Source: Euzebyales bacterium
GTDB lineage: Bacteria > Actinomycetota > Nitriliruptoria > Euzebyales > Egibacteraceae
Direction: 5' to 3'
Assembly: GCA_013695145.1 (NCBI GenBank)
Contig: JACDBB010000143.1
Coordinates: forward strand, 1 to 64,000
Length of the DNA: 64,000 nt
The notes below the pieces were generated by a model. That model did not search any database, was not told the origin of the DNA, and saw only the letters and a list, made by a program, of their open reading frames with translations. The position numbers were made by a program, and so were the translations under genes. Positions 1 through 64,000 of the stretch are shown in pieces. Within the stretch, counting starts at the first letter, position 1. Each line of letters opens with the position of its first letter.

Positions 1-1239
1 GCCGAGCTGCGCTCGGCGGGGGTGGACGCGCGGCCAGGCGCCGACCTCGACGAGGAGAGCCTGCTCTCCGGCATCGACCTGGTGGTCGCGAGCCCCGGCG
101 TCCCCCCCTCACGCGGGGTGCTCGTCGCGGCGGTCGCCAGCGGCAGACCCGTGTGGGGAGAGCCCGAGCTGGCCTACCGCCTGGCCGAGGGGCGGACGCG
201 CTTCGTCGGTGTCACCGGCACGAACGGCAAGACCTCCACCAGCGAGCTGATCGCGGCCTGCCTGGGGGTCCCTGCCGCCGGGAACATCGGGACACCGCTG
301 GTGTCGCTCCTGGCGGGCCCCGAGCCGCCGCCGCTGGTCGTGGCCGAGCTGTCGAGCTTCCAGCTGCACTTCACCGACGCGCTGTCCACCCAGGTGGGCG
401 TCCTGCTGAACCTCGCGCCTGATCACCTCGACTGGCACGCCACGGCGCAGGCGTACGCGGACGACAAGGCCAGGGTGTGGGCGCGGCAGCCGCACGATGG
501 CGTGGCCGTCGTCAACCGCGACGACGAACAGGCCGTCGCCGTCGCCGCGCGGCGCCCGCCCGCCGGCCAGCTGGTCCGCTTCACCCTCGGCGCGCCGGAG
601 CCCGACGAGGTCGGGGTCACCGATGGCGTCATCACGGCCAGGCTCTCCGGTCGCGACCTGGAGATCGCCGCCACGGATCAGCTCGCCGTCAGCGGACCGC
701 ACCACCTCGCCAACGCCTGCGCCGCAGCCGCGGCGGCGCTGTGCGCGGGCGCCGCTCCGGCCGACGTGACCCGCGCGATCACCGCGTTCCGGCCAGGCCC
801 GCATCGCCTGGAGCTGGTCGCGACCCTCGACGAGGTCGATTGGGTGGACGACTCGAAGGCGACCAACCCGCACGCCGCCGCGGCAGCCCTGGCCGCCTAC
901 CGGTCCGTGGTGTGGATCGCGGGCGGCCTCGACAAGGGGCTGGACTTCGCTCCGCTGGCTCCGCTGGTCGCCGAGCGCGCGCGGGCCGTCATCACGATCG
1001 GCGCGACCGGCCCCGACATCGCCGAGCTGGCCAGGAGCGCCGGCGTGCGCGTCGTCGAGGCCGGAACCATCGACGTGGCCGTGCCGGCGGCGGCCGAGCT
1101 CGCCAGGCCCGGTGACACCGTGCTGCTGGCTCCCGCGTGCGCCTCCATGGACCAGTTCACCGACTACGTCGCCCGGGGCCAGGCGTTCCGCTCCTGCGTG
1201 GAGCACCTCCGCCGGCCGCAGCCCACCGAGCGGGTGTGA
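1..1239 (+). CDS. murD: UDP-N-acetylmuramoylalanine-D-glutamate ligase, 5' end cut by the window
   Basis: This cytoplasmic Mur ligase adds D-glutamate to UDP-MurNAc-L-Ala, using ATP, during peptidoglycan precursor synthesis. The visible 412 codons contain the ATP P-loop GVTGTNGKTSTSEL, the VAELSSFQL and LNLAPDHLDWH central-domain motifs, and the DDSKATNPHAA segment of the C-terminal domain. The frame is open to the first base. MurD proteins are usually about 450 residues, so roughly 40-70 N-terminal residues lie upstream, and a GTG at 22 is probably an internal valine. The stop overlaps a GTG start for ftsW, which suggests translational coupling within the division and cell-wall operon. Confidence 0.96.
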   Translation, partial: AELRSAGVDARPGADLDEESLLSGIDLVVASPGVPPSRGVLVAAVASGRPVWGEPELAYRLAEGRTRFVGVTGTNGKTSTSELIAACLGVPAAGNIGTPLVSLLAGPEPPPLVVAELSSFQLHFTDALSTQVGVLLNLAPDHLDWHATAQAYADDKARVWARQPHDGVAVVNRDDEQAVAVAARRPPAGQLVRFTLGAPEPDEVGVTDGVITARLSGRDLEIAATDQLAVSGPHHLANACAAAAAALCAGAAPADVTRAITAFRPGPHRLELVATLDEVDWVDDSKATNPHAAAAALAAYRSVVWIAGGLDKGLDFAPLAPLVAERARAVITIGATGPDIAELARSAGVRVVEAGTIDVAVPAAAELARPGDTVLLAPACASMDQFTDYVARGQAFRSCVEHLRRPQPTERV

Positions 1240-2498
1240 GCGCGATGGCCAGCGACACCGCCCACCGCCGCCCCCGGCAGCGGCCGACCAACCGCCCCCG
1301 CCGGCAGCGGCCGTCGAACCGCCGGCGGCCCGCCGCCCGCACCCAACGCGCGCGCCTGACCGTCGCGGGCGGGAGCACACCGGAGTTCCTGCTCCTGGCT
1401 GCGACCACGACGGTCCTGCTCGTCGTCGGCCTGGTCATGACGTTCTCGGCCTCGTTCGTGCAGTCGGCGTCCACCACGGGCGACGCGTTCTGGGTGTTCC
1501 AGCGGCAGCTGCTGTGGTGCGCCGTGGGCGTGGTCCCGATGGCCCTCGTCGCGCTCACCGACTACCGCGGGCTGCGCCGGTTCGCCTTCGTGCCGCTGCT
1601 CGCCGGGATCGTCATGGCCGCCGTGGTGCTGGTGGAGGGCGTCGGCGTGGACGTCAACGGCGCCCGCCGCTGGCTCGACCTGGGGCCGGTCCGCTTCCAG
1701 CCGAGCGAGCTGCTGAAGCTGGCCGTGCCGCTCTACGTCTCCCACCTGCTGGCCCTGCGCTGGCCGCGCATCCGCCGCGGCGACCTGCGCGCGCTCCTCG
1801 TTCCCGCTGTGCCCGTCATCGGGCTCGCGGCGCTGTTGACCCTGCTCGGTCCCGACCTGGAGACCGCGCTGCTCATCGGGGTCATCGGCGGGCTGGCGCT
1901 GTACGCGGCTGGCCTGCCGACCAGGATCATCGCAGCTGGGGGCGTCGTCGGCGGCGCGATCGCCGCTGGCGCGATCGTGACCACCCCGTTCCGCCTGGGG
2001 CGCCTCGCGGCATGGCTCGACCCGATGGCCTACCGGTCCGACATCGGCTACCAGACGGTCCAGGGCTACCTGGCGCTCGGCTCGGGAGGCGTGTTCGGTC
2101 GCGGGCTCGGCCAGGGGAGGGGCCAGTGGCTGTTCATCCCCAACCCCCACACGGATTTCATCTTCGCGGTGATTGGCGAGGAGCTCGGACTCGTCGGCGC
2201 GTGCTTCGTGCTGGCGCTGTTCTGCAGCCTTGCGGTGGGCGGCATCCGCACCGCCCGCAAAGCCCCCGACGTGTTCGGCCGCCTGCTGGCGACGGCCATC
2301 ACCGGCTGGCTCCTCCTGCAAGGGGCGATGAACATGGGCTCGGTCGTTGGCCTGGTGCCGGTGACCGGCGTCACCCTCCCGCTGGTCAGCTTCGGCGGCT
2401 CCTCACTTGTGGTGACGATGGCGGGAGTCGGGATTCTCCTGTCGATCGCCAGGGCTGGGCGGAGCGCAGCCACCGACGAGCAGGTGGAGGAGCGTTGA
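1236..2498 (+). CDS. ftsW: Peptidoglycan glycosyltransferase FtsW (SEDS family)
   Basis: This is a polytopic SEDS protein that polymerises lipid II at the division septum with a partner class B PBP. The roughly 420-residue product has a basic, Arg/Pro-rich N-terminal tail of about 45 residues, then about ten hydrophobic segments. Motifs seen include NGARRWLDLG, RFQPSELLKLAVP, and the C-terminal PVTGVTLPLVSFGGSS. The GTG at 1236 overlaps the murD stop (GTGA); an in-frame ATG at 1245 is an alternative start. Position between murD and murG supports ftsW rather than rodA. Confidence 0.94.
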   Translation: MSAMASDTAHRRPRQRPTNRPRRQRPSNRRRPAARTQRARLTVAGGSTPEFLLLAATTTVLLVVGLVMTFSASFVQSASTTGDAFWVFQRQLLWCAVGVVPMALVALTDYRGLRRFAFVPLLAGIVMAAVVLVEGVGVDVNGARRWLDLGPVRFQPSELLKLAVPLYVSHLLALRWPRIRRGDLRALLVPAVPVIGLAALLTLLGPDLETALLIGVIGGLALYAAGLPTRIIAAGGVVGGAIAAGAIVTTPFRLGRLAAWLDPMAYRSDIGYQTVQGYLALGSGGVFGRGLGQGRGQWLFIPNPHTDFIFAVIGEELGLVGACFVLALFCSLAVGGIRTARKAPDVFGRLLATAITGWLLLQGAMNMGSVVGLVPVTGVTLPLVSFGGSSLVVTMAGVGILLSIARAGRSAATDEQVEER

Positions 2499-3658
2499 CG
2501 GCTCGGCGCATCGTCCTGACCGGCGGCGGCACGGCGGGTCACATCAACCCCGCTCTGGCGACCGCCGAGGCGCTGGTCCGCCTCCGGCCCGACGTCGAGG
2601 TCGAGTTCGTGGGCACCGCCGACCGCCTCGAGAGCCGCCTCGTCCCGCAGGCGGGATGGCCGCTGCACACCGTCGAGGCCGCACCCCTGCGCCGGTCGCT
2701 GAGCCCGACCAACCTGGCTATCCCCCTGGTGCTCGCCCGCTCGTGCGCGAAGGTCCGCCGCCTGCTGCGGGAGCGCAACGCTGTCGCGGCGTGCACCTTC
2801 GGCGGCTACACGTCCGGTCCGCTGGCGCTGGGGGCGCGCCTGGCTGGCGTCCCGCTGGTCCTGCACGAGCAGAACGCCGTCCCTGGGCTGGCCAACCGGC
2901 TCGCCGCGCCGCTGGCGGCGGCCATCGCCGTCTCGGTGGAGGCCGCAGCGCCGCGCTTCCCGCGCGCCCGACGTGTCGAGGTGACCGGCAACCCGGTCCG
3001 CGGCGCGCTCACGCCCGAGAAGGGTGTCCAGCAGCGCGCGGAGGCGCTGGCAGCGTTCGGCCTCGACCCGGCACGCCGGACCCTGTTGGTCTTCGGCGGC
3101 AGCCAGGGGGCGCGCCGCCTGAACGAGGCCGTGCTGGACGCCGGCGGCCGCTGGGTCCAGCCGGAGCGGCTGCAGATTCTCCACGCCGCGGGCGCGGACC
3201 ACCACGACCGGGTGAGCGCCGCCTGGCGGGAGCGGGACAATGGTCTGCTCGTGCGGTGCGTCGGCTACCTGGACCGCATGGATCTGGCCTACGCGGCCGC
3301 CGATCTGGTTCTCAGCCGCGCCGGGGCGTCGACCGTCGCGGAGCTCACCCTGGTGGGGAGGGCCGCGGTGCTCGTGCCTCTGCCCCACGCCGTCGCGGAC
3401 GAGCAGACCGCCAACGCCGGAGCGCTGGTCGCCGCGGGTGCGGCCGTGCTCGTGCGGGACGGGGATCTGGACGGCGCCGCGCTGGTGGCTGCCGCCGAGC
3501 CGCTGCTGGCTGACGCCGACCGGCTGTCGACCATGGGCCAGGCCGCCGGGCGGCTGGGGGTGCCCGACGCCGCGGACCGCCTCGCCCTGCTGATCCTCGA
3601 CGTCGCCCGAGCGTCGCAAGGCGGCGTGCCGCAGGATGGGCCATGCGATGAGCGCTGA
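2495..3658 (+). CDS. murG: UDP-GlcNAc:undecaprenyl-PP-MurNAc-pentapeptide GlcNAc transferase
   Basis: MurG converts lipid I to lipid II on the inner face of the membrane. The 387-residue product has the N-terminal glycine loop LTGGGTAGHINPAL, HEQNAVPGLANR, FGGSQGARRLNEAV and the donor-binding SRAGASTVAEL. The start is taken as the TTG at 2495, which overlaps the ftsW stop (TTGA). A GGAGGAG Shine-Dalgarno lies just upstream with short spacing. No other start codon fits before the conserved ARRIVLTGGG. The 3' end overlaps murC by about 11 bases. Confidence 0.95.
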   Translation: MTARRIVLTGGGTAGHINPALATAEALVRLRPDVEVEFVGTADRLESRLVPQAGWPLHTVEAAPLRRSLSPTNLAIPLVLARSCAKVRRLLRERNAVAACTFGGYTSGPLALGARLAGVPLVLHEQNAVPGLANRLAAPLAAAIAVSVEAAAPRFPRARRVEVTGNPVRGALTPEKGVQQRAEALAAFGLDPARRTLLVFGGSQGARRLNEAVLDAGGRWVQPERLQILHAAGADHHDRVSAAWRERDNGLLVRCVGYLDRMDLAYAAADLVLSRAGASTVAELTLVGRAAVLVPLPHAVADEQTANAGALVAAGAAVLVRDGDLDGAALVAAAEPLLADADRLSTMGQAAGRLGVPDAADRLALLILDVARASQGGVPQDGPCDER

Positions 3659-5051
3659 GCCGACCGCACCGCAGTTGCCCGCCGACGCCCGAGTCCACCT
3701 CGTCGGTGTGGGCGGCGCCGGCATGAGCGCGCTGGCGTGGATCCTGCTGGAGCGCGGCCATCCGGTCAGCGGCAGCGACCTCCGCGGGGGTCGTGCCGCA
3801 GCCGCGCTGCAGGCCATGGGCGCGCAGGTCCATGTCGGCCACGATGCGGAGCATGCGGCAGACGCGGACATCGTCGTCGTCTCCACGGCGGTCGGTGAGC
3901 GCAACCCTGAGGTGGCCGCGGCCCGCGCAGCCGGGACGCCGGTCCTGCGCCGCGCCGAGCTCCTCGCCGCGCTGGTGGCGGGGCGCCGGGGACTGTTCGT
4001 CGCCGGCACGCACGGCAAGACGACCACCACGTCGATGTTGACCGTGATGCTGCAGGGCGCCGGACTGGACCCGTCGTTCGCGATCGGCGGGGTGCTGCAC
4101 GACTCCGGCACCAGCGCGCACCACGGCACGGGCGAGATCTTCGTCGCGGAGGCCGACGAGTCCGACGGCTCCTTCCTCGCCTTCGCGCCGGAGTGCGCGA
4201 TCGTCACCAACCTCGAGCTTGATCACCACGATCACTGGCCCGACCTCGCCGCGCTCACCGACGGGTTCGTGCGCTTCCTCGACCGGCGCAGCCCGGGAGG
4301 GCTCGCGATCTGCTGCGCGGACGATCCGGGCTCCCTGGCGCTGGCCGAGCGAGCCCGCGACCCGGTGCGTACCTACGGCGAGGCGGCTGACGCCGACGTG
4401 CGCGTGGTCGACCGCGACGCCAGACCCGACGGCTCGAGGTTCCGGGTCACCGCGGGCGGCCGCGACCTCGGCCGGTTCCGGGTGCGCCCGCCTGGCCGGC
4501 ACAACGTGCTGAACGCCGCTGCCGCGGTCGCGGCCGCGGACTGGGTGGGAGCGGACATCGACGCCGTCCGCGCGGCGCTCGAGGCGTTCTCCGGTGCGCA
4601 GCGCCGCTTCCAGCGGCTCGGCGAGATCGGCGGCGTCACCGTTGTGGACGACTACGCGCACCATCCGACCGAGCTGGCCGCTGTGCTGGCGGCCGCGCGC
4701 CAGACCGCACCGCGAGGACGAGTCGTCGCTGCGTTCCAGCCGCACCGTTTCTCGCGCACCGCGGCGTTGGGCGCCGAGCTCGGCGCCGCCCTGGGCGCCG
4801 CCGATCTGGTCATCGTCACCGACGTCTACGCGGCCGGTGAGCCGCCTGTGCCGGGCGTCACGGGAGCGCTGGTGGCCGATGCCGCCCGTCAAGCCGGCGC
4901 CGAGACCCGGTACGTGGCCGCCGCCGGCGAGCTCCCCTCGCTGCTCGTAGAGGAGGTCCGCGCCGGCGACCTGGTGCTGACGCTCGGCGCCGGCGACGTC
5001 ACCGAGGTCGGACCCGTGCTGCTGCGCCTCCTGGAGGATCGACATGGCTAG
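3648..5051 (+). CDS. murC: UDP-N-acetylmuramate-L-alanine ligase
   Basis: This enzyme joins L-alanine to UDP-MurNAc, the first ATP-dependent amino acid ligation in peptidoglycan precursor synthesis. The 467 residues include the nucleotide-binding GVGGAGMSALAW, the P-loop GTHGKTTTTSM, ADESDGSF, VDDYAHHPTEL and FQPHRFSRT. An in-frame ATG at 3636 is possible, but the ATG at 3648 has GGATGGG about seven bases upstream and sits in an overlap with the murG stop. The TAG stop lies inside the first copy of a 30-bp duplication that also supplies alternative murB starts. Confidence 0.95.
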   Translation: MSAEPTAPQLPADARVHLVGVGGAGMSALAWILLERGHPVSGSDLRGGRAAAALQAMGAQVHVGHDAEHAADADIVVVSTAVGERNPEVAAARAAGTPVLRRAELLAALVAGRRGLFVAGTHGKTTTTSMLTVMLQGAGLDPSFAIGGVLHDSGTSAHHGTGEIFVAEADESDGSFLAFAPECAIVTNLELDHHDHWPDLAALTDGFVRFLDRRSPGGLAICCADDPGSLALAERARDPVRTYGEAADADVRVVDRDARPDGSRFRVTAGGRDLGRFRVRPPGRHNVLNAAAAVAAADWVGADIDAVRAALEAFSGAQRRFQRLGEIGGVTVVDDYAHHPTELAAVLAAARQTAPRGRVVAAFQPHRFSRTAALGAELGAALGAADLVIVTDVYAAGEPPVPGVTGALVADAARQAGAETRYVAAAGELPSLLVEEVRAGDLVLTLGAGDVTEVGPVLLRLLEDRHG

Positions 5052-5100
5052 GGGTCGGCCCCGGGAGGGTGACATGGCTAGGGGTCGGCCCGGGGAGCGT
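5041..5100 (+). repeat. 30-bp tandem duplication at the murC-murB junction
   Basis: Two adjacent 30-base units (5041-5070 and 5071-5100) differ at two positions. Each begins GACATGGCTAGGGGTCGGCC and ends in a GGGAG-type Shine-Dalgarno. A third partial copy (GGCATGGCCAGG) follows. The first unit carries the murC stop. Together they give three in-frame murB start codons at 5044, 5074 and 5104. Confidence 0.9.
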
Positions 5101-6063
5101 GGCATGGCCAGGACAGCGGCGGCAGGTCGCGCGCTGGTGGCGGCGCTGCGCGAGGTCGTCGGTAGCGCGGTGGAGGCTGATGTCCCGCTCGCCCGCCACA
5201 CCACGATGAAGGTCGGGGGCCCGGCGACGGCGCTGGTGCGCGTCGAGGCTCCCGCTGACCTGGCCGGGATCGCCCTGGTGTGCGACGAGCTCCGCGCCCC
5301 CTGGCTGATCCTGGGGCGCGGCAGCAACCTGCTGGTCGCCGACGGCGGATGGCCGGGCGTCGTGGTCGCCCTCGGCCGCGGGTTCCGCGGTGTGCACGTC
5401 GACGGCTGCGCCGTCGAGGCGGGTGCCGCCGAGCCGATGCCCGTGCTGGCCACCAACGTCGCCGGCGCCGGCCTGGCGGGGTTCGCGTTCGGCGTTGCGA
5501 TCCCGGGTGCGCTGGGCGGCGCGGTGCGCATGAACGCTGGAGCGCACGGGCGCGAGCTGCGCGACGTGTTGGAGTGGGCGGAGGTGGTGCGCCTGGCGGC
5601 CGGTGGCCGGCGCGAGCGCTGGTCGGTGGCCCAGCTCGAGATGAGCTACCGCCACACCGCGCTGCCCGATGACGCGGTGGTCGTGCGTGCCCGGTTGCGG
5701 CTGGAGCGCGCGGACGCAGCGGTCATCGCCGAGCAGATGGCCGACATGCGCCAGTGGCGTCGGGATCACCAGCCGATCAACGAGCCGTCCTGCGGCAGCG
5801 TGTTCCGCAACCCGGAGGGCGACTCGGCGGGCCGGTTGGTGGATGCGGCCGGCCTGAAGGGCCACCGCGTCGGTGGCGCCAGGATCAGTGAGAAGCACGC
5901 CAACTTCATCACCGTCGAGCACGGTGCGCGCGCCGCGGACGTCCATCTCCTGATCCGCCACGCCCAGGATCGCGTACGCGCGGTGCACGGGGTCGATCTG
6001 GCCACCGAGGTGGTCCTCGCCGGCTTCGCCGACGTGCCAGCCGGGTTCGAGGGCGGCCCCTGA
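5044..6063 (+). CDS. murB: UDP-N-acetylenolpyruvoylglucosamine reductase
   Basis: This is the FAD-dependent reductase that forms UDP-MurNAc from enolpyruvyl-UDP-GlcNAc with NADPH. FAD-binding motifs are ARHTTMKVGGPA, LGRGSNLLVADGG and IPGALGGAVRMNAG; the C-terminal substrate domain has CGSVFRNPEGDSAG and GGARISEKHANFI, where Ser-Val-Phe-Arg-Asn includes the usual catalytic serine. I chose the first ATG because GGAGG (5033-5037) lies six bases before it. In-frame ATGs at 5074 and 5104 also have GGGAG-type sites, so the N-terminal 20 residues (an Arg/Gly-rich repeat) may be absent or variable. Confidence 0.94.
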   Translation: MARGRPREGDMARGRPGERGMARTAAAGRALVAALREVVGSAVEADVPLARHTTMKVGGPATALVRVEAPADLAGIALVCDELRAPWLILGRGSNLLVADGGWPGVVVALGRGFRGVHVDGCAVEAGAAEPMPVLATNVAGAGLAGFAFGVAIPGALGGAVRMNAGAHGRELRDVLEWAEVVRLAAGGRRERWSVAQLEMSYRHTALPDDAVVVRARLRLERADAAVIAEQMADMRQWRRDHQPINEPSCGSVFRNPEGDSAGRLVDAAGLKGHRVGGARISEKHANFITVEHGARAADVHLLIRHAQDRVRAVHGVDLATEVVLAGFADVPAGFEGGP

Positions 6064-6920
6064 TGGGAGCCTCGGCGCCGACGCGCACCGCCATGGACCG
6101 CCGCATCCGTGAGCGGCGGCTGGATGTCGCCCGGTCCAACGCCCGCCGTCGCCGGCGGGTCACGCTCAGCGTCCTGGTCGCGGTCCTGCTCGCCGGAGGC
6201 GGCTTGGCGCTCAGCTACTCGCCGCTGTTCGCGGTCGACCGCGTACGGGTGACCGGTGTCGAGGCCGCCCGCCAAGCCGAGGTCGTGCAGGCCGCGGCGG
6301 TGCGGGAGGGTGAGCCCCTGCTGTCGGTCGATCTCGACCGCGTGGCGGGCGCGGTGCGCGGCCTGCCGTGGGTACGCGCGGCCGAGGTCGCGCGGCTTCC
6401 GCCGTCCACGGTGGAGGTGCGGGTGGCCCCGCGCGAACCGGTCCTGCTCGTGCGGGTCGGTCCCGCGACCTGGCAGCTCGACGCGGACGGGGTGCTCGTG
6501 GCGGGCGGGGGCCGTGAGGGCGTGCCGGTCGTGGACGCGCCCGCCGCCGTCCTGCCGCCGGTTGGCGAGGCCGTCCGTGACGCCACGGTCCAGGACGCAC
6601 TGGGCGTCCACATCGGACTCACCGAGGGGCTGCGCTCCGCCGTCGACGCCTACGAGGTCACGGGCACCCGGTCGGTGCGCGCCCATCTCGCGCTGGACGA
6701 TGCTGGCCCCGACGGACTCTGGGTGCGCTTCGGCGATGCCGAGCGCATCGCACGCAAGGTCGCGGTCACCGAGCTCCTGCTGGCCCAGACGCGTGAGCAG
6801 GCCACGCGGGACGGCGGGCTGGGTCCGGCGGCCGTCGCCGAGATCGACGTGCGCGCCCCGGACAACCCTGTGCTCATCCCGCGCGCGGCGGCGGAGGCCG
6901 GCGGGGACGCGGGGGAGTAG
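6063..6920 (+). CDS. ftsQ: Cell division protein FtsQ/DivIB, POTRA-type
   Basis: FtsQ is a bitopic division protein bridging early and late divisome parts. The 285-residue product has a basic cytoplasmic head (RRIRERRLDVARSNARRRRR), one membrane segment near residues 38-58, and an extracytoplasmic POTRA domain starting FAVDRVRVTGVE, followed by LPWVRAAEVARLPPSTVEVRV. The ATG overlaps the murB stop (TGATG). No ftsA follows, as is usual in actinobacteria. Confidence 0.93.
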   Translation: MGASAPTRTAMDRRIRERRLDVARSNARRRRRVTLSVLVAVLLAGGGLALSYSPLFAVDRVRVTGVEAARQAEVVQAAAVREGEPLLSVDLDRVAGAVRGLPWVRAAEVARLPPSTVEVRVAPREPVLLVRVGPATWQLDADGVLVAGGGREGVPVVDAPAAVLPPVGEAVRDATVQDALGVHIGLTEGLRSAVDAYEVTGTRSVRAHLALDDAGPDGLWVRFGDAERIARKVAVTELLLAQTREQATRDGGLGPAAVAEIDVRAPDNPVLIPRAAAEAGGDAGE

Positions 6921-6942
6921 CCGCGCGCCGAGGTGAATGGGC

Positions 6943-6971
6943 TTGACCTCGGCCCACGCGTTGCGTAAGGT
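6943..6971 (+). promoter_or_regulatory. Predicted primary sigma promoter for ftsZ
   Basis: TTGACC (6943-6948) and TAAGGT (6966-6971) are separated by exactly 17 bases, a good match to a housekeeping sigma consensus in otherwise GC-rich DNA. The predicted transcript would have a leader of about 150 bases before ftsZ. Confidence 0.65.
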
Positions 6972-6998
6972 CTGCCGCGCTTGCAGGAAGTTGACATA

Positions 6999-7027
6999 AC
7001 TCTAAGCCTGTACTTGAGGGTGAGAGT
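6999..7027. promoter_or_regulatory. Imperfect inverted repeat in the ftsZ leader
   Basis: The segment starts ACTCT and ends AGAGT, with partial symmetry between. It directly follows a TTGACA hexamer at 6991-6996 that has no good -10 partner at 17-18 bases. It may be an operator or part of a second promoter. I recall similar AT-richer blocks upstream of other actinobacterial ftsZ genes, but this was not checked. Confidence 0.4.
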
Positions 7028-7050
7028 CGTGGTGCCGGGGCTTCCCCCAG

Positions 7051-7085
7051 CGCTGCGGGGCGGTCGTGATGACCGCCCCGCAGCG
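7051..7085 (+). promoter_or_regulatory. 15-bp perfect hairpin in the ftsZ 5' leader
   Basis: The arms 7051-7065 and 7071-7085 are exact reverse complements around the loop GTGAT. No T-run follows, so it is not a classical terminator. It ends 42 bases before the ftsZ start and would form a very stable stem in the ftsZ mRNA leader. Confidence 0.8.
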
Positions 7086-7127
7086 GCTGACCCGGCATCA
7101 TCTTCCCCGACATGAAGGAGTGCGCCC

Positions 7128-8294
7128 GTGGCGGCACCTCAGAACTACCTCGCGGTGATCAAGGTCGTGGGGATCGGCGGCGGCGGTGTGAACGCCGTCA
7201 ACCGGATGATCGAAGCCGGGCTGAAGGGCGTCGAGTTCGTCGCCGTCAACACCGACGCGCAGGCTCTGCTGATGTCCGACGCCGACGTGAAGCTCGACGT
7301 TGGCCGCGAGCTCACCCGCGGGTTGGGCGCCGGCAGCGACCCGGCGGTCGGGACCAGGGCGGCCGAGGAGCACCGCGACGAGATCGAGGAGGTCCTCAAG
7401 GGCTCCGACATGGTCTTCGTGACGGCAGGCGAGGGCGGTGGCACCGGCACCGGCGGCGCGCCGATCGTCGCCGAGATCGCCAAGAGCATCGGCGCGCTGA
7501 CCATCGGCGTGGTCACCCGTCCGTTCTCGTTCGAGGGGCGGCGCCGCAGCGTCCAGGCCGAGAAGGGGATCGAGGATCTGCGCGACGCCGTCGACACGCT
7601 CATCATCATCCCCAACGACCGGCTGCTGGAGATCTCCGACATCGAGACCTCGGTGCTGCAGGCGTTCCGGCTCGCCGACGACGTCCTGCTGCAGGGCGTG
7701 TCCGGAATCACGGACCTCATCACGACGCCGGGCCTCATCAATACCGATTTCGCCGACGTCTCCACGGTGATGCGGGAGGCTGGCAGCGCGCTGCTCGGCA
7801 TCGGCAAGGCCCGTGGCGAGCACCGCGCGCTCGAGGCCGCCAAGATGGCGATCAGCTCACCGCTGCTGGAAGCCTCCATCGACGGCGCCCGTGGCGTCCT
7901 GCTCACCATCGCCGGCGGCAGCGACCTCGGGCTGTTCGAGATCAACGAGGCCGCCGAGGTCATCGCCGAGGCCGCCGACCCGGACGCGAACATCATCTTC
8001 GGCGCGGTCATCGACGACGCGCTGGGCGACGAGGTGAAGGTCACGGTCATCGCGGCCGGCTTCTCGGAGCAGGCGCTGTCCCAGCAAAGGAGCGGACTGC
8101 GCCCTGTCGAGCGCGGCGAACCGGAGCCCGAGCCCGAGGCGGCCCCCGAGCCGGCTCCGGTGTCGCCACTGATCGAGGACGACGAGGACGAGGACGAGGT
8201 CTTCCGCCGGCCGGCGGAGCGGGAGCGGTCCCCGATCATGCTCGCCGACGATGATGACGACGACCTCGACATCCCCTCCTTCTTGAAGCGCTAG
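7128..8294 (+). CDS. ftsZ: Cell division GTPase FtsZ
   Basis: FtsZ is the tubulin homologue that forms the Z ring. The 388-residue product has the N-terminal [14 protein letters not shown], the tubulin signature [12 protein letters not shown], and the T7 region [12 protein letters not shown] Glu/Pro- and Asp-rich linker (about residues 320-375) leads to the conserved C-terminal peptide [11 protein letters not shown], which binds partners such as SepF. The GTG start is preceded by GAAGGAG with seven-base spacing. It is transcribed from its own upstream promoter region as well as possibly from the mur genes. Confidence 0.98.
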
Positions 8295-8297
8295 CCG

Positions 8298-9131
8298 GTG
8301 TCGGCATCTCATGGCCATCGCGTCGCGATGGCCACGGGCACCTCCCCCCTCAGGGGGCGTGTTCCAGGAGCGCCAGACGCCGTCTACGCGTTCAGCGGCA
8401 GGTCGACCGGCAACGTCTCCCTCGTTGTGGGACGCGCCGAGCCGGCGGCCAGGCCCAGGCTGACCGAGTCGGTCGGTCTCACCGCCGCCGACGCCGTCTT
8501 CATGCGGCAGGTGCACGGCGGTGCCGTCGCCCGCGTCGGGCGCGCCGAGGCCGGCCGCGGCGCGCGCGATCACGCGGAGGCGGTGCCGGGCGTCGACGGG
8601 CTCGTGACCACCGCCGAGGACGTCGGGCTGGTGGTGCTGGTCGCCGACTGCGTCCCGCTGCTCCTGGCGGCGCCTCACGCGGGGGTCGCCGCGGTCCACG
8701 CGGGCCGCAATGGTGTGGCGCGCAACGTCACCGGCACCGCGGTCGCCCTCCTGGCCGCCGCCACAGGCTTGGCGCCGGGCGATTTCGCGGCGGTCGTGGG
8801 CCCGGCGATCGGTGCGTGCTGCTACGAGGTGCCCGATCAGCTCGCCGACGACATCGCCGCCGCCGCGCCGGCTGCGCGCTCGGAGACCACATGGGGTACC
8901 GCCAGCCTGGACCTGCCTGCGGCGGTCCTCGCCCAGCTCCACGCCGCGGGGGTGCGAGCGGTGGGCAGGGCGGGGGGCTGCACGCGCTGCGACCCGGCCA
9001 CGTGGTTCAGCCACAGGGCCGCGACCGCGCAGCACGCCGCGGCGGGACGCCAGGCTGGGATCGTCCGCCGCATGGCCGGCGCCCGGCGCGCAGCGCCTCC
9101 CCGGGCTGGCGCGCCTGCCTCCGTAGACTGA
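8298..9131 (+). CDS. pgeF: Purine nucleoside phosphorylase / laccase-domain protein (PgeF/YfiH family)
   Basis: This is a cytoplasmic copper-oxidase-fold (DUF152) protein. Family members show purine nucleoside phosphorylase/adenosine deaminase activity and have been linked to peptidoglycan editing in E. coli. Family residues seen are MRQVHGG, VADCVPLLL, VHAGRNG, GPAIGACCYEV and the CxxC-like CTRCDPATWFSHR. The GTG lies four bases after the ftsZ stop. An in-frame ATG at 8328 is an alternative start. Neither has a clear ribosome site, and the region between them carries a family C palindrome. Confidence 0.87.
   Translation: MSASHGHRVAMATGTSPLRGRVPGAPDAVYAFSGRSTGNVSLVVGRAEPAARPRLTESVGLTAADAVFMRQVHGGAVARVGRAEAGRGARDHAEAVPGVDGLVTTAEDVGLVVLVADCVPLLLAAPHAGVAAVHAGRNGVARNVTGTAVALLAAATGLAPGDFAAVVGPAIGACCYEVPDQLADDIAAAAPAARSETTWGTASLDLPAAVLAQLHAAGVRAVGRAGGCTRCDPATWFSHRAATAQHAAAGRQAGIVRRMAGARRAAPPRAGAPASVD
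8310..8335. repeat. Family C 26-bp palindromic repeat, copy 1
   Basis: This copy begins CATGGCCATCGC and contains a perfect inverted repeat (8312-8322 against 8324-8334) around a single T. It aligns without gaps to copies at 32398-32423 and 33331-33356. Here it overlaps the first codons of pgeF. Confidence 0.6.
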
Positions 9132-9874
9132 TGCCGATGATGCCACCACAGTCCTCAACCCGCGCGAGCGGCGGTCCGCACCCCGACCAGCCGTCCGATG
9201 TCGCGCGCCGGCTGGAGGATGTGCACCGACGGATCGCCGGCGCGGCCGAGCGCGCCGGTCGCTCGCCGCACGCGGTGACCCTGGTGGCGATCAGCAAGTC
9301 CTTCCCGCCGGAGCTGGTGCGGGCGGCACGCCAGGCGGGGCAGGCGGACTTCGGTGAGGCGCGCGCCCAGGAGCTGGCACGCAAGGTCGAGGCGCTGGGC
9401 CCCGGCGTGCGCTGGCACTTCGTCGGTCGGCTCCAGCGCAACAAGGTCGCCGACGTCGTCGGCGTTGCCAGCCTGATCCACTCGATGGACCGGCTCAAGC
9501 TGGCCGAGGAGATCGCCGGGCGGGCGCAGCGTGGCGGTCGCGTCCAGCGTGTGCTCCTGCAGGTCAACACCGCGGATGACCCCAGCAAGGCCGGCGTGGC
9601 GTCCGGCGAGGCGCTCGCGATGGTCGCGAAGGTCCGGGAGCTGCCGGGGATCGCCTGCGAGGGCCTGATGACCATGCCGGCGCTTGACGCCGACCCCCGA
9701 CCTGCCTTCGCGCAGCTGCGCGCACTGCGCGATGCCGCGCGCGAGCGTTTCCCAGAGGTGCAGCACCTGTCGATGGGCATGACGGGCGATCTCGAGGTGG
9801 CCGTGGAAGAAGGAGCCACGATCGTCCGGGTGGGGGAAGGCGTCTTCGGCCCCCGCCGTGCAGACTCCAGTTGA
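9131..9874 (+). CDS. yggS: PLP homeostasis protein (YggS/PROSC family)
   Basis: This is a cytoplasmic PLP-binding protein with an alanine-racemase-like barrel that buffers pyridoxal phosphate. The 247-residue product has the PLP-lysine motif LVAISKSFPPE, FGEARAQEL, WHFVGRLQRNK and the phosphate-binding LSMGMTGDLEVAVEEG. The first ATG overlaps the pgeF stop (TGATG). ATGs at 9137 and 9140 are also in frame, and a TAGACT -10-like box (9124-9129) sits seven bases before 9137, so a leaderless start there is possible. It lies between ftsZ and sepF as in many Gram-positive bacteria. Confidence 0.92.
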   Translation: MPMMPPQSSTRASGGPHPDQPSDVARRLEDVHRRIAGAAERAGRSPHAVTLVAISKSFPPELVRAARQAGQADFGEARAQELARKVEALGPGVRWHFVGRLQRNKVADVVGVASLIHSMDRLKLAEEIAGRAQRGGRVQRVLLQVNTADDPSKAGVASGEALAMVAKVRELPGIACEGLMTMPALDADPRPAFAQLRALRDAARERFPEVQHLSMGMTGDLEVAVEEGATIVRVGEGVFGPRRADSS

Positions 9875-9895
9875 TTCGCTGACACGCGGAGCACG

Positions 9896-10411
9896 ATGAT
9901 GTCGCAGATTTGGAAGAGGACCCTGTCGTTCCTCGGTCTGGTCGAGGAGTACGACGACGAGTACGCCGACGTGCCGGAGGATGCGGCACCGCCGCAGCGC
10001 GCGCCCGAGCCGCGCCCGGAGTCGTCGAACGTGCGACGCATCGCGCCCGCGCCGTCGCCAGGTCGCCCCGGGGTGGGGCCCGGCGACCGCGGCGGGGCCG
10101 GTGAGCCGCACTCGAACGTGCGCCCCGTCACCAGCGGCAAGGTTCACGTCACCAACCCGACCACGTTCAACGATGTGGAGGAGGTCGGCGAGAACTTCCG
10201 GAACGGCGTCCCGGTCATCATGAACCTCGGCAGCGCCAGCGAGGCGGTCGCCAAGCGCATGCTCGACTTCGCCTCCGGGCTGATCTACGGGTTGGACGGG
10301 CGGATCGAGCGCGCGGGGGATCGGGTGTTCCTGCTGACCCCCGCCGGGACCGACGTGTCCACCGAGGAGCGGCGCCGCCTGTCCGAGCGCGGCTTCTTCA
10401 ACCAGGCATGA
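9896..10411 (+). CDS. sepF: Cell division protein SepF
   Basis: SepF anchors FtsZ filaments to the membrane and replaces FtsA in actinobacteria. The 171-residue product begins with a short amphipathic stretch (MSQIWKRTLSFLGL) likely to bind membrane, followed by an acidic, then Pro-rich linker. The C-terminal SepF domain runs from about residue 80, with VHVTNPTTFNDVEEVG and MLDFASGLIYGLDG. Tandem ATGs occur at 9896 and 9899; GGAG at 9888-9891 favours the second slightly. It is followed eight bases later by yggT. Confidence 0.95.
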   Translation: MMSQIWKRTLSFLGLVEEYDDEYADVPEDAAPPQRAPEPRPESSNVRRIAPAPSPGRPGVGPGDRGGAGEPHSNVRPVTSGKVHVTNPTTFNDVEEVGENFRNGVPVIMNLGSASEAVAKRMLDFASGLIYGLDGRIERAGDRVFLLTPAGTDVSTEERRRLSERGFFNQA

Positions 10412-10418
10412 TCCGCGG

Positions 10419-10730
10419 ATGACCCTCGGCCACACCGCCTTCGGCGGGCTCGTCCTCGCCCAGACCGCCGTCGGCACCGTGCTGTGCGCGATCCTGCAGG
10501 TGTACCTGCTCATCCTGCTGGTGCGCGTGATCCTGTCCTGGGTCCCCTCACTGCCCGAGCCGCTGCTTGGAATCGCCCGCGGCGTTCGGGCGCTCACCGA
10601 CCCGATCCTCGACCCGCTCCGGCGCGTCATCCCGCCGCTGCAATTAGGAGGCGTCGCCCTCGACCTGTCGGTCATCCTGCTGTTTCTCGCCATCCGTATC
10701 TTGCTCATGCCGATTGCATGCAGCCTGTAG
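10419..10730 (+). CDS. yggT: YggT family membrane protein
   Basis: This is a small integral membrane protein of 103 residues with two hydrophobic segments and the family pattern VRVILSWVP...LTDPILDPLRRVIPP. The function is not established; its position between sepF and divIVA is conserved in actinobacteria, suggesting a role in division or envelope growth. It is probably cotranscribed with sepF. Confidence 0.88.
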   Translation: MTLGHTAFGGLVLAQTAVGTVLCAILQVYLLILLVRVILSWVPSLPEPLLGIARGVRALTDPILDPLRRVIPPLQLGGVALDLSVILLFLAIRILLMPIACSL

Positions 10731-10746
10731 ACAAAGGACCACCGCC

Positions 10747-11403
10747 ATGGCGCTCATGCCCGAGGACGTGCAGAACCAGACGTTCAGGGAGAAGTACAAG
10801 GGCTACGACGTCGACGAGGTCGACCAGTTCCTGGACGAGGTGACCGAGCGGCTCTCCGAGCTGATCGCCGAGAACGAGCAGCTGACCCTCCGCGCGGGCG
10901 AGCTCGAGGGAAAGCCGGGGACCGCGACGCCGACGCCCGCTCCGACCGCGCAGGCTGCCCCCGGCGACGGGCCGGACCCCGAGCTGCTGCAGCGCACGCT
11001 GCTGACCGCGCAGCGAGCCGCCGACCAGACGCTGGCCGACGCGCAGACCGAGGCTGACGACGTGCTGTCGCGCGCCCACGCCGAGGCCGAGCGGATGGTG
11101 ACCGACGCCGAGCGCGAAGCCGCCGACCGCGCTGAACGCCTGCGGCACGACGCCAGCCAGGTCGCCCAGGCCGTGGAGGACCTGCGCCGGTTCCGCAACG
11201 AGTACCGGGAGCGGGTCCAGGGCGTCATCGCCGAGCACCTCGCGCTGCTCGACCAGGCATCCGACCTGCCCGAGGTGCCGACCGAGATCGAGGAGGCGGC
11301 CGCCACGGTGCAGCAGCACGCCGCCGCGGCGGTCGCTGCTCCTGACGCGGCTGATCCTGCCCCTGACGGTGACGACGAGTCCCCGTGGACCCGTTCGTCG
11401 TAG
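10747..11403 (+). CDS. divIVA: DivIVA/Wag31 polar growth and septum-site protein
   Basis: DivIVA recognises negatively curved membrane and organises polar cell-wall synthesis in actinobacteria. The 218-residue product has the conserved N-terminal membrane-binding domain (MPEDVQNQTFREKYKGYDVDE). A short Pro/Thr/Ala linker separates it from an Ala/Glu-rich coiled coil (about residues 85-180), with an acidic tail ending DDESPWTRSS. The ATG is preceded by AAAGGA with eight-base spacing. Confidence 0.94.
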   Translation: MALMPEDVQNQTFREKYKGYDVDEVDQFLDEVTERLSELIAENEQLTLRAGELEGKPGTATPTPAPTAQAAPGDGPDPELLQRTLLTAQRAADQTLADAQTEADDVLSRAHAEAERMVTDAEREAADRAERLRHDASQVAQAVEDLRRFRNEYRERVQGVIAEHLALLDQASDLPEVPTEIEEAAATVQQHAAAAVAAPDAADPAPDGDDESPWTRSS

Positions 11404-11440
11404 GCCATCGGCGCACGAGACCACTGGAGAAAGGGACGCG

Positions 11441-12028
11441 ATGATCGTCGTCAGCATGCTGCTGGTCCTCGTCGGCCTCGTCACGCTGCTGCTCGGCGTG
11501 TTCCAGGTCGGCGATCAGCCGCTGCAGTTCGTGTACGCCTCGATCGTCTCCTGCGTCATTGCCGCGGCTCTGCTGGTCGTCGGTGTCGTCCGCAACCGTC
11601 CGTCCCGCAAGCCGGTCGCCGTCACCGGTGGCGACGTCAGGCGGGCCTCATGGTCGGGCGCCGGCCAGGGCGCGAGCCAGGGCGCCGCCGACACCTCCGG
11701 TCCGGCACCGCCCGCGGCGGCGGAGACGCAGCCGACCGAGCGCATCACCGACGCTGATTCGACCACGCCGATCTACCCGCCCGACACACCGGACGACGAG
11801 AGCTGGGCGCCTCCTCGCGACGATGCGACCGCCCCGCTGGAGGAGGCGGGCGCGGCCGAGCGGACGCTCGCCGGCGTCGAGGGCATGACGCCCGCCCAGC
11901 GTGACGCGGTCCAGGCTGAGTTCGGCTCCATGGAGGCGCTCAGGGCGGCCAGCGTCGAGCGGCTCGCGGGCGTGCGCGGCGTGTCCGTCTCGCTCGCCAA
12001 GCGCATCCACGACGCCGTCCACGCCTGA
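11441..12028 (+). CDS. Membrane protein with C-terminal helix-hairpin-helix domain, unknown role
   Basis: I do not recognise a named family. The 195-residue product starts with two close hydrophobic segments (about residues 2-20 and 27-48), then a low-complexity Pro/Ser/Asp linker. It ends in a helix-hairpin-helix-like module (MTPAQRDAVQAEFGSMEALRAAS, then LAGVRGVSVSLAKRIHDAVHA) resembling DNA-binding or RuvA/PolX-type HhH units. It follows divIVA on the same strand with a GAGAAAGGG ribosome site. A membrane-tethered DNA-binding role near division genes is only an inference. Confidence 0.6.
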   Translation: MIVVSMLLVLVGLVTLLLGVFQVGDQPLQFVYASIVSCVIAAALLVVGVVRNRPSRKPVAVTGGDVRRASWSGAGQGASQGAADTSGPAPPAAAETQPTERITDADSTTPIYPPDTPDDESWAPPRDDATAPLEEAGAAERTLAGVEGMTPAQRDAVQAEFGSMEALRAASVERLAGVRGVSVSLAKRIHDAVHA

Positions 12029-12043
12029 GTGGGTTCGCTAGCA

Positions 12044-12080
12044 CGGACACTTCGTACGAAGGGTTCGTACGAAGTGTCCG
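12044..12080. repeat. Family B palindrome, copy 1
   Basis: Two perfect 17-base arms (CGGACACTTCGTACGAA and its complement) flank a GGG loop. Each arm also contains the smaller palindrome TTCGTACGAA. It lies between convergent genes. A diverged copy with shared flanking bases occurs at 56634-56672. Confidence 0.8.
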
Positions 12081-12093
12081 CGCTGCACGCTGG

Positions 12094-12759
12094 TCATTCC
12101 ATGGCGGCCGCGGCGCGCTGGGCGGCGCGGGCGGCCCGCTCCATGGGGTGGCGGGCGTAGCCGTACGCCGCCAGCAGCCCGAGGTAGGCCGGGGCCATCA
12201 GCGGGCCCAACCGCTCCGCCTGGCGTACGTGGACCAGCTCGTGGCGCAGCAGCGCCGCACTGGGCGGCGCGCCTCTGGCCACGACCACGTGACCCAGCGC
12301 CATCGCGTCGAACCCGCGGCAGCGCATCAGGGCCGCCGTCGGCCCCCGTGTGCCGGTGAACAGCAGCGCCCCGTCGCGGACCTGGGTCGTGCCGCCACCC
12401 GCCAGCCCGGCCAGCAGCCCGGCGGCCGTCACCGGGCTGGCCCACAGGTAGGCCAGGGCACGGCCCGCTGGTGTGCGCGGCGGCCTCGGCTCCCACGCGG
12501 CCAGGGCGGTGAGGGCCGCCGGCTCCCACGCCGGGGGTGCGACCTGCACCGCCGCACTGACGCCGGTGCTCGAGCGCGGTGTGGGCGCCAGGCCACCTGG
12601 CGCGCCGCTGCGATCACCCGGCACGGTGCCGTCGGTGCGGCGCACCAGCCAGCCACGGCCGTGCCAGCCCTCGATCAGCTCGGAGCGTCGACGCCATGCC
12701 ACCACCCCGGCGGCTGCGGCGCTCACCGCAGCCAGGCGAACCAGCAGCCGCGCCAGCAC
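12094..12759 (-). CDS. Putative HExxH metallopeptidase-like membrane protein
   Basis: The 221-residue product starts with a hydrophobic segment (about residues 2-20). It carries LLRHELVHVRQAERLG, an HExxH motif of the kind seen in DUF4157-like and minimal zinc peptidase domains, followed by a hydrophobic stretch (APAYLGLLAAYGYA) and HPMERAARA. The GTG start shares its first base with the ileS TAG stop (TAGTG), so translation is probably coupled to ileS. The zinc-binding assignment rests on motif only; no downstream third ligand is certain. Substrate unknown. Confidence 0.6.
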   Translation of the reverse strand: MLARLLVRLAAVSAAAAGVVAWRRRSELIEGWHGRGWLVRRTDGTVPGDRSGAPGGLAPTPRSSTGVSAAVQVAPPAWEPAALTALAAWEPRPPRTPAGRALAYLWASPVTAAGLLAGLAGGGTTQVRDGALLFTGTRGPTAALMRCRGFDAMALGHVVVARGAPPSAALLRHELVHVRQAERLGPLMAPAYLGLLAAYGYARHPMERAARAAQRAAAAME

Positions 12760-15700
12760 TAGCCGCTCACGTCCAGCGTCACGCGCACACCCACTTGGCC
12801 CGGTATCGCCAGCTCCTCGTCCGCGCTGTCCGCGGTCAGGTCCAGGTCGACCGCCAGCACCTCCGCCGCGATCGTGTCGCGGTGCGCCGACAAAGCTGTC
12901 GCGACCAGCTCGGGCGCAGCCACCCGCAGGACGATCCGGTCGTCCAGCTGCAGGTCGCGGCGCTTGCGCAGGTCGTTGACCGCGCGGACGAACTCGCGCG
13001 CGAGCCCCTCTGCGCGCAGCTCGTCGTCGAGTTTGACGTCCAGCGCGACGGCGTAGCCGCCGGCGGCCGCGACCTGCCAACCGGTCCGGGCCTCCTCGAG
13101 CACCTGCACCTGCTCCGCGCTCACCGTCACGTCCTCGCCCTCCACGGCGAGGCTGGCCGTTCCGGCGTCGGCCAGCGCGGCCGCGACCGTCGCGGCGTCG
13201 GCACGCTCGATGGCCGCGGCGACCTGCTTGGTTCGGGACCCGAACGTGGGCCCCAACGCCCTGAAGTTCGGCTTGAGCCGGTAACCGACGACGCCGTCGA
13301 CGGCGTCGGGCACCGACAGGTCGCGCACGTTGAGCTCGGCGGCGACGACATCGGCGACCTGCGGCCAGCCGGCGCGCGCCGCGCGGGGCAGGGTGACGAG
13401 CGCACCCTGAAGCGGCTGACGCACGCCGATCCTGGCGTCGTTGCGCGCGCGCCTGCCCAGCTCGGTCACCTGGCGGGCAGCCGTCATCGCCGTGCGCAGA
13501 TCGTCATCGACGCTGCGCGTGTCGACCTCGGGGAAGTCCCGCAGGTGCACGCTGTCCGGTGCTGCGCCGTCGGCGCCGCAGACTAGGTTCTCGTGCAGCT
13601 CGTCGGCCAGGAACGGGGTGAACGGCGCCAGGAGCCCCGCCACCTCGACCAGGCACGTGTACAGGGTGGCGAACGCCGCGGCCTTGTCGGGCGCGTCGGC
13701 GGCGTCCGGAGACCAGAACCGGCGGCGCGTGCGCCGCACGTACCAGTTCGACAGGTCGTCGGTGAAGGCCGCGATGCGCCGTCCCGCCGCCGTCGCGTCG
13801 TACGCCTCCAGGGCGGCGTCCACCGTGCTGACCGCGTCGGCCAGCTCGGCGAGCACCCACCGGTCCATCACCGGACGCTGGGCGATCGGCGGGGCGGGGA
13901 TCGCCGGGATCCAGCCGTCGAGCCGCGCGTAGGTCACGAAGAAGTAGTAGGTGTTCCACAGGGTGAGCAGGAACTTGCGGATCACCTCGTCGAGCGGCTC
14001 GGGGCCGATCCGCTGCTCGCCCCACGGCGAGCCGGTGAGCAGCTGCCAGCGCAGCGCGTCCGCGCCGTAGGTCGCGACGACCTCCCACGGATCGAGCACG
14101 TTCCCCCGTGACTTGGACATCTTCTTGCCATCGTCGTCGACGATGGTGCCGAGCACCAGGACGGTCTCGTAGCTGTTGCGGCCGAACAGCAGCGTCGAGA
14201 TCGCCATGAGCGAGTAGAACCAGCCGCGCGTCTGGTCGAGGCCCTCGCAGATGTAGTTGGCGGGGAAGCGCTCGGCGAAGAGCTCCTCGCTGCCTGGCCG
14301 CCAGGGGTAGCCGAACTGGGCGAACGGCATGGCCCCGGAGTCGTACCAGGCGTCGATCACCTCACCGACCCGCCTGGCGGTGCCGCCGCACGCGGCGCAA
14401 CCGAAGGTCACCTCGTCCACATACGGCCGGTGCGGGTCGAGGTCGGACAGGTCGCGTCCCGCCAGCTGGCCCAGCTCCGCGCGGGAGCCGACGCAGGTCA
14501 CCTCCTCGCAGTCGGCGCAGCGCCACAGCGGCAGCGGCGTGCCCCAGTAGCGCTCGCGGGACAGCGCCCAGTCGACGTTGTTCTCGAGCCAGTCGCCGTA
14601 GCGGCCCTCGCGGATGTGCTCGGGGTGCCAGTCGACCTTGGCGTTCTCGGCCAGCAGGTCAGCGCGGATCTGGGTCGTGGCGATGTACCAGGAGGGCTTG
14701 GCGTAGTACAGCAGCGGGGTCTGGCAGCGCCAGCAGAACGGGTAGGCGTGGGTGTACGTGCCGGCCGCGAGCAGCAGCCCGCGCGCCGCGAGGTCCTCGG
14801 TGATCGGCGTGTCGGCGTCCTTGACGAACTGGCCGGCGAAGGGCGCCACCCGCGCGTCGAACCGCCCTTCGAGGTCGACCGGGTTGACGACCGGCAGGCC
14901 CTCGGTCCTGGCGACCGCCATGTCGTCCGCGCCGAAGGCGGGGGACAGGTGCACCAGCCCGGTGCCGTCCGTGGTCGTGACGAAGTCGGCGACGGTCACG
15001 TAGCGCCAGGACTCGGCGTCACCGTCGGGGTCGTCGGCGGAACCGGGGCCCACGAAATCGAACGGGCCCGCGTAGTGGCTGCCGACCAGCTCGTCGAGGG
15101 GCACGTCACGCACGACCGCCGTTCCCTCGCCGAGGACATGCTCGACGAGGTCGGCGGCGAGCACCACGCGCCCGTGAGCTCCGGCGTCCGCCAGGACGTA
15201 GCGCACGTCACGGCCGACCGCGACGGCGGTGTTCGAGATCAGCGTCCACGGTGTGGTCGTCCAGATCAGCAGCGCCGCGCCCTCGTCGCCCAGCGTCCCC
15301 CCGCGCAGCGGGAAGCGCACGTACACCGAGGGGTCCTCCGCGGTCGCGTAGCCCTGCGCAACCTCGTGGTCGGACAGGGCGGTCCCGCAGCGCGGGCAGT
15401 AGGGGACGACGCGATGGCCCTCGTAGACGCGGCCGGCCTGGAACAGCTGGGACAGCGACCACCACACGCTGTCCACGTAGGAGGCGTCCATCGTCCAGTA
15501 GGCGTCGTCCCAGTCGAGCCAGTAGCCGATCCGCTCCGACAGGTCCTTGAAGTCGTCGACGTGGCGCTGGACCGACTCGCGGCACTTGACATTGAAGGCC
15601 TCGACGCCGAAGTCCTCGATGTCCTGCTTGCGCTTGAACCCGAGCTCGCGCTCGACCTGCACCTCGACGGGGAGGCCGTGGCAGTCCCACCCGCCCTGCC

Positions 15701-15944
15701 GCGGGACCCGGTAGCCCTTCATCGTCCGGTACCGGGGGTAGACGTCCTTGAACGTGCGCCCCGGCACGTGATGCACGCCCGGGCGGCCGTTGGCGGTCGG
15801 GGGGCCCTCGTACACCCGGAACGTGGCGGCGCCCTCACGCGCTCGCAGCGACCGGGCGAACACGTCGCGCTCCCGCCAGCGCGTGAGGACGGTGTCCTCG
15901 AGCGCAGGGAACGACGGCTGCTGATCGACGGGCTTGAAACCCAC
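12759..15944 (-). CDS. ileS: Isoleucyl-tRNA synthetase, type 2 (GXHH signature)
   Basis: This class I synthetase charges tRNA-Ile. The product is 1061 residues, the length of the eukaryote-like IleRS2 group. The ATP-site HIGH motif is replaced by GVHH (in NGRPGVHHVPGR), and the second signature is KKMSKSRGN. Other features are the editing-domain region around WTTTPWTL, a CWRCQTP zinc-like pair and the WDCHGLPVE motif. The GTG at 15944 is preferred because AGAAAGG lies eight bases upstream; a GTG at 15953 is also in frame. IleRS2 proteins are associated with mupirocin resistance. Confidence 0.95.
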   Translation of the reverse strand: MGFKPVDQQPSFPALEDTVLTRWRERDVFARSLRAREGAATFRVYEGPPTANGRPGVHHVPGRTFKDVYPRYRTMKGYRVPRQGGWDCHGLPVEVQVERELGFKRKQDIEDFGVEAFNVKCRESVQRHVDDFKDLSERIGYWLDWDDAYWTMDASYVDSVWWSLSQLFQAGRVYEGHRVVPYCPRCGTALSDHEVAQGYATAEDPSVYVRFPLRGGTLGDEGAALLIWTTTPWTLISNTAVAVGRDVRYVLADAGAHGRVVLAADLVEHVLGEGTAVVRDVPLDELVGSHYAGPFDFVGPGSADDPDGDAESWRYVTVADFVTTTDGTGLVHLSPAFGADDMAVARTEGLPVVNPVDLEGRFDARVAPFAGQFVKDADTPITEDLAARGLLLAAGTYTHAYPFCWRCQTPLLYYAKPSWYIATTQIRADLLAENAKVDWHPEHIREGRYGDWLENNVDWALSRERYWGTPLPLWRCADCEEVTCVGSRAELGQLAGRDLSDLDPHRPYVDEVTFGCAACGGTARRVGEVIDAWYDSGAMPFAQFGYPWRPGSEELFAERFPANYICEGLDQTRGWFYSLMAISTLLFGRNSYETVLVLGTIVDDDGKKMSKSRGNVLDPWEVVATYGADALRWQLLTGSPWGEQRIGPEPLDEVIRKFLLTLWNTYYFFVTYARLDGWIPAIPAPPIAQRPVMDRWVLAELADAVSTVDAALEAYDATAAGRRIAAFTDDLSNWYVRRTRRRFWSPDAADAPDKAAAFATLYTCLVEVAGLLAPFTPFLADELHENLVCGADGAAPDSVHLRDFPEVDTRSVDDDLRTAMTAARQVTELGRRARNDARIGVRQPLQGALVTLPRAARAGWPQVADVVAAELNVRDLSVPDAVDGVVGYRLKPNFRALGPTFGSRTKQVAAAIERADAATVAAALADAGTASLAVEGEDVTVSAEQVQVLEEARTGWQVAAAGGYAVALDVKLDDELRAEGLAREFVRAVNDLRKRRDLQLDDRIVLRVAAPELVATALSAHRDTIAAEVLAVDLDLTADSADEELAIPGQVGVRVTLDVSG

Positions 15945-16058
15945 GCGGTACACCTTTCTGCGGTCGCTGCAGGGCCACCATGGTACGCAAGCGGCCGGGC
16001 CTTCGATGTTCGCTCGGGGCGCGGTCCGGCGACGCACCCGAGCGGGTACGGTGTGCGC

Positions 16059-16679
16059 GTGTCAACCCCGACCCGTCCCACGGACGCCGCAGCCCCGACG
16101 ATGAGCGGCACCGCCCCGTCGCCGACCCGCCGGCGCGCGCTTCCCGGCCGCCTCGTCTACGTCGTATGGGCAGGCGTGGCGGCGATCTGGTTTGTTCTCG
16201 ATCAGGCCACCAAGGTGCTCGCCGTCGACCTGCTCACCGGCCGCGGGGTGATCGACGCCGGGCTGGGCGGTGCGCTGGAGTGGGAGCTCGTCCGCAACAC
16301 CAACGCCGCATTCGGGATCCCCGGGTTCTCCGGCATGTTCGTGATCGTCTCGGTCCTGGTGCTCGCCCTGGTCGTACGGGCGCTGCCGCGCACCGACCGC
16401 CTGTCGCTCGCGTTCGCCTACGGGCTCGTGTCTGGTGGGGCGCTGGGCAACCTGATGGACCGGCTGTTCCGCGAACCCGGGTTCCCCAACGGCGGGGTCA
16501 TCGACTTCGTCAAGGTCGGCTGGTGGCCAAAGTTCAACCTCGCCGACTCCGCCATCGTCGTCGGTGCGCTGCTCATCGCCGTACTGATGTTCGTTGTGGA
16601 GCGCGAGGAGGCGGCGGCCTCGCAGGCGCGCGAGCGCAGCCGTTCCGTGCGGCCTGGCACCACCGGGCCGCGCGGCTAG
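16059..16679 (+). CDS. lspA: Lipoprotein signal peptidase (signal peptidase II)
   Basis: LspA is an aspartyl protease of the membrane that removes signal peptides from diacylated prolipoproteins. The product of about 206 residues has four membrane segments. Family motifs are FVLDQATKVLAV, RNTNAAFGI, GALGNLMDRLF and VIDFVKVG...FNLADSAI, with the two catalytic aspartates in GNLMDR and FNLAD. Start choice is uncertain: GTGs at 16053 and 16059, ATG at 16101. A TACGGT box at 16047-16052 would fit a leaderless GTG at 16059. Divergent from ileS. Confidence 0.93.
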   Translation: MSTPTRPTDAAAPTMSGTAPSPTRRRALPGRLVYVVWAGVAAIWFVLDQATKVLAVDLLTGRGVIDAGLGGALEWELVRNTNAAFGIPGFSGMFVIVSVLVLALVVRALPRTDRLSLAFAYGLVSGGALGNLMDRLFREPGFPNGGVIDFVKVGWWPKFNLADSAIVVGALLIAVLMFVVEREEAAASQARERSRSVRPGTTGPRG

Positions 16680-16685
16680 GCCGGC

Positions 16686-17627
16686 ATGGCTCGCCTGCTG
16701 GTCCGGGTCGCCGGTGAGAGCGACGCCGATCGTCGGCTCGACCAGGTGCTCGCCGGCTGGCTCGACGAGCCGCGATCCCGCACCCAGCAACGGTTGGCGT
16801 CCGGTGAGGTGGCCGTCGACGGCAGGCTGGCCGGCAAGTCGCACCGGGTGCGGCCGGGCGAGGAGGTCACCGTGGCCCGGCCGCCGCCCGCGGCGCGTGT
16901 GGATCCGCCGCCCCCCGTGCCGGTGCGGTGGGCGGACGAGCACCTGGTGGTCATCGCGAAACCCGCCGGACTGGTGGTCCACCCCGGCGCCGGGACGTCG
17001 AGCCGGCCCACGCTGGTGGACGCGCTGCGCGGGCAGGGCGTTGGGCTGGCCATCGGCGGCGACCCTGAGCGCCCGGGGATCGTCCACCGCCTCGACCGCG
17101 GCACCTCGGGGCTCCTCGCGGTCGCCTGCTCGATGGAGGCCTACGCGGGGCTGGTCTCGGCGTTCAGGCGCCACGCCGTCGAGCGGGTGTACTGGGCGCT
17201 GGTCGACGGGGTCCCCGACCCGCCGCGAGCCACGATCGAGGCCCCCATCGCACGGTCCCGCTCGCAGCGGACGCGCTTCGCCGTCGACCCCGCTGGTCGC
17301 GCCGCGGTGAGCCATTACGACGTCGAGGCGGCGCACCGCGGCTGCGCCGAGCTCAGCGTGCGTCTGGACACTGGCCGCACCCACCAGGTCCGGGTGCACC
17401 TGTCGGCGGTCGGCCACCCCGTCGCCGGCGACCGCACCTACGGCGCCTCGGTCGAGCGGGCGGCCGCACTTGGCCTGCGACGCCCCGCGCTGCACGCCCG
17501 CCGGCTGGCCTTCGAACACCCCGTCACCGGCGAGCGCGTCGTCGTCGAGGAGCCCCTCCCCGACGACCTGGCCGCCGCCCGGTCACGCGCGGCGGACCGG
17601 GGGCTCACCCCGTGGCGTGCGTGCTAG
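16686..17627 (+). CDS. rluD: Ribosomal large-subunit pseudouridine synthase, RluD/RluC type
   Basis: The 313-residue product has an N-terminal S4 RNA-binding domain (about residues 15-75) and a RluA-family catalytic domain with HRLDRGTSGLL, where the Asp is the catalytic residue. TGRTHQVRVHLSAVGHPVAGD follows in the same domain. It isomerises specific uridines in 23S rRNA; the exact site cannot be told from sequence. It begins six bases after lspA, a pairing common in bacteria. Confidence 0.92.
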   Translation: MARLLVRVAGESDADRRLDQVLAGWLDEPRSRTQQRLASGEVAVDGRLAGKSHRVRPGEEVTVARPPPAARVDPPPPVPVRWADEHLVVIAKPAGLVVHPGAGTSSRPTLVDALRGQGVGLAIGGDPERPGIVHRLDRGTSGLLAVACSMEAYAGLVSAFRRHAVERVYWALVDGVPDPPRATIEAPIARSRSQRTRFAVDPAGRAAVSHYDVEAAHRGCAELSVRLDTGRTHQVRVHLSAVGHPVAGDRTYGASVERAAALGLRRPALHARRLAFEHPVTGERVVVEEPLPDDLAAARSRAADRGLTPWRAC

Positions 17628-17649
17628 CCACGCGAGAACGCCCGAGGCC

Positions 17650-17785
17650 CCACGCCGCGAACGGCGCAGGAAACTCGCCACCCAGCGAGAAAGCTCTGGC
17701 CAGGCGCCCGTCTCCGCCCGCCACGCCGCGAACGGCGGAGGAAACTCGCCACCCAGCGAGAAAGCTCTGGCCAGGCGCCCGTCTC
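17650..17785. repeat. 65-bp direct repeat, two copies with 71-base period
   Basis: Copies at 17650-17714 and 17721-17785 differ at one base (GCGCAGG against GCGGAGG). Each contains a CGCCG-CGAA-CGGCG stem-loop, a CTCGC...GCGAG stem-loop, and CTGGCCAG. The pair directly precedes a broken PIN-like gene. Function unknown. Confidence 0.9.
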
Positions 17786-17802
17786 GAACACGTTCTGAGG
17801 CG

Positions 17803-18097
17803 GTGCGATTGCTCCTCGACGCCCACGTGTCGGTGGCAGCGCGTCCTTGTGACCTTCGACGTCAAGGACTTCCCCACCCCGCTGCGGGCCTGGGCGGAGG
17901 GAGATCGAACGAACGCCGATTGCATTGTCGTGCACGGGCTCGGCCACAGCGCCCTCGGGGCACCGCTACGCGGCCTCGAGCGGCTGTTCGCACGCCGGCC
18001 CGCCATCGACGGCGTGGACCGACGTCTGCGTGTTCCTCGGTCCCATCCAGACTCGCTGACCGGCGTCCGGAACGGCGAGGTCGGAGTCGTGCCCTAG
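17803..18097 (+). pseudogene. Remnant of a DUF5615 PIN-like toxin gene
   Basis: The first frame starts GTG and reads VRLLLDAHVS, the typical N-terminus of DUF5615 PIN-like proteins with an active-site Asp. Within about 15 codons the homology jumps to another frame, RVLVTFDVKDFPTPLRAWAEG and CIVVHGLGHSALGAPLRGLERLFARRP, the C-terminal half of the same family. The middle part (about 45 residues in intact members) is missing. This is best explained by an internal deletion with frameshift. No antitoxin gene is seen beside it. Confidence 0.7.
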
Positions 18098-18226
18098 ACT
18101 CGCCGAGCCGGTCCGGGTACCGTGAGGCAAGGATCACACGGCTGTCATTCGGTCGGCCGAGCGGCCGCTTCCCCCAGCTTGGAGATCCGCATAAACGCCA
18201 GCGTCCGCAAGGGGGCAGTCCAGGTC

Positions 18227-21200
18227 GTGAGTGACTCCTTCGTTCACCTGCACGTGCACACCGAGTACTCCATGCTCGACGGGGCCAGCCGGGTCGACGC
18301 GCTCATGCGCAAGGCCGCCCGGCTCGAGATGCCGGCGATCGCCATCACCGACCACGGCAACATGTTCGGGGTCATCGACTTCTACAAGGCGGGCCTCGAC
18401 CACGGGGTGAAGCCCATCCTGGGCAGCGAGATCTACATGGCTCCGACCAGCCGGTACACCAGGGGCAGCCGCAGGGCGGGGGACGAGCCGTACTACCACC
18501 TGACCCTGATCGCGGAGAACAACACCGGCTACGCCAACCTCATGAAGCTCGTGTCGCGGGCGTACCTCGAGGGCTACTGGTACAAGCCCCGCGCGGACAA
18601 GGAGCTGCTGGCCGAGCACCACGAGGGGCTGATCTGCCTGTCGGGGTGCCTTGGCGCCGAGGTCAACCAGCTGCTGTTGGCTGGCAACTACGACGGCGCG
18701 CTCGAGGCGGCCGCGTGGTACCGGGACCTGTTCGGGCCTGAGCGCTACTTCATCGAGGTCCAGGACCACGGGATCGCTGAGCAGGACGCCACCAACGGCC
18801 ACCTGATCAAGATCGCCTCCGAGCTCGGCCTCGGCCTGGTGGTCACCAACGACAGCCATTACACCGACCAGGCCGACCACGAGGCGCACGACGCGCTGCT
18901 GTGCATCCAGACGGGCTCGCTGAAGAGCGACCCCGACCGGTTCTCCTTCTCCGGCGACCAGTTCTACGTGAAGCCCGCCCACGAGATGCACGCGCTGTTC
19001 GGTGACCACCCTGAGACCTGGCGCAACACTCTCCAGATCGCCGAGCGCTGCGACGTCGAGATCAACTTCGGCGAGCACCACCTGCCGAGCTTCGACTGCC
19101 CCGACGGCCTGAGCGAGGCGGAGTACCTGCGCAAGTTGGTCTGGGAGGGCGCGGAGCGCCGCTGGGGCCTGCCGCTGAGCCTGGAAGTGTCCGACCGGCT
19201 CTCCTACGAGCTGGGCGTCATCGAGCAGATGGGGTTCAGCGCCTACTTCCTCATCGTCGCGGACCTCTGCGACTACGCCCGCAGCGTGGGCATCCGCGTC
19301 GGCCCTGGCCGCGGCTCGGCGGCCGGGTGCGCGGTCGCGTACTGCACGCGGATCACCGATCTCGACCCGCTGGCCTACGACCTGCTGTTCGAGCGCTTCC
19401 TGAACCCCGAGCGCATCTCCATGCCGGACATCGACATGGACTTCGACGAGCGCCGCCGCGGCGAGATGATCCGCTACGCGACAGAGCGCTACGGGGACGA
19501 CCGCGTCGCGCAGATCGTCACGTTCTCCACCATCAAGGCTAAGGCGGCGATCAAGGACGCGGCGCGGGTGCTCGGCTACCCGTACGGCTTCGGCGACCGG
19601 CTGACCAAGATGATGCCGCCGCCCGTCATGGGCAAGGACTTCGCGCTGGATCGGGCGCGCGAGCTGAGCGGGGAGCTCAAGGCGGCGTGGGAGACCGAGC
19701 CGGACGCCCGCAAGGTGCTGGACACCGCGCTGTCGCTGGAGGGCCTGCGCCGGCAGCACTCGATCCATGCCGCCGGTGTGGTGATCGGGGCCAGGCCGAT
19801 CACCGAGCACTGCCCGGTCCTGCGGGTCGAGGCCGACGGCGAGATCGTCACCCAGTACGACGGCGGCATGGTCGAGGCCATCGGCCTGCTGAAGATGGAC
19901 TTCCTGGGGCTGCGCAACCTCACCGTCATCACCGACGCGCTGCGCCACATCGAGACCACGACCGGCCAGCGGATCGTCATCGAGGACATCCCGCTCAACG
20001 ACGCGCCGACCTACGAGATGCTGTCGCGCGGCGACACCGACGGCGTGTTCCAGTTCGAGTCGACCGGCTACAAGGCGCTGTGCCGCCAGCTCAAGCCGGA
20101 CCGCTTCGACGACATCATCGCGCTCGGCGCGCTGTACCGGCCCGGCGCTATGTCAGCGGGCGTGCACACCGAGTACGCGCGCCGCCGGCACGGCCTCGCG
20201 CGGGTCACCTACCCGCACCCGGACCTGGAGGACGTCCTCGGTCCCACCTACGGCCTGCTGATCTACCAGGAGCAGGTGCAGCGCATCGCGCAGATCGTCG
20301 CCGGGTTCTCGCTGGGCGAGGCGGACCTGATCCGCAAGGCGATGGGCAAGAAGCTCGCCGACAAGATGGCCGAGCTGCGCCAGCAGTTCCTCGACGGCGC
20401 GGTCGCGCAGGGCTATGACGCCCAGCTCGGCGAGGACCTGTGGTCCCTGATCGAGGCGTTCGCCAGCTACGGGTTCAACAAGTCCCACGCGGCCGCCTAC
20501 GGGCTCGTCACCTACCAGACCGCCTGGCTCAAGCGCCACCACCCCGTCGAGTACATGTCTGCCCTGCTGTCCAGCGTGAAGAACAACAAGGACAAACTCC
20601 CCGCTGCCCTGCACTCCTGCCGCATGATGGGCCTCGTCGTCCTCCAGCCGGACGTCAACGAGTCCGAGCTGGACTTCGCGCCCGTCCCGTCCGCGCAGGG
20701 TCAGATCCGCTTCGGGCTGTCGGCGGTGCGCAACGTCGGGGAGCAGGTCGTCCATGAGATCGTTCGCGCCCGGGCCCGGCACGGAACGTTCGCCGACTTC
20801 GGTGACTTCTGCGCCAAGACCGACGCCGCGGCGCTGAACAAGCGCACCGTTGAGTCGCTGATCAAGGCTGGCGCTTTCGAGTCGCTCGGCCACCCGCGCA
20901 AGGGTCTGCTGCTCGTCTGCGAGCAGGTGGTCGAGCAGGCGCTGGCGACCAAGCGGGCAGAGTCCGAGGGCCAGTTCTCCCTGTTCGGCGGCGACGCGGA
21001 CGCCCAGGCGACCATGCCGGACGTGGACATCCCCGACACCGAGTTCGAGCGGCGGGAGAAGCTGGCCGCCGAGCGGGAGATGCTCGGCCTGTACGTCTCC
21101 GACCATCCGCTGTTCGGGCTCGAGCCCCTCCTTGCGGAGCTGTCCTCGACCCCGATCTCGGAGGTCCTGTCGGGCGAGGCCCAGACCACCAGGGGACTCG

Positions 21201-21679
21201 TGTCGCTCGCGGGGATCCTCACGGGGATCGGCAAGAAGTTCACCAAGGCCGGCCAGCCCTACGTCGTGGGGACGCTCGAGGACCTGACCAGCGGCGTCGA
21301 CGTGATCTTCTTCCCGCAGACCTACCAGGCGCACGGGCAGCTGCTGGTCGAGGACGCGGTGCTGTGCGTCACCGGGCGGCTGGACAGCGGCGAGACGCCC
21401 AAGGTCATCGCCGCCGACGTCAGCGCGCCCGACCTGTCCGAGCTGGACGGCGCCCCGCTGGAGATCTCGTTGTCGCCGCGCCAGTGCACCGGCGAGATCG
21501 TCACCAGGCTGCGTTCGGTCCTGGGCGAGCACCGCGGCGTCATCCCGGTGCACCTGCACCTGCTCAACGGCAAGCCGCGACCCACGCGACTGCACCTCGG
21601 CGACGACCTCCGCATCGCCCGCACCCCCAACTTGTACGCCGAGCTCAAGGTCCTGCTGGGGCCTGACGCGATCCGGTGA
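18227..21679 (+). CDS. dnaE: DNA polymerase III alpha subunit
   Basis: This is the replicative polymerase catalytic subunit. The 1150-residue product starts with a PHP domain ([18 protein letters not shown]). The polymerase core carries GPGRGSAAG and the catalytic [12 protein letters not shown], followed by [15 protein letters not shown], helix-hairpin-helix elements and an OB-fold near residue 980 ([17 protein letters not shown]). Start: GTG at 18227, the last in-frame start before the PHP domain; a GGGGG tract lies upstream with long spacing. Its length and placement agree with the main actinobacterial DnaE1. Confidence 0.96.
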
Positions 21680-21724
21680 GGCGCAGCCCGGCGCGGCAGT
21701 CCCGCCGTCGGAGCGCGGCCCCCT

Positions 21725-21777
21725 CGACACCGTGTCGAGAAGGCCGCGCTATGCGCAGGAATCCCGACACGGTGTCG
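21725..21777. repeat. Family A palindromic repeat, locus 1
   Basis: Two 13-base palindromes, CGACACCGTGTCG (21725-21737) and CGACACGGTGTCG (21765-21777), start exactly 40 bases apart. They are joined by a spacer containing GGCCGCGCTATGCGCAGGAAT. The same arrangement recurs at 29758-29810 and, in modified form, at 54961-55023. It lies between dnaE and the phosphofructokinase gene. Confidence 0.85.
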
Positions 21778-21896
21778 GCGGACGACGGGGCGGGCGACGC
21801 AGCACTGCGCGGTCGACGCATCGGCGTTTGCCGTCGCCGCGGCGGCCGTGTTCGCTACCGACTTCATGCCAGCAGCGCAACGAAACGGAGCGTCGA

Positions 21897-23048
21897 ATGC
21901 GGATCGGGATCCTCACCGGCGGGGGCGACGTGCCGGGGCTCAACCCGTGCATCAAGTCGGTGGTCAACCGGGTCGTCGACGACGGCCATGAGGTCATCGG
22001 CATCCGCCGCGGCTGGGCGGGCCTCCTCGAGTGCCAGCCGGGTGACCCCGACTCCGTCGCGGCCTGCACCGTCGCGCTCGACCCCGCGCGCGTGCGCACC
22101 ATCGACCGCACGGGTGGCACGACGCTGCACACGTCGCGCACGAACCCCAGCCGCGTCAAGCCCGACGAGCTGCCGGAGTTCCTCGCGCGGCGCTCGCCCG
22201 CCGAGGACGGCGCGGTCGACTGCACCGCTCACGTGCTGGACGTGCTCTCCGCGCTGGGGATCGACGCGCTGATCCCGATCGGCGGGGACGACACCCTGTC
22301 CTACGCCCTGCGGATGGACACCGAGGGAGTGCCGGTCGTCGCCATCCCCAAGACCATGGACAACGACGTCCACGGCACCGACTACTGCATCGGGTTCTCC
22401 ACGGCCATCACCCGCAGCGTCCAGTTCATCCACGATCTGCGCACCAGCGCGGGGTCCCACGAGCGCCTCGCGGTGGTCGAGCTGTTCGGCCGCTACAGCG
22501 GCGAGACCTCCCTGATCGCGGCCTACCTGGCCGGCGTCGACCGCGCGATCATCTCCGAGGTGCCGTTCGACCCGGACAGGCTGGCCGAGCTGTTGATGGG
22601 CGACAAGGGCCGCAACCCGTCCAGCTACGCCATGGTGACCATCTCCGAGGGCGCGACGGTGGAAGGCGGCCAGCTCCACCTCACCGGCGACGAGGACGCC
22701 TACGGGCACCGCAAGCTCGGCGGCATCGGCGCGGTCACCGGCGAGCTGCTCAAGACGCGAACGGGCCAGGGCATCGTCGCGCAGCAGGTCGGCTACCTGA
22801 TGCGCTCGGGGCGCCCGGACTCACTCGACCTGATGGTGGCGACCAACTACGCGGTGATGGCCGCAGACCTCGCCGTCGAGGGCTCGCGCGGGCGGATGGT
22901 CGCGCTGCGCAGCGGCACCTACACCAACGTGCCGATCTCCGAGACCGAGGAGGGCGCCCGCCGCGTCGACGTGGACGCCCTCTACGACCGCGAGGCCTAC
23001 CGGCCGAAGGTCCGCCACGTCGGCGGCAAGCCGATGTTCCTGTACTGA
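21897..23048 (+). CDS. 6-phosphofructokinase, predicted pyrophosphate-dependent
   Basis: The 383-residue product phosphorylates fructose 6-phosphate in glycolysis. It has the N-terminal [18 protein letters not shown] (129-133) and PKTMDND (151-157). In the PFK family an Asp after GGD and a Lys in PKTxDND, here D132 and K152, are the signature of pyrophosphate use; ATP enzymes usually have GGDGS and PGTIDND. The phosphoryl donor is therefore inferred to be PPi. The ATG is preceded by ACGGAG with six-base spacing. It stands alone on the plus strand. Confidence 0.88.
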
Positions 23049-23053
23049 CCGCC

Positions 23054-24262
23054 TCACTCGCCGCCCTCGCGCAGCTCGACTGTGACGGGCTCGTAGGACT
23101 CGCCGGTGGTGTCGACGCCGGCCTCGGCCAGGCGTTCGAGCGCCTCCTCGGCGATGTCGGTGCGGTACACGTCATCGTCCGGAGCCGCGGAGATGATCTC
23201 CTCCGAGGTGGACACCTCGACGGTCTGGTCCCACAGCGCCTGGTCCATCAGGCCCACACCGCCGGGCGACGGCCAGATGAGCTTGTTGGTCTCGTTGAGC
23301 ATCCACGCCTGGTGCGACTCGCCGAGCGTCGGGGCGTTCTCCAGGACGATGTCCACGCACGCGTCGAACTCGTCGCGGCAGTAGGCCCAACCGCGCAGCG
23401 AAGCCTCGACGAACGCCACGGACGCGTCGCGGTAGGCCTCGTCGTCCTCCAGGCGCGCGGCGTCCGCCCAGACCGCGTCCTGGAGCATCGCGGTCCCCTC
23501 CTCGTTCCAGTCGATGACGGTAAGGTCGTCCTCGGTGTACAGCTGCCCGGTGTCGGGATTGACGGTCTCTAGCACCTGCGCGTACTCGTTGTAGGTCATG
23601 GCCTGCGCGGCGTCGATGTCGCCCGACAGCAGCGCCAGCATGTCGAAGGCCTGCTGCGCCAGGGTCACGTCGGTGTCGGGGTCGAGCCCGGCCTGGCGCA
23701 GCCCGGCCAGGAGCTCGAACTCGTTGCCGAACCCCCAGTTGCCCACGTTGGTGCCCGCCAGGTCGTCGACTGATTCGATCCCGGAGTCGGCGAGCGCGAC
23801 TTGCAGCGTGCCGCTGCGCTGGAACACCTGGGCGATGTTGGTGATGTTCGCGCCCTCCTCGATCGACACGAGGGCCTTCGGAACCCACGCGATCGCGAAG
23901 TCCGCGCCACCGGAGGCCAGCACCGACTGCGGAACGATGTCGACCCCGCCCTCCAGGATCTCCACGTCGAGGCCGGCGTCGGAGTAGAAGCCCTGGTCGA
24001 GCGCGGCGAAGTAGCCGGCGAACTGCGCCTGGGTGAACCACTGCAGCTGCAGCGACACCGGAGTCAGCTCGGCGTCGGCGGCCGCCTCGGTCCCGTCGGT
24101 GGGCTCGTCTGCTGGCGCCTGGGGCTCAGCGGTGCCCGCAGAGTCGGCCGCGGTGCCGTCATCGGCCGGCGTGGCGGTGCCATCCTCGCCTCCGCAGCCG
24201 GTCGCGACGAGGCCGAGCACGATCAGGAGCACGGTCAGTAGCCGGCGGGTGGATCGGGTCAT
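23054..24262 (-). CDS. ABC importer substrate-binding lipoprotein, NMT1/ThiY-like
   Basis: The 402-residue precursor has a lipoprotein signal peptide ending LVATGCGG and an acidic linker. The solute-binding domain begins VSLQLQWFTQAQFAGYFAALDQGFY, typical of NMT1/THI5-like proteins that bind pyrimidine-type or related compounds. It is the last gene of a minus-strand set with two permeases and one ATPase, next to dihydropyrimidinase. The ligand is therefore likely a pyrimidine, hydantoin or derivative, but sequence alone does not show which. Confidence 0.87.
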   Translation of the reverse strand: MTRSTRRLLTVLLIVLGLVATGCGGEDGTATPADDGTAADSAGTAEPQAPADEPTDGTEAAADAELTPVSLQLQWFTQAQFAGYFAALDQGFYSDAGLDVEILEGGVDIVPQSVLASGGADFAIAWVPKALVSIEEGANITNIAQVFQRSGTLQVALADSGIESVDDLAGTNVGNWGFGNEFELLAGLRQAGLDPDTDVTLAQQAFDMLALLSGDIDAAQAMTYNEYAQVLETVNPDTGQLYTEDDLTVIDWNEEGTAMLQDAVWADAARLEDDEAYRDASVAFVEASLRGWAYCRDEFDACVDIVLENAPTLGESHQAWMLNETNKLIWPSPGGVGLMDQALWDQTVEVSTSEEIISAAPDDDVYRTDIAEEALERLAEAGVDTTGESYEPVTVELREGGE

Positions 24263-24332
24263 GGTGTCAACCCCTTCGTCGAGCCGCCCCCTGCTGGGCG
24301 CGGCGGTGAGCTGTTGCGGACCGTTCCGTCGG

Positions 24333-25139
24333 CTACGAGCGCTCCTGCTGCGTGCCGGCGTGCCAGGGCAGCACCCAGCGCTCCACGACGGTGACGACGG
24401 TGTACAGGGTGATCCCCAGCGCCGCGCCCGCCGCGACCGCGGCCCACGCGTCGGCGTAGCGGGACAAGCCCGCGCGCTGCACGATCAGGGGGCCCAGCGC
24501 GTCCTGCCGGCCGCCGAAGTACTCGGCCACGATCGCGGCGATCACCGACAGCGACGCCGCGATCTTGAGGGCGGTGAAGAAGAACGGCAGGGCGTTGGGG
24601 ATGCGCACCTGTTTGGTGATCGCCCATGGGCTGGCGGCGTAGGAGCGCATCAGCTCCAGCTGGATGGGTTCGACGCGGGTGAGTCCCTTGGCGGTGTTGA
24701 TGAACACGGGAAAGAACACGACGACCGCCACGACCGCCTGGTTGGACCGGGGCGACATCGTCCCGAACCAGGCGTTGAACACGGGCGCCAGCGCGATGAT
24801 GGGCAGCGCGTTGAGCGCGGCCGCCAGCGGCGTGAGCGTGCGGTCCGCCGCACGGAACCGGCTGGTCGCCAGCGCGGCGAGCACCCCGAGCGCCACCCCA
24901 ATGGCGATTCCCGTGAGAACGATGAACCCGGTCGCGCGTGTGGCGCTCCAGATCGAGTCCGCCCCCTCGACGAAGCTGGCCGCGATCGCCGACGGACGCG
25001 GCAGCAGGAAGCCCTGCGGCCGCCAGACGGCCAGCCCGCCCTCCCACAGCCCGAGGATCGCCGCCCCAGCCAGGAGCGGCGGTCCGACGCCGCCGACGCG
25101 GGCGCGCGCCCAGCCGCCGGGCGGGATGGCCGCGCTCAC
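24333..25139 (-). CDS. ABC importer permease (SsuC/TauC-like)
   Basis: This integral membrane subunit of 268 residues has about six hydrophobic segments and the cytoplasmic coupling motif ELMRSYAASPWAITKQVRIPNALPF, typical of BPD_transp_1 nitrate/sulfonate/pyrimidine importers. The GTG overlaps the stop of the ATPase gene (GTGA). A second, different permease lies upstream, so the importer probably uses a heterodimer. Confidence 0.9.
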   Translation of the reverse strand: MSAAIPPGGWARARVGGVGPPLLAGAAILGLWEGGLAVWRPQGFLLPRPSAIAASFVEGADSIWSATRATGFIVLTGIAIGVALGVLAALATSRFRAADRTLTPLAAALNALPIIALAPVFNAWFGTMSPRSNQAVVAVVVFFPVFINTAKGLTRVEPIQLELMRSYAASPWAITKQVRIPNALPFFFTALKIAASLSVIAAIVAEYFGGRQDALGPLIVQRAGLSRYADAWAAVAAGAALGITLYTVVTVVERWVLPWHAGTQQERS

Positions 25140-25954
25140 GCGGCGCCCCCCGCGCCGTCGTCGGCCTCGACCGCTCGCAGCGCCTCGCGGACCTCGGTGA
25201 TCGTGGCGAAGAACCGCTCGTCCTCGCGCGCGTCGTCGTCGCGCTCGCCCAGGTCGACCGTGATGCGGGCGGCGATCCGGCCAGGGCGTGGCGACATCAC
25301 CACCACCTGCGAGGACAGGAAGACGGCCTCGGGTATCGAGTGGGTCACGAACAGGACCGTGGTCTGTGTCGCCGACCAGATGCGCAGCAGCTCGTTCTGC
25401 ATGTGCTCGCGGGTCATCTCGTCCAGCGCGCCGAACGGCTCGTCCATCAGCAGCAGGGTCGGTTCGAACGACAGCGCCCTCGCGATGGCCACCCGCTGCT
25501 GCATGCCGCCCGACAGCTGCGCGGGCCGATGGCCGGCGAACTCGGACAGCCGGACCAGCTCGAGCATCTCGGCGGCACGGTCACGGCGTGCCCGGCGGTC
25601 CCACCCCATCAGCTCGAGGGGCAGCTCGACGTTGCGGGCCACGGTCCGCCAGTCGAATAGCCCGGCCTGCTGGAAGGCCATGCCGTAGTCCTGATCGCGG
25701 CGCGCGGACTCCGCGGACTTGCCCAAGACGCGCACCCCGCCGCTGGTCGGCTGCGTCAGCGCGGCGACCAGCCGCAGCAGGGTGCTCTTCCCGCAGCCCG
25801 AGGGGCCGATCAAGGACGTGAACCCGCCGCGCGGCACGATCAGGTCGATGTCGGCCAGGGCCGCGACCTCGCCGGGTCTGCCGGCGTTGAAGACCTTGCT
25901 CAGGGCGGACACGGCGACCGCATCCGCCGCCACCTCGGTCTCGCTCACCGTCAC
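25136..25954 (-). CDS. ABC importer ATP-binding protein (SsuB/TauB-like)
   Basis: The 272-residue ATPase energises the neighbouring permeases. Walker A is GPSGCGKSTLL, the Q-loop lies in AFQQAGLFDWRTV, the signature is LSGGMQQR, Walker B is LLLMDEPFGALDE and the H-loop is VTHSIPEAVFL. All catalytic motifs look intact. The first GTG overlaps the upstream permease stop (GTGA); a second in-frame GTG six bases later is also possible after AGGAGG. Confidence 0.93.
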   Translation of the reverse strand: MTVSETEVAADAVAVSALSKVFNAGRPGEVAALADIDLIVPRGGFTSLIGPSGCGKSTLLRLVAALTQPTSGGVRVLGKSAESARRDQDYGMAFQQAGLFDWRTVARNVELPLELMGWDRRARRDRAAEMLELVRLSEFAGHRPAQLSGGMQQRVAIARALSFEPTLLLMDEPFGALDEMTREHMQNELLRIWSATQTTVLFVTHSIPEAVFLSSQVVVMSPRPGRIAARITVDLGERDDDAREDERFFATITEVREALRAVEADDGAGGAA

Positions 25955-26916
25955 CCCGCCTCCTGCCCCCGGCCGGCCAGCACGGCGCGCTCTGCGGCGG
26001 CGATGAGGCCGACGACCAGCAGGCCGAGCGCCGCGGCGCCGACCACCGCCGCGTATAGCCGCTCCGGCCCGGTCGTGTAGCGGCTGGCGAAGTCCAGGAT
26101 CAGCCGGCCCAGCCCACCGCGCACCCCCGCGGAGATCTCCCCGACGATGGCGCCGACGATGCTGGCGGTCGCGGCCAGCCGCAGCGCGGGGAACAGGTAG
26201 GGGAGCGCGGCGGGGAACCGCAGCCGTCGCAGCACCTGCGTCCAGGTCGCAGCGTAGGAGTCCATCAGCTCCACGGCCGCGGGCTCGGGCGACTGCAGCC
26301 CGCGCAGCCCGTTGACCGCGACGGGGAAGAACGTCAGATAGGTGGCGATGACCGCGACGGACATCCAGTCGGACCAGTCGAACGGCAGCCAGCCGAGGTT
26401 CCCCCGTCCCCAGATGACCACGATGGGGGCGATCGCCACCAGCGGCACCGTCTGGCTGGCGATCACGTAGGGCAGCAGCCCCTTCTCGAGCCAGCGGGCG
26501 CGCAGCAGCAGCACCGCGGTCGCCAGCCCCACCACGATCCCCGCGGCGAAGCCCACGGCGGCCTCGCGCAGGGTGAAACCCGCCGAGCGCAGGATCACCG
26601 CGGCGAGGGTCTCCTCGCTGCCTCGCTGCACGGGCTCCACCAGCGAGGAGGCGATCGCGCTCAGCGGCGGCAGGATGAGGTCGTCGGTGGCCGGCAGCCA
26701 GCCGCCGATCAGCGGCCATGCGCGCCACGGGGCGCCGAGCGCCTGGCCGGCGGCCTTGTAGCCGGCGTACGCGGCGCCGAGGGCCACGACCGCCCCCACC
26801 AGCAGCGCCACGCGGCTCAGCCCCGCCGCGGCGCGCTCCCGCCGACGGGATGACACCGCGACCGGTCCGCTGACCTCGGCTTCGTCTGCGACCTCGGGGG
26901 CCGTGCGGGCGCCCAC
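25951..26916 (-). CDS. ABC importer permease, second subunit
   Basis: The 321-residue membrane subunit has a basic N-terminal tail, a first hydrophobic segment near residue 35, and the BPD_transp_1 core with VELMDSYAATWTQVLRRLRFPAALPYLFPALR as coupling region. It is the first importer gene after the LLM oxidoreductase (six-base gap), so the importer is likely cotranscribed with the catabolic genes. Confidence 0.9.
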   Translation of the reverse strand: MGARTAPEVADEAEVSGPVAVSSRRRERAAAGLSRVALLVGAVVALGAAYAGYKAAGQALGAPWRAWPLIGGWLPATDDLILPPLSAIASSLVEPVQRGSEETLAAVILRSAGFTLREAAVGFAAGIVVGLATAVLLLRARWLEKGLLPYVIASQTVPLVAIAPIVVIWGRGNLGWLPFDWSDWMSVAVIATYLTFFPVAVNGLRGLQSPEPAAVELMDSYAATWTQVLRRLRFPAALPYLFPALRLAATASIVGAIVGEISAGVRGGLGRLILDFASRYTTGPERLYAAVVGAAALGLLVVGLIAAAERAVLAGRGQEAG

Positions 26917-26922
26917 CTGGCC

Positions 26923-27924
26923 CTAACCGTTCACCAGCGGGATGATCCGCTGCCCGTACGCCGACAGGGTCTCGTCGTTGCCGTCGTGCTGCAGGTAGAT
27001 GGCGAACTGGTCGACGCCCAGAGACCGCAGCTCCTCGAGGCGCGCGACGTGCTGCTCGACGCTGCCGAGGACGCAGAACCGGTCGATGACCTCATCGCTG
27101 ACGAAGTCGACATGCGTGCTGGTCGCCTTGCCGTGCTCGGCGTAGTCGTACCCGCGGCGACCGGCGATGTAGGACGCCAGCGCCTCGGGCACCAGCTCCG
27201 AGTCGCTGCCGTAGCGGGTCACCAGGTCGGCGACGTGGTTGCCGACCATGCCGCCGAACCAGCGCACCTGGTCCCGCTGGTGGGCGATGTCGTCGCCCAC
27301 GTAGGCGGGGGCGGCCACGCAGATGTGCAGCGCCTCGGGATCCCTTCCCGCCTCCGTCGCCGCTTTCTTCACGGCCTGGATTGTCCACGCGGCGATCTGG
27401 GGGTCGGCAAGCTGGAGGATGAACCCGTCCGCCTGCTCGCCGCACAGCTTGAGCGCTCTGGGGCCGTAGGCTGCCATGAGGACCTGCAGCCGCGAGCCCT
27501 GCGACCACGGGAACCGCTGCGGCTGGTCGAGGTAGGTGACGGCCCGCCCCTCGGCCAGCCCCTTGATGACCCCGATCGCCTCGCCCAGCGTGGCGAGGTT
27601 GCTCGGCGTCTTTCCCAGGACGCGCAGCGCCGAGTCGCCCCGGCCGATCCCGCAGATCGTCCGGTCGCCGAACATGTCGTTCAAGGTGGCGAACAGCGAC
27701 GCGGTCACCGTCCAGTCCCGCGTGCCCGGGTTGGTGACCATCGGACCGACCTTCAGGCGGTGCGTCTGCGCCAGGATCTGCGAGTAGATGACGAACGGCT
27801 CCTGCCACAGCACGTGGCTGTCGAACGTCCAGGCGTAGTCGAAGCCGTACGCCTCGGCCCGCCTGGCGAGGTCCACCACCCGCCACGCGGGCGGGTTGGT
27901 CTGCAGCACCACTCCGAAGTCCAC
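26923..27924 (-). CDS. LLM-class F420-dependent oxidoreductase, TIGR03842-like
   Basis: The 333-residue product is a luciferase-like TIM-barrel flavin/F420 enzyme. It begins MDFGVVLQTNPPAW; other family segments are YAWTFDSHVLWQEP, MVTNPGTRDWTVTASLFA and GIGRGDSALRVLGK. Members of this family are often found beside dihydropyrimidinase genes. The GTG start has GAGGAGG seven bases upstream. It lies 30 bases downstream of the dihydropyrimidinase in the same operon. Its substrate is unproven; a uracil/hydantoin redox step is inferred from context. Confidence 0.88.
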   Translation of the reverse strand: MDFGVVLQTNPPAWRVVDLARRAEAYGFDYAWTFDSHVLWQEPFVIYSQILAQTHRLKVGPMVTNPGTRDWTVTASLFATLNDMFGDRTICGIGRGDSALRVLGKTPSNLATLGEAIGVIKGLAEGRAVTYLDQPQRFPWSQGSRLQVLMAAYGPRALKLCGEQADGFILQLADPQIAAWTIQAVKKAATEAGRDPEALHICVAAPAYVGDDIAHQRDQVRWFGGMVGNHVADLVTRYGSDSELVPEALASYIAGRRGYDYAEHGKATSTHVDFVSDEVIDRFCVLGSVEQHVARLEELRSLGVDQFAIYLQHDGNDETLSAYGQRIIPLVNG

Positions 27925-27953
27925 GTGCCTGCCTCCTCGTCTCGATCCCGCCG

Positions 27954-29360
27954 TCAGCGCAGGTACTGGCACAGCCCTCGCTTCAGGTACTGACCGTGCC
28001 CCTGGGCGCCGAGGTACGCCTCGCCCTGGATGATCTTGCGCCCGCGTGACCACACGGTGTCCACCCGCCCGGCCAGCTCGAAGCCCTCGTAGGCCGAGTA
28101 GTCCATGTTCATGTGGTGCGTCTGGACGCTGATGGTCTGCCGCGCGGCCGGGTCGTACAGCACCACGTCGGCGTCGGAGCCGGGCGCGATGACGCCCTTG
28201 CGCGGGTACAGGCCGAACATGCGCGCCGGCGTGGTCGCGCAGGTCTCCACCCAGCGGGCCAGGCTCAGCTGCCCCTCCACCACGCCCTGGTGGATGAGAT
28301 CCATGCGGTGCTCGACCCCGCCGATTCCGTTGGGGATGGCGCGGAAGTCCTCGAGGCCGAGCTCCTTCTGGTCCTTCATGCAGAACGGACAGTGGTCCGT
28401 CGCGACCATGGCGAGGTCGTTGGTGCGCAGACCCCGCCACAGGTCCGCGGCGTGGCTGGCGTGCTTGGTGCGCAGCGGCGGTGAGCACACGTAGCCGGCG
28501 CCAGCGAACCCGGGCGCGCCCAGGTGGTCCTCCAGGGTCAGGTACAGGTACTGGGGACAGGTCTCGGCGAACACGTTCGCGCCCTCGTGGCGAGCGGCGG
28601 ACACCGCGGCCAGCGCCTCGCTGGCCGACAGGTGCACGAAGTAGACGGGCGACCCGGCGACCAGCGCCAGCTGGATCGCCCTGCTGGTGGCCTCCCCCTC
28701 CAGGCGGGAGGGGCGCGTGAGGCCGTGGTTGATCGGGGCGGTCTCGCCGCGCTCCGCGGCCTGCTGCGCGAGCGCGTCGATCGCGATGCCGTTCTCGGCG
28801 TGCATGGTGATGAGCGCGCCGTTGGTCGCCGCGCGCTGCATCGCCCGGAGGATCTGGCCGTCGTCGGAGTAGAAGACGCCCGGGTAGGCCATGAACAGCT
28901 TGAAGCTCGTGATGCCCTCGTCGACCAGGCTGTCCATCTCCTTGAGGGCGGCGTCGTCCACACCGCCGAGGATCATGTGGAAGGCGTAGTCGATCGCGCA
29001 CTGGCCCTCGGCCTTGGCGAACCAGCTGTCGAGCGATGCGCGGACCTGCGCGCCCGTTGTCTGCACGGCGAAGTCGATGATCGTGGTGGTCCCACCGAAC
29101 GCCGCCGCGACGGTGCCCGTGGAGAAGGTGTCGCTGGCGAAGGTGCCGCCGAACGGCAGCTCCATGTGCGTGTGGGCGTCGATCCCGCCAGGCACGACGT
29201 ACTTGCCGGCCGCGTCGACCACCTCGTCCGCGGTGATCTCGCCGAGTGCGGCGCTGCCTGGCTCGACGACCGCGGCGATCCGCTCGCCGTCGATCAGCAC
29301 GTCCGCCGGCTGCGCGCCCGTCGCGCTGACCAGGGTCCCACCCTTGATGAACGTCCGCAT
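27954..29360 (-). CDS. hydA: Dihydropyrimidinase (D-hydantoinase)
   Basis: This amidohydrolase opens dihydrouracil, dihydrothymine or hydantoin rings to N-carbamoyl amino acids. The 468-residue product carries the metal motif GGIDAHTHMELP, the likely carboxylated lysine in ITSFKLFMAYPG, the ligand histidines in ITMHAENG and YFVHLSA, and ATDHCPF. The ATG was chosen over upstream starts because AGGAGGG lies six bases before it and the protein then begins MRTFIKGGTLV, as in the family. It precedes the LLM oxidoreductase and importer genes. Confidence 0.94.
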   Translation of the reverse strand: MRTFIKGGTLVSATGAQPADVLIDGERIAAVVEPGSAALGEITADEVVDAAGKYVVPGGIDAHTHMELPFGGTFASDTFSTGTVAAAFGGTTTIIDFAVQTTGAQVRASLDSWFAKAEGQCAIDYAFHMILGGVDDAALKEMDSLVDEGITSFKLFMAYPGVFYSDDGQILRAMQRAATNGALITMHAENGIAIDALAQQAAERGETAPINHGLTRPSRLEGEATSRAIQLALVAGSPVYFVHLSASEALAAVSAARHEGANVFAETCPQYLYLTLEDHLGAPGFAGAGYVCSPPLRTKHASHAADLWRGLRTNDLAMVATDHCPFCMKDQKELGLEDFRAIPNGIGGVEHRMDLIHQGVVEGQLSLARWVETCATTPARMFGLYPRKGVIAPGSDADVVLYDPAARQTISVQTHHMNMDYSAYEGFELAGRVDTVWSRGRKIIQGEAYLGAQGHGQYLKRGLCQYLR

Positions 29361-29839
29361 GTCGCCCTCCTGATTCACGGGTCGGCGCTGGCGCGCCTCC
29401 TCGTCCGCTATGGCCATACGTACACGGCGTCGACGGCGGCGGCGCGCCGCGCGGCATGCCGCGCGGGGCTCGCGCCGCGCCGCCAGCCTGTCGGGCGAAG
29501 ACCGTACACCGTGCGCGGCGATCGTGGCCGACCTCCAGATCGGGCTCGACGACGCGGCGTTGAACGCGGTCTACCGCCACCAGGCGGCGACGCGCTGACG
29601 CGCAGGGAATTCGTCGCCCCGATCGTGCGGCTCCTGCGCGATGGCGCTCGACGGATCGTCGCGCACCCCTCCGACCCGGAGCAGATCGCGGTGGTTATCT
29701 CTGTTCAGGTCTTCCTGTGCGCTTCTGCGCCTGCGCCGCGAGCATCGCAGGCTGGTCCGACACTGTGTCGAAACAGCCGCGCATAGCGCAGGAATCTCGA
29801 CACGGTGTCGACCCTCTGGGGCTCAGGGCTATTCACATG
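29361..29839. other. Gene-poor stretch with palindromes
   Basis: I see no credible gene here. It holds a perfect 20-bp palindrome CCGCGCGGCATGCCGCGCGG at 29447-29466 and a family A repeat locus. Short open stretches such as one reading DLQIGLDDAALNAVYRHQ could be gene debris, but I cannot assign them to a family. Confidence 0.5.
29758..29810. repeat. Family A palindromic repeat, locus 2
   Basis: CGACACTGTGTCG (29758-29770) and CGACACGGTGTCG (29798-29810) start 40 bases apart. The spacer contains GCCGCGCATAGCGCAGGAAT, closely matching locus 1 after dnaE. Confidence 0.85.
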
Positions 29840-30222
29840 TCAGGCGCTGACGCTGACGATGACGGCGATGATCAGCAGCTTCGCCAGCCAGTCGCCCGCG
29901 TGCAGCGCGGCGAGCTTCCCCCGCACCTTCTCATGGACCACGGAGCTGGTCAGCAGCACCACTGGGAACCCGACCCACAACGCGAGCCCCAGGACGGCGC
30001 CGGCCGCCCAGCCCGTGACGCCCCCGTTCACGGCGAGCCCAGCGACGACGGCAGCCAGAACGAGATGCTTGCCGAGCTCGAACGGCATCAGCCACGCCGG
30101 CGGCCGCTCCGTGTCCGTCGCTGCGCTGCGGAGCATGTTCCCCAAGGCGACGTAGTAGGCGAACGCCGCCACGAACCCGCCGCGCCCGCCATCAGGACTG
30201 CCCAGTAGTTGAGGTCGATCAT
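29840..30222 (-). pseudogene. DUF1761-like membrane protein gene with a frameshift
   Basis: The ATG, with GAAGGA upstream, starts MIDLNYWAVLMAGAA, the usual opening of DUF1761 membrane proteins. The family match then continues in another frame as FVAAFAYYVALGNMLRSAA to the end, with WLMPFELGKHLVLAAVVAGL and further hydrophobic segments. The switch falls near 30178-30190 in the G/C-rich tract GCGGGCGCGGCGGG and is restored by adding one base. It is either a genuine one-base deletion or a sequencing or assembly error. An intact product would be about 127 residues with about four membrane segments. Confidence 0.65.
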
Positions 30223-30436
30223 GGTCCTTCGCTCCTTCGATCTGTGATCTGCGAGATGTCGCGACTGTTGACCGCGCGGCGCGGGGGAACTCATCGGCGG
30301 ATCGCCGGCACCGCTCAGTTTCGGCGGGAAGCAGGGTCTCCCCTCGTGTACGGACGTGGAGCCGTGTGAGACGCGAGACGACCGGACGTCGTCGGGACCC
30401 GACCCGACCAGCCGACAACGCGAAAGGACGTCGACG

Positions 30437-30742
30437 ATGACCAGCACCGCGCGAAACCGAGACGCGCGCCGAACCCTTGACAAGGAGTTCACGGCCGTTC
30501 TGCGGAAGAGCCCGAACAAGGGGGGCTGGACCTACGTGGTCATGCCCGGTTCCGCCGAGTTCTTCGGCACGCGAAGCCTGGTCAAGGTCCGCGGGACCAT
30601 CGATGGTCGCCCGTTCCAGAGCGCCTTCATGGCGCTGGGCGACGGCACGCACAAGCTGCCCGTCAAGACCGACCTCCGCAAGGCGATCGGCAAGGACGCA
30701 GGCGACAGCGTCCAGGTCCGGCTCGACGAGCGGGTCGACTGA
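30437..30742 (+). CDS. DUF1905 domain protein
   Basis: This small soluble protein of 101 residues matches the DUF1905 pattern: [41 protein letters not shown], then [27 protein letters not shown]. The function of the domain is not known; fusions to YdeI-type regions occur in other proteins. The ATG has AAAGGA eight bases upstream. It is oriented against the surrounding minus-strand cluster and so interrupts it. Confidence 0.8.
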
Positions 30743-31075
30743 CCGACCGTGAACAACTCACGAACGACGGTAGACCTGACGGCGGTGCCCGAGCTCGCGC
30801 CGGTTCGCTCAGCGGTCAAGAGCGGCCTCATGGTCTTGCCCCGAGCGGCTTTTGAGTCCGCGCAGCACCGGCCGGCCAGCGGACGATCCCCGGCCAGCCG
30901 GCCTCGTCCACGGCACGATCGACTGCAGCCGGGCAGCCGCGGCGACGACTCTGTCGAACGCCTCCTGCGATCCGCTCCCGGCCTCAGCTCCAGGACGCCT
31001 GCTCATACTGTTTAGCGTATCGCAACGGGTAGACCGCAGTAGAAGCACGAGGTCGGCGTCGGCGCCGATGTCGGC
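30743..31075. other. Gene-poor stretch with a possible gene remnant
   Basis: Apart from the low-confidence minus-strand remnant listed separately, I see no gene. A TA-rich block around 31002-31020 (reverse strand TACGCTAAACAGTATG) looks like a -10 region just before that remnant's ATG. Confidence 0.4.
30809..31006 (-). pseudogene. Possible truncated nucleotidyltransferase/AbiEii-like N-terminus
   Basis: The 65-codon frame starts with an ATG placed just after a TACGCT box. It reads MSRRPGAEAG...FDRVVAAAARLQSIVP, reminiscent of the opening helices of AbiEii/DUF6036-like nucleotidyltransferases. The expected glycine-serine active-site segment does not follow; the sequence becomes low-complexity. 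The family call is weak. Confidence 0.25.
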
Positions 31076-32377
31076 TCAGCGGTAGACGGCGTCGACGGCG
31101 GCGGCGAACGCCGCCGCCGCCTCGTCGACCTCCTCGGCGGTGACCGACAGCGGCGGCGCGATGCGCAGCACGTTGCCGTACAGGCCGCCCTTTCCGACGA
31201 GCACCCCGCGGCGGCGGGTCTCCTCCAGCAGCGCCGCGGCGGCCGCGGCGTCCGGTTCGATCCCGCCGCCCGGCTTGACCGTCTCGACCGCGAGCATGAG
31301 CCCCTTGCCTCGCAGCTCGGCCAGCCCGTCGGTGGCGTCGACGACAGGCTGCAGGAGGCCGCGCAGGTGCGCGCCGACCTTGGCCGCGTTGGTCTGCAGG
31401 TCGTGGTCGAGCAGGTAGCGCAGGTTCGCCAGCGCCGCGGCCGACGACAGCGGGTTGCCGCCGAACGTGGAGATCGAGTTGGCGGGCAGGCAGTCCATGA
31501 TCTCGGCGCGGGCGACCACGCCGCCCAGCGCGACGCCGTTGCCGACGCCCTTGGCGAAGGTCAGCAGATCCGGGGTCGCCCCGTGCGCCTGGTAGCCCCA
31601 GAAGTGCTCGCCGGTGCGCCCCCAGCCCGTCTGGACCTCGTCGCAGATGAACGGGATGCCGTGCTCGGCGAGGACCTCGGAGAACGCCCCGAACAGACCG
31701 TCGGGGGGGGTGGCGAACCCGCCCACGCCCTGGATGGGCTCGGCGATCAGGCAGGCGACGTCGCCCGCGGTCATCATGTCGATGACGTCGCGCAGGTCCT
31801 GTACGCAGGCGGCGATGTAGGCGTCGTCGTCGAGGTCTCGGAACGGGCTGCGCAGCCGGTAGCCGCCGTGCACGTAGCTGACCGACAGGCCAGACAGGCT
31901 GGTCGCCGACCACGACCGGTTGCCGGTGATCGCGATGGTGGAGAACGACCGGCCGTGGTAGCTGTTGCGCATCGCCAGGACCTGGTTGGAGCGGCGGTAG
32001 GCGGTGCACAGCAGCAGGGCGGCGTCGTTGGCCTCGGTGCCCGACGTGGTGAGGAACACCTTGGCGTCGGGGATTCGTGACAGCTCGGCGATCATCTCGG
32101 CCAGCTCGACCATCGGCTGGGAGACGTACAGGGTCGAGGTGTGCAGGATCTTGCCGGCCTGTTCGCGGATCGCGTCGACCACCTCGGGGACCGAGTAGCC
32201 GGTCATCGTGGTCAGGATCCCGCCGAAGAAGTCCAGGTAGCGGGTGCCCTCGACGTCCCAGACGTGGCGGCCCTCGCCGCGTTCGATGGCGATCGGCTGG
32301 TCGTAGTACACCGCGAGCCAGGATGGCAGCACCGCCCGCTCGCGGGCGTACAGGTCGGCGTTGGTGCGCTCGGTCAT
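31076..32377 (-). CDS. Class III PLP-dependent aminotransferase (beta-alanine/omega-amino acid type)
   Basis: The 433-residue product has SGTEANDAALLLC, the cofactor Asp region CDEVQTGWGRTG, and the PLP lysine in LLTFAKGVGNGVALGG. The fold is that of AGXT2, beta-alanine-pyruvate and related transaminases. Placed next to beta-ureidopropionase and near dihydropyrimidinase, it probably removes the amino group of beta-alanine or 3-aminoisobutyrate to give a semialdehyde. The ATG start has no strong ribosome site. Confidence 0.88.
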   Translation of the reverse strand: MTERTNADLYARERAVLPSWLAVYYDQPIAIERGEGRHVWDVEGTRYLDFFGGILTTMTGYSVPEVVDAIREQAGKILHTSTLYVSQPMVELAEMIAELSRIPDAKVFLTTSGTEANDAALLLCTAYRRSNQVLAMRNSYHGRSFSTIAITGNRSWSATSLSGLSVSYVHGGYRLRSPFRDLDDDAYIAACVQDLRDVIDMMTAGDVACLIAEPIQGVGGFATPPDGLFGAFSEVLAEHGIPFICDEVQTGWGRTGEHFWGYQAHGATPDLLTFAKGVGNGVALGGVVARAEIMDCLPANSISTFGGNPLSSAAALANLRYLLDHDLQTNAAKVGAHLRGLLQPVVDATDGLAELRGKGLMLAVETVKPGGGIEPDAAAAAALLEETRRRGVLVGKGGLYGNVLRIAPPLSVTAEEVDEAAAAFAAAVDAVYR

Positions 32378-32397
32378 CGCAGGTCCGCTCAGGATTC

Positions 32398-32423
32398 CAT
32401 GACGGTCGCTGCGCGACCGCCAC
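32398..32423. repeat. Family C 26-bp palindromic repeat, copy 2
   Basis: It starts CATGACGGTCGC and ends GCGACCGCCAC, with a GGTCGC-TGC-GCGACC hairpin. It lies in the gap upstream of the aminotransferase start. Confidence 0.6.
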
Positions 32424-32469
32424 AACCAAGATTGTGAGAATCGCCTCCGCGGGCTCCGCGACTCACGAC

Positions 32470-33309
32470 TCAGCCCTGGGTCAACGGCCCGTACAGGTCC
32501 GGCCGCCGATCCCGGTAGAACGCCCACTGGTTGCGGACCTCGGTGATCATGCCGAGGTCGAGGTCGCGGACCACCAACTCCTCGTCTGTGTCCGAGGCGG
32601 GGTCGCCGACGAACTGGCCCCGCGGGTCGGCGAAGTAGGAGCTGCCGTAGAAGTCGTTGTCCCCCAGCGGCTCGATGCCCACCCGGTTGATGGCCGCGAC
32701 GAAGTACATGTTGGCCGCCGCGGATGCGGTCTGCTCGAGCTTCCACAGGTATGAGGACAGGCCGCGGCTGGTGGCCGAGGGGTTGAAGACGATCTCGGCG
32801 CCGGCCAGGCCCAGCGCCCGCCAGCCCTCGGGGAAGTGCCGGTCGTAGCAGATGTAGACCCCGACCCGCCCGACCGCCGTGTCGAACACCGGGTACCCCA
32901 GGTTGCCCGGCCGGAAGTAGAACTTCTCCCAGAAGCCCTTCACCTGCGGGAGGTGGGTCTTGCGGTACTTGCCGAGGTAGGTCCCGTCGGCGTCGATCAC
33001 CGCGGCGGTGTTGTACTGCAGCCCCGGCTGCTGTAGTTCGTAGACCGGCAGGACCATGACCATGCCGAGCTCGGCGGCCAGCGCGGAGAAGCGCTCGGTG
33101 GTCGGACCGGGCACCGCCTCGGCGTAGTCGTAGAACTCGGTGTCCTGCACCTGGCAGAAGTAGGGCCCGTAGAACAGCTCCTGGAAGCCCATCACCACGG
33201 CGCCCTGCGCGGCCGCCTCACGCGCGCTGCGCTCGTGCTCGTCGAGCATCGAGGACTTGTCGCCGGTCCACTTGAGCTGGACCACCGCCGCTCGTACCGT
33301 CTCGCTCAT
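32470..33309 (-). CDS. Beta-ureidopropionase / N-carbamoyl amidase (nitrilase superfamily)
   Basis: This enzyme hydrolyses N-carbamoyl-beta-alanine to beta-alanine, CO2 and ammonia. The 279-residue product has the nitrilase catalytic Glu in GFQELFYGPY, Lys in GKYRKTHLPQ and Cys in VGVYICYDRHFPEGWR; NPSATSRGLSSYLW also fits plant-like and bacterial N-carbamoyl amidases. It lies just upstream of the aminotransferase on the same strand. Together with the nearby dihydropyrimidinase this gives the lower reductive pyrimidine pathway. Confidence 0.92.
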   Translation of the reverse strand: MSETVRAAVVQLKWTGDKSSMLDEHERSAREAAAQGAVVMGFQELFYGPYFCQVQDTEFYDYAEAVPGPTTERFSALAAELGMVMVLPVYELQQPGLQYNTAAVIDADGTYLGKYRKTHLPQVKGFWEKFYFRPGNLGYPVFDTAVGRVGVYICYDRHFPEGWRALGLAGAEIVFNPSATSRGLSSYLWKLEQTASAAANMYFVAAINRVGIEPLGDNDFYGSSYFADPRGQFVGDPASDTDEELVVRDLDLGMITEVRNQWAFYRDRRPDLYGPLTQG

Positions 33310-33330
33310 CGTTGTGCCTCCTCAGCGTCT

Positions 33331-33356
33331 CATGGCGACCGCTTCGCGACCGCCAT
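33331..33356. repeat. Family C 26-bp palindromic repeat, copy 3
   Basis: It starts CATGGCGACCGC and ends GCGACCGCCAT. It lies between the LivF-like gene and the beta-ureidopropionase gene and aligns base for base with the other two copies, with CTCAG just upstream as in copy 2. Confidence 0.6.
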
Positions 33357-33389
33357 CAGCGCAACCGTCGGCGCAGGTTACCGCAGGCA

Positions 33390-34124
33390 TCAACGCCGCT
33401 GGAGCGCCCGCTCCACCGCGGGGCTCGCCGCCAGCTCGGCGCCCGTGCCGTCCAGCGTGAGGCGGCCATCCTCCAGCAGGTACGCGCGGTGGCTCGCGGC
33501 CAGCACCGGCTCGGTCGCGGCCTCCGCCGCCAGCACGGTCAGACCACAGGTTCGGTTGGCCAGGTCGATCGTCTCGTACAGCTGGCGGGCGGCGTCCGGG
33601 GGGAGCCCGTCGCCGAGCGCGTCCAGCACCACCAGGCGGGGCGAGGGCATGAGCGCGCGACCCAGCTCCAGCATGCGCCGCTCCGCGGGATCCAGCTCCC
33701 CGGCGGCGCTGCGCGCGCGGGCGGCAAGCTGAGGGAAGCGCCGGTAGATGTCCTCGATTCGGGGGCGCACCCGCGTGCGGTCCCGTGCCAGCACCATTCC
33801 GAGCTCGAGGTTCTCCCGGACGCTCATGCCAGGGAACACGCTGCCATACTGTCCTACCAGGGTGATGCCCGCGGCGCGCAGCGCGTCGTGGAACCGCAGG
33901 CCGGTGATGTCGCGATCGTCGAACAGGATGCGCCCGCGGGTGACCGGCACCAGGCCGCAGAGAGTCAGCAGCAGCGTCGACTTGCCCGCTCCCGGCGGAC
34001 CGACCAGGCCGACGATCTCGCCCTCGCCGACGTGGAGGCTGGCCCCGCGCAGCGCCCCGGTGCCGTCAGGGTGCTCCACGTGCAGGTCGTGGACCTCCAG
34101 CAGGGGGCGCGCGTCAGTCCACAT
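33390..34124 (-). CDS. LivF-like ABC ATPase with degenerate catalytic motifs
   Basis: The 244-residue product is most like LivF, the branched-chain amino acid/amide importer ATPase. Walker A is intact (GPPGAGKST, 42-50). The ABC signature expected as LSGGEQQM reads LDPAERRM (144-151). Walker B reads LVVLDALGDGL, with Ala (A169) at the catalytic glutamate. The H-loop region reads LAAEAATE. It could bind ATP but hydrolysis is doubtful. The ATG overlaps the LivM-like gene by 11 bases. No LivG partner gene is seen. Confidence 0.85.
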   Translation of the reverse strand: MWTDARPLLEVHDLHVEHPDGTGALRGASLHVGEGEIVGLVGPPGAGKSTLLLTLCGLVPVTRGRILFDDRDITGLRFHDALRAAGITLVGQYGSVFPGMSVRENLELGMVLARDRTRVRPRIEDIYRRFPQLAARARSAAGELDPAERRMLELGRALMPSPRLVVLDALGDGLPPDAARQLYETIDLANRTCGLTVLAAEAATEPVLAASHRAYLLEDGRLTLDGTGAELAASPAVERALQRR

Positions 34125-35103
34125 CGGCCACCTTCTCTCGTGCGGCGGGGCCGGCGAGCTGATCGGGCCGCTCCCCGGACCGCGGCGGCCGAATCTTTGT
34201 TCCTGGACGGAGCCTGGTCACGCCTGCCGGCAGATGCAGCGCGACCAACAGGACCACCGCAGCCTCGGCCAGCGGACGCCACGTCACCGCGCCGACGGGC
34301 CACGCCTCGCGCACCCCGATCAGCAGGCCGGCTCCCACCATCGGGCCCCAGATGGTGGGCCCGCCCACCAGCGCGGCCCACACGACATCGAAGGAGCGCG
34401 CGAGCGAGAAGGCGCTGTCCGCGTCGATGAACAGCTGCTGGGACGCCCAGAGCGCGCCGACGGAGCCGGACGCGGCGCCCGCCAGCGCGCAGACCGTCAT
34501 GCAGCGGCGGCGGGTCGGGGCCGCAGCGGACGGATGACCGGGACGCGTGCGGGCGGCGACGACCGCTCCGATGATCGTCACCAGCAGGATCGCCAGCGTC
34601 GCCTCGTACAACGCGCGGGGGGTGACCACGGGCGGGAGGGCGAGACCCTGGGGGCCGCGCGTGAGGGGAGTTGCGGTGCGCACCAGCTCCCGACCGGCCA
34701 CCAGCAGGGCGACCGTGGTCAGCGCGAACGCCGGGGCGGGCAGGCGCCGCGCGACGACGCCCGCCGCGGTTCCCACCGCGCTCGCGGCGAGCGCGGCGAA
34801 TCCAACCGCGGCAGGCGGCGACCAGCTGAGGGTGCCCAGCGCGGCCCCGGCGACGTACGCGCCGATGCCGACGTACAGCGCGTGGCCGAGATCCACCCGG
34901 TCGAGCTGGGTGCGGATGGTTCCCCACGCCGTCGCGAGGGCCGCCAGTGCCAGGAGCTGGGTCGCGGTGAACAGCCAGGTGCTGGCCGGCGGGATCCAGG
35001 TCGCGTGGTCGGCGGCGATCGGCGCCCCCGCGCAGGCTCCGGCGAGAACCAGGCCGGCCATCACCAGCCGACCCCTGCGGGCGACGGCCCGCAGCCCGCT
35101 CAC
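34114..35103 (-). CDS. LivM-like branched-chain permease
   Basis: This integral membrane subunit of 329 residues has about eight to nine hydrophobic segments and the LivM-type pattern LDLGHALYVGIGAYVAG (here VDLGHALYVG) and ARSFDVVWAALVGGPTIWGPMVGAG. The GTG overlaps the stop of the LivH-like gene (GTGA). The C-terminal tail is longer and charged. Ligands in this transporter class include branched amino acids, amides and urea; none can be specified here. Confidence 0.86.
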   Translation of the reverse strand: MSGLRAVARRGRLVMAGLVLAGACAGAPIAADHATWIPPASTWLFTATQLLALAALATAWGTIRTQLDRVDLGHALYVGIGAYVAGAALGTLSWSPPAAVGFAALAASAVGTAAGVVARRLPAPAFALTTVALLVAGRELVRTATPLTRGPQGLALPPVVTPRALYEATLAILLVTIIGAVVAARTRPGHPSAAAPTRRRCMTVCALAGAASGSVGALWASQQLFIDADSAFSLARSFDVVWAALVGGPTIWGPMVGAGLLIGVREAWPVGAVTWRPLAEAAVVLLVALHLPAGVTRLRPGTKIRPPRSGERPDQLAGPAAREKVADVD

Positions 35104-36014
35104 CACCGCTCCTCTGCCGGCTGCGGAGCCGGTGCCGCGGTCGCAGGGGGGTGGTCCTGGGCGGCTCGCAGCGGTCGGACGAGCAGCCCGACCACCACGA
35201 CGGCAGCCGACAGCAGGAGGACGACGCGGCTGCCGGCCCCCGGCGCGAGCGACGTGACTGCCACCTCGGTGCAGCCGACGGCGATCGCCGCTGCGATGAC
35301 TGTGCGGACCCTGCGCAGCCCCGACACCGCGGCGACGGCCAGGACCTTGACCGTCACGGCGGTGCCCGTCATCGGCTGCACCCACTGCAGCTGGGCCAGC
35401 AGGACGCCCGCGGTCAGCGCCACCGCGATCGCCGCGACCACCGTGAGACGGACCATCCGTGGCACGTCGACACCCAGCAGGTGCGCGGCTGACCGGTTTC
35501 CAGCGACCGCTCGCAGGCTCTTGCCCGTCCACGTGCGCCGCAGCGCGGCGACGCACGCGGCGGCGAGCAGGCCGCCGAGCAGCGCGACGACGCCGTGCGC
35601 CGCGGTCAGCTCGACCGGGCCGATGCTCCACGTCCCCGCGGTGGTGTCGCGCGCGGTGACCGGCATGGCCGACGTCGCCGCGCGTAACGCGGCCTGGAGC
35701 CCCAGCGACAGCGCGAAGGTGGCCAGGACCGAGGCGATCGGGGGTCGTGTCAGCAGCGGTGCGAAGATCAGCCGGTGGAGGGCGGGACCGAGCACGGCGG
35801 CGGCCGGCACCACGACCAGCACGGCGGCCAGGGGCTCGGCGTCGTAGCGGGACTGCACCCACCAGGCGGTGTACGCGCCCACGACGGCCAAGTCGCCGTG
35901 CGCGAGGTTCACGACCCGCGCGACGTCCCACAGCAGCCACAGGCTGAGCGCGAGCACCGCGTAGATGAGGCCGAGACCGAGCCCCTCGACGGCCACCTGC
36001 AGGAGCGTTTCCAC
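35100..36014 (-). CDS. LivH-like branched-chain permease
   Basis: This 304-residue membrane protein has the LivH hallmarks GLIYAVLALSLWLLWDVARVVNLAHGDLAVVGAY near the N-terminus and SLRAVAGNRSAAHLLGVDVPRM in the cytoplasmic coupling loop. The GTG start lies three bases after the response-regulator stop, so signalling and transport genes appear to form one transcript. No periplasmic binding protein gene of the LivK type is nearby. Confidence 0.87.
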   Translation of the reverse strand: METLLQVAVEGLGLGLIYAVLALSLWLLWDVARVVNLAHGDLAVVGAYTAWWVQSRYDAEPLAAVLVVVPAAAVLGPALHRLIFAPLLTRPPIASVLATFALSLGLQAALRAATSAMPVTARDTTAGTWSIGPVELTAAHGVVALLGGLLAAACVAALRRTWTGKSLRAVAGNRSAAHLLGVDVPRMVRLTVVAAIAVALTAGVLLAQLQWVQPMTGTAVTVKVLAVAAVSGLRRVRTVIAAAIAVGCTEVAVTSLAPGAGSRVVLLLSAAVVVVGLLVRPLRAAQDHPPATAAPAPQPAEERW

Positions 36015-36017
36015 GCG

Positions 36018-36707
36018 CTAGACCCCGAAGCGGTAGCCGAGTCCGTGCTCGGTGAAGAAGTATTCGGGGTGGCCGAGGTCCCGTTCGATCTTCTGGCGCA
36101 GCCGGCTGACATAGACGCGCACGTACTGGGTCTCGTCCCGGTACTCCTCGCCCCACACGGCCTCCAGGATGGCGGTGTGCGGCACTGTCCGACCGAGGTG
36201 CTCCATGAGGTAGCGCAGCACCGCGAGCTCCGTCCGGCTGAGGTCCAGCGACTCGCCCCGGCACGTGGCGGCGAGGCGGTCGGCGTCGAAGGTCAGGTCG
36301 CGGTAGCGCAGCACGGTGCCGGTGGCGGCCTGCTCGCTCCAGCGGACGCGCCGCAGGGCGGAGCGGACGCGGGCAAGGAGTTCGTTCACCCCGAACGGCT
36401 TCTCCAGGCAGTCGTCGGCACCCTGGTCGAGGATCCGGACCTTGTCGGCCTGCTCGCTGAGCGCGGTCAGGACGATGATGGGCATGACGGAGCGCTCTCG
36501 AATCCGACGGCAGGTCTCCAGGCCGTCCATCCGCGGCATCATGATGTCGAGAATCGTGAGATCGAGGGGTTGGCTCTCCACGATCGCGAGGGCCTCGAGG
36601 CCGTTGCCGGCCTCGGTCACCTCGCACCCGCGCGCGGCGAGGTTGCGGGCGACGAACCGCCGCAGCGGCGGGTCGTCGTCGACCACCAGGACCCGTGGCG
36701 CGGTCAC
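36018..36707 (-). CDS. OmpR/KdpE-type response regulator
   Basis: The 229-residue regulator has a receiver domain (RVLVVDDDPPLRRF; phospho-acceptor D54 in TILDIMMPRMDG; conserved Lys in CLEKPFG) and a C-terminal winged-helix DNA-binding domain (YRDLTFDADRL ... VRVYVSRLRQKIERD ... TEHGLGYRF). The start is the GTG overlapping the kinase stop (GTGA), giving MTAPRVLVVDDD. It is expected to be phosphorylated by the adjacent kinase. Likely targets are this operon and the divergent TRAP genes. Confidence 0.93.
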   Translation of the reverse strand: MTAPRVLVVDDDPPLRRFVARNLAARGCEVTEAGNGLEALAIVESQPLDLTILDIMMPRMDGLETCRRIRERSVMPIIVLTALSEQADKVRILDQGADDCLEKPFGVNELLARVRSALRRVRWSEQAATGTVLRYRDLTFDADRLAATCRGESLDLSRTELAVLRYLMEHLGRTVPHTAILEAVWGEEYRDETQYVRVYVSRLRQKIERDLGHPEYFFTEHGLGYRFGV

Positions 36708-39016
36708 CGCGTGGCTCCCGCACCGGCGGGCTGGTTGCACGGAACACAGAAGCGGATCAGCGTTCCCAGCGCCACGTCCTCCAGCCAGATCCGACCGCCG
36801 TGCACCTCGACGAAGCCGCGGCAGATCGCCAGGCCCAGCCCGAAGCCGCCGAGTTCCCGCGTCAGGCCGTCGTCGCCGCGCACGAAGCTGTCGAACACAC
36901 GGTCGCGCAGGTCTCCCGCGACACCTGGTCCGCGATCACGGACGCCGAACACCACCCAGCCGTCGGCTGCCTCGGCCTGCACGTCGATGGGCGCGCCCTC
37001 CGGAGAGAACTTGAGCGCGTTGTCGATCAGGTTGCGGACACAGATCTCGATGCGGGCGCGGTCCAGCTCGACGGCGGGCAGCGAGGGGTCCACCGCGACG
37101 CGGACGCGCGCCCGGGCGTCAGGGGCGAAGCCGGACACCACCCGGCCGAGGAGCTCGGCCGGGCCGACCGGCTCTGGGCTGAGGGTGACCATCCCCGCCT
37201 CGATCCGCGACACGTCGAGGACGTCGCGGACCAGCTCCACCAGCCGGTCGGTCTCGCTGCTGATCGTCGCCAGGAACTCACGCTGGTCGTCGACCTCCCA
37301 CGCGACGTCGTCGGCGAGCAGCGTGGTCGCGTAACCCTTGATGTTGGCCAGCGGAGCCCGCAGCTCGTGGGAGACGGTCGCCAGAAGCGCGGATTTCATG
37401 CGTTCCACGGCCCGGTCCTCGGTGATGTCCTGCCAGAGCTGGCCGCGCCCCATCGGCGCTCCCGTGCCGTCGGTCACCACGAAGCTGCGGATGCGCAGGT
37501 CGCGGGCGCGCCCGCCCACCTCATGGGTGACGACGACCGGTGCGGGGGCCGGCAGCTCGTCGTCCGGCGGCGCAACGCCAGGGATGCGGCCGAACACCGT
37601 CTCCACGGGCGCGCCGACGATGGCCTCCGAGTCGAGGCCTGCCAGGTCGGCGGCGGCGGGGTTGTGATAGGCGATCGCGCCGCCGGGGTCGGTGAGGACC
37701 AACCCGTCGTCCAGGCTCTCCACGATGGCCTCCAGCCGGCTGGTCTGGCGGCGCAGCTGTTCGTCGACCTGGCTGTACAGGGCGGCGTTCTCCATCGCCA
37801 GGGACGCGAAGCCGACGAAGGTGGATGCCAGCTCCAGCTCCGAGTGGCTGTAACGGTAGGGCACCGGCTTGTAGACGAGCAGGACCGCGGGGGGTGCCAC
37901 TGACGTCGACAGCGGGATGGCCAGCACGGACCCGAAGCCCTCGCGGTCGGAGCGCCGGCGCAGGTCGGCGTAGGAGTGGTCCCGTGCGGTGTCGGAGACC
38001 TGCACGGGGGAGCCGGAGCGCAGGGCGCGCATGGCGGGAGAATCCGGCGCGGTGGGGGAGATCCGTAGATCGCGGACGAAGCGCTCCGAAAGGCCGAGGC
38101 TGGCACGGATGACGAACACGTTGGCGCGCTCGTCCAGGCTGAGGACCGCGCACCGGTCGACGCCGAACAGCCGCTGGAGCTGGTGGAGGATGTTGTCGAA
38201 CACCTCCTGCACGTCCAGCGACCCGGCGACGATCCGGTTGGTCTCAAGCAGTGTGGAGAGCTCCAGGAAGTTGCGGGTGATGTGGTCCTGGACAGCCTGG
38301 AGGCTGGTGGCCAGCCGCCCCACCTGATCGCCGCGCCGAGTGATCTCGTCCAGGTTGGTGCGCGCGGTGTCCGGGACTCGGCCGCGCCAGCGGAGGTCCT
38401 CGCTGGTGTCGATCAGACGCTCCAGCGGCGCCAGGAACCCGCGGCGCACCGCGAGCCACACCATGGCTCCCAACAGCAGCGCCGCGATGCCGACCGTCGC
38501 GAAGCCGCGCAGCACCGCCGACTCCACCGCGGCGCCTGCGGCACCGCGTCGCTGGAGGAGCACCCGCCCGCCTTCCGCGGTCTCCACGCTCACGTGGCGC
38601 CACTGGGTGCCGTCGGGATCGCGGCTGCGGAACTGCGTGGCGACTCGGGAGGTCCGAACCACAAGGCCGGTCCAGCGCCGCCACAGCGGGCCGTCCTCGC
38701 CGGCACCCAGGTCGGGAGGCACCAGCTCCCCGTCCGGGGTGAGGAGCGCGACACCGCTCACCCCGCTTAGGTCGACCACGGCGGCGTCACGCAGCCCGGC
38801 GGGCAGCCGGTCCACCATGCGAGCGATCCCCTCAGCGGTGGCCAACTCCCTGGCGCCGAGCTCGGCGCTGGACCTGCGAACGCTCCAGGTGGCCGCGGCG
38901 GCGCTCGCGAGCACGATCACGACGACGGCGGCCGACACGGCGCGGCGCAGCGTCCGGGAGGGATCGCGTCCCCGGTCCCGGCCGCCGCTGGAGGACTGGC
39001 CCTGTCCGGTGAGCAT
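36704..39016 (-). CDS. Membrane sensor histidine kinase with HAMP, GAF and PAS domains
   Basis: The 770-residue kinase has a membrane segment at about 27-46, an extracytoplasmic region to about 168, a second segment at about 169-191, a HAMP region, a GAF domain (about 265-415) and a PAS domain (about 425-535). A HisKA domain follows with phospho-acceptor H550 in LLATVSHELRAPLANIKG, then a HATPase_c domain (LIDNALKFSPEG, RDRGPGV, GGFGLGLAICRG). A CATACT -10-like box eight bases before the ATG (reverse strand, 39025-39030) suggests a leaderless transcript. It heads the operon with the regulator and Liv-type genes. Confidence 0.92.
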   Translation of the reverse strand: MLTGQGQSSSGGRDRGRDPSRTLRRAVSAAVVVIVLASAAAATWSVRRSSAELGARELATAEGIARMVDRLPAGLRDAAVVDLSGVSGVALLTPDGELVPPDLGAGEDGPLWRRWTGLVVRTSRVATQFRSRDPDGTQWRHVSVETAEGGRVLLQRRGAAGAAVESAVLRGFATVGIAALLLGAMVWLAVRRGFLAPLERLIDTSEDLRWRGRVPDTARTNLDEITRRGDQVGRLATSLQAVQDHITRNFLELSTLLETNRIVAGSLDVQEVFDNILHQLQRLFGVDRCAVLSLDERANVFVIRASLGLSERFVRDLRISPTAPDSPAMRALRSGSPVQVSDTARDHSYADLRRRSDREGFGSVLAIPLSTSVAPPAVLLVYKPVPYRYSHSELELASTFVGFASLAMENAALYSQVDEQLRRQTSRLEAIVESLDDGLVLTDPGGAIAYHNPAAADLAGLDSEAIVGAPVETVFGRIPGVAPPDDELPAPAPVVVTHEVGGRARDLRIRSFVVTDGTGAPMGRGQLWQDITEDRAVERMKSALLATVSHELRAPLANIKGYATTLLADDVAWEVDDQREFLATISSETDRLVELVRDVLDVSRIEAGMVTLSPEPVGPAELLGRVVSGFAPDARARVRVAVDPSLPAVELDRARIEICVRNLIDNALKFSPEGAPIDVQAEAADGWVVFGVRDRGPGVAGDLRDRVFDSFVRGDDGLTRELGGFGLGLAICRGFVEVHGGRIWLEDVALGTLIRFCVPCNQPAGAGATR

Positions 39017-39074
39017 GACCGGTGAGTATGCCCGCCCTTCGCCGCGGAGGAGCCGACGGCAGGCTGGCGAATCG

Positions 39075-39087
39075 AAACGCCGCGTTT
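39075..39087. promoter_or_regulatory. Small palindrome in the divergent kinase/TRAP control region
   Basis: AAACG-CCG-CGTTT is a 13-base inverted repeat lying between the divergent kinase and TAXI genes. It is a candidate operator, chosen only by symmetry and position. Confidence 0.3.
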
Positions 39088-39197
39088 ACAACTCCTGGCC
39101 CTGCTCTCAAGGAGCGTTGAGGAACCTTGCCCCGCGGAGCGCGCCGGGCGAGGGTCCATCCCAGGCCGGGTCACCCGGACCGAGAGACCGAGAGGGA

Positions 39198-39218
39198 GAC
39201 CGGGCGACGCGCCCGGTC
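39198..39218 (+). promoter_or_regulatory. 9-bp hairpin in the TAXI gene leader
   Basis: GACCGGGCG and its exact complement flank ACG. The hairpin ends 22 bases before the TAXI ATG and just before the GGAG ribosome site, so it could influence translation initiation. Confidence 0.5.
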
Positions 39219-39240
39219 GATGCGGACACAGGAGCAGCCG

Positions 39241-40362
39241 ATGGCCATGACGACGCAGCGAAGCTTGTGGGTGGTGGCGGTGCTGGCGACCCTGGCGCTG
39301 GTGCTGGTGGCGTGCGACGGCGGCGGGGCGGGCGCGGACGACCCCGGTGCGGAGGAGGTCGGCACCGAGGAGGCCGCCGAAGAGGAGGCCGGCACCGAGG
39401 AGGCCGCCGAAGAGGAGGCCGGCGCCGAGGAGGCCGCCGACGAGCGGCCCGATGTCGCCCTGTCGATCGCGACCGGCGGCACGGGCGGTGCGTACTTCCC
39501 GTTCGGGGGAGCGCTGGCCAGCCTGCTCAGCCGGGAGCTGTCCCACGTGAACGCCACCGCGGAGGCGACCGGCGCGTCGGTGGAGAACGTCCGTCTGCTC
39601 GAACAGGGCAACATCGAGCTGGCGCTCGTCCAGGCCGATGCCGCCTTCGAGGCATACAACGGCGTGGGATCGTTCGAGGGCGAGCCCGTCGAGCTGCGCT
39701 CGATCGTCGCCATGTACCCGAACTACATGCAGCTGGTCGCGCTGGCGGAGTCGGGGATCGCGACCTACGACGACCTCGCCGGCGCGCGGGTGTCGGTCGG
39801 TGACGCCGGCAGCGGAGTGGAGCTCACGTTGCGCGCCATCGCCGACGCGCTCGGCGACTCCTTCGACGACTTCGGTGACGTCGTGCAGTTCGGCTACAAC
39901 GACCAGACGTCAGCCTTCCGCAACAACCAGATCGACGTCGGCAACTACCAGGGCGCGCTGGGTCTGGCGGCCATCACCGACCTGTCGTCGACCACCGACA
40001 TCACGATCCTGTCGTTCTCCGACGAGCAGATCGACACCATCGTCGAGGCGCTGCCCTACCACGGGCCCGGCGTGATCGCGGCGGGCACCTACCCCGGCGT
40101 GGAGGAGGACGTCGCCGTCCCGGCCCTGTGGAACTTCATCGTGGTCTCGGCCGACATGGACCGCGAACTGGTCTACGAGATCACCAAGACCGCCTACGAG
40201 AACCAGGAGGCGCTCATCGCCGGCCACCCGGAGGGGGAGAACACCACCCTGGAGAACGTCGAACAGGGCGTCGTGCCCTACCACCCGGGAGCCATTGACT
40301 ACTTCGAGGAGGCGGGACTTGACCTCCCTGAGAGGAGCTATCCCGACGAGTGGGACGGCTAG
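39241..40362 (+). CDS. TAXI-family TRAP transporter solute-binding lipoprotein
   Basis: The 373-residue precursor has a lipoprotein signal ending LVLVACDG. An acidic linker made of three near-identical ten-residue units (GTEEAAEEEA type, 39361-39450) leads to a TAXI domain (SIATGGTGGAYFPFGGALASLLSREL, VENVRLLEQGNIELALVQADAAF). It delivers ligand to the TRAP permease downstream. The ATG at 39241 is preceded by GGAG with six-base spacing; an ATG at 39220 is in frame. After its stop come three tandem ACTAGG hexamers (40364-40381). Ligands of TAXI proteins (often dicarboxylates or amino acids) vary. Confidence 0.93.
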   Translation: MAMTTQRSLWVVAVLATLALVLVACDGGGAGADDPGAEEVGTEEAAEEEAGTEEAAEEEAGAEEAADERPDVALSIATGGTGGAYFPFGGALASLLSRELSHVNATAEATGASVENVRLLEQGNIELALVQADAAFEAYNGVGSFEGEPVELRSIVAMYPNYMQLVALAESGIATYDDLAGARVSVGDAGSGVELTLRAIADALGDSFDDFGDVVQFGYNDQTSAFRNNQIDVGNYQGALGLAAITDLSSTTDITILSFSDEQIDTIVEALPYHGPGVIAAGTYPGVEEDVAVPALWNFIVVSADMDRELVYEITKTAYENQEALIAGHPEGENTTLENVEQGVVPYHPGAIDYFEEAGLDLPERSYPDEWDG

Positions 40363-40363
40363 C

Positions 40364-40381
40364 ACTAGGACTAGGACTAGG
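40364..40381 (+). repeat. Three tandem ACTAGG hexamers
   Basis: The repeat follows the TAXI stop codon and puts several stop codons in one frame. It lies before the ribosome site of the DUF1850 gene. No function is evident. Confidence 0.7.
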
Positions 40382-40402
40382 TCGGCGCAGGAGGGAGCCT
40401 CG

Positions 40403-41008
40403 GTGGTGCGGTCGCCGCGCCTGGCGGGACGCGCCGCGGACGTCCGAGTGGCCGCGCTCGTCGCCTGCGTGCTGGCTGCGGCGTGGATCTCGGTCGAGGT
40501 GGCGCGTCCGTTCGACGTCCTCGCCGTGGACGTGGCCACCGGCGATCGCCCCCGAACGGCCCTGCTGCTGCCCGCCACCGGTGAGGAAAAGTTCGAGGTC
40601 CGCTACGAGCACTCCTACAACCACTTCACCATCCGGGAGCTGTTTTCGCGCGAGCGCGACGAGGTCGTCGTCGTCGGCCAGCACGTCAACGGCAACGGCG
40701 CCGGCATCGGCGAGGTGGCGGGTGAGACGGCGTTCGTCGACGCCGGCCACGGCTGGTCACGGCTCACCGGTCTGGAGCGGCCGCTGGGCGGCCCGCTGCG
40801 CCTGCGCGTCGGCGCGATCGCCGACCACCGCCTGATCCACCGCTGCCGTGATGTCGCGCTGGTCGAGGTCGTCCCGCCTGGTGAACCGGTCCAGATCGGA
40901 TGGGCGCGCGTCGGGTTGGTGGGGTGGGTGCGCGCCCACGTGTCGCTGCTGCGCGCCACGCCCGACGCGACCGGGTGCGCGGACCCGGCGCAGGGCAGCG
41001 GCCGATGA
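40403..41008 (+). CDS. DUF1850 domain protein of a TAXI-TRAP operon
   Basis: The 201-residue product has one N-terminal hydrophobic segment and the DUF1850 core (FEVRYEHSYNHFTIRELF, GHGWSRLTG). DUF1850 genes are commonly placed between the TAXI binding protein and the fused TRAP permease, as here; the molecular role is unknown. The GTG at 40403 follows GGAGGGA by six bases; GTG 40406 is equally in frame. The stop overlaps the permease ATG (ATGA). Confidence 0.87.
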   Translation: MVRSPRLAGRAADVRVAALVACVLAAAWISVEVARPFDVLAVDVATGDRPRTALLLPATGEEKFEVRYEHSYNHFTIRELFSRERDEVVVVGQHVNGNGAGIGEVAGETAFVDAGHGWSRLTGLERPLGGPLRLRVGAIADHRLIHRCRDVALVEVVPPGEPVQIGWARVGLVGWVRAHVSLLRATPDATGCADPAQGSGR

Positions 41009-42948
41009 GCGGGTCGGAACCTGCCCCTGGAAGTCAGATGCTGGACGCGCCTGGCCAGGAGGTCGCCGCCGGCGCGGTGAAGGTGCGCGGCGCGGCGCTG
41101 TGGACGGTGAAGATCCTCGGCACCGTCTACGCGCTCTACTACATCGTCACGGCCCAGGCGGGGCTGCAGTCGCCCCAGGCGCACCGGGGCCTGTACATCG
41201 GCGGCGCGACCATCCTCATCCTGCTGCTGTTTCCCGGCAGACGCGGGAGGGAGCGGACCTCGGTCCCCTTCTACGACTGGGTCCTGGCCGGCCTGGCCGC
41301 GGTGTCATCGGTGTACTTCGTGTTCTTCTACCCGGACATGGTCGGACGAGCGGGGCTGCCGACCACGACCGACATCGTGATGGGCGCGCTCATCATCGCG
41401 CTCAGCATCGAGGTCACCCGCCGCACGGTGGGGTGGACCCTGGCGATCATCGGCCTCGCGTCCATCGTCTACGTGTTCGCCGGACCCTGGATGCCCGGTC
41501 TGCTGATCCACCGCGGCCACGGCGTCGACCGCTTCGTGGCCAGCCAGTTCATGTCCTTCGGCGGCGTCTTCGGGCTGGTCGCCGACATCTTCGCCACGTT
41601 CGTGCTGCTCTTCATCTTCTTCGGGACGATCCTCGAGCGCAGCGGCGCGGCGCAGTTCTTCATCGACCTGCCATACGCCATCGCCGGTCGCTTCCGCGGC
41701 GGCCCCGCCAAGGCGGCCATCCTGGTCAGCGCGCTGATGGGCTCCATCTCCGGCAGCGCCGTGGCCAACGTGATGACGACCGGCACGTTCACGATCCCGC
41801 TGATGAAGCGTGTCGGGTACCGCAAGGAGTTCGCCGGCGGCGTGGAGACCGCCGCCTCGACCGGCGGTCAGATGCTGCCCCCGGTGATGGGCGCCGGGGC
41901 GTTCATCATCGCGGAGTTCACCCGCACGCCGTACACGACCATCGTGCTGGTCTCGATCGTCCCGGCCCTGCTCTACTTCGTCACCGTCTACCTGCTGGTC
42001 GACTTCGAGGCGCTGAAGAAGAACCTCGCCGGCGTGCCCAGCGACGAGCTGGAGAGGCCGCTGGACGTCCTCAAGCGCGGGTGGTACCTGTTCCTGCCGG
42101 TCGGGGTGATCTTCTGGCTGATCCTGGCCGACTACAGCCCCGCGTTCGCGGCGTTCTGGGGCATCATCGCCGGGCTGGCCGTCGGATTCGTCCCCTACCA
42201 GGGTCGGCGCATGGGGGCACGCGACGTCTTCGACGCCATGTGGCAGGGTTCGGTGAAGTCGTTGGCCGTCGCGGGCGTGGTCGGCACGATCGGTGTGGTC
42301 CTGGGGGTGCTGAACCTCACGGGACTGGGGCTGAAGTTCACCGACCTGGTGGTCGCCGCCTCCGGCGGACGCCTGCTGGTGGCGCTCATCCTCGTCACGC
42401 TGGCGTCGTGGGTGCTCGGCGCGGGGCTGACGGCCACCTCGTCGTACGTCATCGTGGCGATCCTCGCCGCGCCCGCGCTGGAGCAGCTCGGCCTCAGCCT
42501 CCTCGTCGCGCACCTCATCATCTTCTGGGTCAGCCAGGACGCCAATCTCACGCCGCCCATCTGCATCGCCGCGTTCGCCGCGGCGAGCATCGCGGACGCC
42601 AAACCCATGGCCACCGGCTTCGAGTCGTGGAAGCTGGGCAGAGGCCTGTACATCGTGCCGCTGCTGATGGCCTACTCCCCGCTGATCGGGGGGACGCCCA
42701 TGGAAGTGGCCCAGACAGCCGGCACCGCCCTGATCGGCATCTACGGGCTGTGCGCGGGCACCAGCCAGTACCTCCTCAGACGGACGCGCTGGTGGGAGAC
42801 CGGGCTGCTCGTCGTCGGCGGGGGCCTGCTCATCGCACCCGGATGGACGACCAACCTGACCGGTACCGGCCTGATGGCGCTGGCGTGGGTGCTCCAGGGC
42901 GGCCTCCGGCGGACCGGCCGGAAGGTCACTGAGGTCGCCGCCAGCTGA
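41005..42948 (+). CDS. TRAP transporter permease, fused 4TM/12TM (DctQM-type)
   Basis: The 647-residue protein has an N-terminal small-subunit-like part with about four to six membrane segments and a large DctM-like part. Typical segments are GSISGSAVANVMTTGTFTIPLMKRVGY, GGQMLPPVMGAGAFIIAEF and FWVSQDANLTPPICIAAFAAASIA. Fused permeases of this form pair with TAXI proteins and use an ion gradient rather than ATP. The ATG overlaps the DUF1850 stop, so the three genes form one operon. Confidence 0.94.
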   Translation: MSGSEPAPGSQMLDAPGQEVAAGAVKVRGAALWTVKILGTVYALYYIVTAQAGLQSPQAHRGLYIGGATILILLLFPGRRGRERTSVPFYDWVLAGLAAVSSVYFVFFYPDMVGRAGLPTTTDIVMGALIIALSIEVTRRTVGWTLAIIGLASIVYVFAGPWMPGLLIHRGHGVDRFVASQFMSFGGVFGLVADIFATFVLLFIFFGTILERSGAAQFFIDLPYAIAGRFRGGPAKAAILVSALMGSISGSAVANVMTTGTFTIPLMKRVGYRKEFAGGVETAASTGGQMLPPVMGAGAFIIAEFTRTPYTTIVLVSIVPALLYFVTVYLLVDFEALKKNLAGVPSDELERPLDVLKRGWYLFLPVGVIFWLILADYSPAFAAFWGIIAGLAVGFVPYQGRRMGARDVFDAMWQGSVKSLAVAGVVGTIGVVLGVLNLTGLGLKFTDLVVAASGGRLLVALILVTLASWVLGAGLTATSSYVIVAILAAPALEQLGLSLLVAHLIIFWVSQDANLTPPICIAAFAAASIADAKPMATGFESWKLGRGLYIVPLLMAYSPLIGGTPMEVAQTAGTALIGIYGLCAGTSQYLLRRTRWWETGLLVVGGGLLIAPGWTTNLTGTGLMALAWVLQGGLRRTGRKVTEVAAS

Positions 42949-43091
42949 GCGGGTCCGGCTTAGAGGCGCGCCCATCCGCCGGGACAGAGAGCACACCCCT
43001 TCCACGCGGCGGGTTCGGTCGGCGCGGCCCGCCAGTCCGCGCACCGTTCGAAGGGAACTTCTCCAAGCACTGAGCCCGCCAAGGCGGTTCC

Positions 43092-44276
43092 TCACCCGTC
43101 GGCCAGCACGCGCTCGACGATCACCTCCGCGATGGCCAGCGACGAGGTCGCGGCCGGGGATGGGGCGTTGCGGACCTGGACCACGCGGCCGTTGCGCTCG
43201 ATCCGGAAGTCCTCGACCATCGACCCGTCGCGGTCGACGGCCTGGGCGCGGACGCCCGCGGGGGCGCGGACCACGTCACCGGGCCGCAGCTCGGGCACGT
43301 AGCGCCGCGCCGCGGCCACGAACCGCCGACGGCTCATCGCCCGCCAGACCTCGTCGGCGCCGGTGCGCCAGTGGCGGCGCGCCAGGCGCAGGAAACCTGG
43401 GTCCGTCAGCGTCGCGGCCAGCTCGGAGGGTCGCACGTCCCGCAGCCGGTAGCCCTCGCGGGCGAACGCCAGCACGGCGTTCGGCCCGACCAGCACGCCT
43501 CCGTGCACGGTGCGGGTGAGGTGCACGCCGAGGAACGGGTAGCGCGGGTCGGGAACCGGGTAGATCAGCCCCTTCACGAGGTCGCGCGCCTGCGGGCGCA
43601 GCGCCAGGTAGTCGCCCCGGAACGGCACGATCGTCGGGTACCGCGGGCCACCGGACGCGTGCGCCAGCCGGTCGGAGTACAGGCCGGCGCACACCACCAC
43701 GCGGTCGAACGCGTCGGCCCCACCCCCATGGCGTACGAGGGCCTCGCCGTTGCTGGCGTCCACCCCGGAGACCGTGACGCCGGTGCGGACCTCACCGTCG
43801 GCGGCGCGGACGTCGTCGGCGTAGGCGGCGGCGACGGCGGTGAAGTCGCAGATCGCGGTGCGCGGGCTGTGCAGGGCCAGGCGGCCGTCGGCGTGGGGCT
43901 CGATCCGCCGCAGCTGTGCCGCGTCGAGCATGCGCAACCCCGCCACCCCGTTCGCGTGGCCGCGCTCCTCCAGCGTCCGCAGCCCCGCCTCCTCGCGCGC
44001 CTCGACGGCGACCACGACCTTGCCGCACTCCTCGTAGGGCAGGTCGCGGTCGGCGCAGTAGGCGCGCAGCAGACCAACCCCGCGGGTGCACAGCCGCGCC
44101 TTCAGCGAGCCGGCGGGGTAGTACAGGCCGGCGTGGACCACACCGCTGTTGCGGCCAGTCTGATGCCGGCCGAGCGCCGGCTCCTTCTCGAGCACCGTCA
44201 CCCGATGGCCCGAGCCCGCGAGCTGCCGCGCCGTCGCCAACCCGAGGATCCCCCCGCCCACCACCGCGATCCGCAT
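43092..44276 (-). CDS. lhgO: L-2-hydroxyglutarate oxidase-like FAD enzyme
   Basis: This FAD-dependent oxidase of the DAO family matches LhgO, which oxidises L-2-hydroxyglutarate to 2-oxoglutarate. The 394-residue product has the dinucleotide motif [42 protein letters not shown] and [11 protein letters not shown], all characteristic of LhgO. It is divergent from the SDR gene; the shared upstream region carries a tandem 14-base repeat. Confidence 0.9.
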
Positions 44277-44291
44277 GTGCCGAGTCCCAAT

Positions 44292-44319
44292 CTGTGCGAG
44301 TGAGGCTGTGCGAGTGAAG
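44292..44319. promoter_or_regulatory. Tandem 14-base direct repeat between lhgO-like and SDR genes
   Basis: CTGTGCGAGTGAGG (44292-44305) and CTGTGCGAGTGAAG (44306-44319) are adjacent and differ at one base. The position just upstream of the lhgO-like start suggests an operator for a repressor or activator. Confidence 0.5.
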
Positions 44320-44370
44320 CGCCAGCCGCGATTCGCGATCATGGTAGGACCGCGACACCGAGGAGGCAGT

Positions 44371-45147
44371 GTGGCAGAGCGCGTGGCAGTGGTCATGGCC
44401 GGCACCAGGGGCATCGGGCGGGGGTGCGCCGAGGCCATCGCGGCGAGCGGTGCGGCGGTCGTCGTGTGCGCCCGCACCGCGGAGGACGTCGACGCCACCG
44501 TGGAGGCGCTGCGCGACCGCGGCGTGGAGGCGTCCGGCACCGCGGTGGACGTCGCCACCCCCGACGGCATCGCGCGGCTGTTCGCGCACGCCGACGAGGC
44601 GCACGGCCGACTCGACGCGCTGGTCGCCAACGCGGGCGGCCCCCCGCCCGGCACCTTCCTCGAGGTCGGTGAACCGGCGTGGCGGCGCGGCTACGAGCTG
44701 ACGTTCCTGAGCGCCGTGCGCGCGATCCATAAGGCGGTGCCGCGCATGCGCCGCGCTGGCAGCGGGCGGATCGTGGTCATCGGGTCGTCCAGCGTGCGCT
44801 CGCCGCTGCCCGGGCTGGCCGTGTCCAACGCGTTCCGTCCGGCGCTGGCCGGTGTCGTCAAGACGGCCGCCGTCGAGCTGGCCGGTGATGGCATCACCGT
44901 CAACATGGTCTCGCCGGGCCGCATCGACACCGACCGCGTCCACCAGCTGGACACCGGCAAGGCGCGGTCCGAAGGCCGAGACCTCGAGGAGGTGCGCGCC
45001 GAGTCGCAGGCGGCGATCCCCGCCGGCCGCTACGGCACCCCCGCCGAGATCGGCGCCATGGTGGCGTTCCTGACCTCCCCGGCGGCCAGCTACGTCACCG
45101 GCCAGAGCATCCTGGTCGACGGCGGGCTCGTCCCCACCCTGCCCTGA
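44371..45147 (+). CDS. SDR-family oxidoreductase lacking the YxxxK pair
   Basis: The 258-residue Rossmann-fold protein has [15 protein letters not shown] as cofactor loop, NAGGPPPG and a C-terminal [12 protein letters not shown] typical of 3-oxoacyl-ACP-reductase-like SDRs. The catalytic serine region is [11 protein letters not shown]. Where YxxxK is expected the sequence reads SNAFR, so the usual Tyr and Lys are Ser and Arg. It belongs to a subgroup I recall with similar changes, so the reaction is uncertain. The GTG has AGGAGG four bases upstream. Confidence 0.85.
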
Positions 45148-45191
45148 CCCTGCGCTAACCCAGCGCCACCCTGGCCTGGGCGAAGGCCTAG

Positions 45192-45269
45192 TCGCAGGTA
45201 CGCGACCGTCTGCCTGCCCGTGATCCCGGTGGCCCCGAGGACCACGACGTCGAGTCCCGTTGCACCGAC
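45192..45269 (-). pseudogene. N-terminal remnant of a saccharopine dehydrogenase-like Rossmann protein
   Basis: One minus-strand frame reads ATGLDVVVLGATGITGRQTVAYLR, the typical NAD(P)-binding start of saccharopine dehydrogenase/trans-acting enoyl reductase proteins. Nothing matching the body of the family follows, although another frame nearby reads AFAQARVALG and then stops. An ATG upstream is out of frame. It is probably debris of a deleted gene. Confidence 0.35.
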
Positions 45270-45384
45270 GCGCTCATCGCCAGGGAGCTTGGATTGAGCG
45301 ACCAGCCCACGGCGCGGGCATGCCCAGCCCCGGTTCAGCGATCATGGTGGGGTGGGCGGTGCGCTGCGCCGGCCCGGGCCACCG

Positions 45385-45390
45385 TAGACT
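45385..45390 (+). promoter_or_regulatory. -10 box of a leaderless mntA promoter
   Basis: TAGACT lies seven bases before the mntA GTG, so transcription would start at or beside the start codon. No Shine-Dalgarno is seen. Confidence 0.5.
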
Positions 45391-45397
45391 GCCGCTC

Positions 45398-45784
45398 GTG
45401 GACACGATCGAGCAGGTGGCACTGCCTGGCGGCCTGACGCTCGCGGGACTCCGCCACGCACTCCGAGACGCCGGGGCGGTGTTCGCCTTCCTCCACGGCA
45501 GCCGCACCACCGGCAGCCACCATCCCGGGTCGGACCTCGATGTCGCAGCATGGTTCGGACGCCGTGTCGGGGCCTGGGAGCCAGACCTTCCAGCCGGGGC
45601 GGACCTGCTGGTGCTCGACACCGCGGGGCTTGAGGTCTCGGGTCGGGTCGCCCAGCATGGCATCCTCCTGCTCGACGACGATCCACCGCTGCGGGTCGCC
45701 TGGCAGGCCGACCGCTGCAAGCGATATCTGGACGAGGCCCACCGTCGAGCCGATCTGGTGACCACGGTGCTCCGACGTGGTTGA
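45398..45784 (+). CDS. mntA: MntA-like nucleotidyltransferase antitoxin
   Basis: The 128-residue protein is a minimal nucleotidyltransferase with the GSRTTGSHHPGSDLDVA motif (GSx10DxD), in which the aspartates bind metal. MntA antitoxins neutralise the HepT toxin by AMPylating its tyrosine. The gene directly precedes and overlaps hepT by eight bases, the standard order. The GTG start is predicted to be leaderless. Confidence 0.85.
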   Translation: MDTIEQVALPGGLTLAGLRHALRDAGAVFAFLHGSRTTGSHHPGSDLDVAAWFGRRVGAWEPDLPAGADLLVLDTAGLEVSGRVAQHGILLLDDDPPLRVAWQADRCKRYLDEAHRRADLVTTVLRRG

Positions 45785-46199
45785 TCCGGTCCGACTTGCC
45801 CGGCTGCTGCAGCGTCTCGGCGAGCAGGTCGCGTTCCTGGGAGCCAGGGCCGCCGAGGACCGTGCGGCGCTGCGGCAGGACGAGGCCCGTCTGTCGGGCA
45901 CCAAGTATCGGTTCGTCACGGCGCTCGAAGCCGTCCTCGACATCGCACACCACCTGCTCGCCTCCGAGATGTGGGGACCCGCGGAGGACTCGGCAGGGGC
46001 GGTCAAGCTCTTGGGCCGCCACGGCGTGATCGATGACGACCTGGCCGGACGCCTCGCTCGCGCCACCGGGTTTCGCAACGTGCTGGTGCACGGTTACGCC
46101 GAGGTCGACGATGACCTGGTGGTGGCGCGCCTCGACGATCTCGACGACCTGCAGGGGTTCATCGACCAGGTCCGCGACTGGGCGAGTCACGAGGCGTAG
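45777..46199 (+). CDS. hepT: HepT-like RNase toxin (DUF86)
   Basis: The 140-residue alpha-helical protein carries RNVLVHGY, an exact Rx4HxY active-site motif of HEPN/HepT ribonucleases, and SGTKYRFVTALEAVLDIAHHL typical of DUF86. It is the toxin partner of the overlapping nucleotidyltransferase. Both catalytic Arg/His and the target Tyr are present, so the pair looks intact. Confidence 0.87.
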   Translation: MVDPVRLARLLQRLGEQVAFLGARAAEDRAALRQDEARLSGTKYRFVTALEAVLDIAHHLLASEMWGPAEDSAGAVKLLGRHGVIDDDLAGRLARATGFRNVLVHGYAEVDDDLVVARLDDLDDLQGFIDQVRDWASHEA

Positions 46200-46345
46200 G
46201 GGGAACCCGTGACACCGAGCAGCGAAGACCTGGCCCCCTGCGCGTCCAACGACCTCGATGAGCTCTGGACCTACGACGGCGGACTCTCCGCCGCCTTCGC
46301 GCCGCTGTGGACTCCCCGCTACGAGTCGGTCGGGCTGCTCGTGGG

Positions 46346-46927
46346 TCACTGCGCAGGCAAGCGGGCGGTGTGGCAGCCGGCGAGGTGGTCGTCGACCATC
46401 CCGACCGCCTGCATCAGCGCGTAGCAGGTGGTCGGGCCCACGAACGTGAAGCCGCGTGCCTTCAGCGCTTTGGCCATGGCCTTCGACTCGGGAGTGGTGG
46501 CCGGCAACTCGGCGAACGCCGCCGGCCGTGGACGGACCCGCGGCGCGAACGACCACAGCAGCTCGCCCAGCGGCTGGTCCAGCGCGACCATCGCCCTGGC
46601 GTTGCGGATCGTCGCGGCGATTTTGGCGCGATTGCGAACAATGCCCGCGTCCGCCAGGAGACGGGCCTCCTCCCGCTGGCCCCAGCCGGCGAGCACCTGC
46701 GGGTCGAAGCCCGCGAACGCGCGCCGAAACGACTCGCGCTTGCGCAGGATCACCAACCACGACAGGCCCGACTGGAACCCCTCGAGGCACAGCTTCTCGA
46801 ACAGCGCCACGTCGTCGCGGACCGGGTGGCCCCACTCGGTGTCGTGGTAGTCGCGGTACTCCGGCGGCGCGGCGCCCCACCCGCACCGCGCCAGGCCGTC
46901 GGCGCCGGTGACCAGCTCCGACGTCAT
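46346..46927 (-). CDS. tagI: DNA-3-methyladenine glycosylase I
   Basis: This base-excision repair enzyme removes 3-methyladenine from DNA. The 193-residue product has the N-terminal zinc and substrate motif RCGWGAAPPEYRDYHDTEWG, LCLEGFQSGLSWLVILRKRE, and C-terminal FVGPTTCYALMQAVG with DDHLAGCH supplying the last zinc ligands. The ATG overlaps the lgt stop (ATGA). Confidence 0.94.
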   Translation of the reverse strand: MTSELVTGADGLARCGWGAAPPEYRDYHDTEWGHPVRDDVALFEKLCLEGFQSGLSWLVILRKRESFRRAFAGFDPQVLAGWGQREEARLLADAGIVRNRAKIAATIRNARAMVALDQPLGELLWSFAPRVRPRPAAFAELPATTPESKAMAKALKARGFTFVGPTTCYALMQAVGMVDDHLAGCHTARLPAQ

Positions 46928-47841
46928 GCGCCGGGGGCGGCCGGACCGTCGCTGTCGGCGTGCGCCGTCGCGCCTGGCTCCCCTGCGGCGTCCGCGGCGT
47001 CGGGGGCCGGCTGGCGGCCGCGACGTCGCTGGAGCGCCACGAGCCCCGCGACGCCGGTGACGATCACCGCGACGGACACCCAGCCGTTGGCGGTCAGCAC
47101 GATCTCGAACGCGCGCTGGTCGGTGCGGATGAACTCCAGCAGGAAGCGAATGGTGCCGTAGCCGACCATGTAGACGAAGGCCAGCGAGCCGCGTCGCAGG
47201 GTGCCGCGGCGACCCAGCCAGACGATCACGGCTGCGAGGCCGAGGTTCCACAGCGCCTCGTAGGCGAAGGTCGGATGGACGTAGCCCACGGTGGCGCCCT
47301 GGGCGTCGGCCAGCTCCAGCGCCCACGGCACCGCGGGGTCCAGCGCCGTGCCGAACAGCTCCTGGTTGAAGTAGTTACCGAGGCGTCCGAACGCCTGCGC
47401 GACCGGCACCGCGGGGGCCAGCGCGTCGAGGAACGCCGGGACGTCGCCGCGCCAGCGGCGCAGCAGCACCAGCACCGTGACCAGGCCAAGGGTGAGGCCC
47501 CCGTACAGGGCGAGCCCGCCCTCCCAGACTGCGATCATGGCGAGCGGTTCGGTGAGGCGGTAGGTCTCGCCGAACGGCTCCGTCCGCGGCAGCACGTAGC
47601 CCAGCCGTGCGCCGAGGAACCCGACGCCCACGCCCCACAGGGCGATCCGGTCGGCCAGCTCGACATCGCCGCCGGCGGCCCCGTAGCGCCGCCGCAGGAT
47701 CGTGATCGCGACCAGCACGCCGATCGCGATGGCCAGGCCGTAGAAGCGCACGGTGAGCGGACCGAGCGAGAAGCGGTCGTCGAAGGGGGCGGGAATCGTG
47801 GCGAGGGTCGGCCCTGGGGCGAGGATGGCGAGCGCGCGCAT
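46924..47841 (-). CDS. lgt: Phosphatidylglycerol-prolipoprotein diacylglyceryl transferase
   Basis: Lgt transfers diacylglycerol to the lipobox cysteine of prolipoproteins, the step before LspA. The 305-residue membrane protein has about seven hydrophobic segments, the signature GRLGNYFNQELFG, and VHPTFAYEALWNLG. The Ala/Pro-rich tail is long and probably cytoplasmic. In Streptomyces lgt lies near trpA; here it is on the other side of the his/trp genes, paired with tagI. Confidence 0.94.
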   Translation of the reverse strand: MRALAILAPGPTLATIPAPFDDRFSLGPLTVRFYGLAIAIGVLVAITILRRRYGAAGGDVELADRIALWGVGVGFLGARLGYVLPRTEPFGETYRLTEPLAMIAVWEGGLALYGGLTLGLVTVLVLLRRWRGDVPAFLDALAPAVPVAQAFGRLGNYFNQELFGTALDPAVPWALELADAQGATVGYVHPTFAYEALWNLGLAAVIVWLGRRGTLRRGSLAFVYMVGYGTIRFLLEFIRTDQRAFEIVLTANGWVSVAVIVTGVAGLVALQRRRGRQPAPDAADAAGEPGATAHADSDGPAAPGA

Positions 47842-47885
47842 GCGCGTCAGGCTACCGGTACGGTGCGACGCCGCCCGCGCGGCCG

Positions 47886-48527
47886 TCAGTTCAGGTCGGC
47901 GCCACGCGGATCGAGGGGCCGCAGCGACGCGACGGTGCCGAAGCGGCGCATGATCGACGTCTCGCGTCGCAGGACGTCGAGGGTGGCCCGCAGCCGCAGG
48001 CTGGTCGACTCCAGCTCCAATAGCTCCTGCTGCTCGCGCAGCTCGCCCTGGACCGCGGCGGCCGCGAGGTAGGCCAGCTGGGCCGGGCCGTGGGGGAGGT
48101 GCTCCAGCAGCTCCGCGGGTGCGCCGAGCCCAGCGAGGTAGGGGACCAGCAGCGCCCGCAGCGCCTTGGCGTTCGGCCGGTCGAAGTCGGTGGCCGGCCC
48201 GTCGGGCAGCGGCTCGACGCGCGCCTTGGCGTAGGCGCTGCCGCCGACCTGCTCGCGGACCCTGAAGCGCTGCACGCCTCTGGTGAGGATGTCGAAACGG
48301 CCGTCGTCGAGCTCGGTGACCGACTCGATCTCCGCGATGGTGCCGACCTGGTAGATCTCCGGTGTGGTGCCAACCTCGAAGCCCTCCCTGATCGCTACCA
48401 CCCCGAACCGCCGGTCGGCGTCGAGGCAGTCACCCAGCATCTGCCGGTAGCGCGGCTCGAACAGGTGCAGCGGCAGCGGCCGTCCCGGGAACAGGACGAG
48501 ATGCAGCGGAAACAAGGGGAGCTCCAT
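47886..48527 (-). CDS. LON substrate-binding (LAN) domain protein
   Basis: The 213-residue protein consists of a Lon N-terminal domain (LPLFPLHLVLFPGRPLPLHLFEPRYRQM, VGTIAEIESVTELDDGRFDILTRG) followed by a helical part. There is no ATPase or protease domain. Such stand-alone proteins are widespread and their role is unclear; substrate or adaptor binding is inferred. A TAGCCT box (reverse strand, 48535-48540) lies seven bases before the ATG, which points to a leaderless transcript divergent from hisD. Confidence 0.87.
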   Translation of the reverse strand: MELPLFPLHLVLFPGRPLPLHLFEPRYRQMLGDCLDADRRFGVVAIREGFEVGTTPEIYQVGTIAEIESVTELDDGRFDILTRGVQRFRVREQVGGSAYAKARVEPLPDGPATDFDRPNAKALRALLVPYLAGLGAPAELLEHLPHGPAQLAYLAAAAVQGELREQQELLELESTSLRLRATLDVLRRETSIMRRFGTVASLRPLDPRGADLN

Positions 48528-48663
48528 CGCTGCCAGGCTATCGTTGAGCAGTCGGGCACGCGCCGCGGTCCATGAAGGCCACGCGTGTCGTGGAACGTGG
48601 AGTCGGGCGCGCGGATAGCATCGGCGCGGTTCGCCTGCCCGCCGAGCGACGAGGACCAACCCC

Positions 48664-49980
48664 ATGCTGTCCCGCATCGACCTGCGCGGTGACCGGTCGG
48701 ATCCCTCCGCCCGGCTGCCCCGCGCCTCCGAGGAGGCGACCGCGGACGTGCGCGCGACCGTGCGCCGCATCCTGGACGCCGTCCGCACCGGGGGCGACGA
48801 GGCGGTGGACAGGCTGACCGCCGAGCTCGACGGCTACGACGGCGGCGTCGGCCACGAGGTCCACGCCGATGAGGTCGCCGAGGCGGTCGCCGGCATCGGC
48901 TCCGAGCTGCGCGCCGCGCTGGAGCGCGCGGTCGACCGGGTCCGCTGGTTCCACGAGCGCAGCCGGCCGCGCGACTGGAGCGACGAGCGCGGCGGCGCCC
49001 GCATGGGCGTGCGCCACAGCCCGCTGCGCCGGATCGCCGCCTACGTGCCGGGCGGGCTGTCGCCCCTGGTGTCCACCGCGATCATGACGATCGTCCCGGC
49101 GCGCGTCGCAGGGGTCGACGAGGTGCTCATGTTCACGCCGCCGCGCCCGGACGGGTCGGTGGCACCCGCGATCCTGGCGGCGGCGCAGCTGGCAGGAGGC
49201 GCCGACCGGATCTACCGGATCGGTGGCGCCCAGGCCGTCGCCGCGGCTGCCTACGGCACGGCGACGGTCCCGCGCTGCGACAAGGTCGTCGGCCCCGGCA
49301 ACGCCTACGTCGCGGAGGCCAAGCAGCAGGTCGCCGCCGAGGGAACCTGCGCCATCGACCTGCGGGCCGGCACGACCGAGGTCGCGATCATCGCCGACGA
49401 CACGGCCGATCCCCGCCAGGTGGCGGCGGACCTGGTCGCGCAGGCCGAGCACGACCCGCTCGCGACCGCCATCCTCATCACCGCTTCCACGGCGCTGGTC
49501 GACGCGGTGGACGCCGCGCTGACCGAGGAGGTCGCCGCGACCCGCCACCGGGAGCGGGTCGAGGCGGCACTGGCCGGCCAGGGCGCGGTCGTGCTGGTCG
49601 ACGACGTCGACCACGCGATCACGGTGGCCGACGCCTTCGCCGCCGAGCACCTGGAGGTGCAGACCGCCGACGCCGGCGAGGTGGCCGGCAGGATCCGGTG
49701 CGCCGGGGCGATCTTCGTCGGGGGCTCGAGCCCCGTGAGCCTCGGCGACTACGCGGCGGGCCCGAACCACACGCTGCCCACCGGCGGCAGCGCGCGGTTC
49801 ACCGGCGGGCTGCGGACCGACGACTTCCTCGTGCCGATCAACTGGGTGGCCTGCTCCGAGGACGCGCTCGCCGACCTCGCACCGGTCGTGTACGCGCTGG
49901 GAGAGGCCGAGGACCTGCCCGCGCACGCCAGGGCGGTGGAGGTCCGCGTGGGCGAGCGCGTCCCCCGCGTCGGGCCGTGA
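48664..49980 (+). CDS. hisD: Histidinol dehydrogenase
   Basis: HisD oxidises L-histidinol to L-histidine in two NAD-dependent steps. The 438-residue product has YVPGGLSPLVST, GGAQAVAAAAYGT, the zinc-site AQAEHDPLA and the catalytic AEHLEV and GPNHTLPTGGSARF motifs. A GAGGA site precedes the ATG, and a TAGCAT -10-like box lies at 48616-48621. It is the first gene of hisD-hisC-hisB-hisH, joined by GTGA overlaps. Confidence 0.96.
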   Translation: MLSRIDLRGDRSDPSARLPRASEEATADVRATVRRILDAVRTGGDEAVDRLTAELDGYDGGVGHEVHADEVAEAVAGIGSELRAALERAVDRVRWFHERSRPRDWSDERGGARMGVRHSPLRRIAAYVPGGLSPLVSTAIMTIVPARVAGVDEVLMFTPPRPDGSVAPAILAAAQLAGGADRIYRIGGAQAVAAAAYGTATVPRCDKVVGPGNAYVAEAKQQVAAEGTCAIDLRAGTTEVAIIADDTADPRQVAADLVAQAEHDPLATAILITASTALVDAVDAALTEEVAATRHRERVEAALAGQGAVVLVDDVDHAITVADAFAAEHLEVQTADAGEVAGRIRCAGAIFVGGSSPVSLGDYAAGPNHTLPTGGSARFTGGLRTDDFLVPINWVACSEDALADLAPVVYALGEAEDLPAHARAVEVRVGERVPRVGP

Positions 49981-51071
49981 GCCTCCCGGCGCGCGCGCCC
50001 GTTCGCGACGACCTCCTCGGCGTCGAGCCCTACGGCGCCCCGCAGCTCGACGTGCGCGTGCGGCTGAACATCAACGAGACGCCAGAGCCGCCGCCGGCGG
50101 TGTTCATGGAGCGCCTGGCCGACCGGGTCCGCGATCTGGCCCTGCACCGCTACCCCGACCGGCGCGCATGGAACCTGCGCGCAGCTCTCGGGCAGCGGGT
50201 CGGTCTGCCGCCGGAGCGGGTCTGGGCCGCCAACGGCTCCAACGAGGTCCTGCTGCAGCTGTTCACCGCCTACGGCGGGCCGGGCAGGCGGCTCCTGCTG
50301 ACCCGGCCCGGCTACTCCGCGCACCCGCTCATCGCGCGCGTCGCCGTGACGGACAGCGTCCACGTCGACCTGGACGCCGACCTGCGCCTCTCCGCGCAGG
50401 CCGCGGCGGACGCCGTGGAGCGTCTCGACCCGGACGTCGTGTGCCTCGCCAGCCCGAACAACCCCACCGGCATCCCGTTCGCGTTGGACGTGGTCCGCGC
50501 CGTCCATGACGCCGGGCGCGCCCTGGTGGTCGTGGACGAGGCCTACGTGGAGTTCGCCGCCGATGCGGCGGAGGGGGGCGATCCCGTGCCGGCGATCTCG
50601 GCCGTCAACCTCCTCGACGAGCTGCCCCGCCTGGTCGTGTGCAGGACCTTCTCCAAGGCGTTCCGCATGGCCGGCGTCCGGCTTGGCTACTGCTACACCC
50701 ACGACTGGGTGGTCGACGACCTGCGGAAGGTCCGCCTGCCCTATCACCTGGACGCGATGACCCAGGCCGCGGGGCTGGTCGCGTGCGAGCTGGCCGCAGA
50801 GGTCACCGACCACATCGGCCGCACCGTCTGCGAGCGCGAGCGGGTCCGCGGCGCCCTGACGGCCCTCGACCTGCATGTCTGGCCGTCGGCGGCCAACTTC
50901 CTGCTGTTCCGGCCCGACATCGGTGGCGTCTTCCAGGGCCTGCTCGACCGCGGGGTGCTGATCCGCGACTTCACGACCGCGCCCGGCCTCGACGGCTGCC
51001 TGCGCGTGTCCGTCGGCACGCCAACCGAGAACGACGCGTTCCTCGACGCCCTCCAGGAGGTCCTGCAGTGA
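49977..51071 (+). CDS. hisC: Histidinol-phosphate aminotransferase
   Basis: This PLP enzyme converts imidazole-acetol phosphate to histidinol phosphate. The 364-residue product has LNINETPEPPP, RYPDRRAWNLRAAL, SPNNPTG, VVDEAYVEFA and the PLP lysine in TFSKAFRMAGVRLGY. The GTG overlaps the hisD stop (GTGA). Confidence 0.95.
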   Translation: MSLPARAPVRDDLLGVEPYGAPQLDVRVRLNINETPEPPPAVFMERLADRVRDLALHRYPDRRAWNLRAALGQRVGLPPERVWAANGSNEVLLQLFTAYGGPGRRLLLTRPGYSAHPLIARVAVTDSVHVDLDADLRLSAQAAADAVERLDPDVVCLASPNNPTGIPFALDVVRAVHDAGRALVVVDEAYVEFAADAAEGGDPVPAISAVNLLDELPRLVVCRTFSKAFRMAGVRLGYCYTHDWVVDDLRKVRLPYHLDAMTQAAGLVACELAAEVTDHIGRTVCERERVRGALTALDLHVWPSAANFLLFRPDIGGVFQGLLDRGVLIRDFTTAPGLDGCLRVSVGTPTENDAFLDALQEVLQ

Positions 51072-51655
51072 GTCCCCGCACCGCCCAGATCCGCCGCGCG
51101 ACCAAGGAGACCCGCGTCGAGGTCGACCTTGACCTCGACGGCGGCGGCACCACGGACATCGCGACGGGTGTGCCGTTCCTCGACCACATGCTCGACCAGC
51201 TCGGCCGCCACGGCCGCCTGGGGCTGCGGGTGCGAACCGACGGTGACCTCGAGGTCGACGCGCACCACACCGTGGAGGACACCGGCATCGCGCTCGGTCA
51301 GGCGATCGCCGAGGCGCTCGGCGACAAGGCCGGCGTCGAGCGCTTCGGCGACGCGACCGTGCCGATCGACGAGGCGCTGGTGCGCGTGGCGATCGACCTG
51401 TCCGGGCGGCCCTACCTCGTGTACGAGGCCGACACGCCGGTCGAGCTGGTCGGGACCTACGAGACCACGCTGACCAAGCACTTCTTCGAGGCGCTGGTCG
51501 CCAACTCGCGGATCACCCTGCACGTGCGCAAGCTCGCGGGGGAGGGCAGCCACCACATCCAGGAGGCGGTCTTCAAGGGCGTCGCGGTCGCGCTGCGCCG
51601 CGCGGTCGCCGTCACCGGCGGCGGGGTGCCGTCCACCAAGGGTGTCCTGCGGTGA
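51068..51655 (+). CDS. hisB: Imidazoleglycerol-phosphate dehydratase
   Basis: This manganese enzyme dehydrates imidazoleglycerol phosphate. It is a monofunctional 195-residue HisB with metal motifs GVPFLDHML, DAHHTVEDTG and GEGSHHIQEAVFK. No phosphatase domain is fused, so histidinol phosphatase is encoded elsewhere. The GTG overlaps the hisC stop. Confidence 0.95.
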   Translation: MSPRTAQIRRATKETRVEVDLDLDGGGTTDIATGVPFLDHMLDQLGRHGRLGLRVRTDGDLEVDAHHTVEDTGIALGQAIAEALGDKAGVERFGDATVPIDEALVRVAIDLSGRPYLVYEADTPVELVGTYETTLTKHFFEALVANSRITLHVRKLAGEGSHHIQEAVFKGVAVALRRAVAVTGGGVPSTKGVLR

Positions 51656-52269
51656 CCCAGCCCCTGGTGGCGGTCCTCGACTACGACGCCGGGAACCTGC
51701 GGTCGGTCGAGAAGGCGCTCGAGCGCGCGGGCGCGGCCGCGTCCGTCACCGCAGACGCCGCCGAGGCCGATCGGGCCGACGCGCTGGTCGTGCCCGGAGT
51801 CGGTCACTTCGGGCAGTGCGCGCGGCAGCTCACCGCGGCCGGGTTCGCCGGGCTGCTGCACGACTGGGTCGCCGCCGCCCGGCCGGTGCTCGGCATCTGC
51901 GTCGGCATGCAGATCCTGTACGCCACCAGCGAGGAGGACCCCGGCGCTGTCGGGCTGGGCCTGGTGCCCGGCCGGGTGCGGCGCCTGCCCGCGGACGTGG
52001 TCGTGCCCCACATGGGCTGGGACCGCGTCCGGGTCGTCGCCGACGACCCGCTGCTGGAGGGCATGGACGGCGAGCGCTGCTACTTCGCCAACTCCTACTA
52101 CGCGGAACCGGGAGAGGACGAGCACGTCCGGGCGGTCTGCGACTACGGTCCCGGCTTTCCCTGCGTGGTGCGCACCGGCAGCGTCGCGGGCACCCAGTTC
52201 CATCCCGAGAAGTCCGCGGAGGTCGGCGCCCGCCTGCTGGCCAACTTCGTGCGTTCGTTGAACGTCTGA
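51652..52269 (+). CDS. hisH: Imidazole glycerol phosphate synthase, glutaminase subunit
   Basis: HisH releases ammonia from glutamine for HisF. The 205-residue class I amidotransferase has the nucleophile Cys in LGICVGMQ and the His-Glu pair in GTQFHPEKS. The GTG overlaps the hisB stop. The final codons and the TGA stop lie inside a perfect 42-base palindrome. Its partner hisF is 3.5 kb downstream, separated by a minus-strand insertion of two genes. Confidence 0.95.
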   Translation: MTQPLVAVLDYDAGNLRSVEKALERAGAAASVTADAAEADRADALVVPGVGHFGQCARQLTAAGFAGLLHDWVAAARPVLGICVGMQILYATSEEDPGAVGLGLVPGRVRRLPADVVVPHMGWDRVRVVADDPLLEGMDGERCYFANSYYAEPGEDEHVRAVCDYGPGFPCVVRTGSVAGTQFHPEKSAEVGARLLANFVRSLNV

Positions 52270-52297
52270 TCCGGGATCCCGGATCAGACGTTCAACG
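52256..52297. terminator. Perfect 42-bp palindrome over the hisH stop codon
   Basis: The two 21-base arms meet at 52276/52277 and are exact reverse complements, starting CGTTGAACGTC. The stop of hisH is inside the left arm. No T-tract follows, so classical intrinsic termination is not certain, but the position after an operon and before a convergent gene fits a bidirectional terminator or mRNA end-stabiliser. Confidence 0.7.
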
Positions 52298-52317
52298 AGC
52301 GGGTGGCTGGGACGCGA

Positions 52318-52351
52318 AGCGGGATCCCTGCTGGTTGGCAGGGACCCCGCT
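52318..52351. terminator. Second hairpin between convergent hisH and fasciclin genes
   Basis: A 14-base stem (AGCGGGATCCCTGC with its partner, one mismatch) surrounds the loop TGGTTG. It lies just beyond the fasciclin gene stop and may terminate that transcript. Confidence 0.55.
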
Positions 52352-52371
52352 CATGCGCGGACCGGTGGGAA

Positions 52372-53187
52372 CTAGCCCTCCGGCATCATCACGGTGTCGA
52401 TCAGGTGCACCGTGGCGTTGGCGGTCTCGATGTCAGGGACCACGACGGTGGCCTGGCCACCGCCGACGGTGATGGTCTCGCCGTCGGCCTCGATCGGCAG
52501 GGTCGCGCCCGTGAAGGTCTCCAGCTCGGTGACCTCGGCCAGGTCGGCCGCGGTCAGCTGCTCGCCGGGGACGACGTGGAACCCAAGCACGTCGGTCAGC
52601 AGCCCGTCCGGGTCGGCGAGGGCGGCGTCAAGGGTCTCGGGGTCCAGCGCGGCGAACGCGCAGTCGGTGGGGGCGAAGACGGTCAGGGCGTCGGCGCTGT
52701 TCAGGGTGTCGACCAGCCCCGCCTCGGTGACCGCGGTTGTCAGGGTGGTCAGGACGGGGTTGCTGGAGGCGGCGGTGCCGACGGGGTCGTCGGTCATGCC
52801 GGCGAGCGTGCCGTCTTCCGGGCCGCCCTCCACGGCGGCGACGATGGCGTCGGCGTCACACGCCTCCGCGGAGTCGCCCATGGCCATGTCCTCGGTGGCC
52901 ATGTCCTCGGTGGCCATGTCGTCGGTGGCCATGTCGTCGGTGGCCATGTCGTCGGTGGCCATGTCGTCGGTGGCCATGTCGTCGGTGGCCATGTCGTCGG
53001 TGGCCATGTCGTCGGTGGCCATGTCGTCGGTGGCCATGTCCTCGGTGGCCATGTCCTCGGTCGGCTCGGCGGCCGCGGGGTCGGTCGGCTCCACCGGCGC
53101 ACTGGTGTCCTCGCTGGCGCAGGCCGCCGCGATCAGCGCGAGGGGCATGATCAGCAGAGCGGTTCGGAGCTTCAGGTTCGCAAACAA
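52372..53187 (-). CDS. Fasciclin-domain lipoprotein with a (T-E/D-D-M-A)12 linker
   Basis: The 271-residue precursor starts at a TTG with AAGGAGA five bases upstream and has a lipoprotein signal ending LIAAACAS. The linker carries twelve exact-length five-residue units of TEDMA or TDDMA. A FAS1 domain follows (LTVFAPTDCAFAALDPETLD, VLGFHVVPGEQL, ATVHLIDTVMMPEG). FAS1 domains mediate adhesion or ligand binding at the cell surface. The molybdopterin oxidoreductase gene lies 80 bases upstream on the same strand, so they may be cotranscribed. Confidence 0.92.
   Translation of the reverse strand: MFANLKLRTALLIMPLALIAAACASEDTSAPVEPTDPAAAEPTEDMATEDMATDDMATDDMATDDMATDDMATDDMATDDMATDDMATDDMATEDMATEDMAMGDSAEACDADAIVAAVEGGPEDGTLAGMTDDPVGTAASSNPVLTTLTTAVTEAGLVDTLNSADALTVFAPTDCAFAALDPETLDAALADPDGLLTDVLGFHVVPGEQLTAADLAEVTELETFTGATLPIEADGETITVGGGQATVVVPDIETANATVHLIDTVMMPEG
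52882..53061 (-). repeat. Twelve 15-bp tandem repeats inside the fasciclin gene
   Basis: The unit on the plus strand is GGCCATGTCNTCGGT. Eight central units have G at N and the two at each end have C, which encode TDDMA and TEDMA respectively. Near identity at third positions implies recent expansion or homogenisation. Confidence 0.95.
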
Positions 53188-53267
53188 GGAACTCTCCTTG
53201 GTCGGTCGGTTCGCGCGAGCGGTCCGGCCAGGGTGGCCGTCGCCCGTCGGGGTGAGATCTGTGGGTG

Positions 53268-54866
53268 TCATGCGTCGTCGACCGTGATCCGCAGGGTCAT
53301 CCAGCCGCTCGCGCCGTTCGGGAACGGCTCGGCGCGCTCCTCGGTCTGGAGCTCGCCGGTTCCGTCGGTGGCGCGGACGCTGATGCGATGGGGGCCGGGG
53401 GTCGCGTCCCAGCGCAGCCTCCACTGGCGCCAGGCGTCGGCGCCCGACGCCTCGGCGAGCTCGGCTGAGACCCAGTCGCCGTCGTCGATGCGGACCTCGA
53501 CCTGCTCGATGCCGCGGGTCTGAGCCCATGCGACACCCGCGATGTCGGTCTCGCCCGGTGGGATGCTCTCGAGGCTGCGGGGCACGTCGATGCGCGCCAT
53601 GGTCTTGACGGGTGCCTGCTCGTCCCAGCCGCGCGGGACCCAGTACTGGTCGAACGCGTCGAACGTCGTCAGCTCGATGGCCGACAGCCACTTGGTCGCC
53701 GACACGTAGCCGTACAGGCCTGGTGTCACCAGCCGCGCGGGAAAGCCCCGCTCGATCGGCAGCGGCTCGCCGTTCATGCCGACCGCGACGAGCGTGTCGC
53801 GGTCGTATGCGGCCTCCACGGGGAACCCGCACGTGTAGCGGTCGACGGAGCGGCCGACGACCTGGTCGGCGGCGGGGTCCACGCCGGCCTCGTCGAGCAG
53901 GTCGGCCAGGCGCACGCCAGTCCAGCGGGCGTGGCCGACCAGGTCGCCGCCGACCGTGTTCGATACGCAGGACAACGTGATGTCGGCGTCGACCAACTCA
54001 CGGTCCAGCAGGTCGTCGTAGCTGAGGTCGAGGCGGTCCACCACCATGCCGCCCACCGACAGCGTCCATCCCTCGACGGGGACCTGCGGGATCGTGAGCG
54101 CAGTGTCCACACGGTAGAACTGGTCGAATGGGGTGACAAACGGTGCGACACCGTCGATGCCGAAGGAGACGCCGTCCGGGATCGGGCTCAGAGACTGGGC
54201 GGCTGACGGGACCGTCACCACGGCTCGTGACGAGGCGGCGGTGAACCGCGTCGCCAGCGCGCGACCTCCGGCGGCGCCGGCCGCGGTGGCGGCCGCGACG
54301 CTGCCCGCCAAGATCAGGAAGGATCGCCGGCTGCCGGCGCCCGCTCGGCCCAGGCCGCCGCCTCCGGAAGCCCCCTCTTGGGATGCGGCGGCCGGGCCGG
54401 GGGCTGCGCGCAGCAGAGCGAGCAGCGCGATCGCGCCGCCGAGCGCGGCCATGACGCTGGGCACCGCAGCCAGGACCTCGCCGCCGCGGAAGAGCGTGGC
54501 GCCCACGCCGAGGACGCCGAGCACCGCCAGGCCAGCTACGCCCACCAGGGGGCGCCGGCGGGCCGCCATGCCCAGCACGGCGCCGAGCAGCGCGGCGATC
54601 ACCAGCGTGCCGGCGACCAGCACCAGCTTGTTGTCCGACCCGAACGTCTCGACAGCGAAGCGCTCGACGGGGCCTGGTGCGAGGTCGATAATCGACTCGG
54701 CGACGGCCTCGACGGGGGAGACGAACACGCGCGCGACGCCGGCGGCGAGCTCGCCCGTGGCGAGCGCCGCGGCTGCGGCCAGCACGCCCGCCAGCGCGGC
54801 GGTCAACCGTCGGGGGGGAGGGGACGTGACGCTGGCGCGCGTCGGGTCAGCGACCGAGATGTCCAT
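53268..54866 (-). CDS. Membrane-bound molybdopterin-dependent oxidoreductase, SUOX-like
   Basis: The 532-residue protein has about four or five hydrophobic segments in the first 165 residues, then a Tat-like SRRSFLILAG. The sulfite-oxidase-type Mo domain (about 200-420) carries the likely molybdenum-ligand Cys in TLSCVSNTVGGDL, GVRLADLLDEAG and ERGFPARLVTPGLYGYVSATKW. A dimerisation-like C-terminal domain follows. Substrate unknown; sulfite or protein methionine sulfoxide are options in this family. It precedes the fasciclin lipoprotein gene. Confidence 0.88.
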   Translation of the reverse strand: MDISVADPTRASVTSPPPRRLTAALAGVLAAAAALATGELAAGVARVFVSPVEAVAESIIDLAPGPVERFAVETFGSDNKLVLVAGTLVIAALLGAVLGMAARRRPLVGVAGLAVLGVLGVGATLFRGGEVLAAVPSVMAALGGAIALLALLRAAPGPAAASQEGASGGGGLGRAGAGSRRSFLILAGSVAAATAAGAAGGRALATRFTAASSRAVVTVPSAAQSLSPIPDGVSFGIDGVAPFVTPFDQFYRVDTALTIPQVPVEGWTLSVGGMVVDRLDLSYDDLLDRELVDADITLSCVSNTVGGDLVGHARWTGVRLADLLDEAGVDPAADQVVGRSVDRYTCGFPVEAAYDRDTLVAVGMNGEPLPIERGFPARLVTPGLYGYVSATKWLSAIELTTFDAFDQYWVPRGWDEQAPVKTMARIDVPRSLESIPPGETDIAGVAWAQTRGIEQVEVRIDDGDWVSAELAEASGADAWRQWRLRWDATPGPHRISVRATDGTGELQTEERAEPFPNGASGWMTLRITVDDA

Positions 54867-54960
54867 CGCTCGTCATTCGTAACCGGGGAGCTGCGAGATG
54901 GGTCCGACTTCTGTAGTAGGCCGACGGGCCGGGGTGCGGCGGTGCCGGGGTGCGGCGGCC

Positions 54961-55023
54961 GCAGGAATGTCGACACGGTGTCGGGCCGGGCTCGGCAGGG
55001 GCAGGAATCTCGACACGGTGTCG
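54961..55023. repeat. Family A palindromic repeat, locus 3
   Basis: Two units of GCAGGAATNT followed by CGACACGGTGTCG occur at 54961-54983 and 55001-55023, again with a 40-base period. They lie between the divergent molybdopterin oxidoreductase and hisA genes. Confidence 0.85.
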
Positions 55024-55084
55024 GGGCTGGCGGGTAGCGCACGTATCCTGGGGTGCTTCCCTGGCCCCGAGCACCGGACCTTCG

Positions 55085-55813
55085 ATGAGCGCGCTGACGC
55101 TGTATCCCGCCATCGACATCCGCGGTGGCCGCGCGGTGCGGCTGGAACAAGGACGCGCGGACGCCGAGACGGTGTACGACGCCGATCCGGTGGCGGTTGC
55201 CCTGCGGTTCGCCGAGCAGGGAGCCGCCGCGCTGCACGTGGTGGACCTCGACGCGGCCTTCGACGGCGAGCCGCGCAACCGCCATCTAATTGAGGACATC
55301 GTCGACGCCACGGGCGTGCCGGTGCAGGCCAGCGGTGGCATCCGCTCCATGTCCGACCTGGACGGGGCGGTCGGCTACGGCGCCAGCCGCGTCGTGATCG
55401 GCACGATGGCGCTGGAGGAGCCCTCCTTCGTGGCCGCCGCGGTCGCCCGCCACGGCGACAAGATCGCGGTGGGCCTGGACGCCGAGGGCTCCATCCTCAG
55501 GGCCCGCGGGTGGACCATCGAGTCGGGGGACCTGTTCTCCGCGCTCCGCCAGTTCACGCTGATGGGGGTCGCGCGCTTCGTGTTCACCGACATCGGCCGT
55601 GATGGGATGCTCGCCGGACCCAACGTCGAGCGGCTGGTCGAGGTCGCCGAGGCGACGACGGCAAGGGTCACCGCCAGCGGCGGAGTGTCGAGCCTCGATG
55701 ACCTGCGCGCGCTGGCGAGCGCGCACCCCCAGGTCGACGCCGCGATCGTCGGCAAGGCGCTGTACGCCGGGCGCTTCACGCTGCCCGACGCGTTGGGCGC
55801 GGTGAACGGGTGA
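55085..55813 (+). CDS. hisA: ProFAR isomerase, HisA or bifunctional PriA
   Basis: This TIM-barrel isomerase acts in histidine synthesis. The 242-residue product has [25 protein letters not shown], the catalytic Asp in [24 protein letters not shown] and [15 protein letters not shown]. The segment [13 protein letters not shown] resembles that of actinobacterial PriA, which also performs the TrpF reaction. No separate trpF is seen in the trp run here. PriA function is inferred, not proven. A TATCCT -10-like box lies at 55044-55049. Confidence 0.93.
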
Positions 55814-56601
55814 TCGCCGCACCTGTCGGGGAGGGGCTGGCGGCGCGGGTCATCCCGTGCCTGGACGTCGACGCCGGGCGCGTCGTCAAAGGGGTGCGGT
55901 TCGTCGAGCTTTCCGACGCGGGCGATCCGGCCGAGCTCGCGGCGAGCTACGACGCGGAGGGGGCGGACGAGCTCGTCTTCCTCGACATCACCGCCTCCAG
56001 TGACGAGCGCGAGTCGATCTACGACGTGATCGCGACGACCGCCGAGCAGGTGTTCATCCCGCTGACGGTCGGTGGCGGCGTGCGTTCGGTTGCGGACGCG
56101 CGGAGGTTGCTGCGCGCGGGCGCCGACAAGGTCGCGATCAACACGGCGGGCGTCGCGCGCCCCGAGCTGCTGAGCGAGGCGGCCGACGCCTTCGGCAGCC
56201 AGTGCGTGGTGGCGGCGATCGACGCGCGCCGCGCCAAGCGGAGCGTCGAGGACGGTTTCGAGGTCTACACCCACGGCGGCCGCCGGCCGGCGGGCCGCGA
56301 CGCCGTCGCCTGGGCCGTCGAGTGCGAGCGGCGAGGCGCGGGCGAGATCCTGCTGACCTCGATGGACCGTGACGGGTCCAAGGTCGGCTTCGACCTCGAG
56401 CTGCTGGCCGCGGTCACCGCGGCCGTGAACGTTCCCGTCATCGCGTCCGGCGGCGCCGGCAGCGCCGAGCACATGGTCGAAGGCGTCGCGATCGGCGGCG
56501 CCGCCGCGGTGCTGGCGGCCTCGATCTTCCACTTCGGTGAGCTGCGGGTCCGCCAGGTCAAGGACGCCATGGCCCTCGCGGGCATCCCGGTCCGCCGCTA
56601 G
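55810..56601 (+). CDS. hisF: Imidazole glycerol phosphate synthase, cyclase subunit
   Basis: HisF uses ammonia from HisH to make imidazoleglycerol phosphate and AICAR. The 263-residue barrel has [29 protein letters not shown], the catalytic Asp in [13 protein letters not shown] and [13 protein letters not shown]. The GTG overlaps the hisA stop (GTGA). Confidence 0.96.
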
Positions 56602-56633
56602 GGCTAGGGGTGTCCCCCCGTGGACTCGGTAGC

Positions 56634-56672
56634 GCGGACATTTCGTACCGAGGGTTCGTACAAAGTGTCCGC
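56634..56672. repeat. Family B palindrome, copy 2 (diverged)
   Basis: This is a degenerate form of the 12044-12080 element, GCGGACATTTCGTACCGA, GGG, then TTCGTACAAAGTGTCCG. Bases TAGC just upstream are also shared with copy 1. It lies between hisF and hisI. Confidence 0.65.
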
Positions 56673-56759
56673 ACCGCGTCCCGTGGAGCCCGCGTGAGGC
56701 CGCGGGCGGCGTGAACCGATGTCGGTGCCCGGACACAGGGCACAGCGCGGGCGTACGGA

Positions 56760-56765
56760 TAGGCT
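56760..56765 (+). promoter_or_regulatory. -10 box of a leaderless hisI promoter
   Basis: TAGGCT is seven bases before the GTG at 56773. This supports a separate transcription start for hisI-trpE and favours this GTG over the upstream in-frame ATG at 56719. Confidence 0.5.
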
Positions 56766-56772
56766 GCTGATC

Positions 56773-57126
56773 GTGCCCGACCAGCTCATCCCCGTGCCGC
56801 CTTCCGACCTGCGGTTCGACGACCGCGGGCTGATCCCTGCCATCGTGCAGCAGCACGACACCGGCGAGGTCTTGATGATGGCGTGGATGACCGCCGAGAC
56901 CCTGAACCAGACCGTCCAGCGAGGCGAGACGGTCTTCTGGTCACGGTCCCGTCTCCAGCCCTGGCACAAGGGCGCGACCAGCGGCAACACCCAGCGGGTG
57001 GTGGAGATCGTCGCGGACTGCGACGCCGACGTGCTGCTGGTGCGGGTCGACCAGCGGGGCCAGGGCGCGTGCCACACCGGAGCGGGCAGCTGCTTCCACC
57101 GGCCCTTGCGCACGCCGGCGCCGTGA
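56773..57126 (+). CDS. hisI: Phosphoribosyl-AMP cyclohydrolase
   Basis: HisI opens the purine ring of PR-AMP in histidine synthesis. The 117-residue protein has [24 protein letters not shown], the metal-binding [13 protein letters not shown] and the zinc cysteines in [11 protein letters not shown]. No HisE domain is fused. The stop overlaps trpE (GTGA), tying histidine and tryptophan genes. Confidence 0.94.
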
Positions 57127-58643
57127 CCGCCGCCGCCTACCAGCCCTCGCGCGAGGAGTTCGCGGCCCTGTGCCATGACCACGCCGTCGTGCCCGTGTGG
57201 CGCGAGGTGCTCGCCGACTTGTCGACACCGCTGGGCGTCTACGACCGCCTGCGGCACGCCGGCGGGCCGAGGTTCCTGCTGGAGTCCGTCGAGCGGGGCG
57301 AGCGCTGGGGCCGCTACTCGTTCATCGGCCTGCGCCCCTTCCTCGAGCTGCGGGCCCGCGCGGGCTGTGTCGAGCTGACCGGCGACGCCCCCGCGGCCGC
57401 CCGCGACGCAGCCGCGACCGGCGACCCGCTTGCCACCCTCGACGTCCTGCTGCCCGCGCTGCGCACGCCGGAACTCCCGGGTCTGCCGCCGCTGTTCGCC
57501 GGAGCGGTCGGCTACATCGGCTACGACGCCGTGCGCTTCATCGAGCGGCTGCCCGACAGCGGGGTCGACGATCTCGGCATGGACGACGTGCGGCTGGCCT
57601 TTCCCGGGCAGCTGGTGGCGTTCGACCACCTGCGGCAGCGCCTGCTGGTGGTGACCAACGTCCGTGCGGGTCGCGAGCCCGGCGCGGCCTACGACGCGGC
57701 GGTCGCGGCCTCCGAGGAGCTGGTGGCCGGCCTGGGCACCAGCGCGCACGCACCGCCGGTGCCGCCGCCGCGGGCGGCCGAGGTCACCGACGCTCGCGCC
57801 AACATGAGTCGCGACGACTACCTGGAGGCGGTCGAGCGCGCCAAGGCGCACATCGCGGCTGGCGACGCCTTCCAGATCGTGCCGTCGCAGAGGTTCTCGC
57901 TGGAGACCGCGGCCGATCCCTTCACGGTCTACCGGGTGCTGAGGGTCATCAACCCCTCGCCGTACATGTATCTGTTCGAGCTGCCCGAACCCGACGGCCG
58001 GATGACCGCGATCGTCGGTTCGTCCCCCGAGGCGCTGGTGACCGTCAAGGGCAGGCGCGCGGAGATCTGGCCGATCGCCGGCTCCCGCCCGCGCGGGGCG
58101 ACCGATGAGCAGGACGCCAAGCTTGAGGCGGACCTGCGCGGCGACGACAAGGAGCGCGCCGAGCACGTCATGCTCGTCGACCTCGCCCGCAACGACCTGG
58201 GGCGCGTCAGTCGGCTGGGGACGGTGCGCGTCACCGACTTCATGGACGTTGTTCGCTACAGCCACATCATGCATCTGCTGTCGAAGGTGACCGGTGCGCT
58301 GCGCCCTGGGGTCAGCGGGGTCGACGTGCTGCGCGCGACCTTCCCCGCCGGCACCCTGTCGGGTGCGCCGAAGGTCCGAGCCATGGAGATCATCGACGAA
58401 CTGGAACCGACCCGCCGCGGTCTGTACGGCGGCGGGATCGGGTACCTCGACCTCGCCGGCGACCTCGACCTGTGCATCGCGATCCGCACGCTGCTGTTCC
58501 GCGGCGGCTTCGCCCACGTCCAGGCGGGCGCCGGCGTGGTCGCCGACAGCGTCGCGGAGCGCGAGTACGCCGAGACCAGGGACAAGGCGATGGCACTCCT
58601 CGCCGCCGTCCGCGCCGCGGAGCGTCTCGGCGAGGAACGCTAG
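57123..58643 (+). CDS. trpE: Anthranilate synthase component I
   Basis: TrpE makes anthranilate from chorismate. The 506-residue product has the N-terminal LLES and RYSFIG segments linked to Trp feedback, and the catalytic domain with [30 protein letters not shown] and [16 protein letters not shown]. The glutaminase TrpG is not encoded in the window. The GTG overlaps the hisI stop. Confidence 0.95.
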
Positions 58644-58645
58644 GC

Positions 58646-59185
58646 GTGGCCACAGGCCGGGCAGGGGCGGCGGTCGCGCTCGGGGTGGCCTCCGGCCTCG
58701 GGCTGGTTGGCGCGTCGACCGGCGCCTGGGTGGTCGAGACCGTGAGCACCGAGCTGGGCGGCGTCGAGCGGACCGAGCAGATCGCGACCGCGGGCGTGGA
58801 CCTGGTCGGCCTCACCCTGCCGATCGGCGTGGCGGCCGCGATCGCCGGGATGCTGCTCGTCGTCGCGCGCGGCTGGCTGCAGCGCGGCGTCGGCGCGCTG
58901 CTCGTGCTGCTCGGCGCCGCGGGCATCGGGGCGGCCGCGGTGGGGATCGCGCGTGCGGCCGGGCTGCCAGGGGAGATCGGTGGCAGCGCCTGGTTCGGCC
59001 TCGTGGCGGCGGCTGGCGTCGGCGCCGCGGGGTTCACGGCGCTGCGGCCGGCTCCGCCGCCCCGCCTCGGCGCCCGCTACGACCTCGACGAGGAGGATCC
59101 GGACGAGGCTGAATGGCGGCTGGCGAGCGAGTCGCCTGCAGGCGATCCGGAGCTGGATGGCGACGCGGCGGAGCGCGACACGTGA
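58646..59185 (+). CDS. Trp biosynthesis-associated membrane protein
   Basis: The 179-residue protein has four hydrophobic segments and sits directly after trpE, as do the actinobacterial Trp_oprn_chp proteins. LVGLTLPIGVAAAIAG and the charged C-terminal tail agree with that family; the molecular role is unknown. The GTG start lies three bases after the trpE stop. Confidence 0.78.
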   Translation: MATGRAGAAVALGVASGLGLVGASTGAWVVETVSTELGGVERTEQIATAGVDLVGLTLPIGVAAAIAGMLLVVARGWLQRGVGALLVLLGAAGIGAAAVGIARAAGLPGEIGGSAWFGLVAAAGVGAAGFTALRPAPPPRLGARYDLDEEDPDEAEWRLASESPAGDPELDGDAAERDT

Positions 59186-60159
59186 CGCGTCTCGCCGCCC
59201 TGGATCTGGGCTCCAACTCCTTCCACCTGCTGGTCGCCGACACGGTCGCGGGCGGCACGATCAAGCGCGTGGTGACCCGCAAGCTGACTTTGCGGCTCGC
59301 CGAACCGGTGGCCCGCGACGGCGAGTTGGGCCGCGACGGGCGACGCCGCGCCGGCGACGCGTTCGCCGAGCTGGTCGCGCTCGCGCGTGACGCGGGCGCG
59401 CACCTGATCGCGGCTGTGGGCACGCAGGCGCTTCGTCAGGCGGGTGACTCGGTCAAGCTGCGTGAGCGCCTGTTCGATCGCCACGGCATCGAGGTGACCG
59501 TCATCAGCGGCCTGCAGGAGGGCTATCTCAGCCTTCGTGGGATGCACGCGGCGCTGCGGGTGCCAGCCGACGCCGAGCTGCTCGGCTTCGACCTGGGCGG
59601 CGGCAGCTTCGAGGTCTCCTACGGACGAGCGGGCCCGCTCGCCGCCGCCGCGTCGCTGCCTCTGGGCGCGGCCGCGGTGCGCGACCGGCTGCGGCACGAC
59701 CCGCCCCGGTTCCTCGAGCGGGTCGACCTGCACGCCGACGCGCTGGCGCAGCTGCAGCCCGTCGCTCGAGAGGTGAGCGGGCTGCGCGGCGAGCGTGCCG
59801 CGCCACCACGAGCCGCGGCCACCGCGGGCACGATCCGCGACCTCGGCCGCCTCGGGCTGGCGCTGGCGCTCGGTGCCGCGCCCGAGCGTGTGCGCGGCGT
59901 GGTCGTGACGCGCGATCAGCTGGAGCGCGCGTACACCCAGGTGTGCACGCTGCCGACCGGCGAGCGTCTCAGCCTGCCCGGCATTTCCGACAGCCGAGCC
60001 GACCTTCTGCCCGCGGGCGGGACCGTGCTGCTCGCCGCCATGGCCGCCTTCGACCTCGAGCACCTGGAGCTGTGCGACTGGGGCCTGCGCGAGGGCCTGC
60101 TGCTCGATGCGCTCTCCGACGGCGAGGTGGTGCACCTCGACGACTTCCAGCCTGTCTAG
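59182..60159 (+). CDS. Ppx/GppA family exopolyphosphatase or guanosine pentaphosphatase
   Basis: This ASKHA-fold phosphatase acts on polyphosphate and/or pppGpp. The 325-residue product has LAALDLGSNSFHLLVAD, VGTQALRQAGD, the catalytic Glu in SGLQEGYLSLRG and the phosphate loop FDLGGGSFEVSYG. It lacks the C-terminal HD domain of longer GppA proteins. The GTG overlaps the preceding membrane gene (GTGA), so it is cotranslated inside the trp gene run. Confidence 0.9.
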   Translation: MTRLAALDLGSNSFHLLVADTVAGGTIKRVVTRKLTLRLAEPVARDGELGRDGRRRAGDAFAELVALARDAGAHLIAAVGTQALRQAGDSVKLRERLFDRHGIEVTVISGLQEGYLSLRGMHAALRVPADAELLGFDLGGGSFEVSYGRAGPLAAAASLPLGAAAVRDRLRHDPPRFLERVDLHADALAQLQPVAREVSGLRGERAAPPRAAATAGTIRDLGRLGLALALGAAPERVRGVVVTRDQLERAYTQVCTLPTGERLSLPGISDSRADLLPAGGTVLLAAMAAFDLEHLELCDWGLREGLLLDALSDGEVVHLDDFQPV

Positions 60160-60175
60160 TCCATGACGCGGGCTC

Positions 60176-60181
60176 TACGAT
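60176..60181 (+). promoter_or_regulatory. -10 box upstream of trpC
   Basis: TACGAT lies eight bases before the ATG of a six-codon upstream ORF and 25 bases before trpC. It suggests an internal promoter for trpCBA. Confidence 0.45.
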
Positions 60182-60189
60182 GGGGCGTC

Positions 60190-60210
60190 ATGAAGCGAGC
60201 TGAGCGATGA
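60190..60210 (+). CDS. Six-codon upstream ORF coupled to trpC
   Basis: The reading frame encodes MKRAER and its TGA overlaps the trpC ATG (ATGA). It contains no Trp codon, so it is not a classical attenuator leader peptide. It could deliver ribosomes to trpC, which lacks a clear ribosome site. Confidence 0.45.
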   Translation: MKRAER

Positions 60211-61012
60211 GCGGGTTCCTGAGGCAAGCGTGCGCCGATGCGCGGCAGCGCGTGGCCGAGGCCGCGCGGCTGGTGCCGCTCGCGCAGTTGCGGGCGTCAC
60301 CGGCGCCCGCCGTGCCGTCCCTGGCCGGCGCCCTGGCCGCTCCAGGCGTTGGCGTCATCGCCGAGGTCAAGCGAGCCAGCCCCTCGCGCGGGCACATCGC
60401 ATGGGTCCCCGACCCGGCCGCGCGCGCCGCCGCCTACGCGCGCGGCGGCGCGTGCGCCATCAGCGTCCTGACCGAGCCGGCGCACTTCCACGGCACCCTG
60501 GGCGACCTGGAGGCCGCAGCCGCGGCCGTCGCGGTCCCCGTCATCCGCAAGGACTTCCTCGTCGACGCCTACCAGGTGTGGGAGGCAAGGCGCGCGGGGG
60601 CGAGCGCGGCGCTGCTCATCGTCGCGGCGCTGGACGACCGCGAGCTTGTCGCCCTGCTGCGCGTGTGCGACGAGGCCAGGATCGAAGCGCTGGTCGAGGT
60701 CCACGACGTGAGCGAGGCCCGCCGCGCGGGGGCCGCGCTGGAGGCCGCCGGCCCAGCCCGCCCGGTGGTCGGGGTGAACGCCCGCGACATGGCCACCCTG
60801 CAGGTGGACCCGCACCGGTTCGCAGCCTGTGTCGCCGCCCTGCCGCGCGGCTGCCTCGCCGTCGCCGAGAGCGGCATCGACAGCCCCGACGCCGTCCGCC
60901 GCGCCGGCGACGCAGGTGCTGACGCCGTCCTGGTGGGTGAGCACCTGGCCACGGCTATCGACCCGGAGGCGGCCACGCGCGCGCTGGCCACCGCGACCGT
61001 CAGGACCACCGC

Positions 61013-61016
<4 letters not shown>
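60207..61016 (+). CDS. trpC: Indole-3-glycerol phosphate synthase
   Basis: TrpC closes the indole ring from CdRP. The 269-residue barrel has [12 protein letters not shown] (catalytic Lys), [26 protein letters not shown] and [11 protein letters not shown]. No TrpF domain is fused. The stop overlaps trpB (GTGA). Confidence 0.95.
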
Positions 61017-62229
<1,213 letters not shown>

Positions 62230-62233
<4 letters not shown>

Positions 62234-63081
62234 GGGGAGACGTGACGGCGGCGATCAGAGCCGCCAACACCGACGGGCGCGCCGCGCTCGTGATCTACCT
62301 GCCGGCGGGCTACCCCGACCTGGAGACGTCGCGCGCGTGCTTGGAGGCTGCGGCGGGGGCGGGCGCCGACCTGCTCGAGGTGGGCTTTCCCTACTCCGAC
62401 CCGCTGATGGATGGCCCGACGATCCAGGCGGCCAACCAGGTGGCGTTGGACGCCGGCTGCACCCCCGACGACGACTTCGCCGTGTGCGCACGGCTGACCG
62501 CCGCCGTCGACGTCCCGACTCTGGTGATGACCTACTACAACCTCGCGTGGCACTACCCCGGTCCAGGCCAGGAGGGCCGCGCGACCGCCGGAAGCTCCCG
62601 CGCCGACGGCCTCGACGATTTCGCCGCCGCGTGCCGCGCTGCGGGGCTGGCCGGGGCGATCCTGCCCGACCTGCCGGCAGAGGAGGGCGCCCGCTGGCGC
62701 AAGGCCGCGGCGGGAGGAGACCTCGACACGGTCTTCCTGGCGGCGCCGACCTCCCGCGACCACCGGCTCCAGGCGGTCGCCGACGCGTCGACCGGTTTCG
62801 TCTACGCCACCTCCACCCTGGGTGTGACCGGGGAGCGTCAGTCGCTGTCAGCGATGGCAGGACCGCTGGTGACGCGGCTGCGCGACGTCACCGACCGGCC
62901 AGTGTGCGTGGGCATCGGCGTGACCACCGGCGCGCACGCCGCCGAGGTCGCGGGCTTCGCCGACGGCGTGATCGTCGGGTCCGCCGCGGTGCGCGCGGCG
63001 GGCGAGGGCGGCCCCGAGGCGGTCGCGGCGCTGGTCCGCGAGCTCGCCGACGGCTGTCGGCGGTCCGCCAGCGTCGCCTGA
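62230..63081 (+). CDS. trpA: Tryptophan synthase alpha chain
   Basis: TrpA cleaves indole-glycerol phosphate. The 283-residue barrel has the catalytic Glu in [18 protein letters not shown] (with the Asp), MTYYN and [12 protein letters not shown]. After [10 protein letters not shown] there is an extra Gly/Arg/Ser-rich stretch of about 12 residues compared with usual TrpA proteins. The GTG overlaps the trpB stop; GTG 62242 is another option. It is the last gene of the trp run. Confidence 0.94.
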
Positions 63082-63099
63082 TCGGGCGTCCGGCGCCGG

Positions 63100-64000
63100 T
63101 TACCGACCGAGCGTCGCGCGGAGGCCCGCCTCAAGCGTCGGGTGCTGGAAGTTGTAGCCGCTGGCGAGCACGTTCTCGGGGAGGACCCGCGCGCTGCTGA
63201 ACAGCAGGTCGCCCGCGAGCTCGAAGCCGAGGAGCGCGGCGGGCCCGGCCTTGGGGATCGGCAGCACCGCCGGCCGGCCGAGCACCCGTCCGAGGATGCG
63301 GGTGTACTCCGCGTTGGTCACCGGGTTGGGGGCCGTGGCGTTGATGGCGCCGCTCAGATCGGGGGCCACCAGGGCATGATGGATGACACCCACCACATCG
63401 TCGCGGGTGATCCAGCTCCAGTACTGGCGGCCGCTGCCGAACCTGCCACCGAGGCCCAGCTTGAACAGCGGCAGGCTCCTGCCCAGCGCGCCGCCGTCGG
63501 GGCTCTGCACGATGCCGATGCGCGGGTGGACCACCCGGATGCCCGCCTGCCGCGCGGGATCCGCCGCGGCCTCCCACGCCACGCACACGTCGGGCAGGAA
63601 ACCTGATCCAGGTCCGGCGTCTGTGGTCAGGACCTCGTCGCCCCGGTCGCCGTAGTAGCCGATCGCCGAGACGGAGACCAAGGTCCGTGGCCCCTGCCCA
63701 CCGTCGCCGGCGAGCGCAGCCATGGTCCGCGCGATCAGCGTGGTCCCCGTGGTCCGGGACTCCAGGATGCGGCGCTTCTGCGCGTCGGTCCAGCGGCGCT
63801 CGGCGATGCCCTCGCCCGCCAGGTGCACGATCGCGTCCACACCGCGCAGCGCCTCGGGGTCGAGCTCGCCCGCCTGGGGATCCCACCGGATCTCGCCGGA
63901 GCCGGTGGGCGGGCGTCGCACGATCCGGGTCACCTCGTGGCCACCCGCGGTGAGGAAGCTCGTGAGCGCCGTGCCCAGGAAGCCGGAAGAGCCGGTGATG
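63100..64000 (-). CDS. TIGR01777 family NAD-dependent epimerase-like protein, 5' end cut by the window
   Basis: The protein is an extended-SDR, SulA/YfcH-like. The frame stays open to the last base and shows ITGSSGFLGTALTSFL, so only the first few residues are missing. Other motifs are DAIVHLAGEGIAERRWT, SVSAIGYYGDRGDEVL and the C-terminal DUF1731 segment GYNFQHPTLEAGLRATL. Function unknown. It is convergent with trpA. A GTG at 63933 is inside the Rossmann fold and is not the true start. Confidence 0.92.
   Translation of the reverse strand, partial: ITGSSGFLGTALTSFLTAGGHEVTRIVRRPPTGSGEIRWDPQAGELDPEALRGVDAIVHLAGEGIAERRWTDAQKRRILESRTTGTTLIARTMAALAGDGGQGPRTLVSVSAIGYYGDRGDEVLTTDAGPGSGFLPDVCVAWEAAADPARQAGIRVVHPRIGIVQSPDGGALGRSLPLFKLGLGGRFGSGRQYWSWITRDDVVGVIHHALVAPDLSGAINATAPNPVTNAEYTRILGRVLGRPAVLPIPKAGPAALLGFELAGDLLFSSARVLPENVLASGYNFQHPTLEAGLRATLGR

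Follow-up and report, generated by a model that had tools for sequence, protein, structure and literature searches.

The operon at 33390–39016 of the window (the whole 64,000-nucleotide stretch of DNA that was analysed) joins a sensor kinase and a response regulator to LivH-, LivM- and LivF-like proteins that have lost pumping parts, yet whose genes have been kept in two distantly related bacteria; for this reason the importer may have become the sensor of the kinase. We tentatively propose, at somewhat less than an even chance, that LivHMF would be a non-hydrolysing pseudo-transporter acting as sensory partner of the kinase, and that the regulator would control its own operon as well as the divergent TAXI-TRAP genes. 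The anatomy of the locus is well supported and comprises the following features.

33390–34124, minus strand: LivF-like ATPase, 244 aa (Pfam ABC_tran, motif alignment)
33618–33620, minus strand: codon of Ala169 of LivF, at the catalytic-glutamate position, Gly in the relative (alignment)
34114–35103, minus strand: LivM-like permease, 329 aa (Pfam, loop alignment; GTGA junction)
34507–34542, minus strand: presumed docking-loop deletion site in LivM, about residues 188–199 (39 versus 51 residues)
35100–36014, minus strand: LivH/UrtB-like permease, 304 aa (Pfam, NCBIfam, loop alignment)
36018–36707, minus strand: OmpR/PhoB-type response regulator, 229 aa (Pfam, NCBIfam, residue positions, junction)
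36704–39016, minus strand: sensor histidine kinase, 770 aa (Pfam, motif positions, alignment with the relative)
39076–39123, no strand assigned: conserved 48-bp block between kinase and TAXI, candidate operator/promoter (conservation between window and L069)
39247–40362, plus strand: TAXI-type TRAP substrate-binding protein, divergent from the kinase, start at 39241 or 39247 (TIGR02122; conserved in L069)
40295–41008, plus strand: DUF1850 protein, start uncertain (PF08905; conserved in L069)
40900–42948, plus strand: fused TRAP permease (TIGR02123)

The five operon genes all lie on the minus strand in the order kinase–regulator–LivH–LivM–LivF. The successive junctions are a 4-base overlap, a 3-base gap, a 4-base overlap and an 11-base overlap, in agreement with the first-pass annotation, which had placed the genes here with GTGA overlaps and a three-base gap. 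It had also called for a comparison of gene neighbourhoods in relatives, and a second copy of the locus (L069) with identical gene order could be identified in a single further member of the class, a Nitriliruptoraceae MAG. All four junctions recur there despite protein identities of only 46–76%, so the arrangement is not due to chance (the regulator starts in both genomes and the LivM start in the window were picked by homology; for the remaining genes the earliest start of each open frame was taken). Since the overlaps and the 3-base gap are conserved, a single transcript for the five genes, as proposed earlier, is well supported at the sequence level. No sigma-70 promoters or terminators were identified in a scan of 33300–39400, which says little at a G+C content of 72.5%.

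The kinase consists of an N-terminal membrane/extracytoplasmic part, followed by GAF, PAS, HisKA (H550) and HATPase_c domains. A block in the N-terminal part, GEDGPLWRRWTGLVVRTS, is identical in the aligned relative. The kinase had been described as a HAMP-GAF-PAS protein; the GAF and PAS domains are found by Pfam, but the HAMP assignment is weak, as its match (E = 0.14) falls below the Pfam cut-off and the kinase of the relative has no Pfam match to HAMP. The regulator starts with a GTG inside the GTGA overlap, and has receiver and Trans_reg_C domains (Pfam) with D54 and K103 present. Together, a HisKA-HATPase kinase and a receiver/Trans_reg_C regulator, with their residues intact, make up an OmpR/PhoB-type two-component system. 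Structure prediction for the N-terminal 262 residues of the kinase from a two-sequence alignment gave a mean pLDDT of 45.8, and the model was not used.

The obvious candidate target of this two-component system is the divergent TAXI-TRAP transporter. Its TAXI protein scores 299.8 bits with TIGR02122 (curated cut-off 84.35), and its fused permease 623.4 bits with TIGR02123 (curated cut-off 320.65). The score of the 48-bp intergenic block was reached by one of 2000 shuffles, and its core has a single match within the window. Neither the TAXI-TRAP genes (39247–42948) nor the short loop of LivM described below was mentioned in the first-pass annotation.

Both permeases belong to BPD_transp_2, the only family matched (90.8 and 40.1 bits; Pfam cut-off 26.8). 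Among the NCBIfam matches listed, the best were UrtB for LivH and UrtC for LivM, both below the curated cut-offs. We compared a stretch of each permease that we take to be the ATPase-docking loop. In LivH it is kept, with 49 residues in the window, in L069 and in the 14 aligned controls, the best 14 of 23 matches. In LivM it counts 39 residues in both the window and L069 versus 51 in all 24 controls, and is thus 12 residues short. These controls, for LivM all matches at E 1e-3, came from the same 33 loci, i.e. 15 stretches of the window's own genome and L041–L058. The presumed docking loop, expected in both permeases of an importer, is therefore of full length in LivH only. A PDB sequence search with the LivH pair returned nothing at E 0.01, and a structure prediction of LivM from a two-sequence alignment (mean pLDDT 40.1) was not used.

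LivF had earlier been called a catalytically doubtful ATPase, and its motifs bear this out. It keeps the Walker A lysine and the Walker B aspartate, and has LDPAER in place of the usual signature. The position of the catalytic glutamate is occupied by alanine in the window and by glycine in L069, versus glutamate in 76 of 76 control rows. The latter represent 75 distinct places, as rows L010 and L070 coincide, and are tblastn matches (E 1e-6) covering more than 150 query residues, shorter ones being dropped, from 46 loci (15 own-genome stretches, 29 other loci, L069 and L070). As 15 of the 76 control rows also lack SGG, an altered signature is not unusual by itself. The glutamine at the switch position is lost in the window but kept in the relative, which speaks against the pseudo-transporter reading. 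LivF and UrtE are the best NCBIfam matches, below the curated cut-offs (best 25 of 162).

An importer of this type would have a pair of ATPases, each carrying Walker A, signature and catalytic glutamate, and a binding protein, LivK, encoded in its operon; neither was found. There is no LivG in the cluster of the window or of the relative, and no LivK (Peripla_BP_6) match on either contig (C77 and C480), while eight and four LivK-type matches, respectively, occur elsewhere in the two genomes. Further ATPases are likewise encoded away from the cluster in both, and these outside components count against the pseudo-transporter reading. LivF is the sole ATPase on the contig of the relative, and in the window the only other ATPase belongs to an NMT1-type system near 25.3 kb. 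The absence of LivG and LivK from the cluster, the lost glutamate and the short LivM loop, common to both genomes, bear out the first-pass view that the locus is not a simple uptake system.

Codon-position conservation indicates that LivHMF is under protein-level selection. Between window and L069, the chance-corrected identity of the three genes lies well above random expectation at the first two codon positions (0.41–0.63), whereas third positions are close to saturation (0.08–0.12); no internal stops occur in either genome. LivH, LivM and LivF (47, 46 and 55% identical) are less conserved than the kinase (61%), the regulator (76%) and the TAXI protein (74%), as would be expected if they mattered less, which speaks against a sensory role. 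A kinase with extracytoplasmic, GAF and PAS regions of its own may, moreover, need no partner.

By the first-pass annotation, the proposal would be refuted if the signalling genes and the permease genes were distributed independently of each other, and no such pattern was seen within the class. The N-terminal 540 residues of the kinase (about two thirds) have matches at E ≤ 1e-20 in two of 66 class genomes, both of which carry LivHMF, and a clear LivM orthologue was found by the class search only in the same second genome. Among 396 phylum genomes, LivM was found at 1e-15 in the window's own genome only. The kinase matched at 1e-12 in 44, including its own, the others scoring at most 70.4 bits, mostly in the GAF region; one of the 44, G013, is of the same family. 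Two short patterns run against a collection of 84,980 species matched 61 stretches, one of which, the contig of L069, encodes a relative; with these two patterns only, distant relatives may be missed. TAXI proteins gave 25 matches in 20 of the 66 class genomes, 23 of them outside the two clusters, and no kinase, regulator or LivH/M/F was found at 1e-8 near the 15 of these 23 that were inspected, several on short contigs. LivM had no match in a plasmid search, and the first 540 kinase residues matched 29 records, of which the 15 listed are partial (25–33% identity). As there are only two genomes, all that they have in common may go back to a single ancestral event.

In the proposed mechanism, LivH and LivM would still form a permease pair, and LivF would dock on LivH only and bind ATP without a useful rate of hydrolysis. 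For these reasons LivHMF could not pump, and would remain in the membrane as a pseudo-transporter and sensory partner of the kinase. Kinase activity would depend on whether LivHM is occupied by ligand, whether LivF is occupied by ATP, or both; the ligand might reach LivHM on a binding protein, for which the neighbouring TAXI protein is one candidate. Acting at the conserved intergenic block, the regulator would adjust the operon that encodes it as well as the TAXI-TRAP transporter. In the fullest version, LivHM would be a non-transporting receptor for a ligand carried by the TAXI protein, shared with the transporter, the lone LivF would bind ATP without hydrolysing it and report on its state, and together they would gate the kinase and, through it, the amount of the transporter that does the actual uptake; as a whole, this version is improbable.

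A rather unlikely but serious alternative is that the two-component system relies for sensing on the extracytoplasmic, GAF and PAS regions of the kinase itself and simply controls TAXI-TRAP. LivHMF, once an importer, would then merely be transcribed along with it, as a minor target or a slowly decaying relic. The best-conserved products are indeed TAXI, kinase and regulator, the intergenic region separating kinase from TAXI contains a conserved block, and TAXI-TRAP genes adjoin an ordinary two-component system in three of six plasmid loci inspected (picked out of the 30 records listed, of 388 in all). However, in both genomes LivHMF retains open frames, the same junctions, protein-level constraint and Walker A, which makes a relic unlikely. 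That LivHMF still transports, with LivG and a binding protein borrowed from other Liv operons or with LivHM as a passive or binding-protein-fed facilitator, is distinctly unlikely: the window's genome offers 26 BPD_transp_2 matches (24 besides LivH and LivM), eight LivK-type matches and many Liv-type ATPases, and a TAXI protein with a non-TRAP membrane partner has a precedent in the TAXI-GltS system as outlined in PMC12344293, but the LivM stretch needed by a second ATPase is short in both genomes and LivF has lost its catalytic glutamate.

The sensory-partner reading would make the locus work like transporter-coupled kinases such as BceAB-BceS, which set a precedent for sensory complexes of an ABC transporter with a kinase; this is by analogy only, since the locus is not a member of that group. 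In the Bce systems, the ABC transporter serves as the sensor of the kinase (PMC7828314, PMC10314905) and BceA uses ATP hydrolysis (PMC7828314). BceAB-BceS/BceR likewise combines an ABC transporter, sensor kinase and regulator, but the Bce proteins, as described there, are of another ABC type, whereas the present locus is LIV-type, with permeases matching BPD_transp_2 only, its catalytic glutamate lost and its LivM docking loop shortened, and with GAF and PAS in its kinase. The CbrA/CrbS-type transceptor kinases (SLC5-STAC) are reported also to use a transporter fold as sensory part, but as a secondary transporter fused in one polypeptide instead of separate ABC-type subunits. With the LivKHMGF and UrtABCDE importers (branched-chain amino acid/urea type) the locus shares BPD_transp_2 permeases and its best NCBIfam matches, these being below curated cut-offs among the matches listed (for LivF the best 25 of 162), and differs by the missing parts described above. 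The three plasmid loci have TAXI and a TRAP permease (DUF1850 in two) with a kinase or ATP-binding protein and a regulator annotated as sigma-54-dependent downstream, and no Liv genes annotated nearby in their incomplete gene tables; here, by contrast, the regulator is OmpR-type, LivHMF is present and the orientation is divergent. Among the matches listed in the open-licence literature, no kinase module with LivHMF of this kind was found.

If the sensory-partner reading is true, a bacterial ABC importer can lose its motor yet stay as a sensor. The SUR proteins of animals represent a somewhat similar use of an ABC protein as a sensor. The locus would then be a testable case for the origin of transporter-coupled kinases, in which the lost residues and the missing piece of loop would tell which functions are dispensable.

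The predicted sensor kinase, response regulator, LivH-like and LivM-like permeases and LivF-like ATPase (the last three together LivHMF) lie at 33390-39016 as five overlapping or abutting genes, an arrangement proposed in the first-pass annotation and borne out by the coordinates, domains and junctions. The window lies on contig C77, one of the 235 contigs of a 3.33 Mb genome. The features of the locus are the following:

39016-36704, minus strand: sensor kinase with GAF, PAS, HisKA and HATPase_c domains (Pfam)
36707-36018, minus strand: response regulator with receiver and Trans_reg_C domains (Pfam)
36014-35100, minus strand: LivH-like permease, BPD_transp_2 (Pfam)
35103-34114, minus strand: LivM-like permease, BPD_transp_2 (Pfam)
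34124-33390, minus strand: LivF-like ATPase, ABC_tran (Pfam)
Plus strand, divergent from the kinase operon: TAXI binding protein, DUF1850 protein and fused TRAP permease (TAXI-TRAP; Pfam, NCBIfam)
39076-39123: conserved block of 48 bases, CGTTTACAAC ... CGTTGAGGA (local alignment)

The functional motifs of the kinase (H550, N and G boxes) and of the regulator (D54, K103) are intact. The earlier description of a HAMP-GAF-PAS kinase holds for GAF and PAS; HAMP reached only E = 0.14 in the window and gave no match in the kinase of a second genome, a Nitriliruptoraceae MAG (contig SKNK01000038.1, L069). Kinase residues 106-123 (window 38648-38701, minus strand; GEDGPLWRRWTGLVVRTS) are identical in both genomes between variable flanks, and this block in the N-terminal part is, from its conservation, a possible ligand or partner site. 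The best NCBIfam match was UrtB for LivH (108.5 bits versus a curated cut-off of 250.3) and LivF for the ATPase (153.2 bits versus 441); all six matches of LivH, the single match of LivM and the best 25 of 162 for LivF were below their curated cut-offs.

Searched with LivM, 66 genomes of the class yielded a single clear orthologue besides the window's own (218.8 bits, the rest at most 50.3 bits), on L069. Comparison of gene neighbourhoods, named as a check in the first-pass annotation, revealed the same order of kinase, regulator, LivH, LivM and LivF, with divergent TAXI and DUF1850 genes before the contig end. The four junctions are equal in length in both genomes (4-base overlap, 3-base gap, 4-base overlap, 11-base overlap), with the regulator starts in both and the LivM start in the window placed by homology. 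The first 540 kinase residues identified the same two of the 66 genomes at E <= 1e-20; weaker GAF-type kinase matches occur, for instance in a genome of the window's own family (G013). The two cluster-bearing genomes belong to different families of the class, and absence elsewhere is weak evidence wherever a genome is incomplete (the second is 53% complete).

Protein identity between the two genomes is 61% for the kinase, 76% for the regulator and 74% for TAXI, and 47%, 46% and 55% for LivH, LivM and LivF. First and second codon positions of the latter three agree far more (chance-corrected agreement 0.41-0.63) than third positions (0.11, 0.08 and 0.12, respectively), which hardly exceed composition expectation, and none of the six genes compared contains an internal stop. 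This codon pattern indicates that selection has kept all three proteins through a long divergence, though the constraint on them is looser than on the kinase, the regulator and TAXI.

The ATPase had been called catalytically doubtful, and the alignment agrees: all 76 control rows (75 distinct places) carry Glu at the catalytic-glutamate position, where the window has Ala and L069 has Gly. Asp-Glu stands at the Walker B/catalytic position of 1ji0, the closest relative with a solved structure. The Walker A Lys and Walker B Asp are kept in both genomes, and the switch position is Gln in L069 and Ala in the window. The signature motif is altered (LDPAER in the window, ISRTEQ in L069), which alone is not special because SGG is also missing from 15 of the 76 control rows.

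Two anchors in LivM enclose a stretch of 39 residues in both genomes versus 51 in all 24 control permeases; the matching LivH stretch has 49 residues in both genomes and in the 14 controls (of 23) that were aligned. We take the anchored stretch to contain the ATPase-docking (coupling) loop of the ABC importer family. No Peripla_BP_6 binding protein was found on either contig; matches occur elsewhere in the window's genome (8) and the relative's (4). The relative's contig carries no ABC ATPase besides LivF; in the window, a search with six control ATPases revealed just one more, part of an NMT1-type system at about 25.3 kb. A lone ATPase that would dock only on LivH and lacks its catalytic residue makes ATP-driven transport by LivHMF on its own unlikely, and the importer has probably lost ATP-driven pumping altogether. 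LivHMF does not show the family features of functional LIV importers that were tested.

Directly downstream of LivF, the minus-strand genes at 23054-33309 encode a dihydropyrimidinase, an F420-type oxidoreductase, a class III aminotransferase, a carbon-nitrogen hydrolase and the NMT1-type ABC transporter, which consists of a binding protein, a pair of permeases and an ATPase whose open frame (25136-26728) contains LSGGMQQ and LLMDEP. This cluster looks like one for pyrimidine or hydantoin uptake and breakdown. Downstream of LivF in L069 (5528-8666) are two inosine-uridine-type nucleoside hydrolases and a PfkB-type kinase. These downstream genes hint, not strongly, at pyrimidines or nucleosides as substrate or signal. 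An L-2-hydroxyglutarate oxidase gene (43092-44279, minus strand; 503.9 bits, cut-off 299) adjoins the TRAP permease and suggests, again not strongly, C5 dicarboxylates as the TAXI-TRAP substrate and as a possible signal for LivHMF. The TAXI protein carries a long acidic repeated linker (EEAAEEEAG; 39340-39450) after its N-terminal membrane/lipoprotein-like part, and a similar acidic stretch occurs in L069 (15195-15330).

The kinase-TAXI intergenic regions (230 bp and 252 bp) share a block, the 48 bases at 39076-39123. When the window's intergenic stretch was shuffled 2000 times with dinucleotides preserved, one shuffle aligned locally with as high a score. The core of the block has a single occurrence in the window. 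The block is a candidate regulator binding site and/or may hold divergent promoters.

Two-component genes beside TAXI-TRAP are not unusual, since three of six plasmid loci inspected (chosen from the 30 that were listed among 388 records) combine a kinase or ATP-binding protein with a sigma-54-type regulator; in these three (L152, L153, L154) the kinase/ATP-binding protein and sigma-54-dependent regulator lie directly 3' of TAXI-TRAP. Fifteen other TAXI loci fetched from the class gave no kinase, regulator or LivHMF match at 1e-8. Compared with other TAXI-TRAP loci with two-component genes, the unusual part here is LivHMF.

The proposal of a sensing complex rather than simple uptake is partly supported, the lost importer parts speaking against uptake. 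LivHMF would have lost its transport function and been retained to sense for the kinase, much as in BceAB-BceS, for which two reports describe a sensory complex of ABC transporter and kinase (PMC7828314, PMC10314905). The likeness lies in the working principle of transporter-coupled kinases, whereas the family feature of Bce modules that was tested was not found at this locus. The ligand might come via the neighbouring TAXI binding protein; a further report describes a TAXI protein whose membrane partner is not a TRAP permease (PMC12344293). That LivHMF may serve sensing, as a partner of the kinase, is the best-supported reading, and we propose it tentatively.
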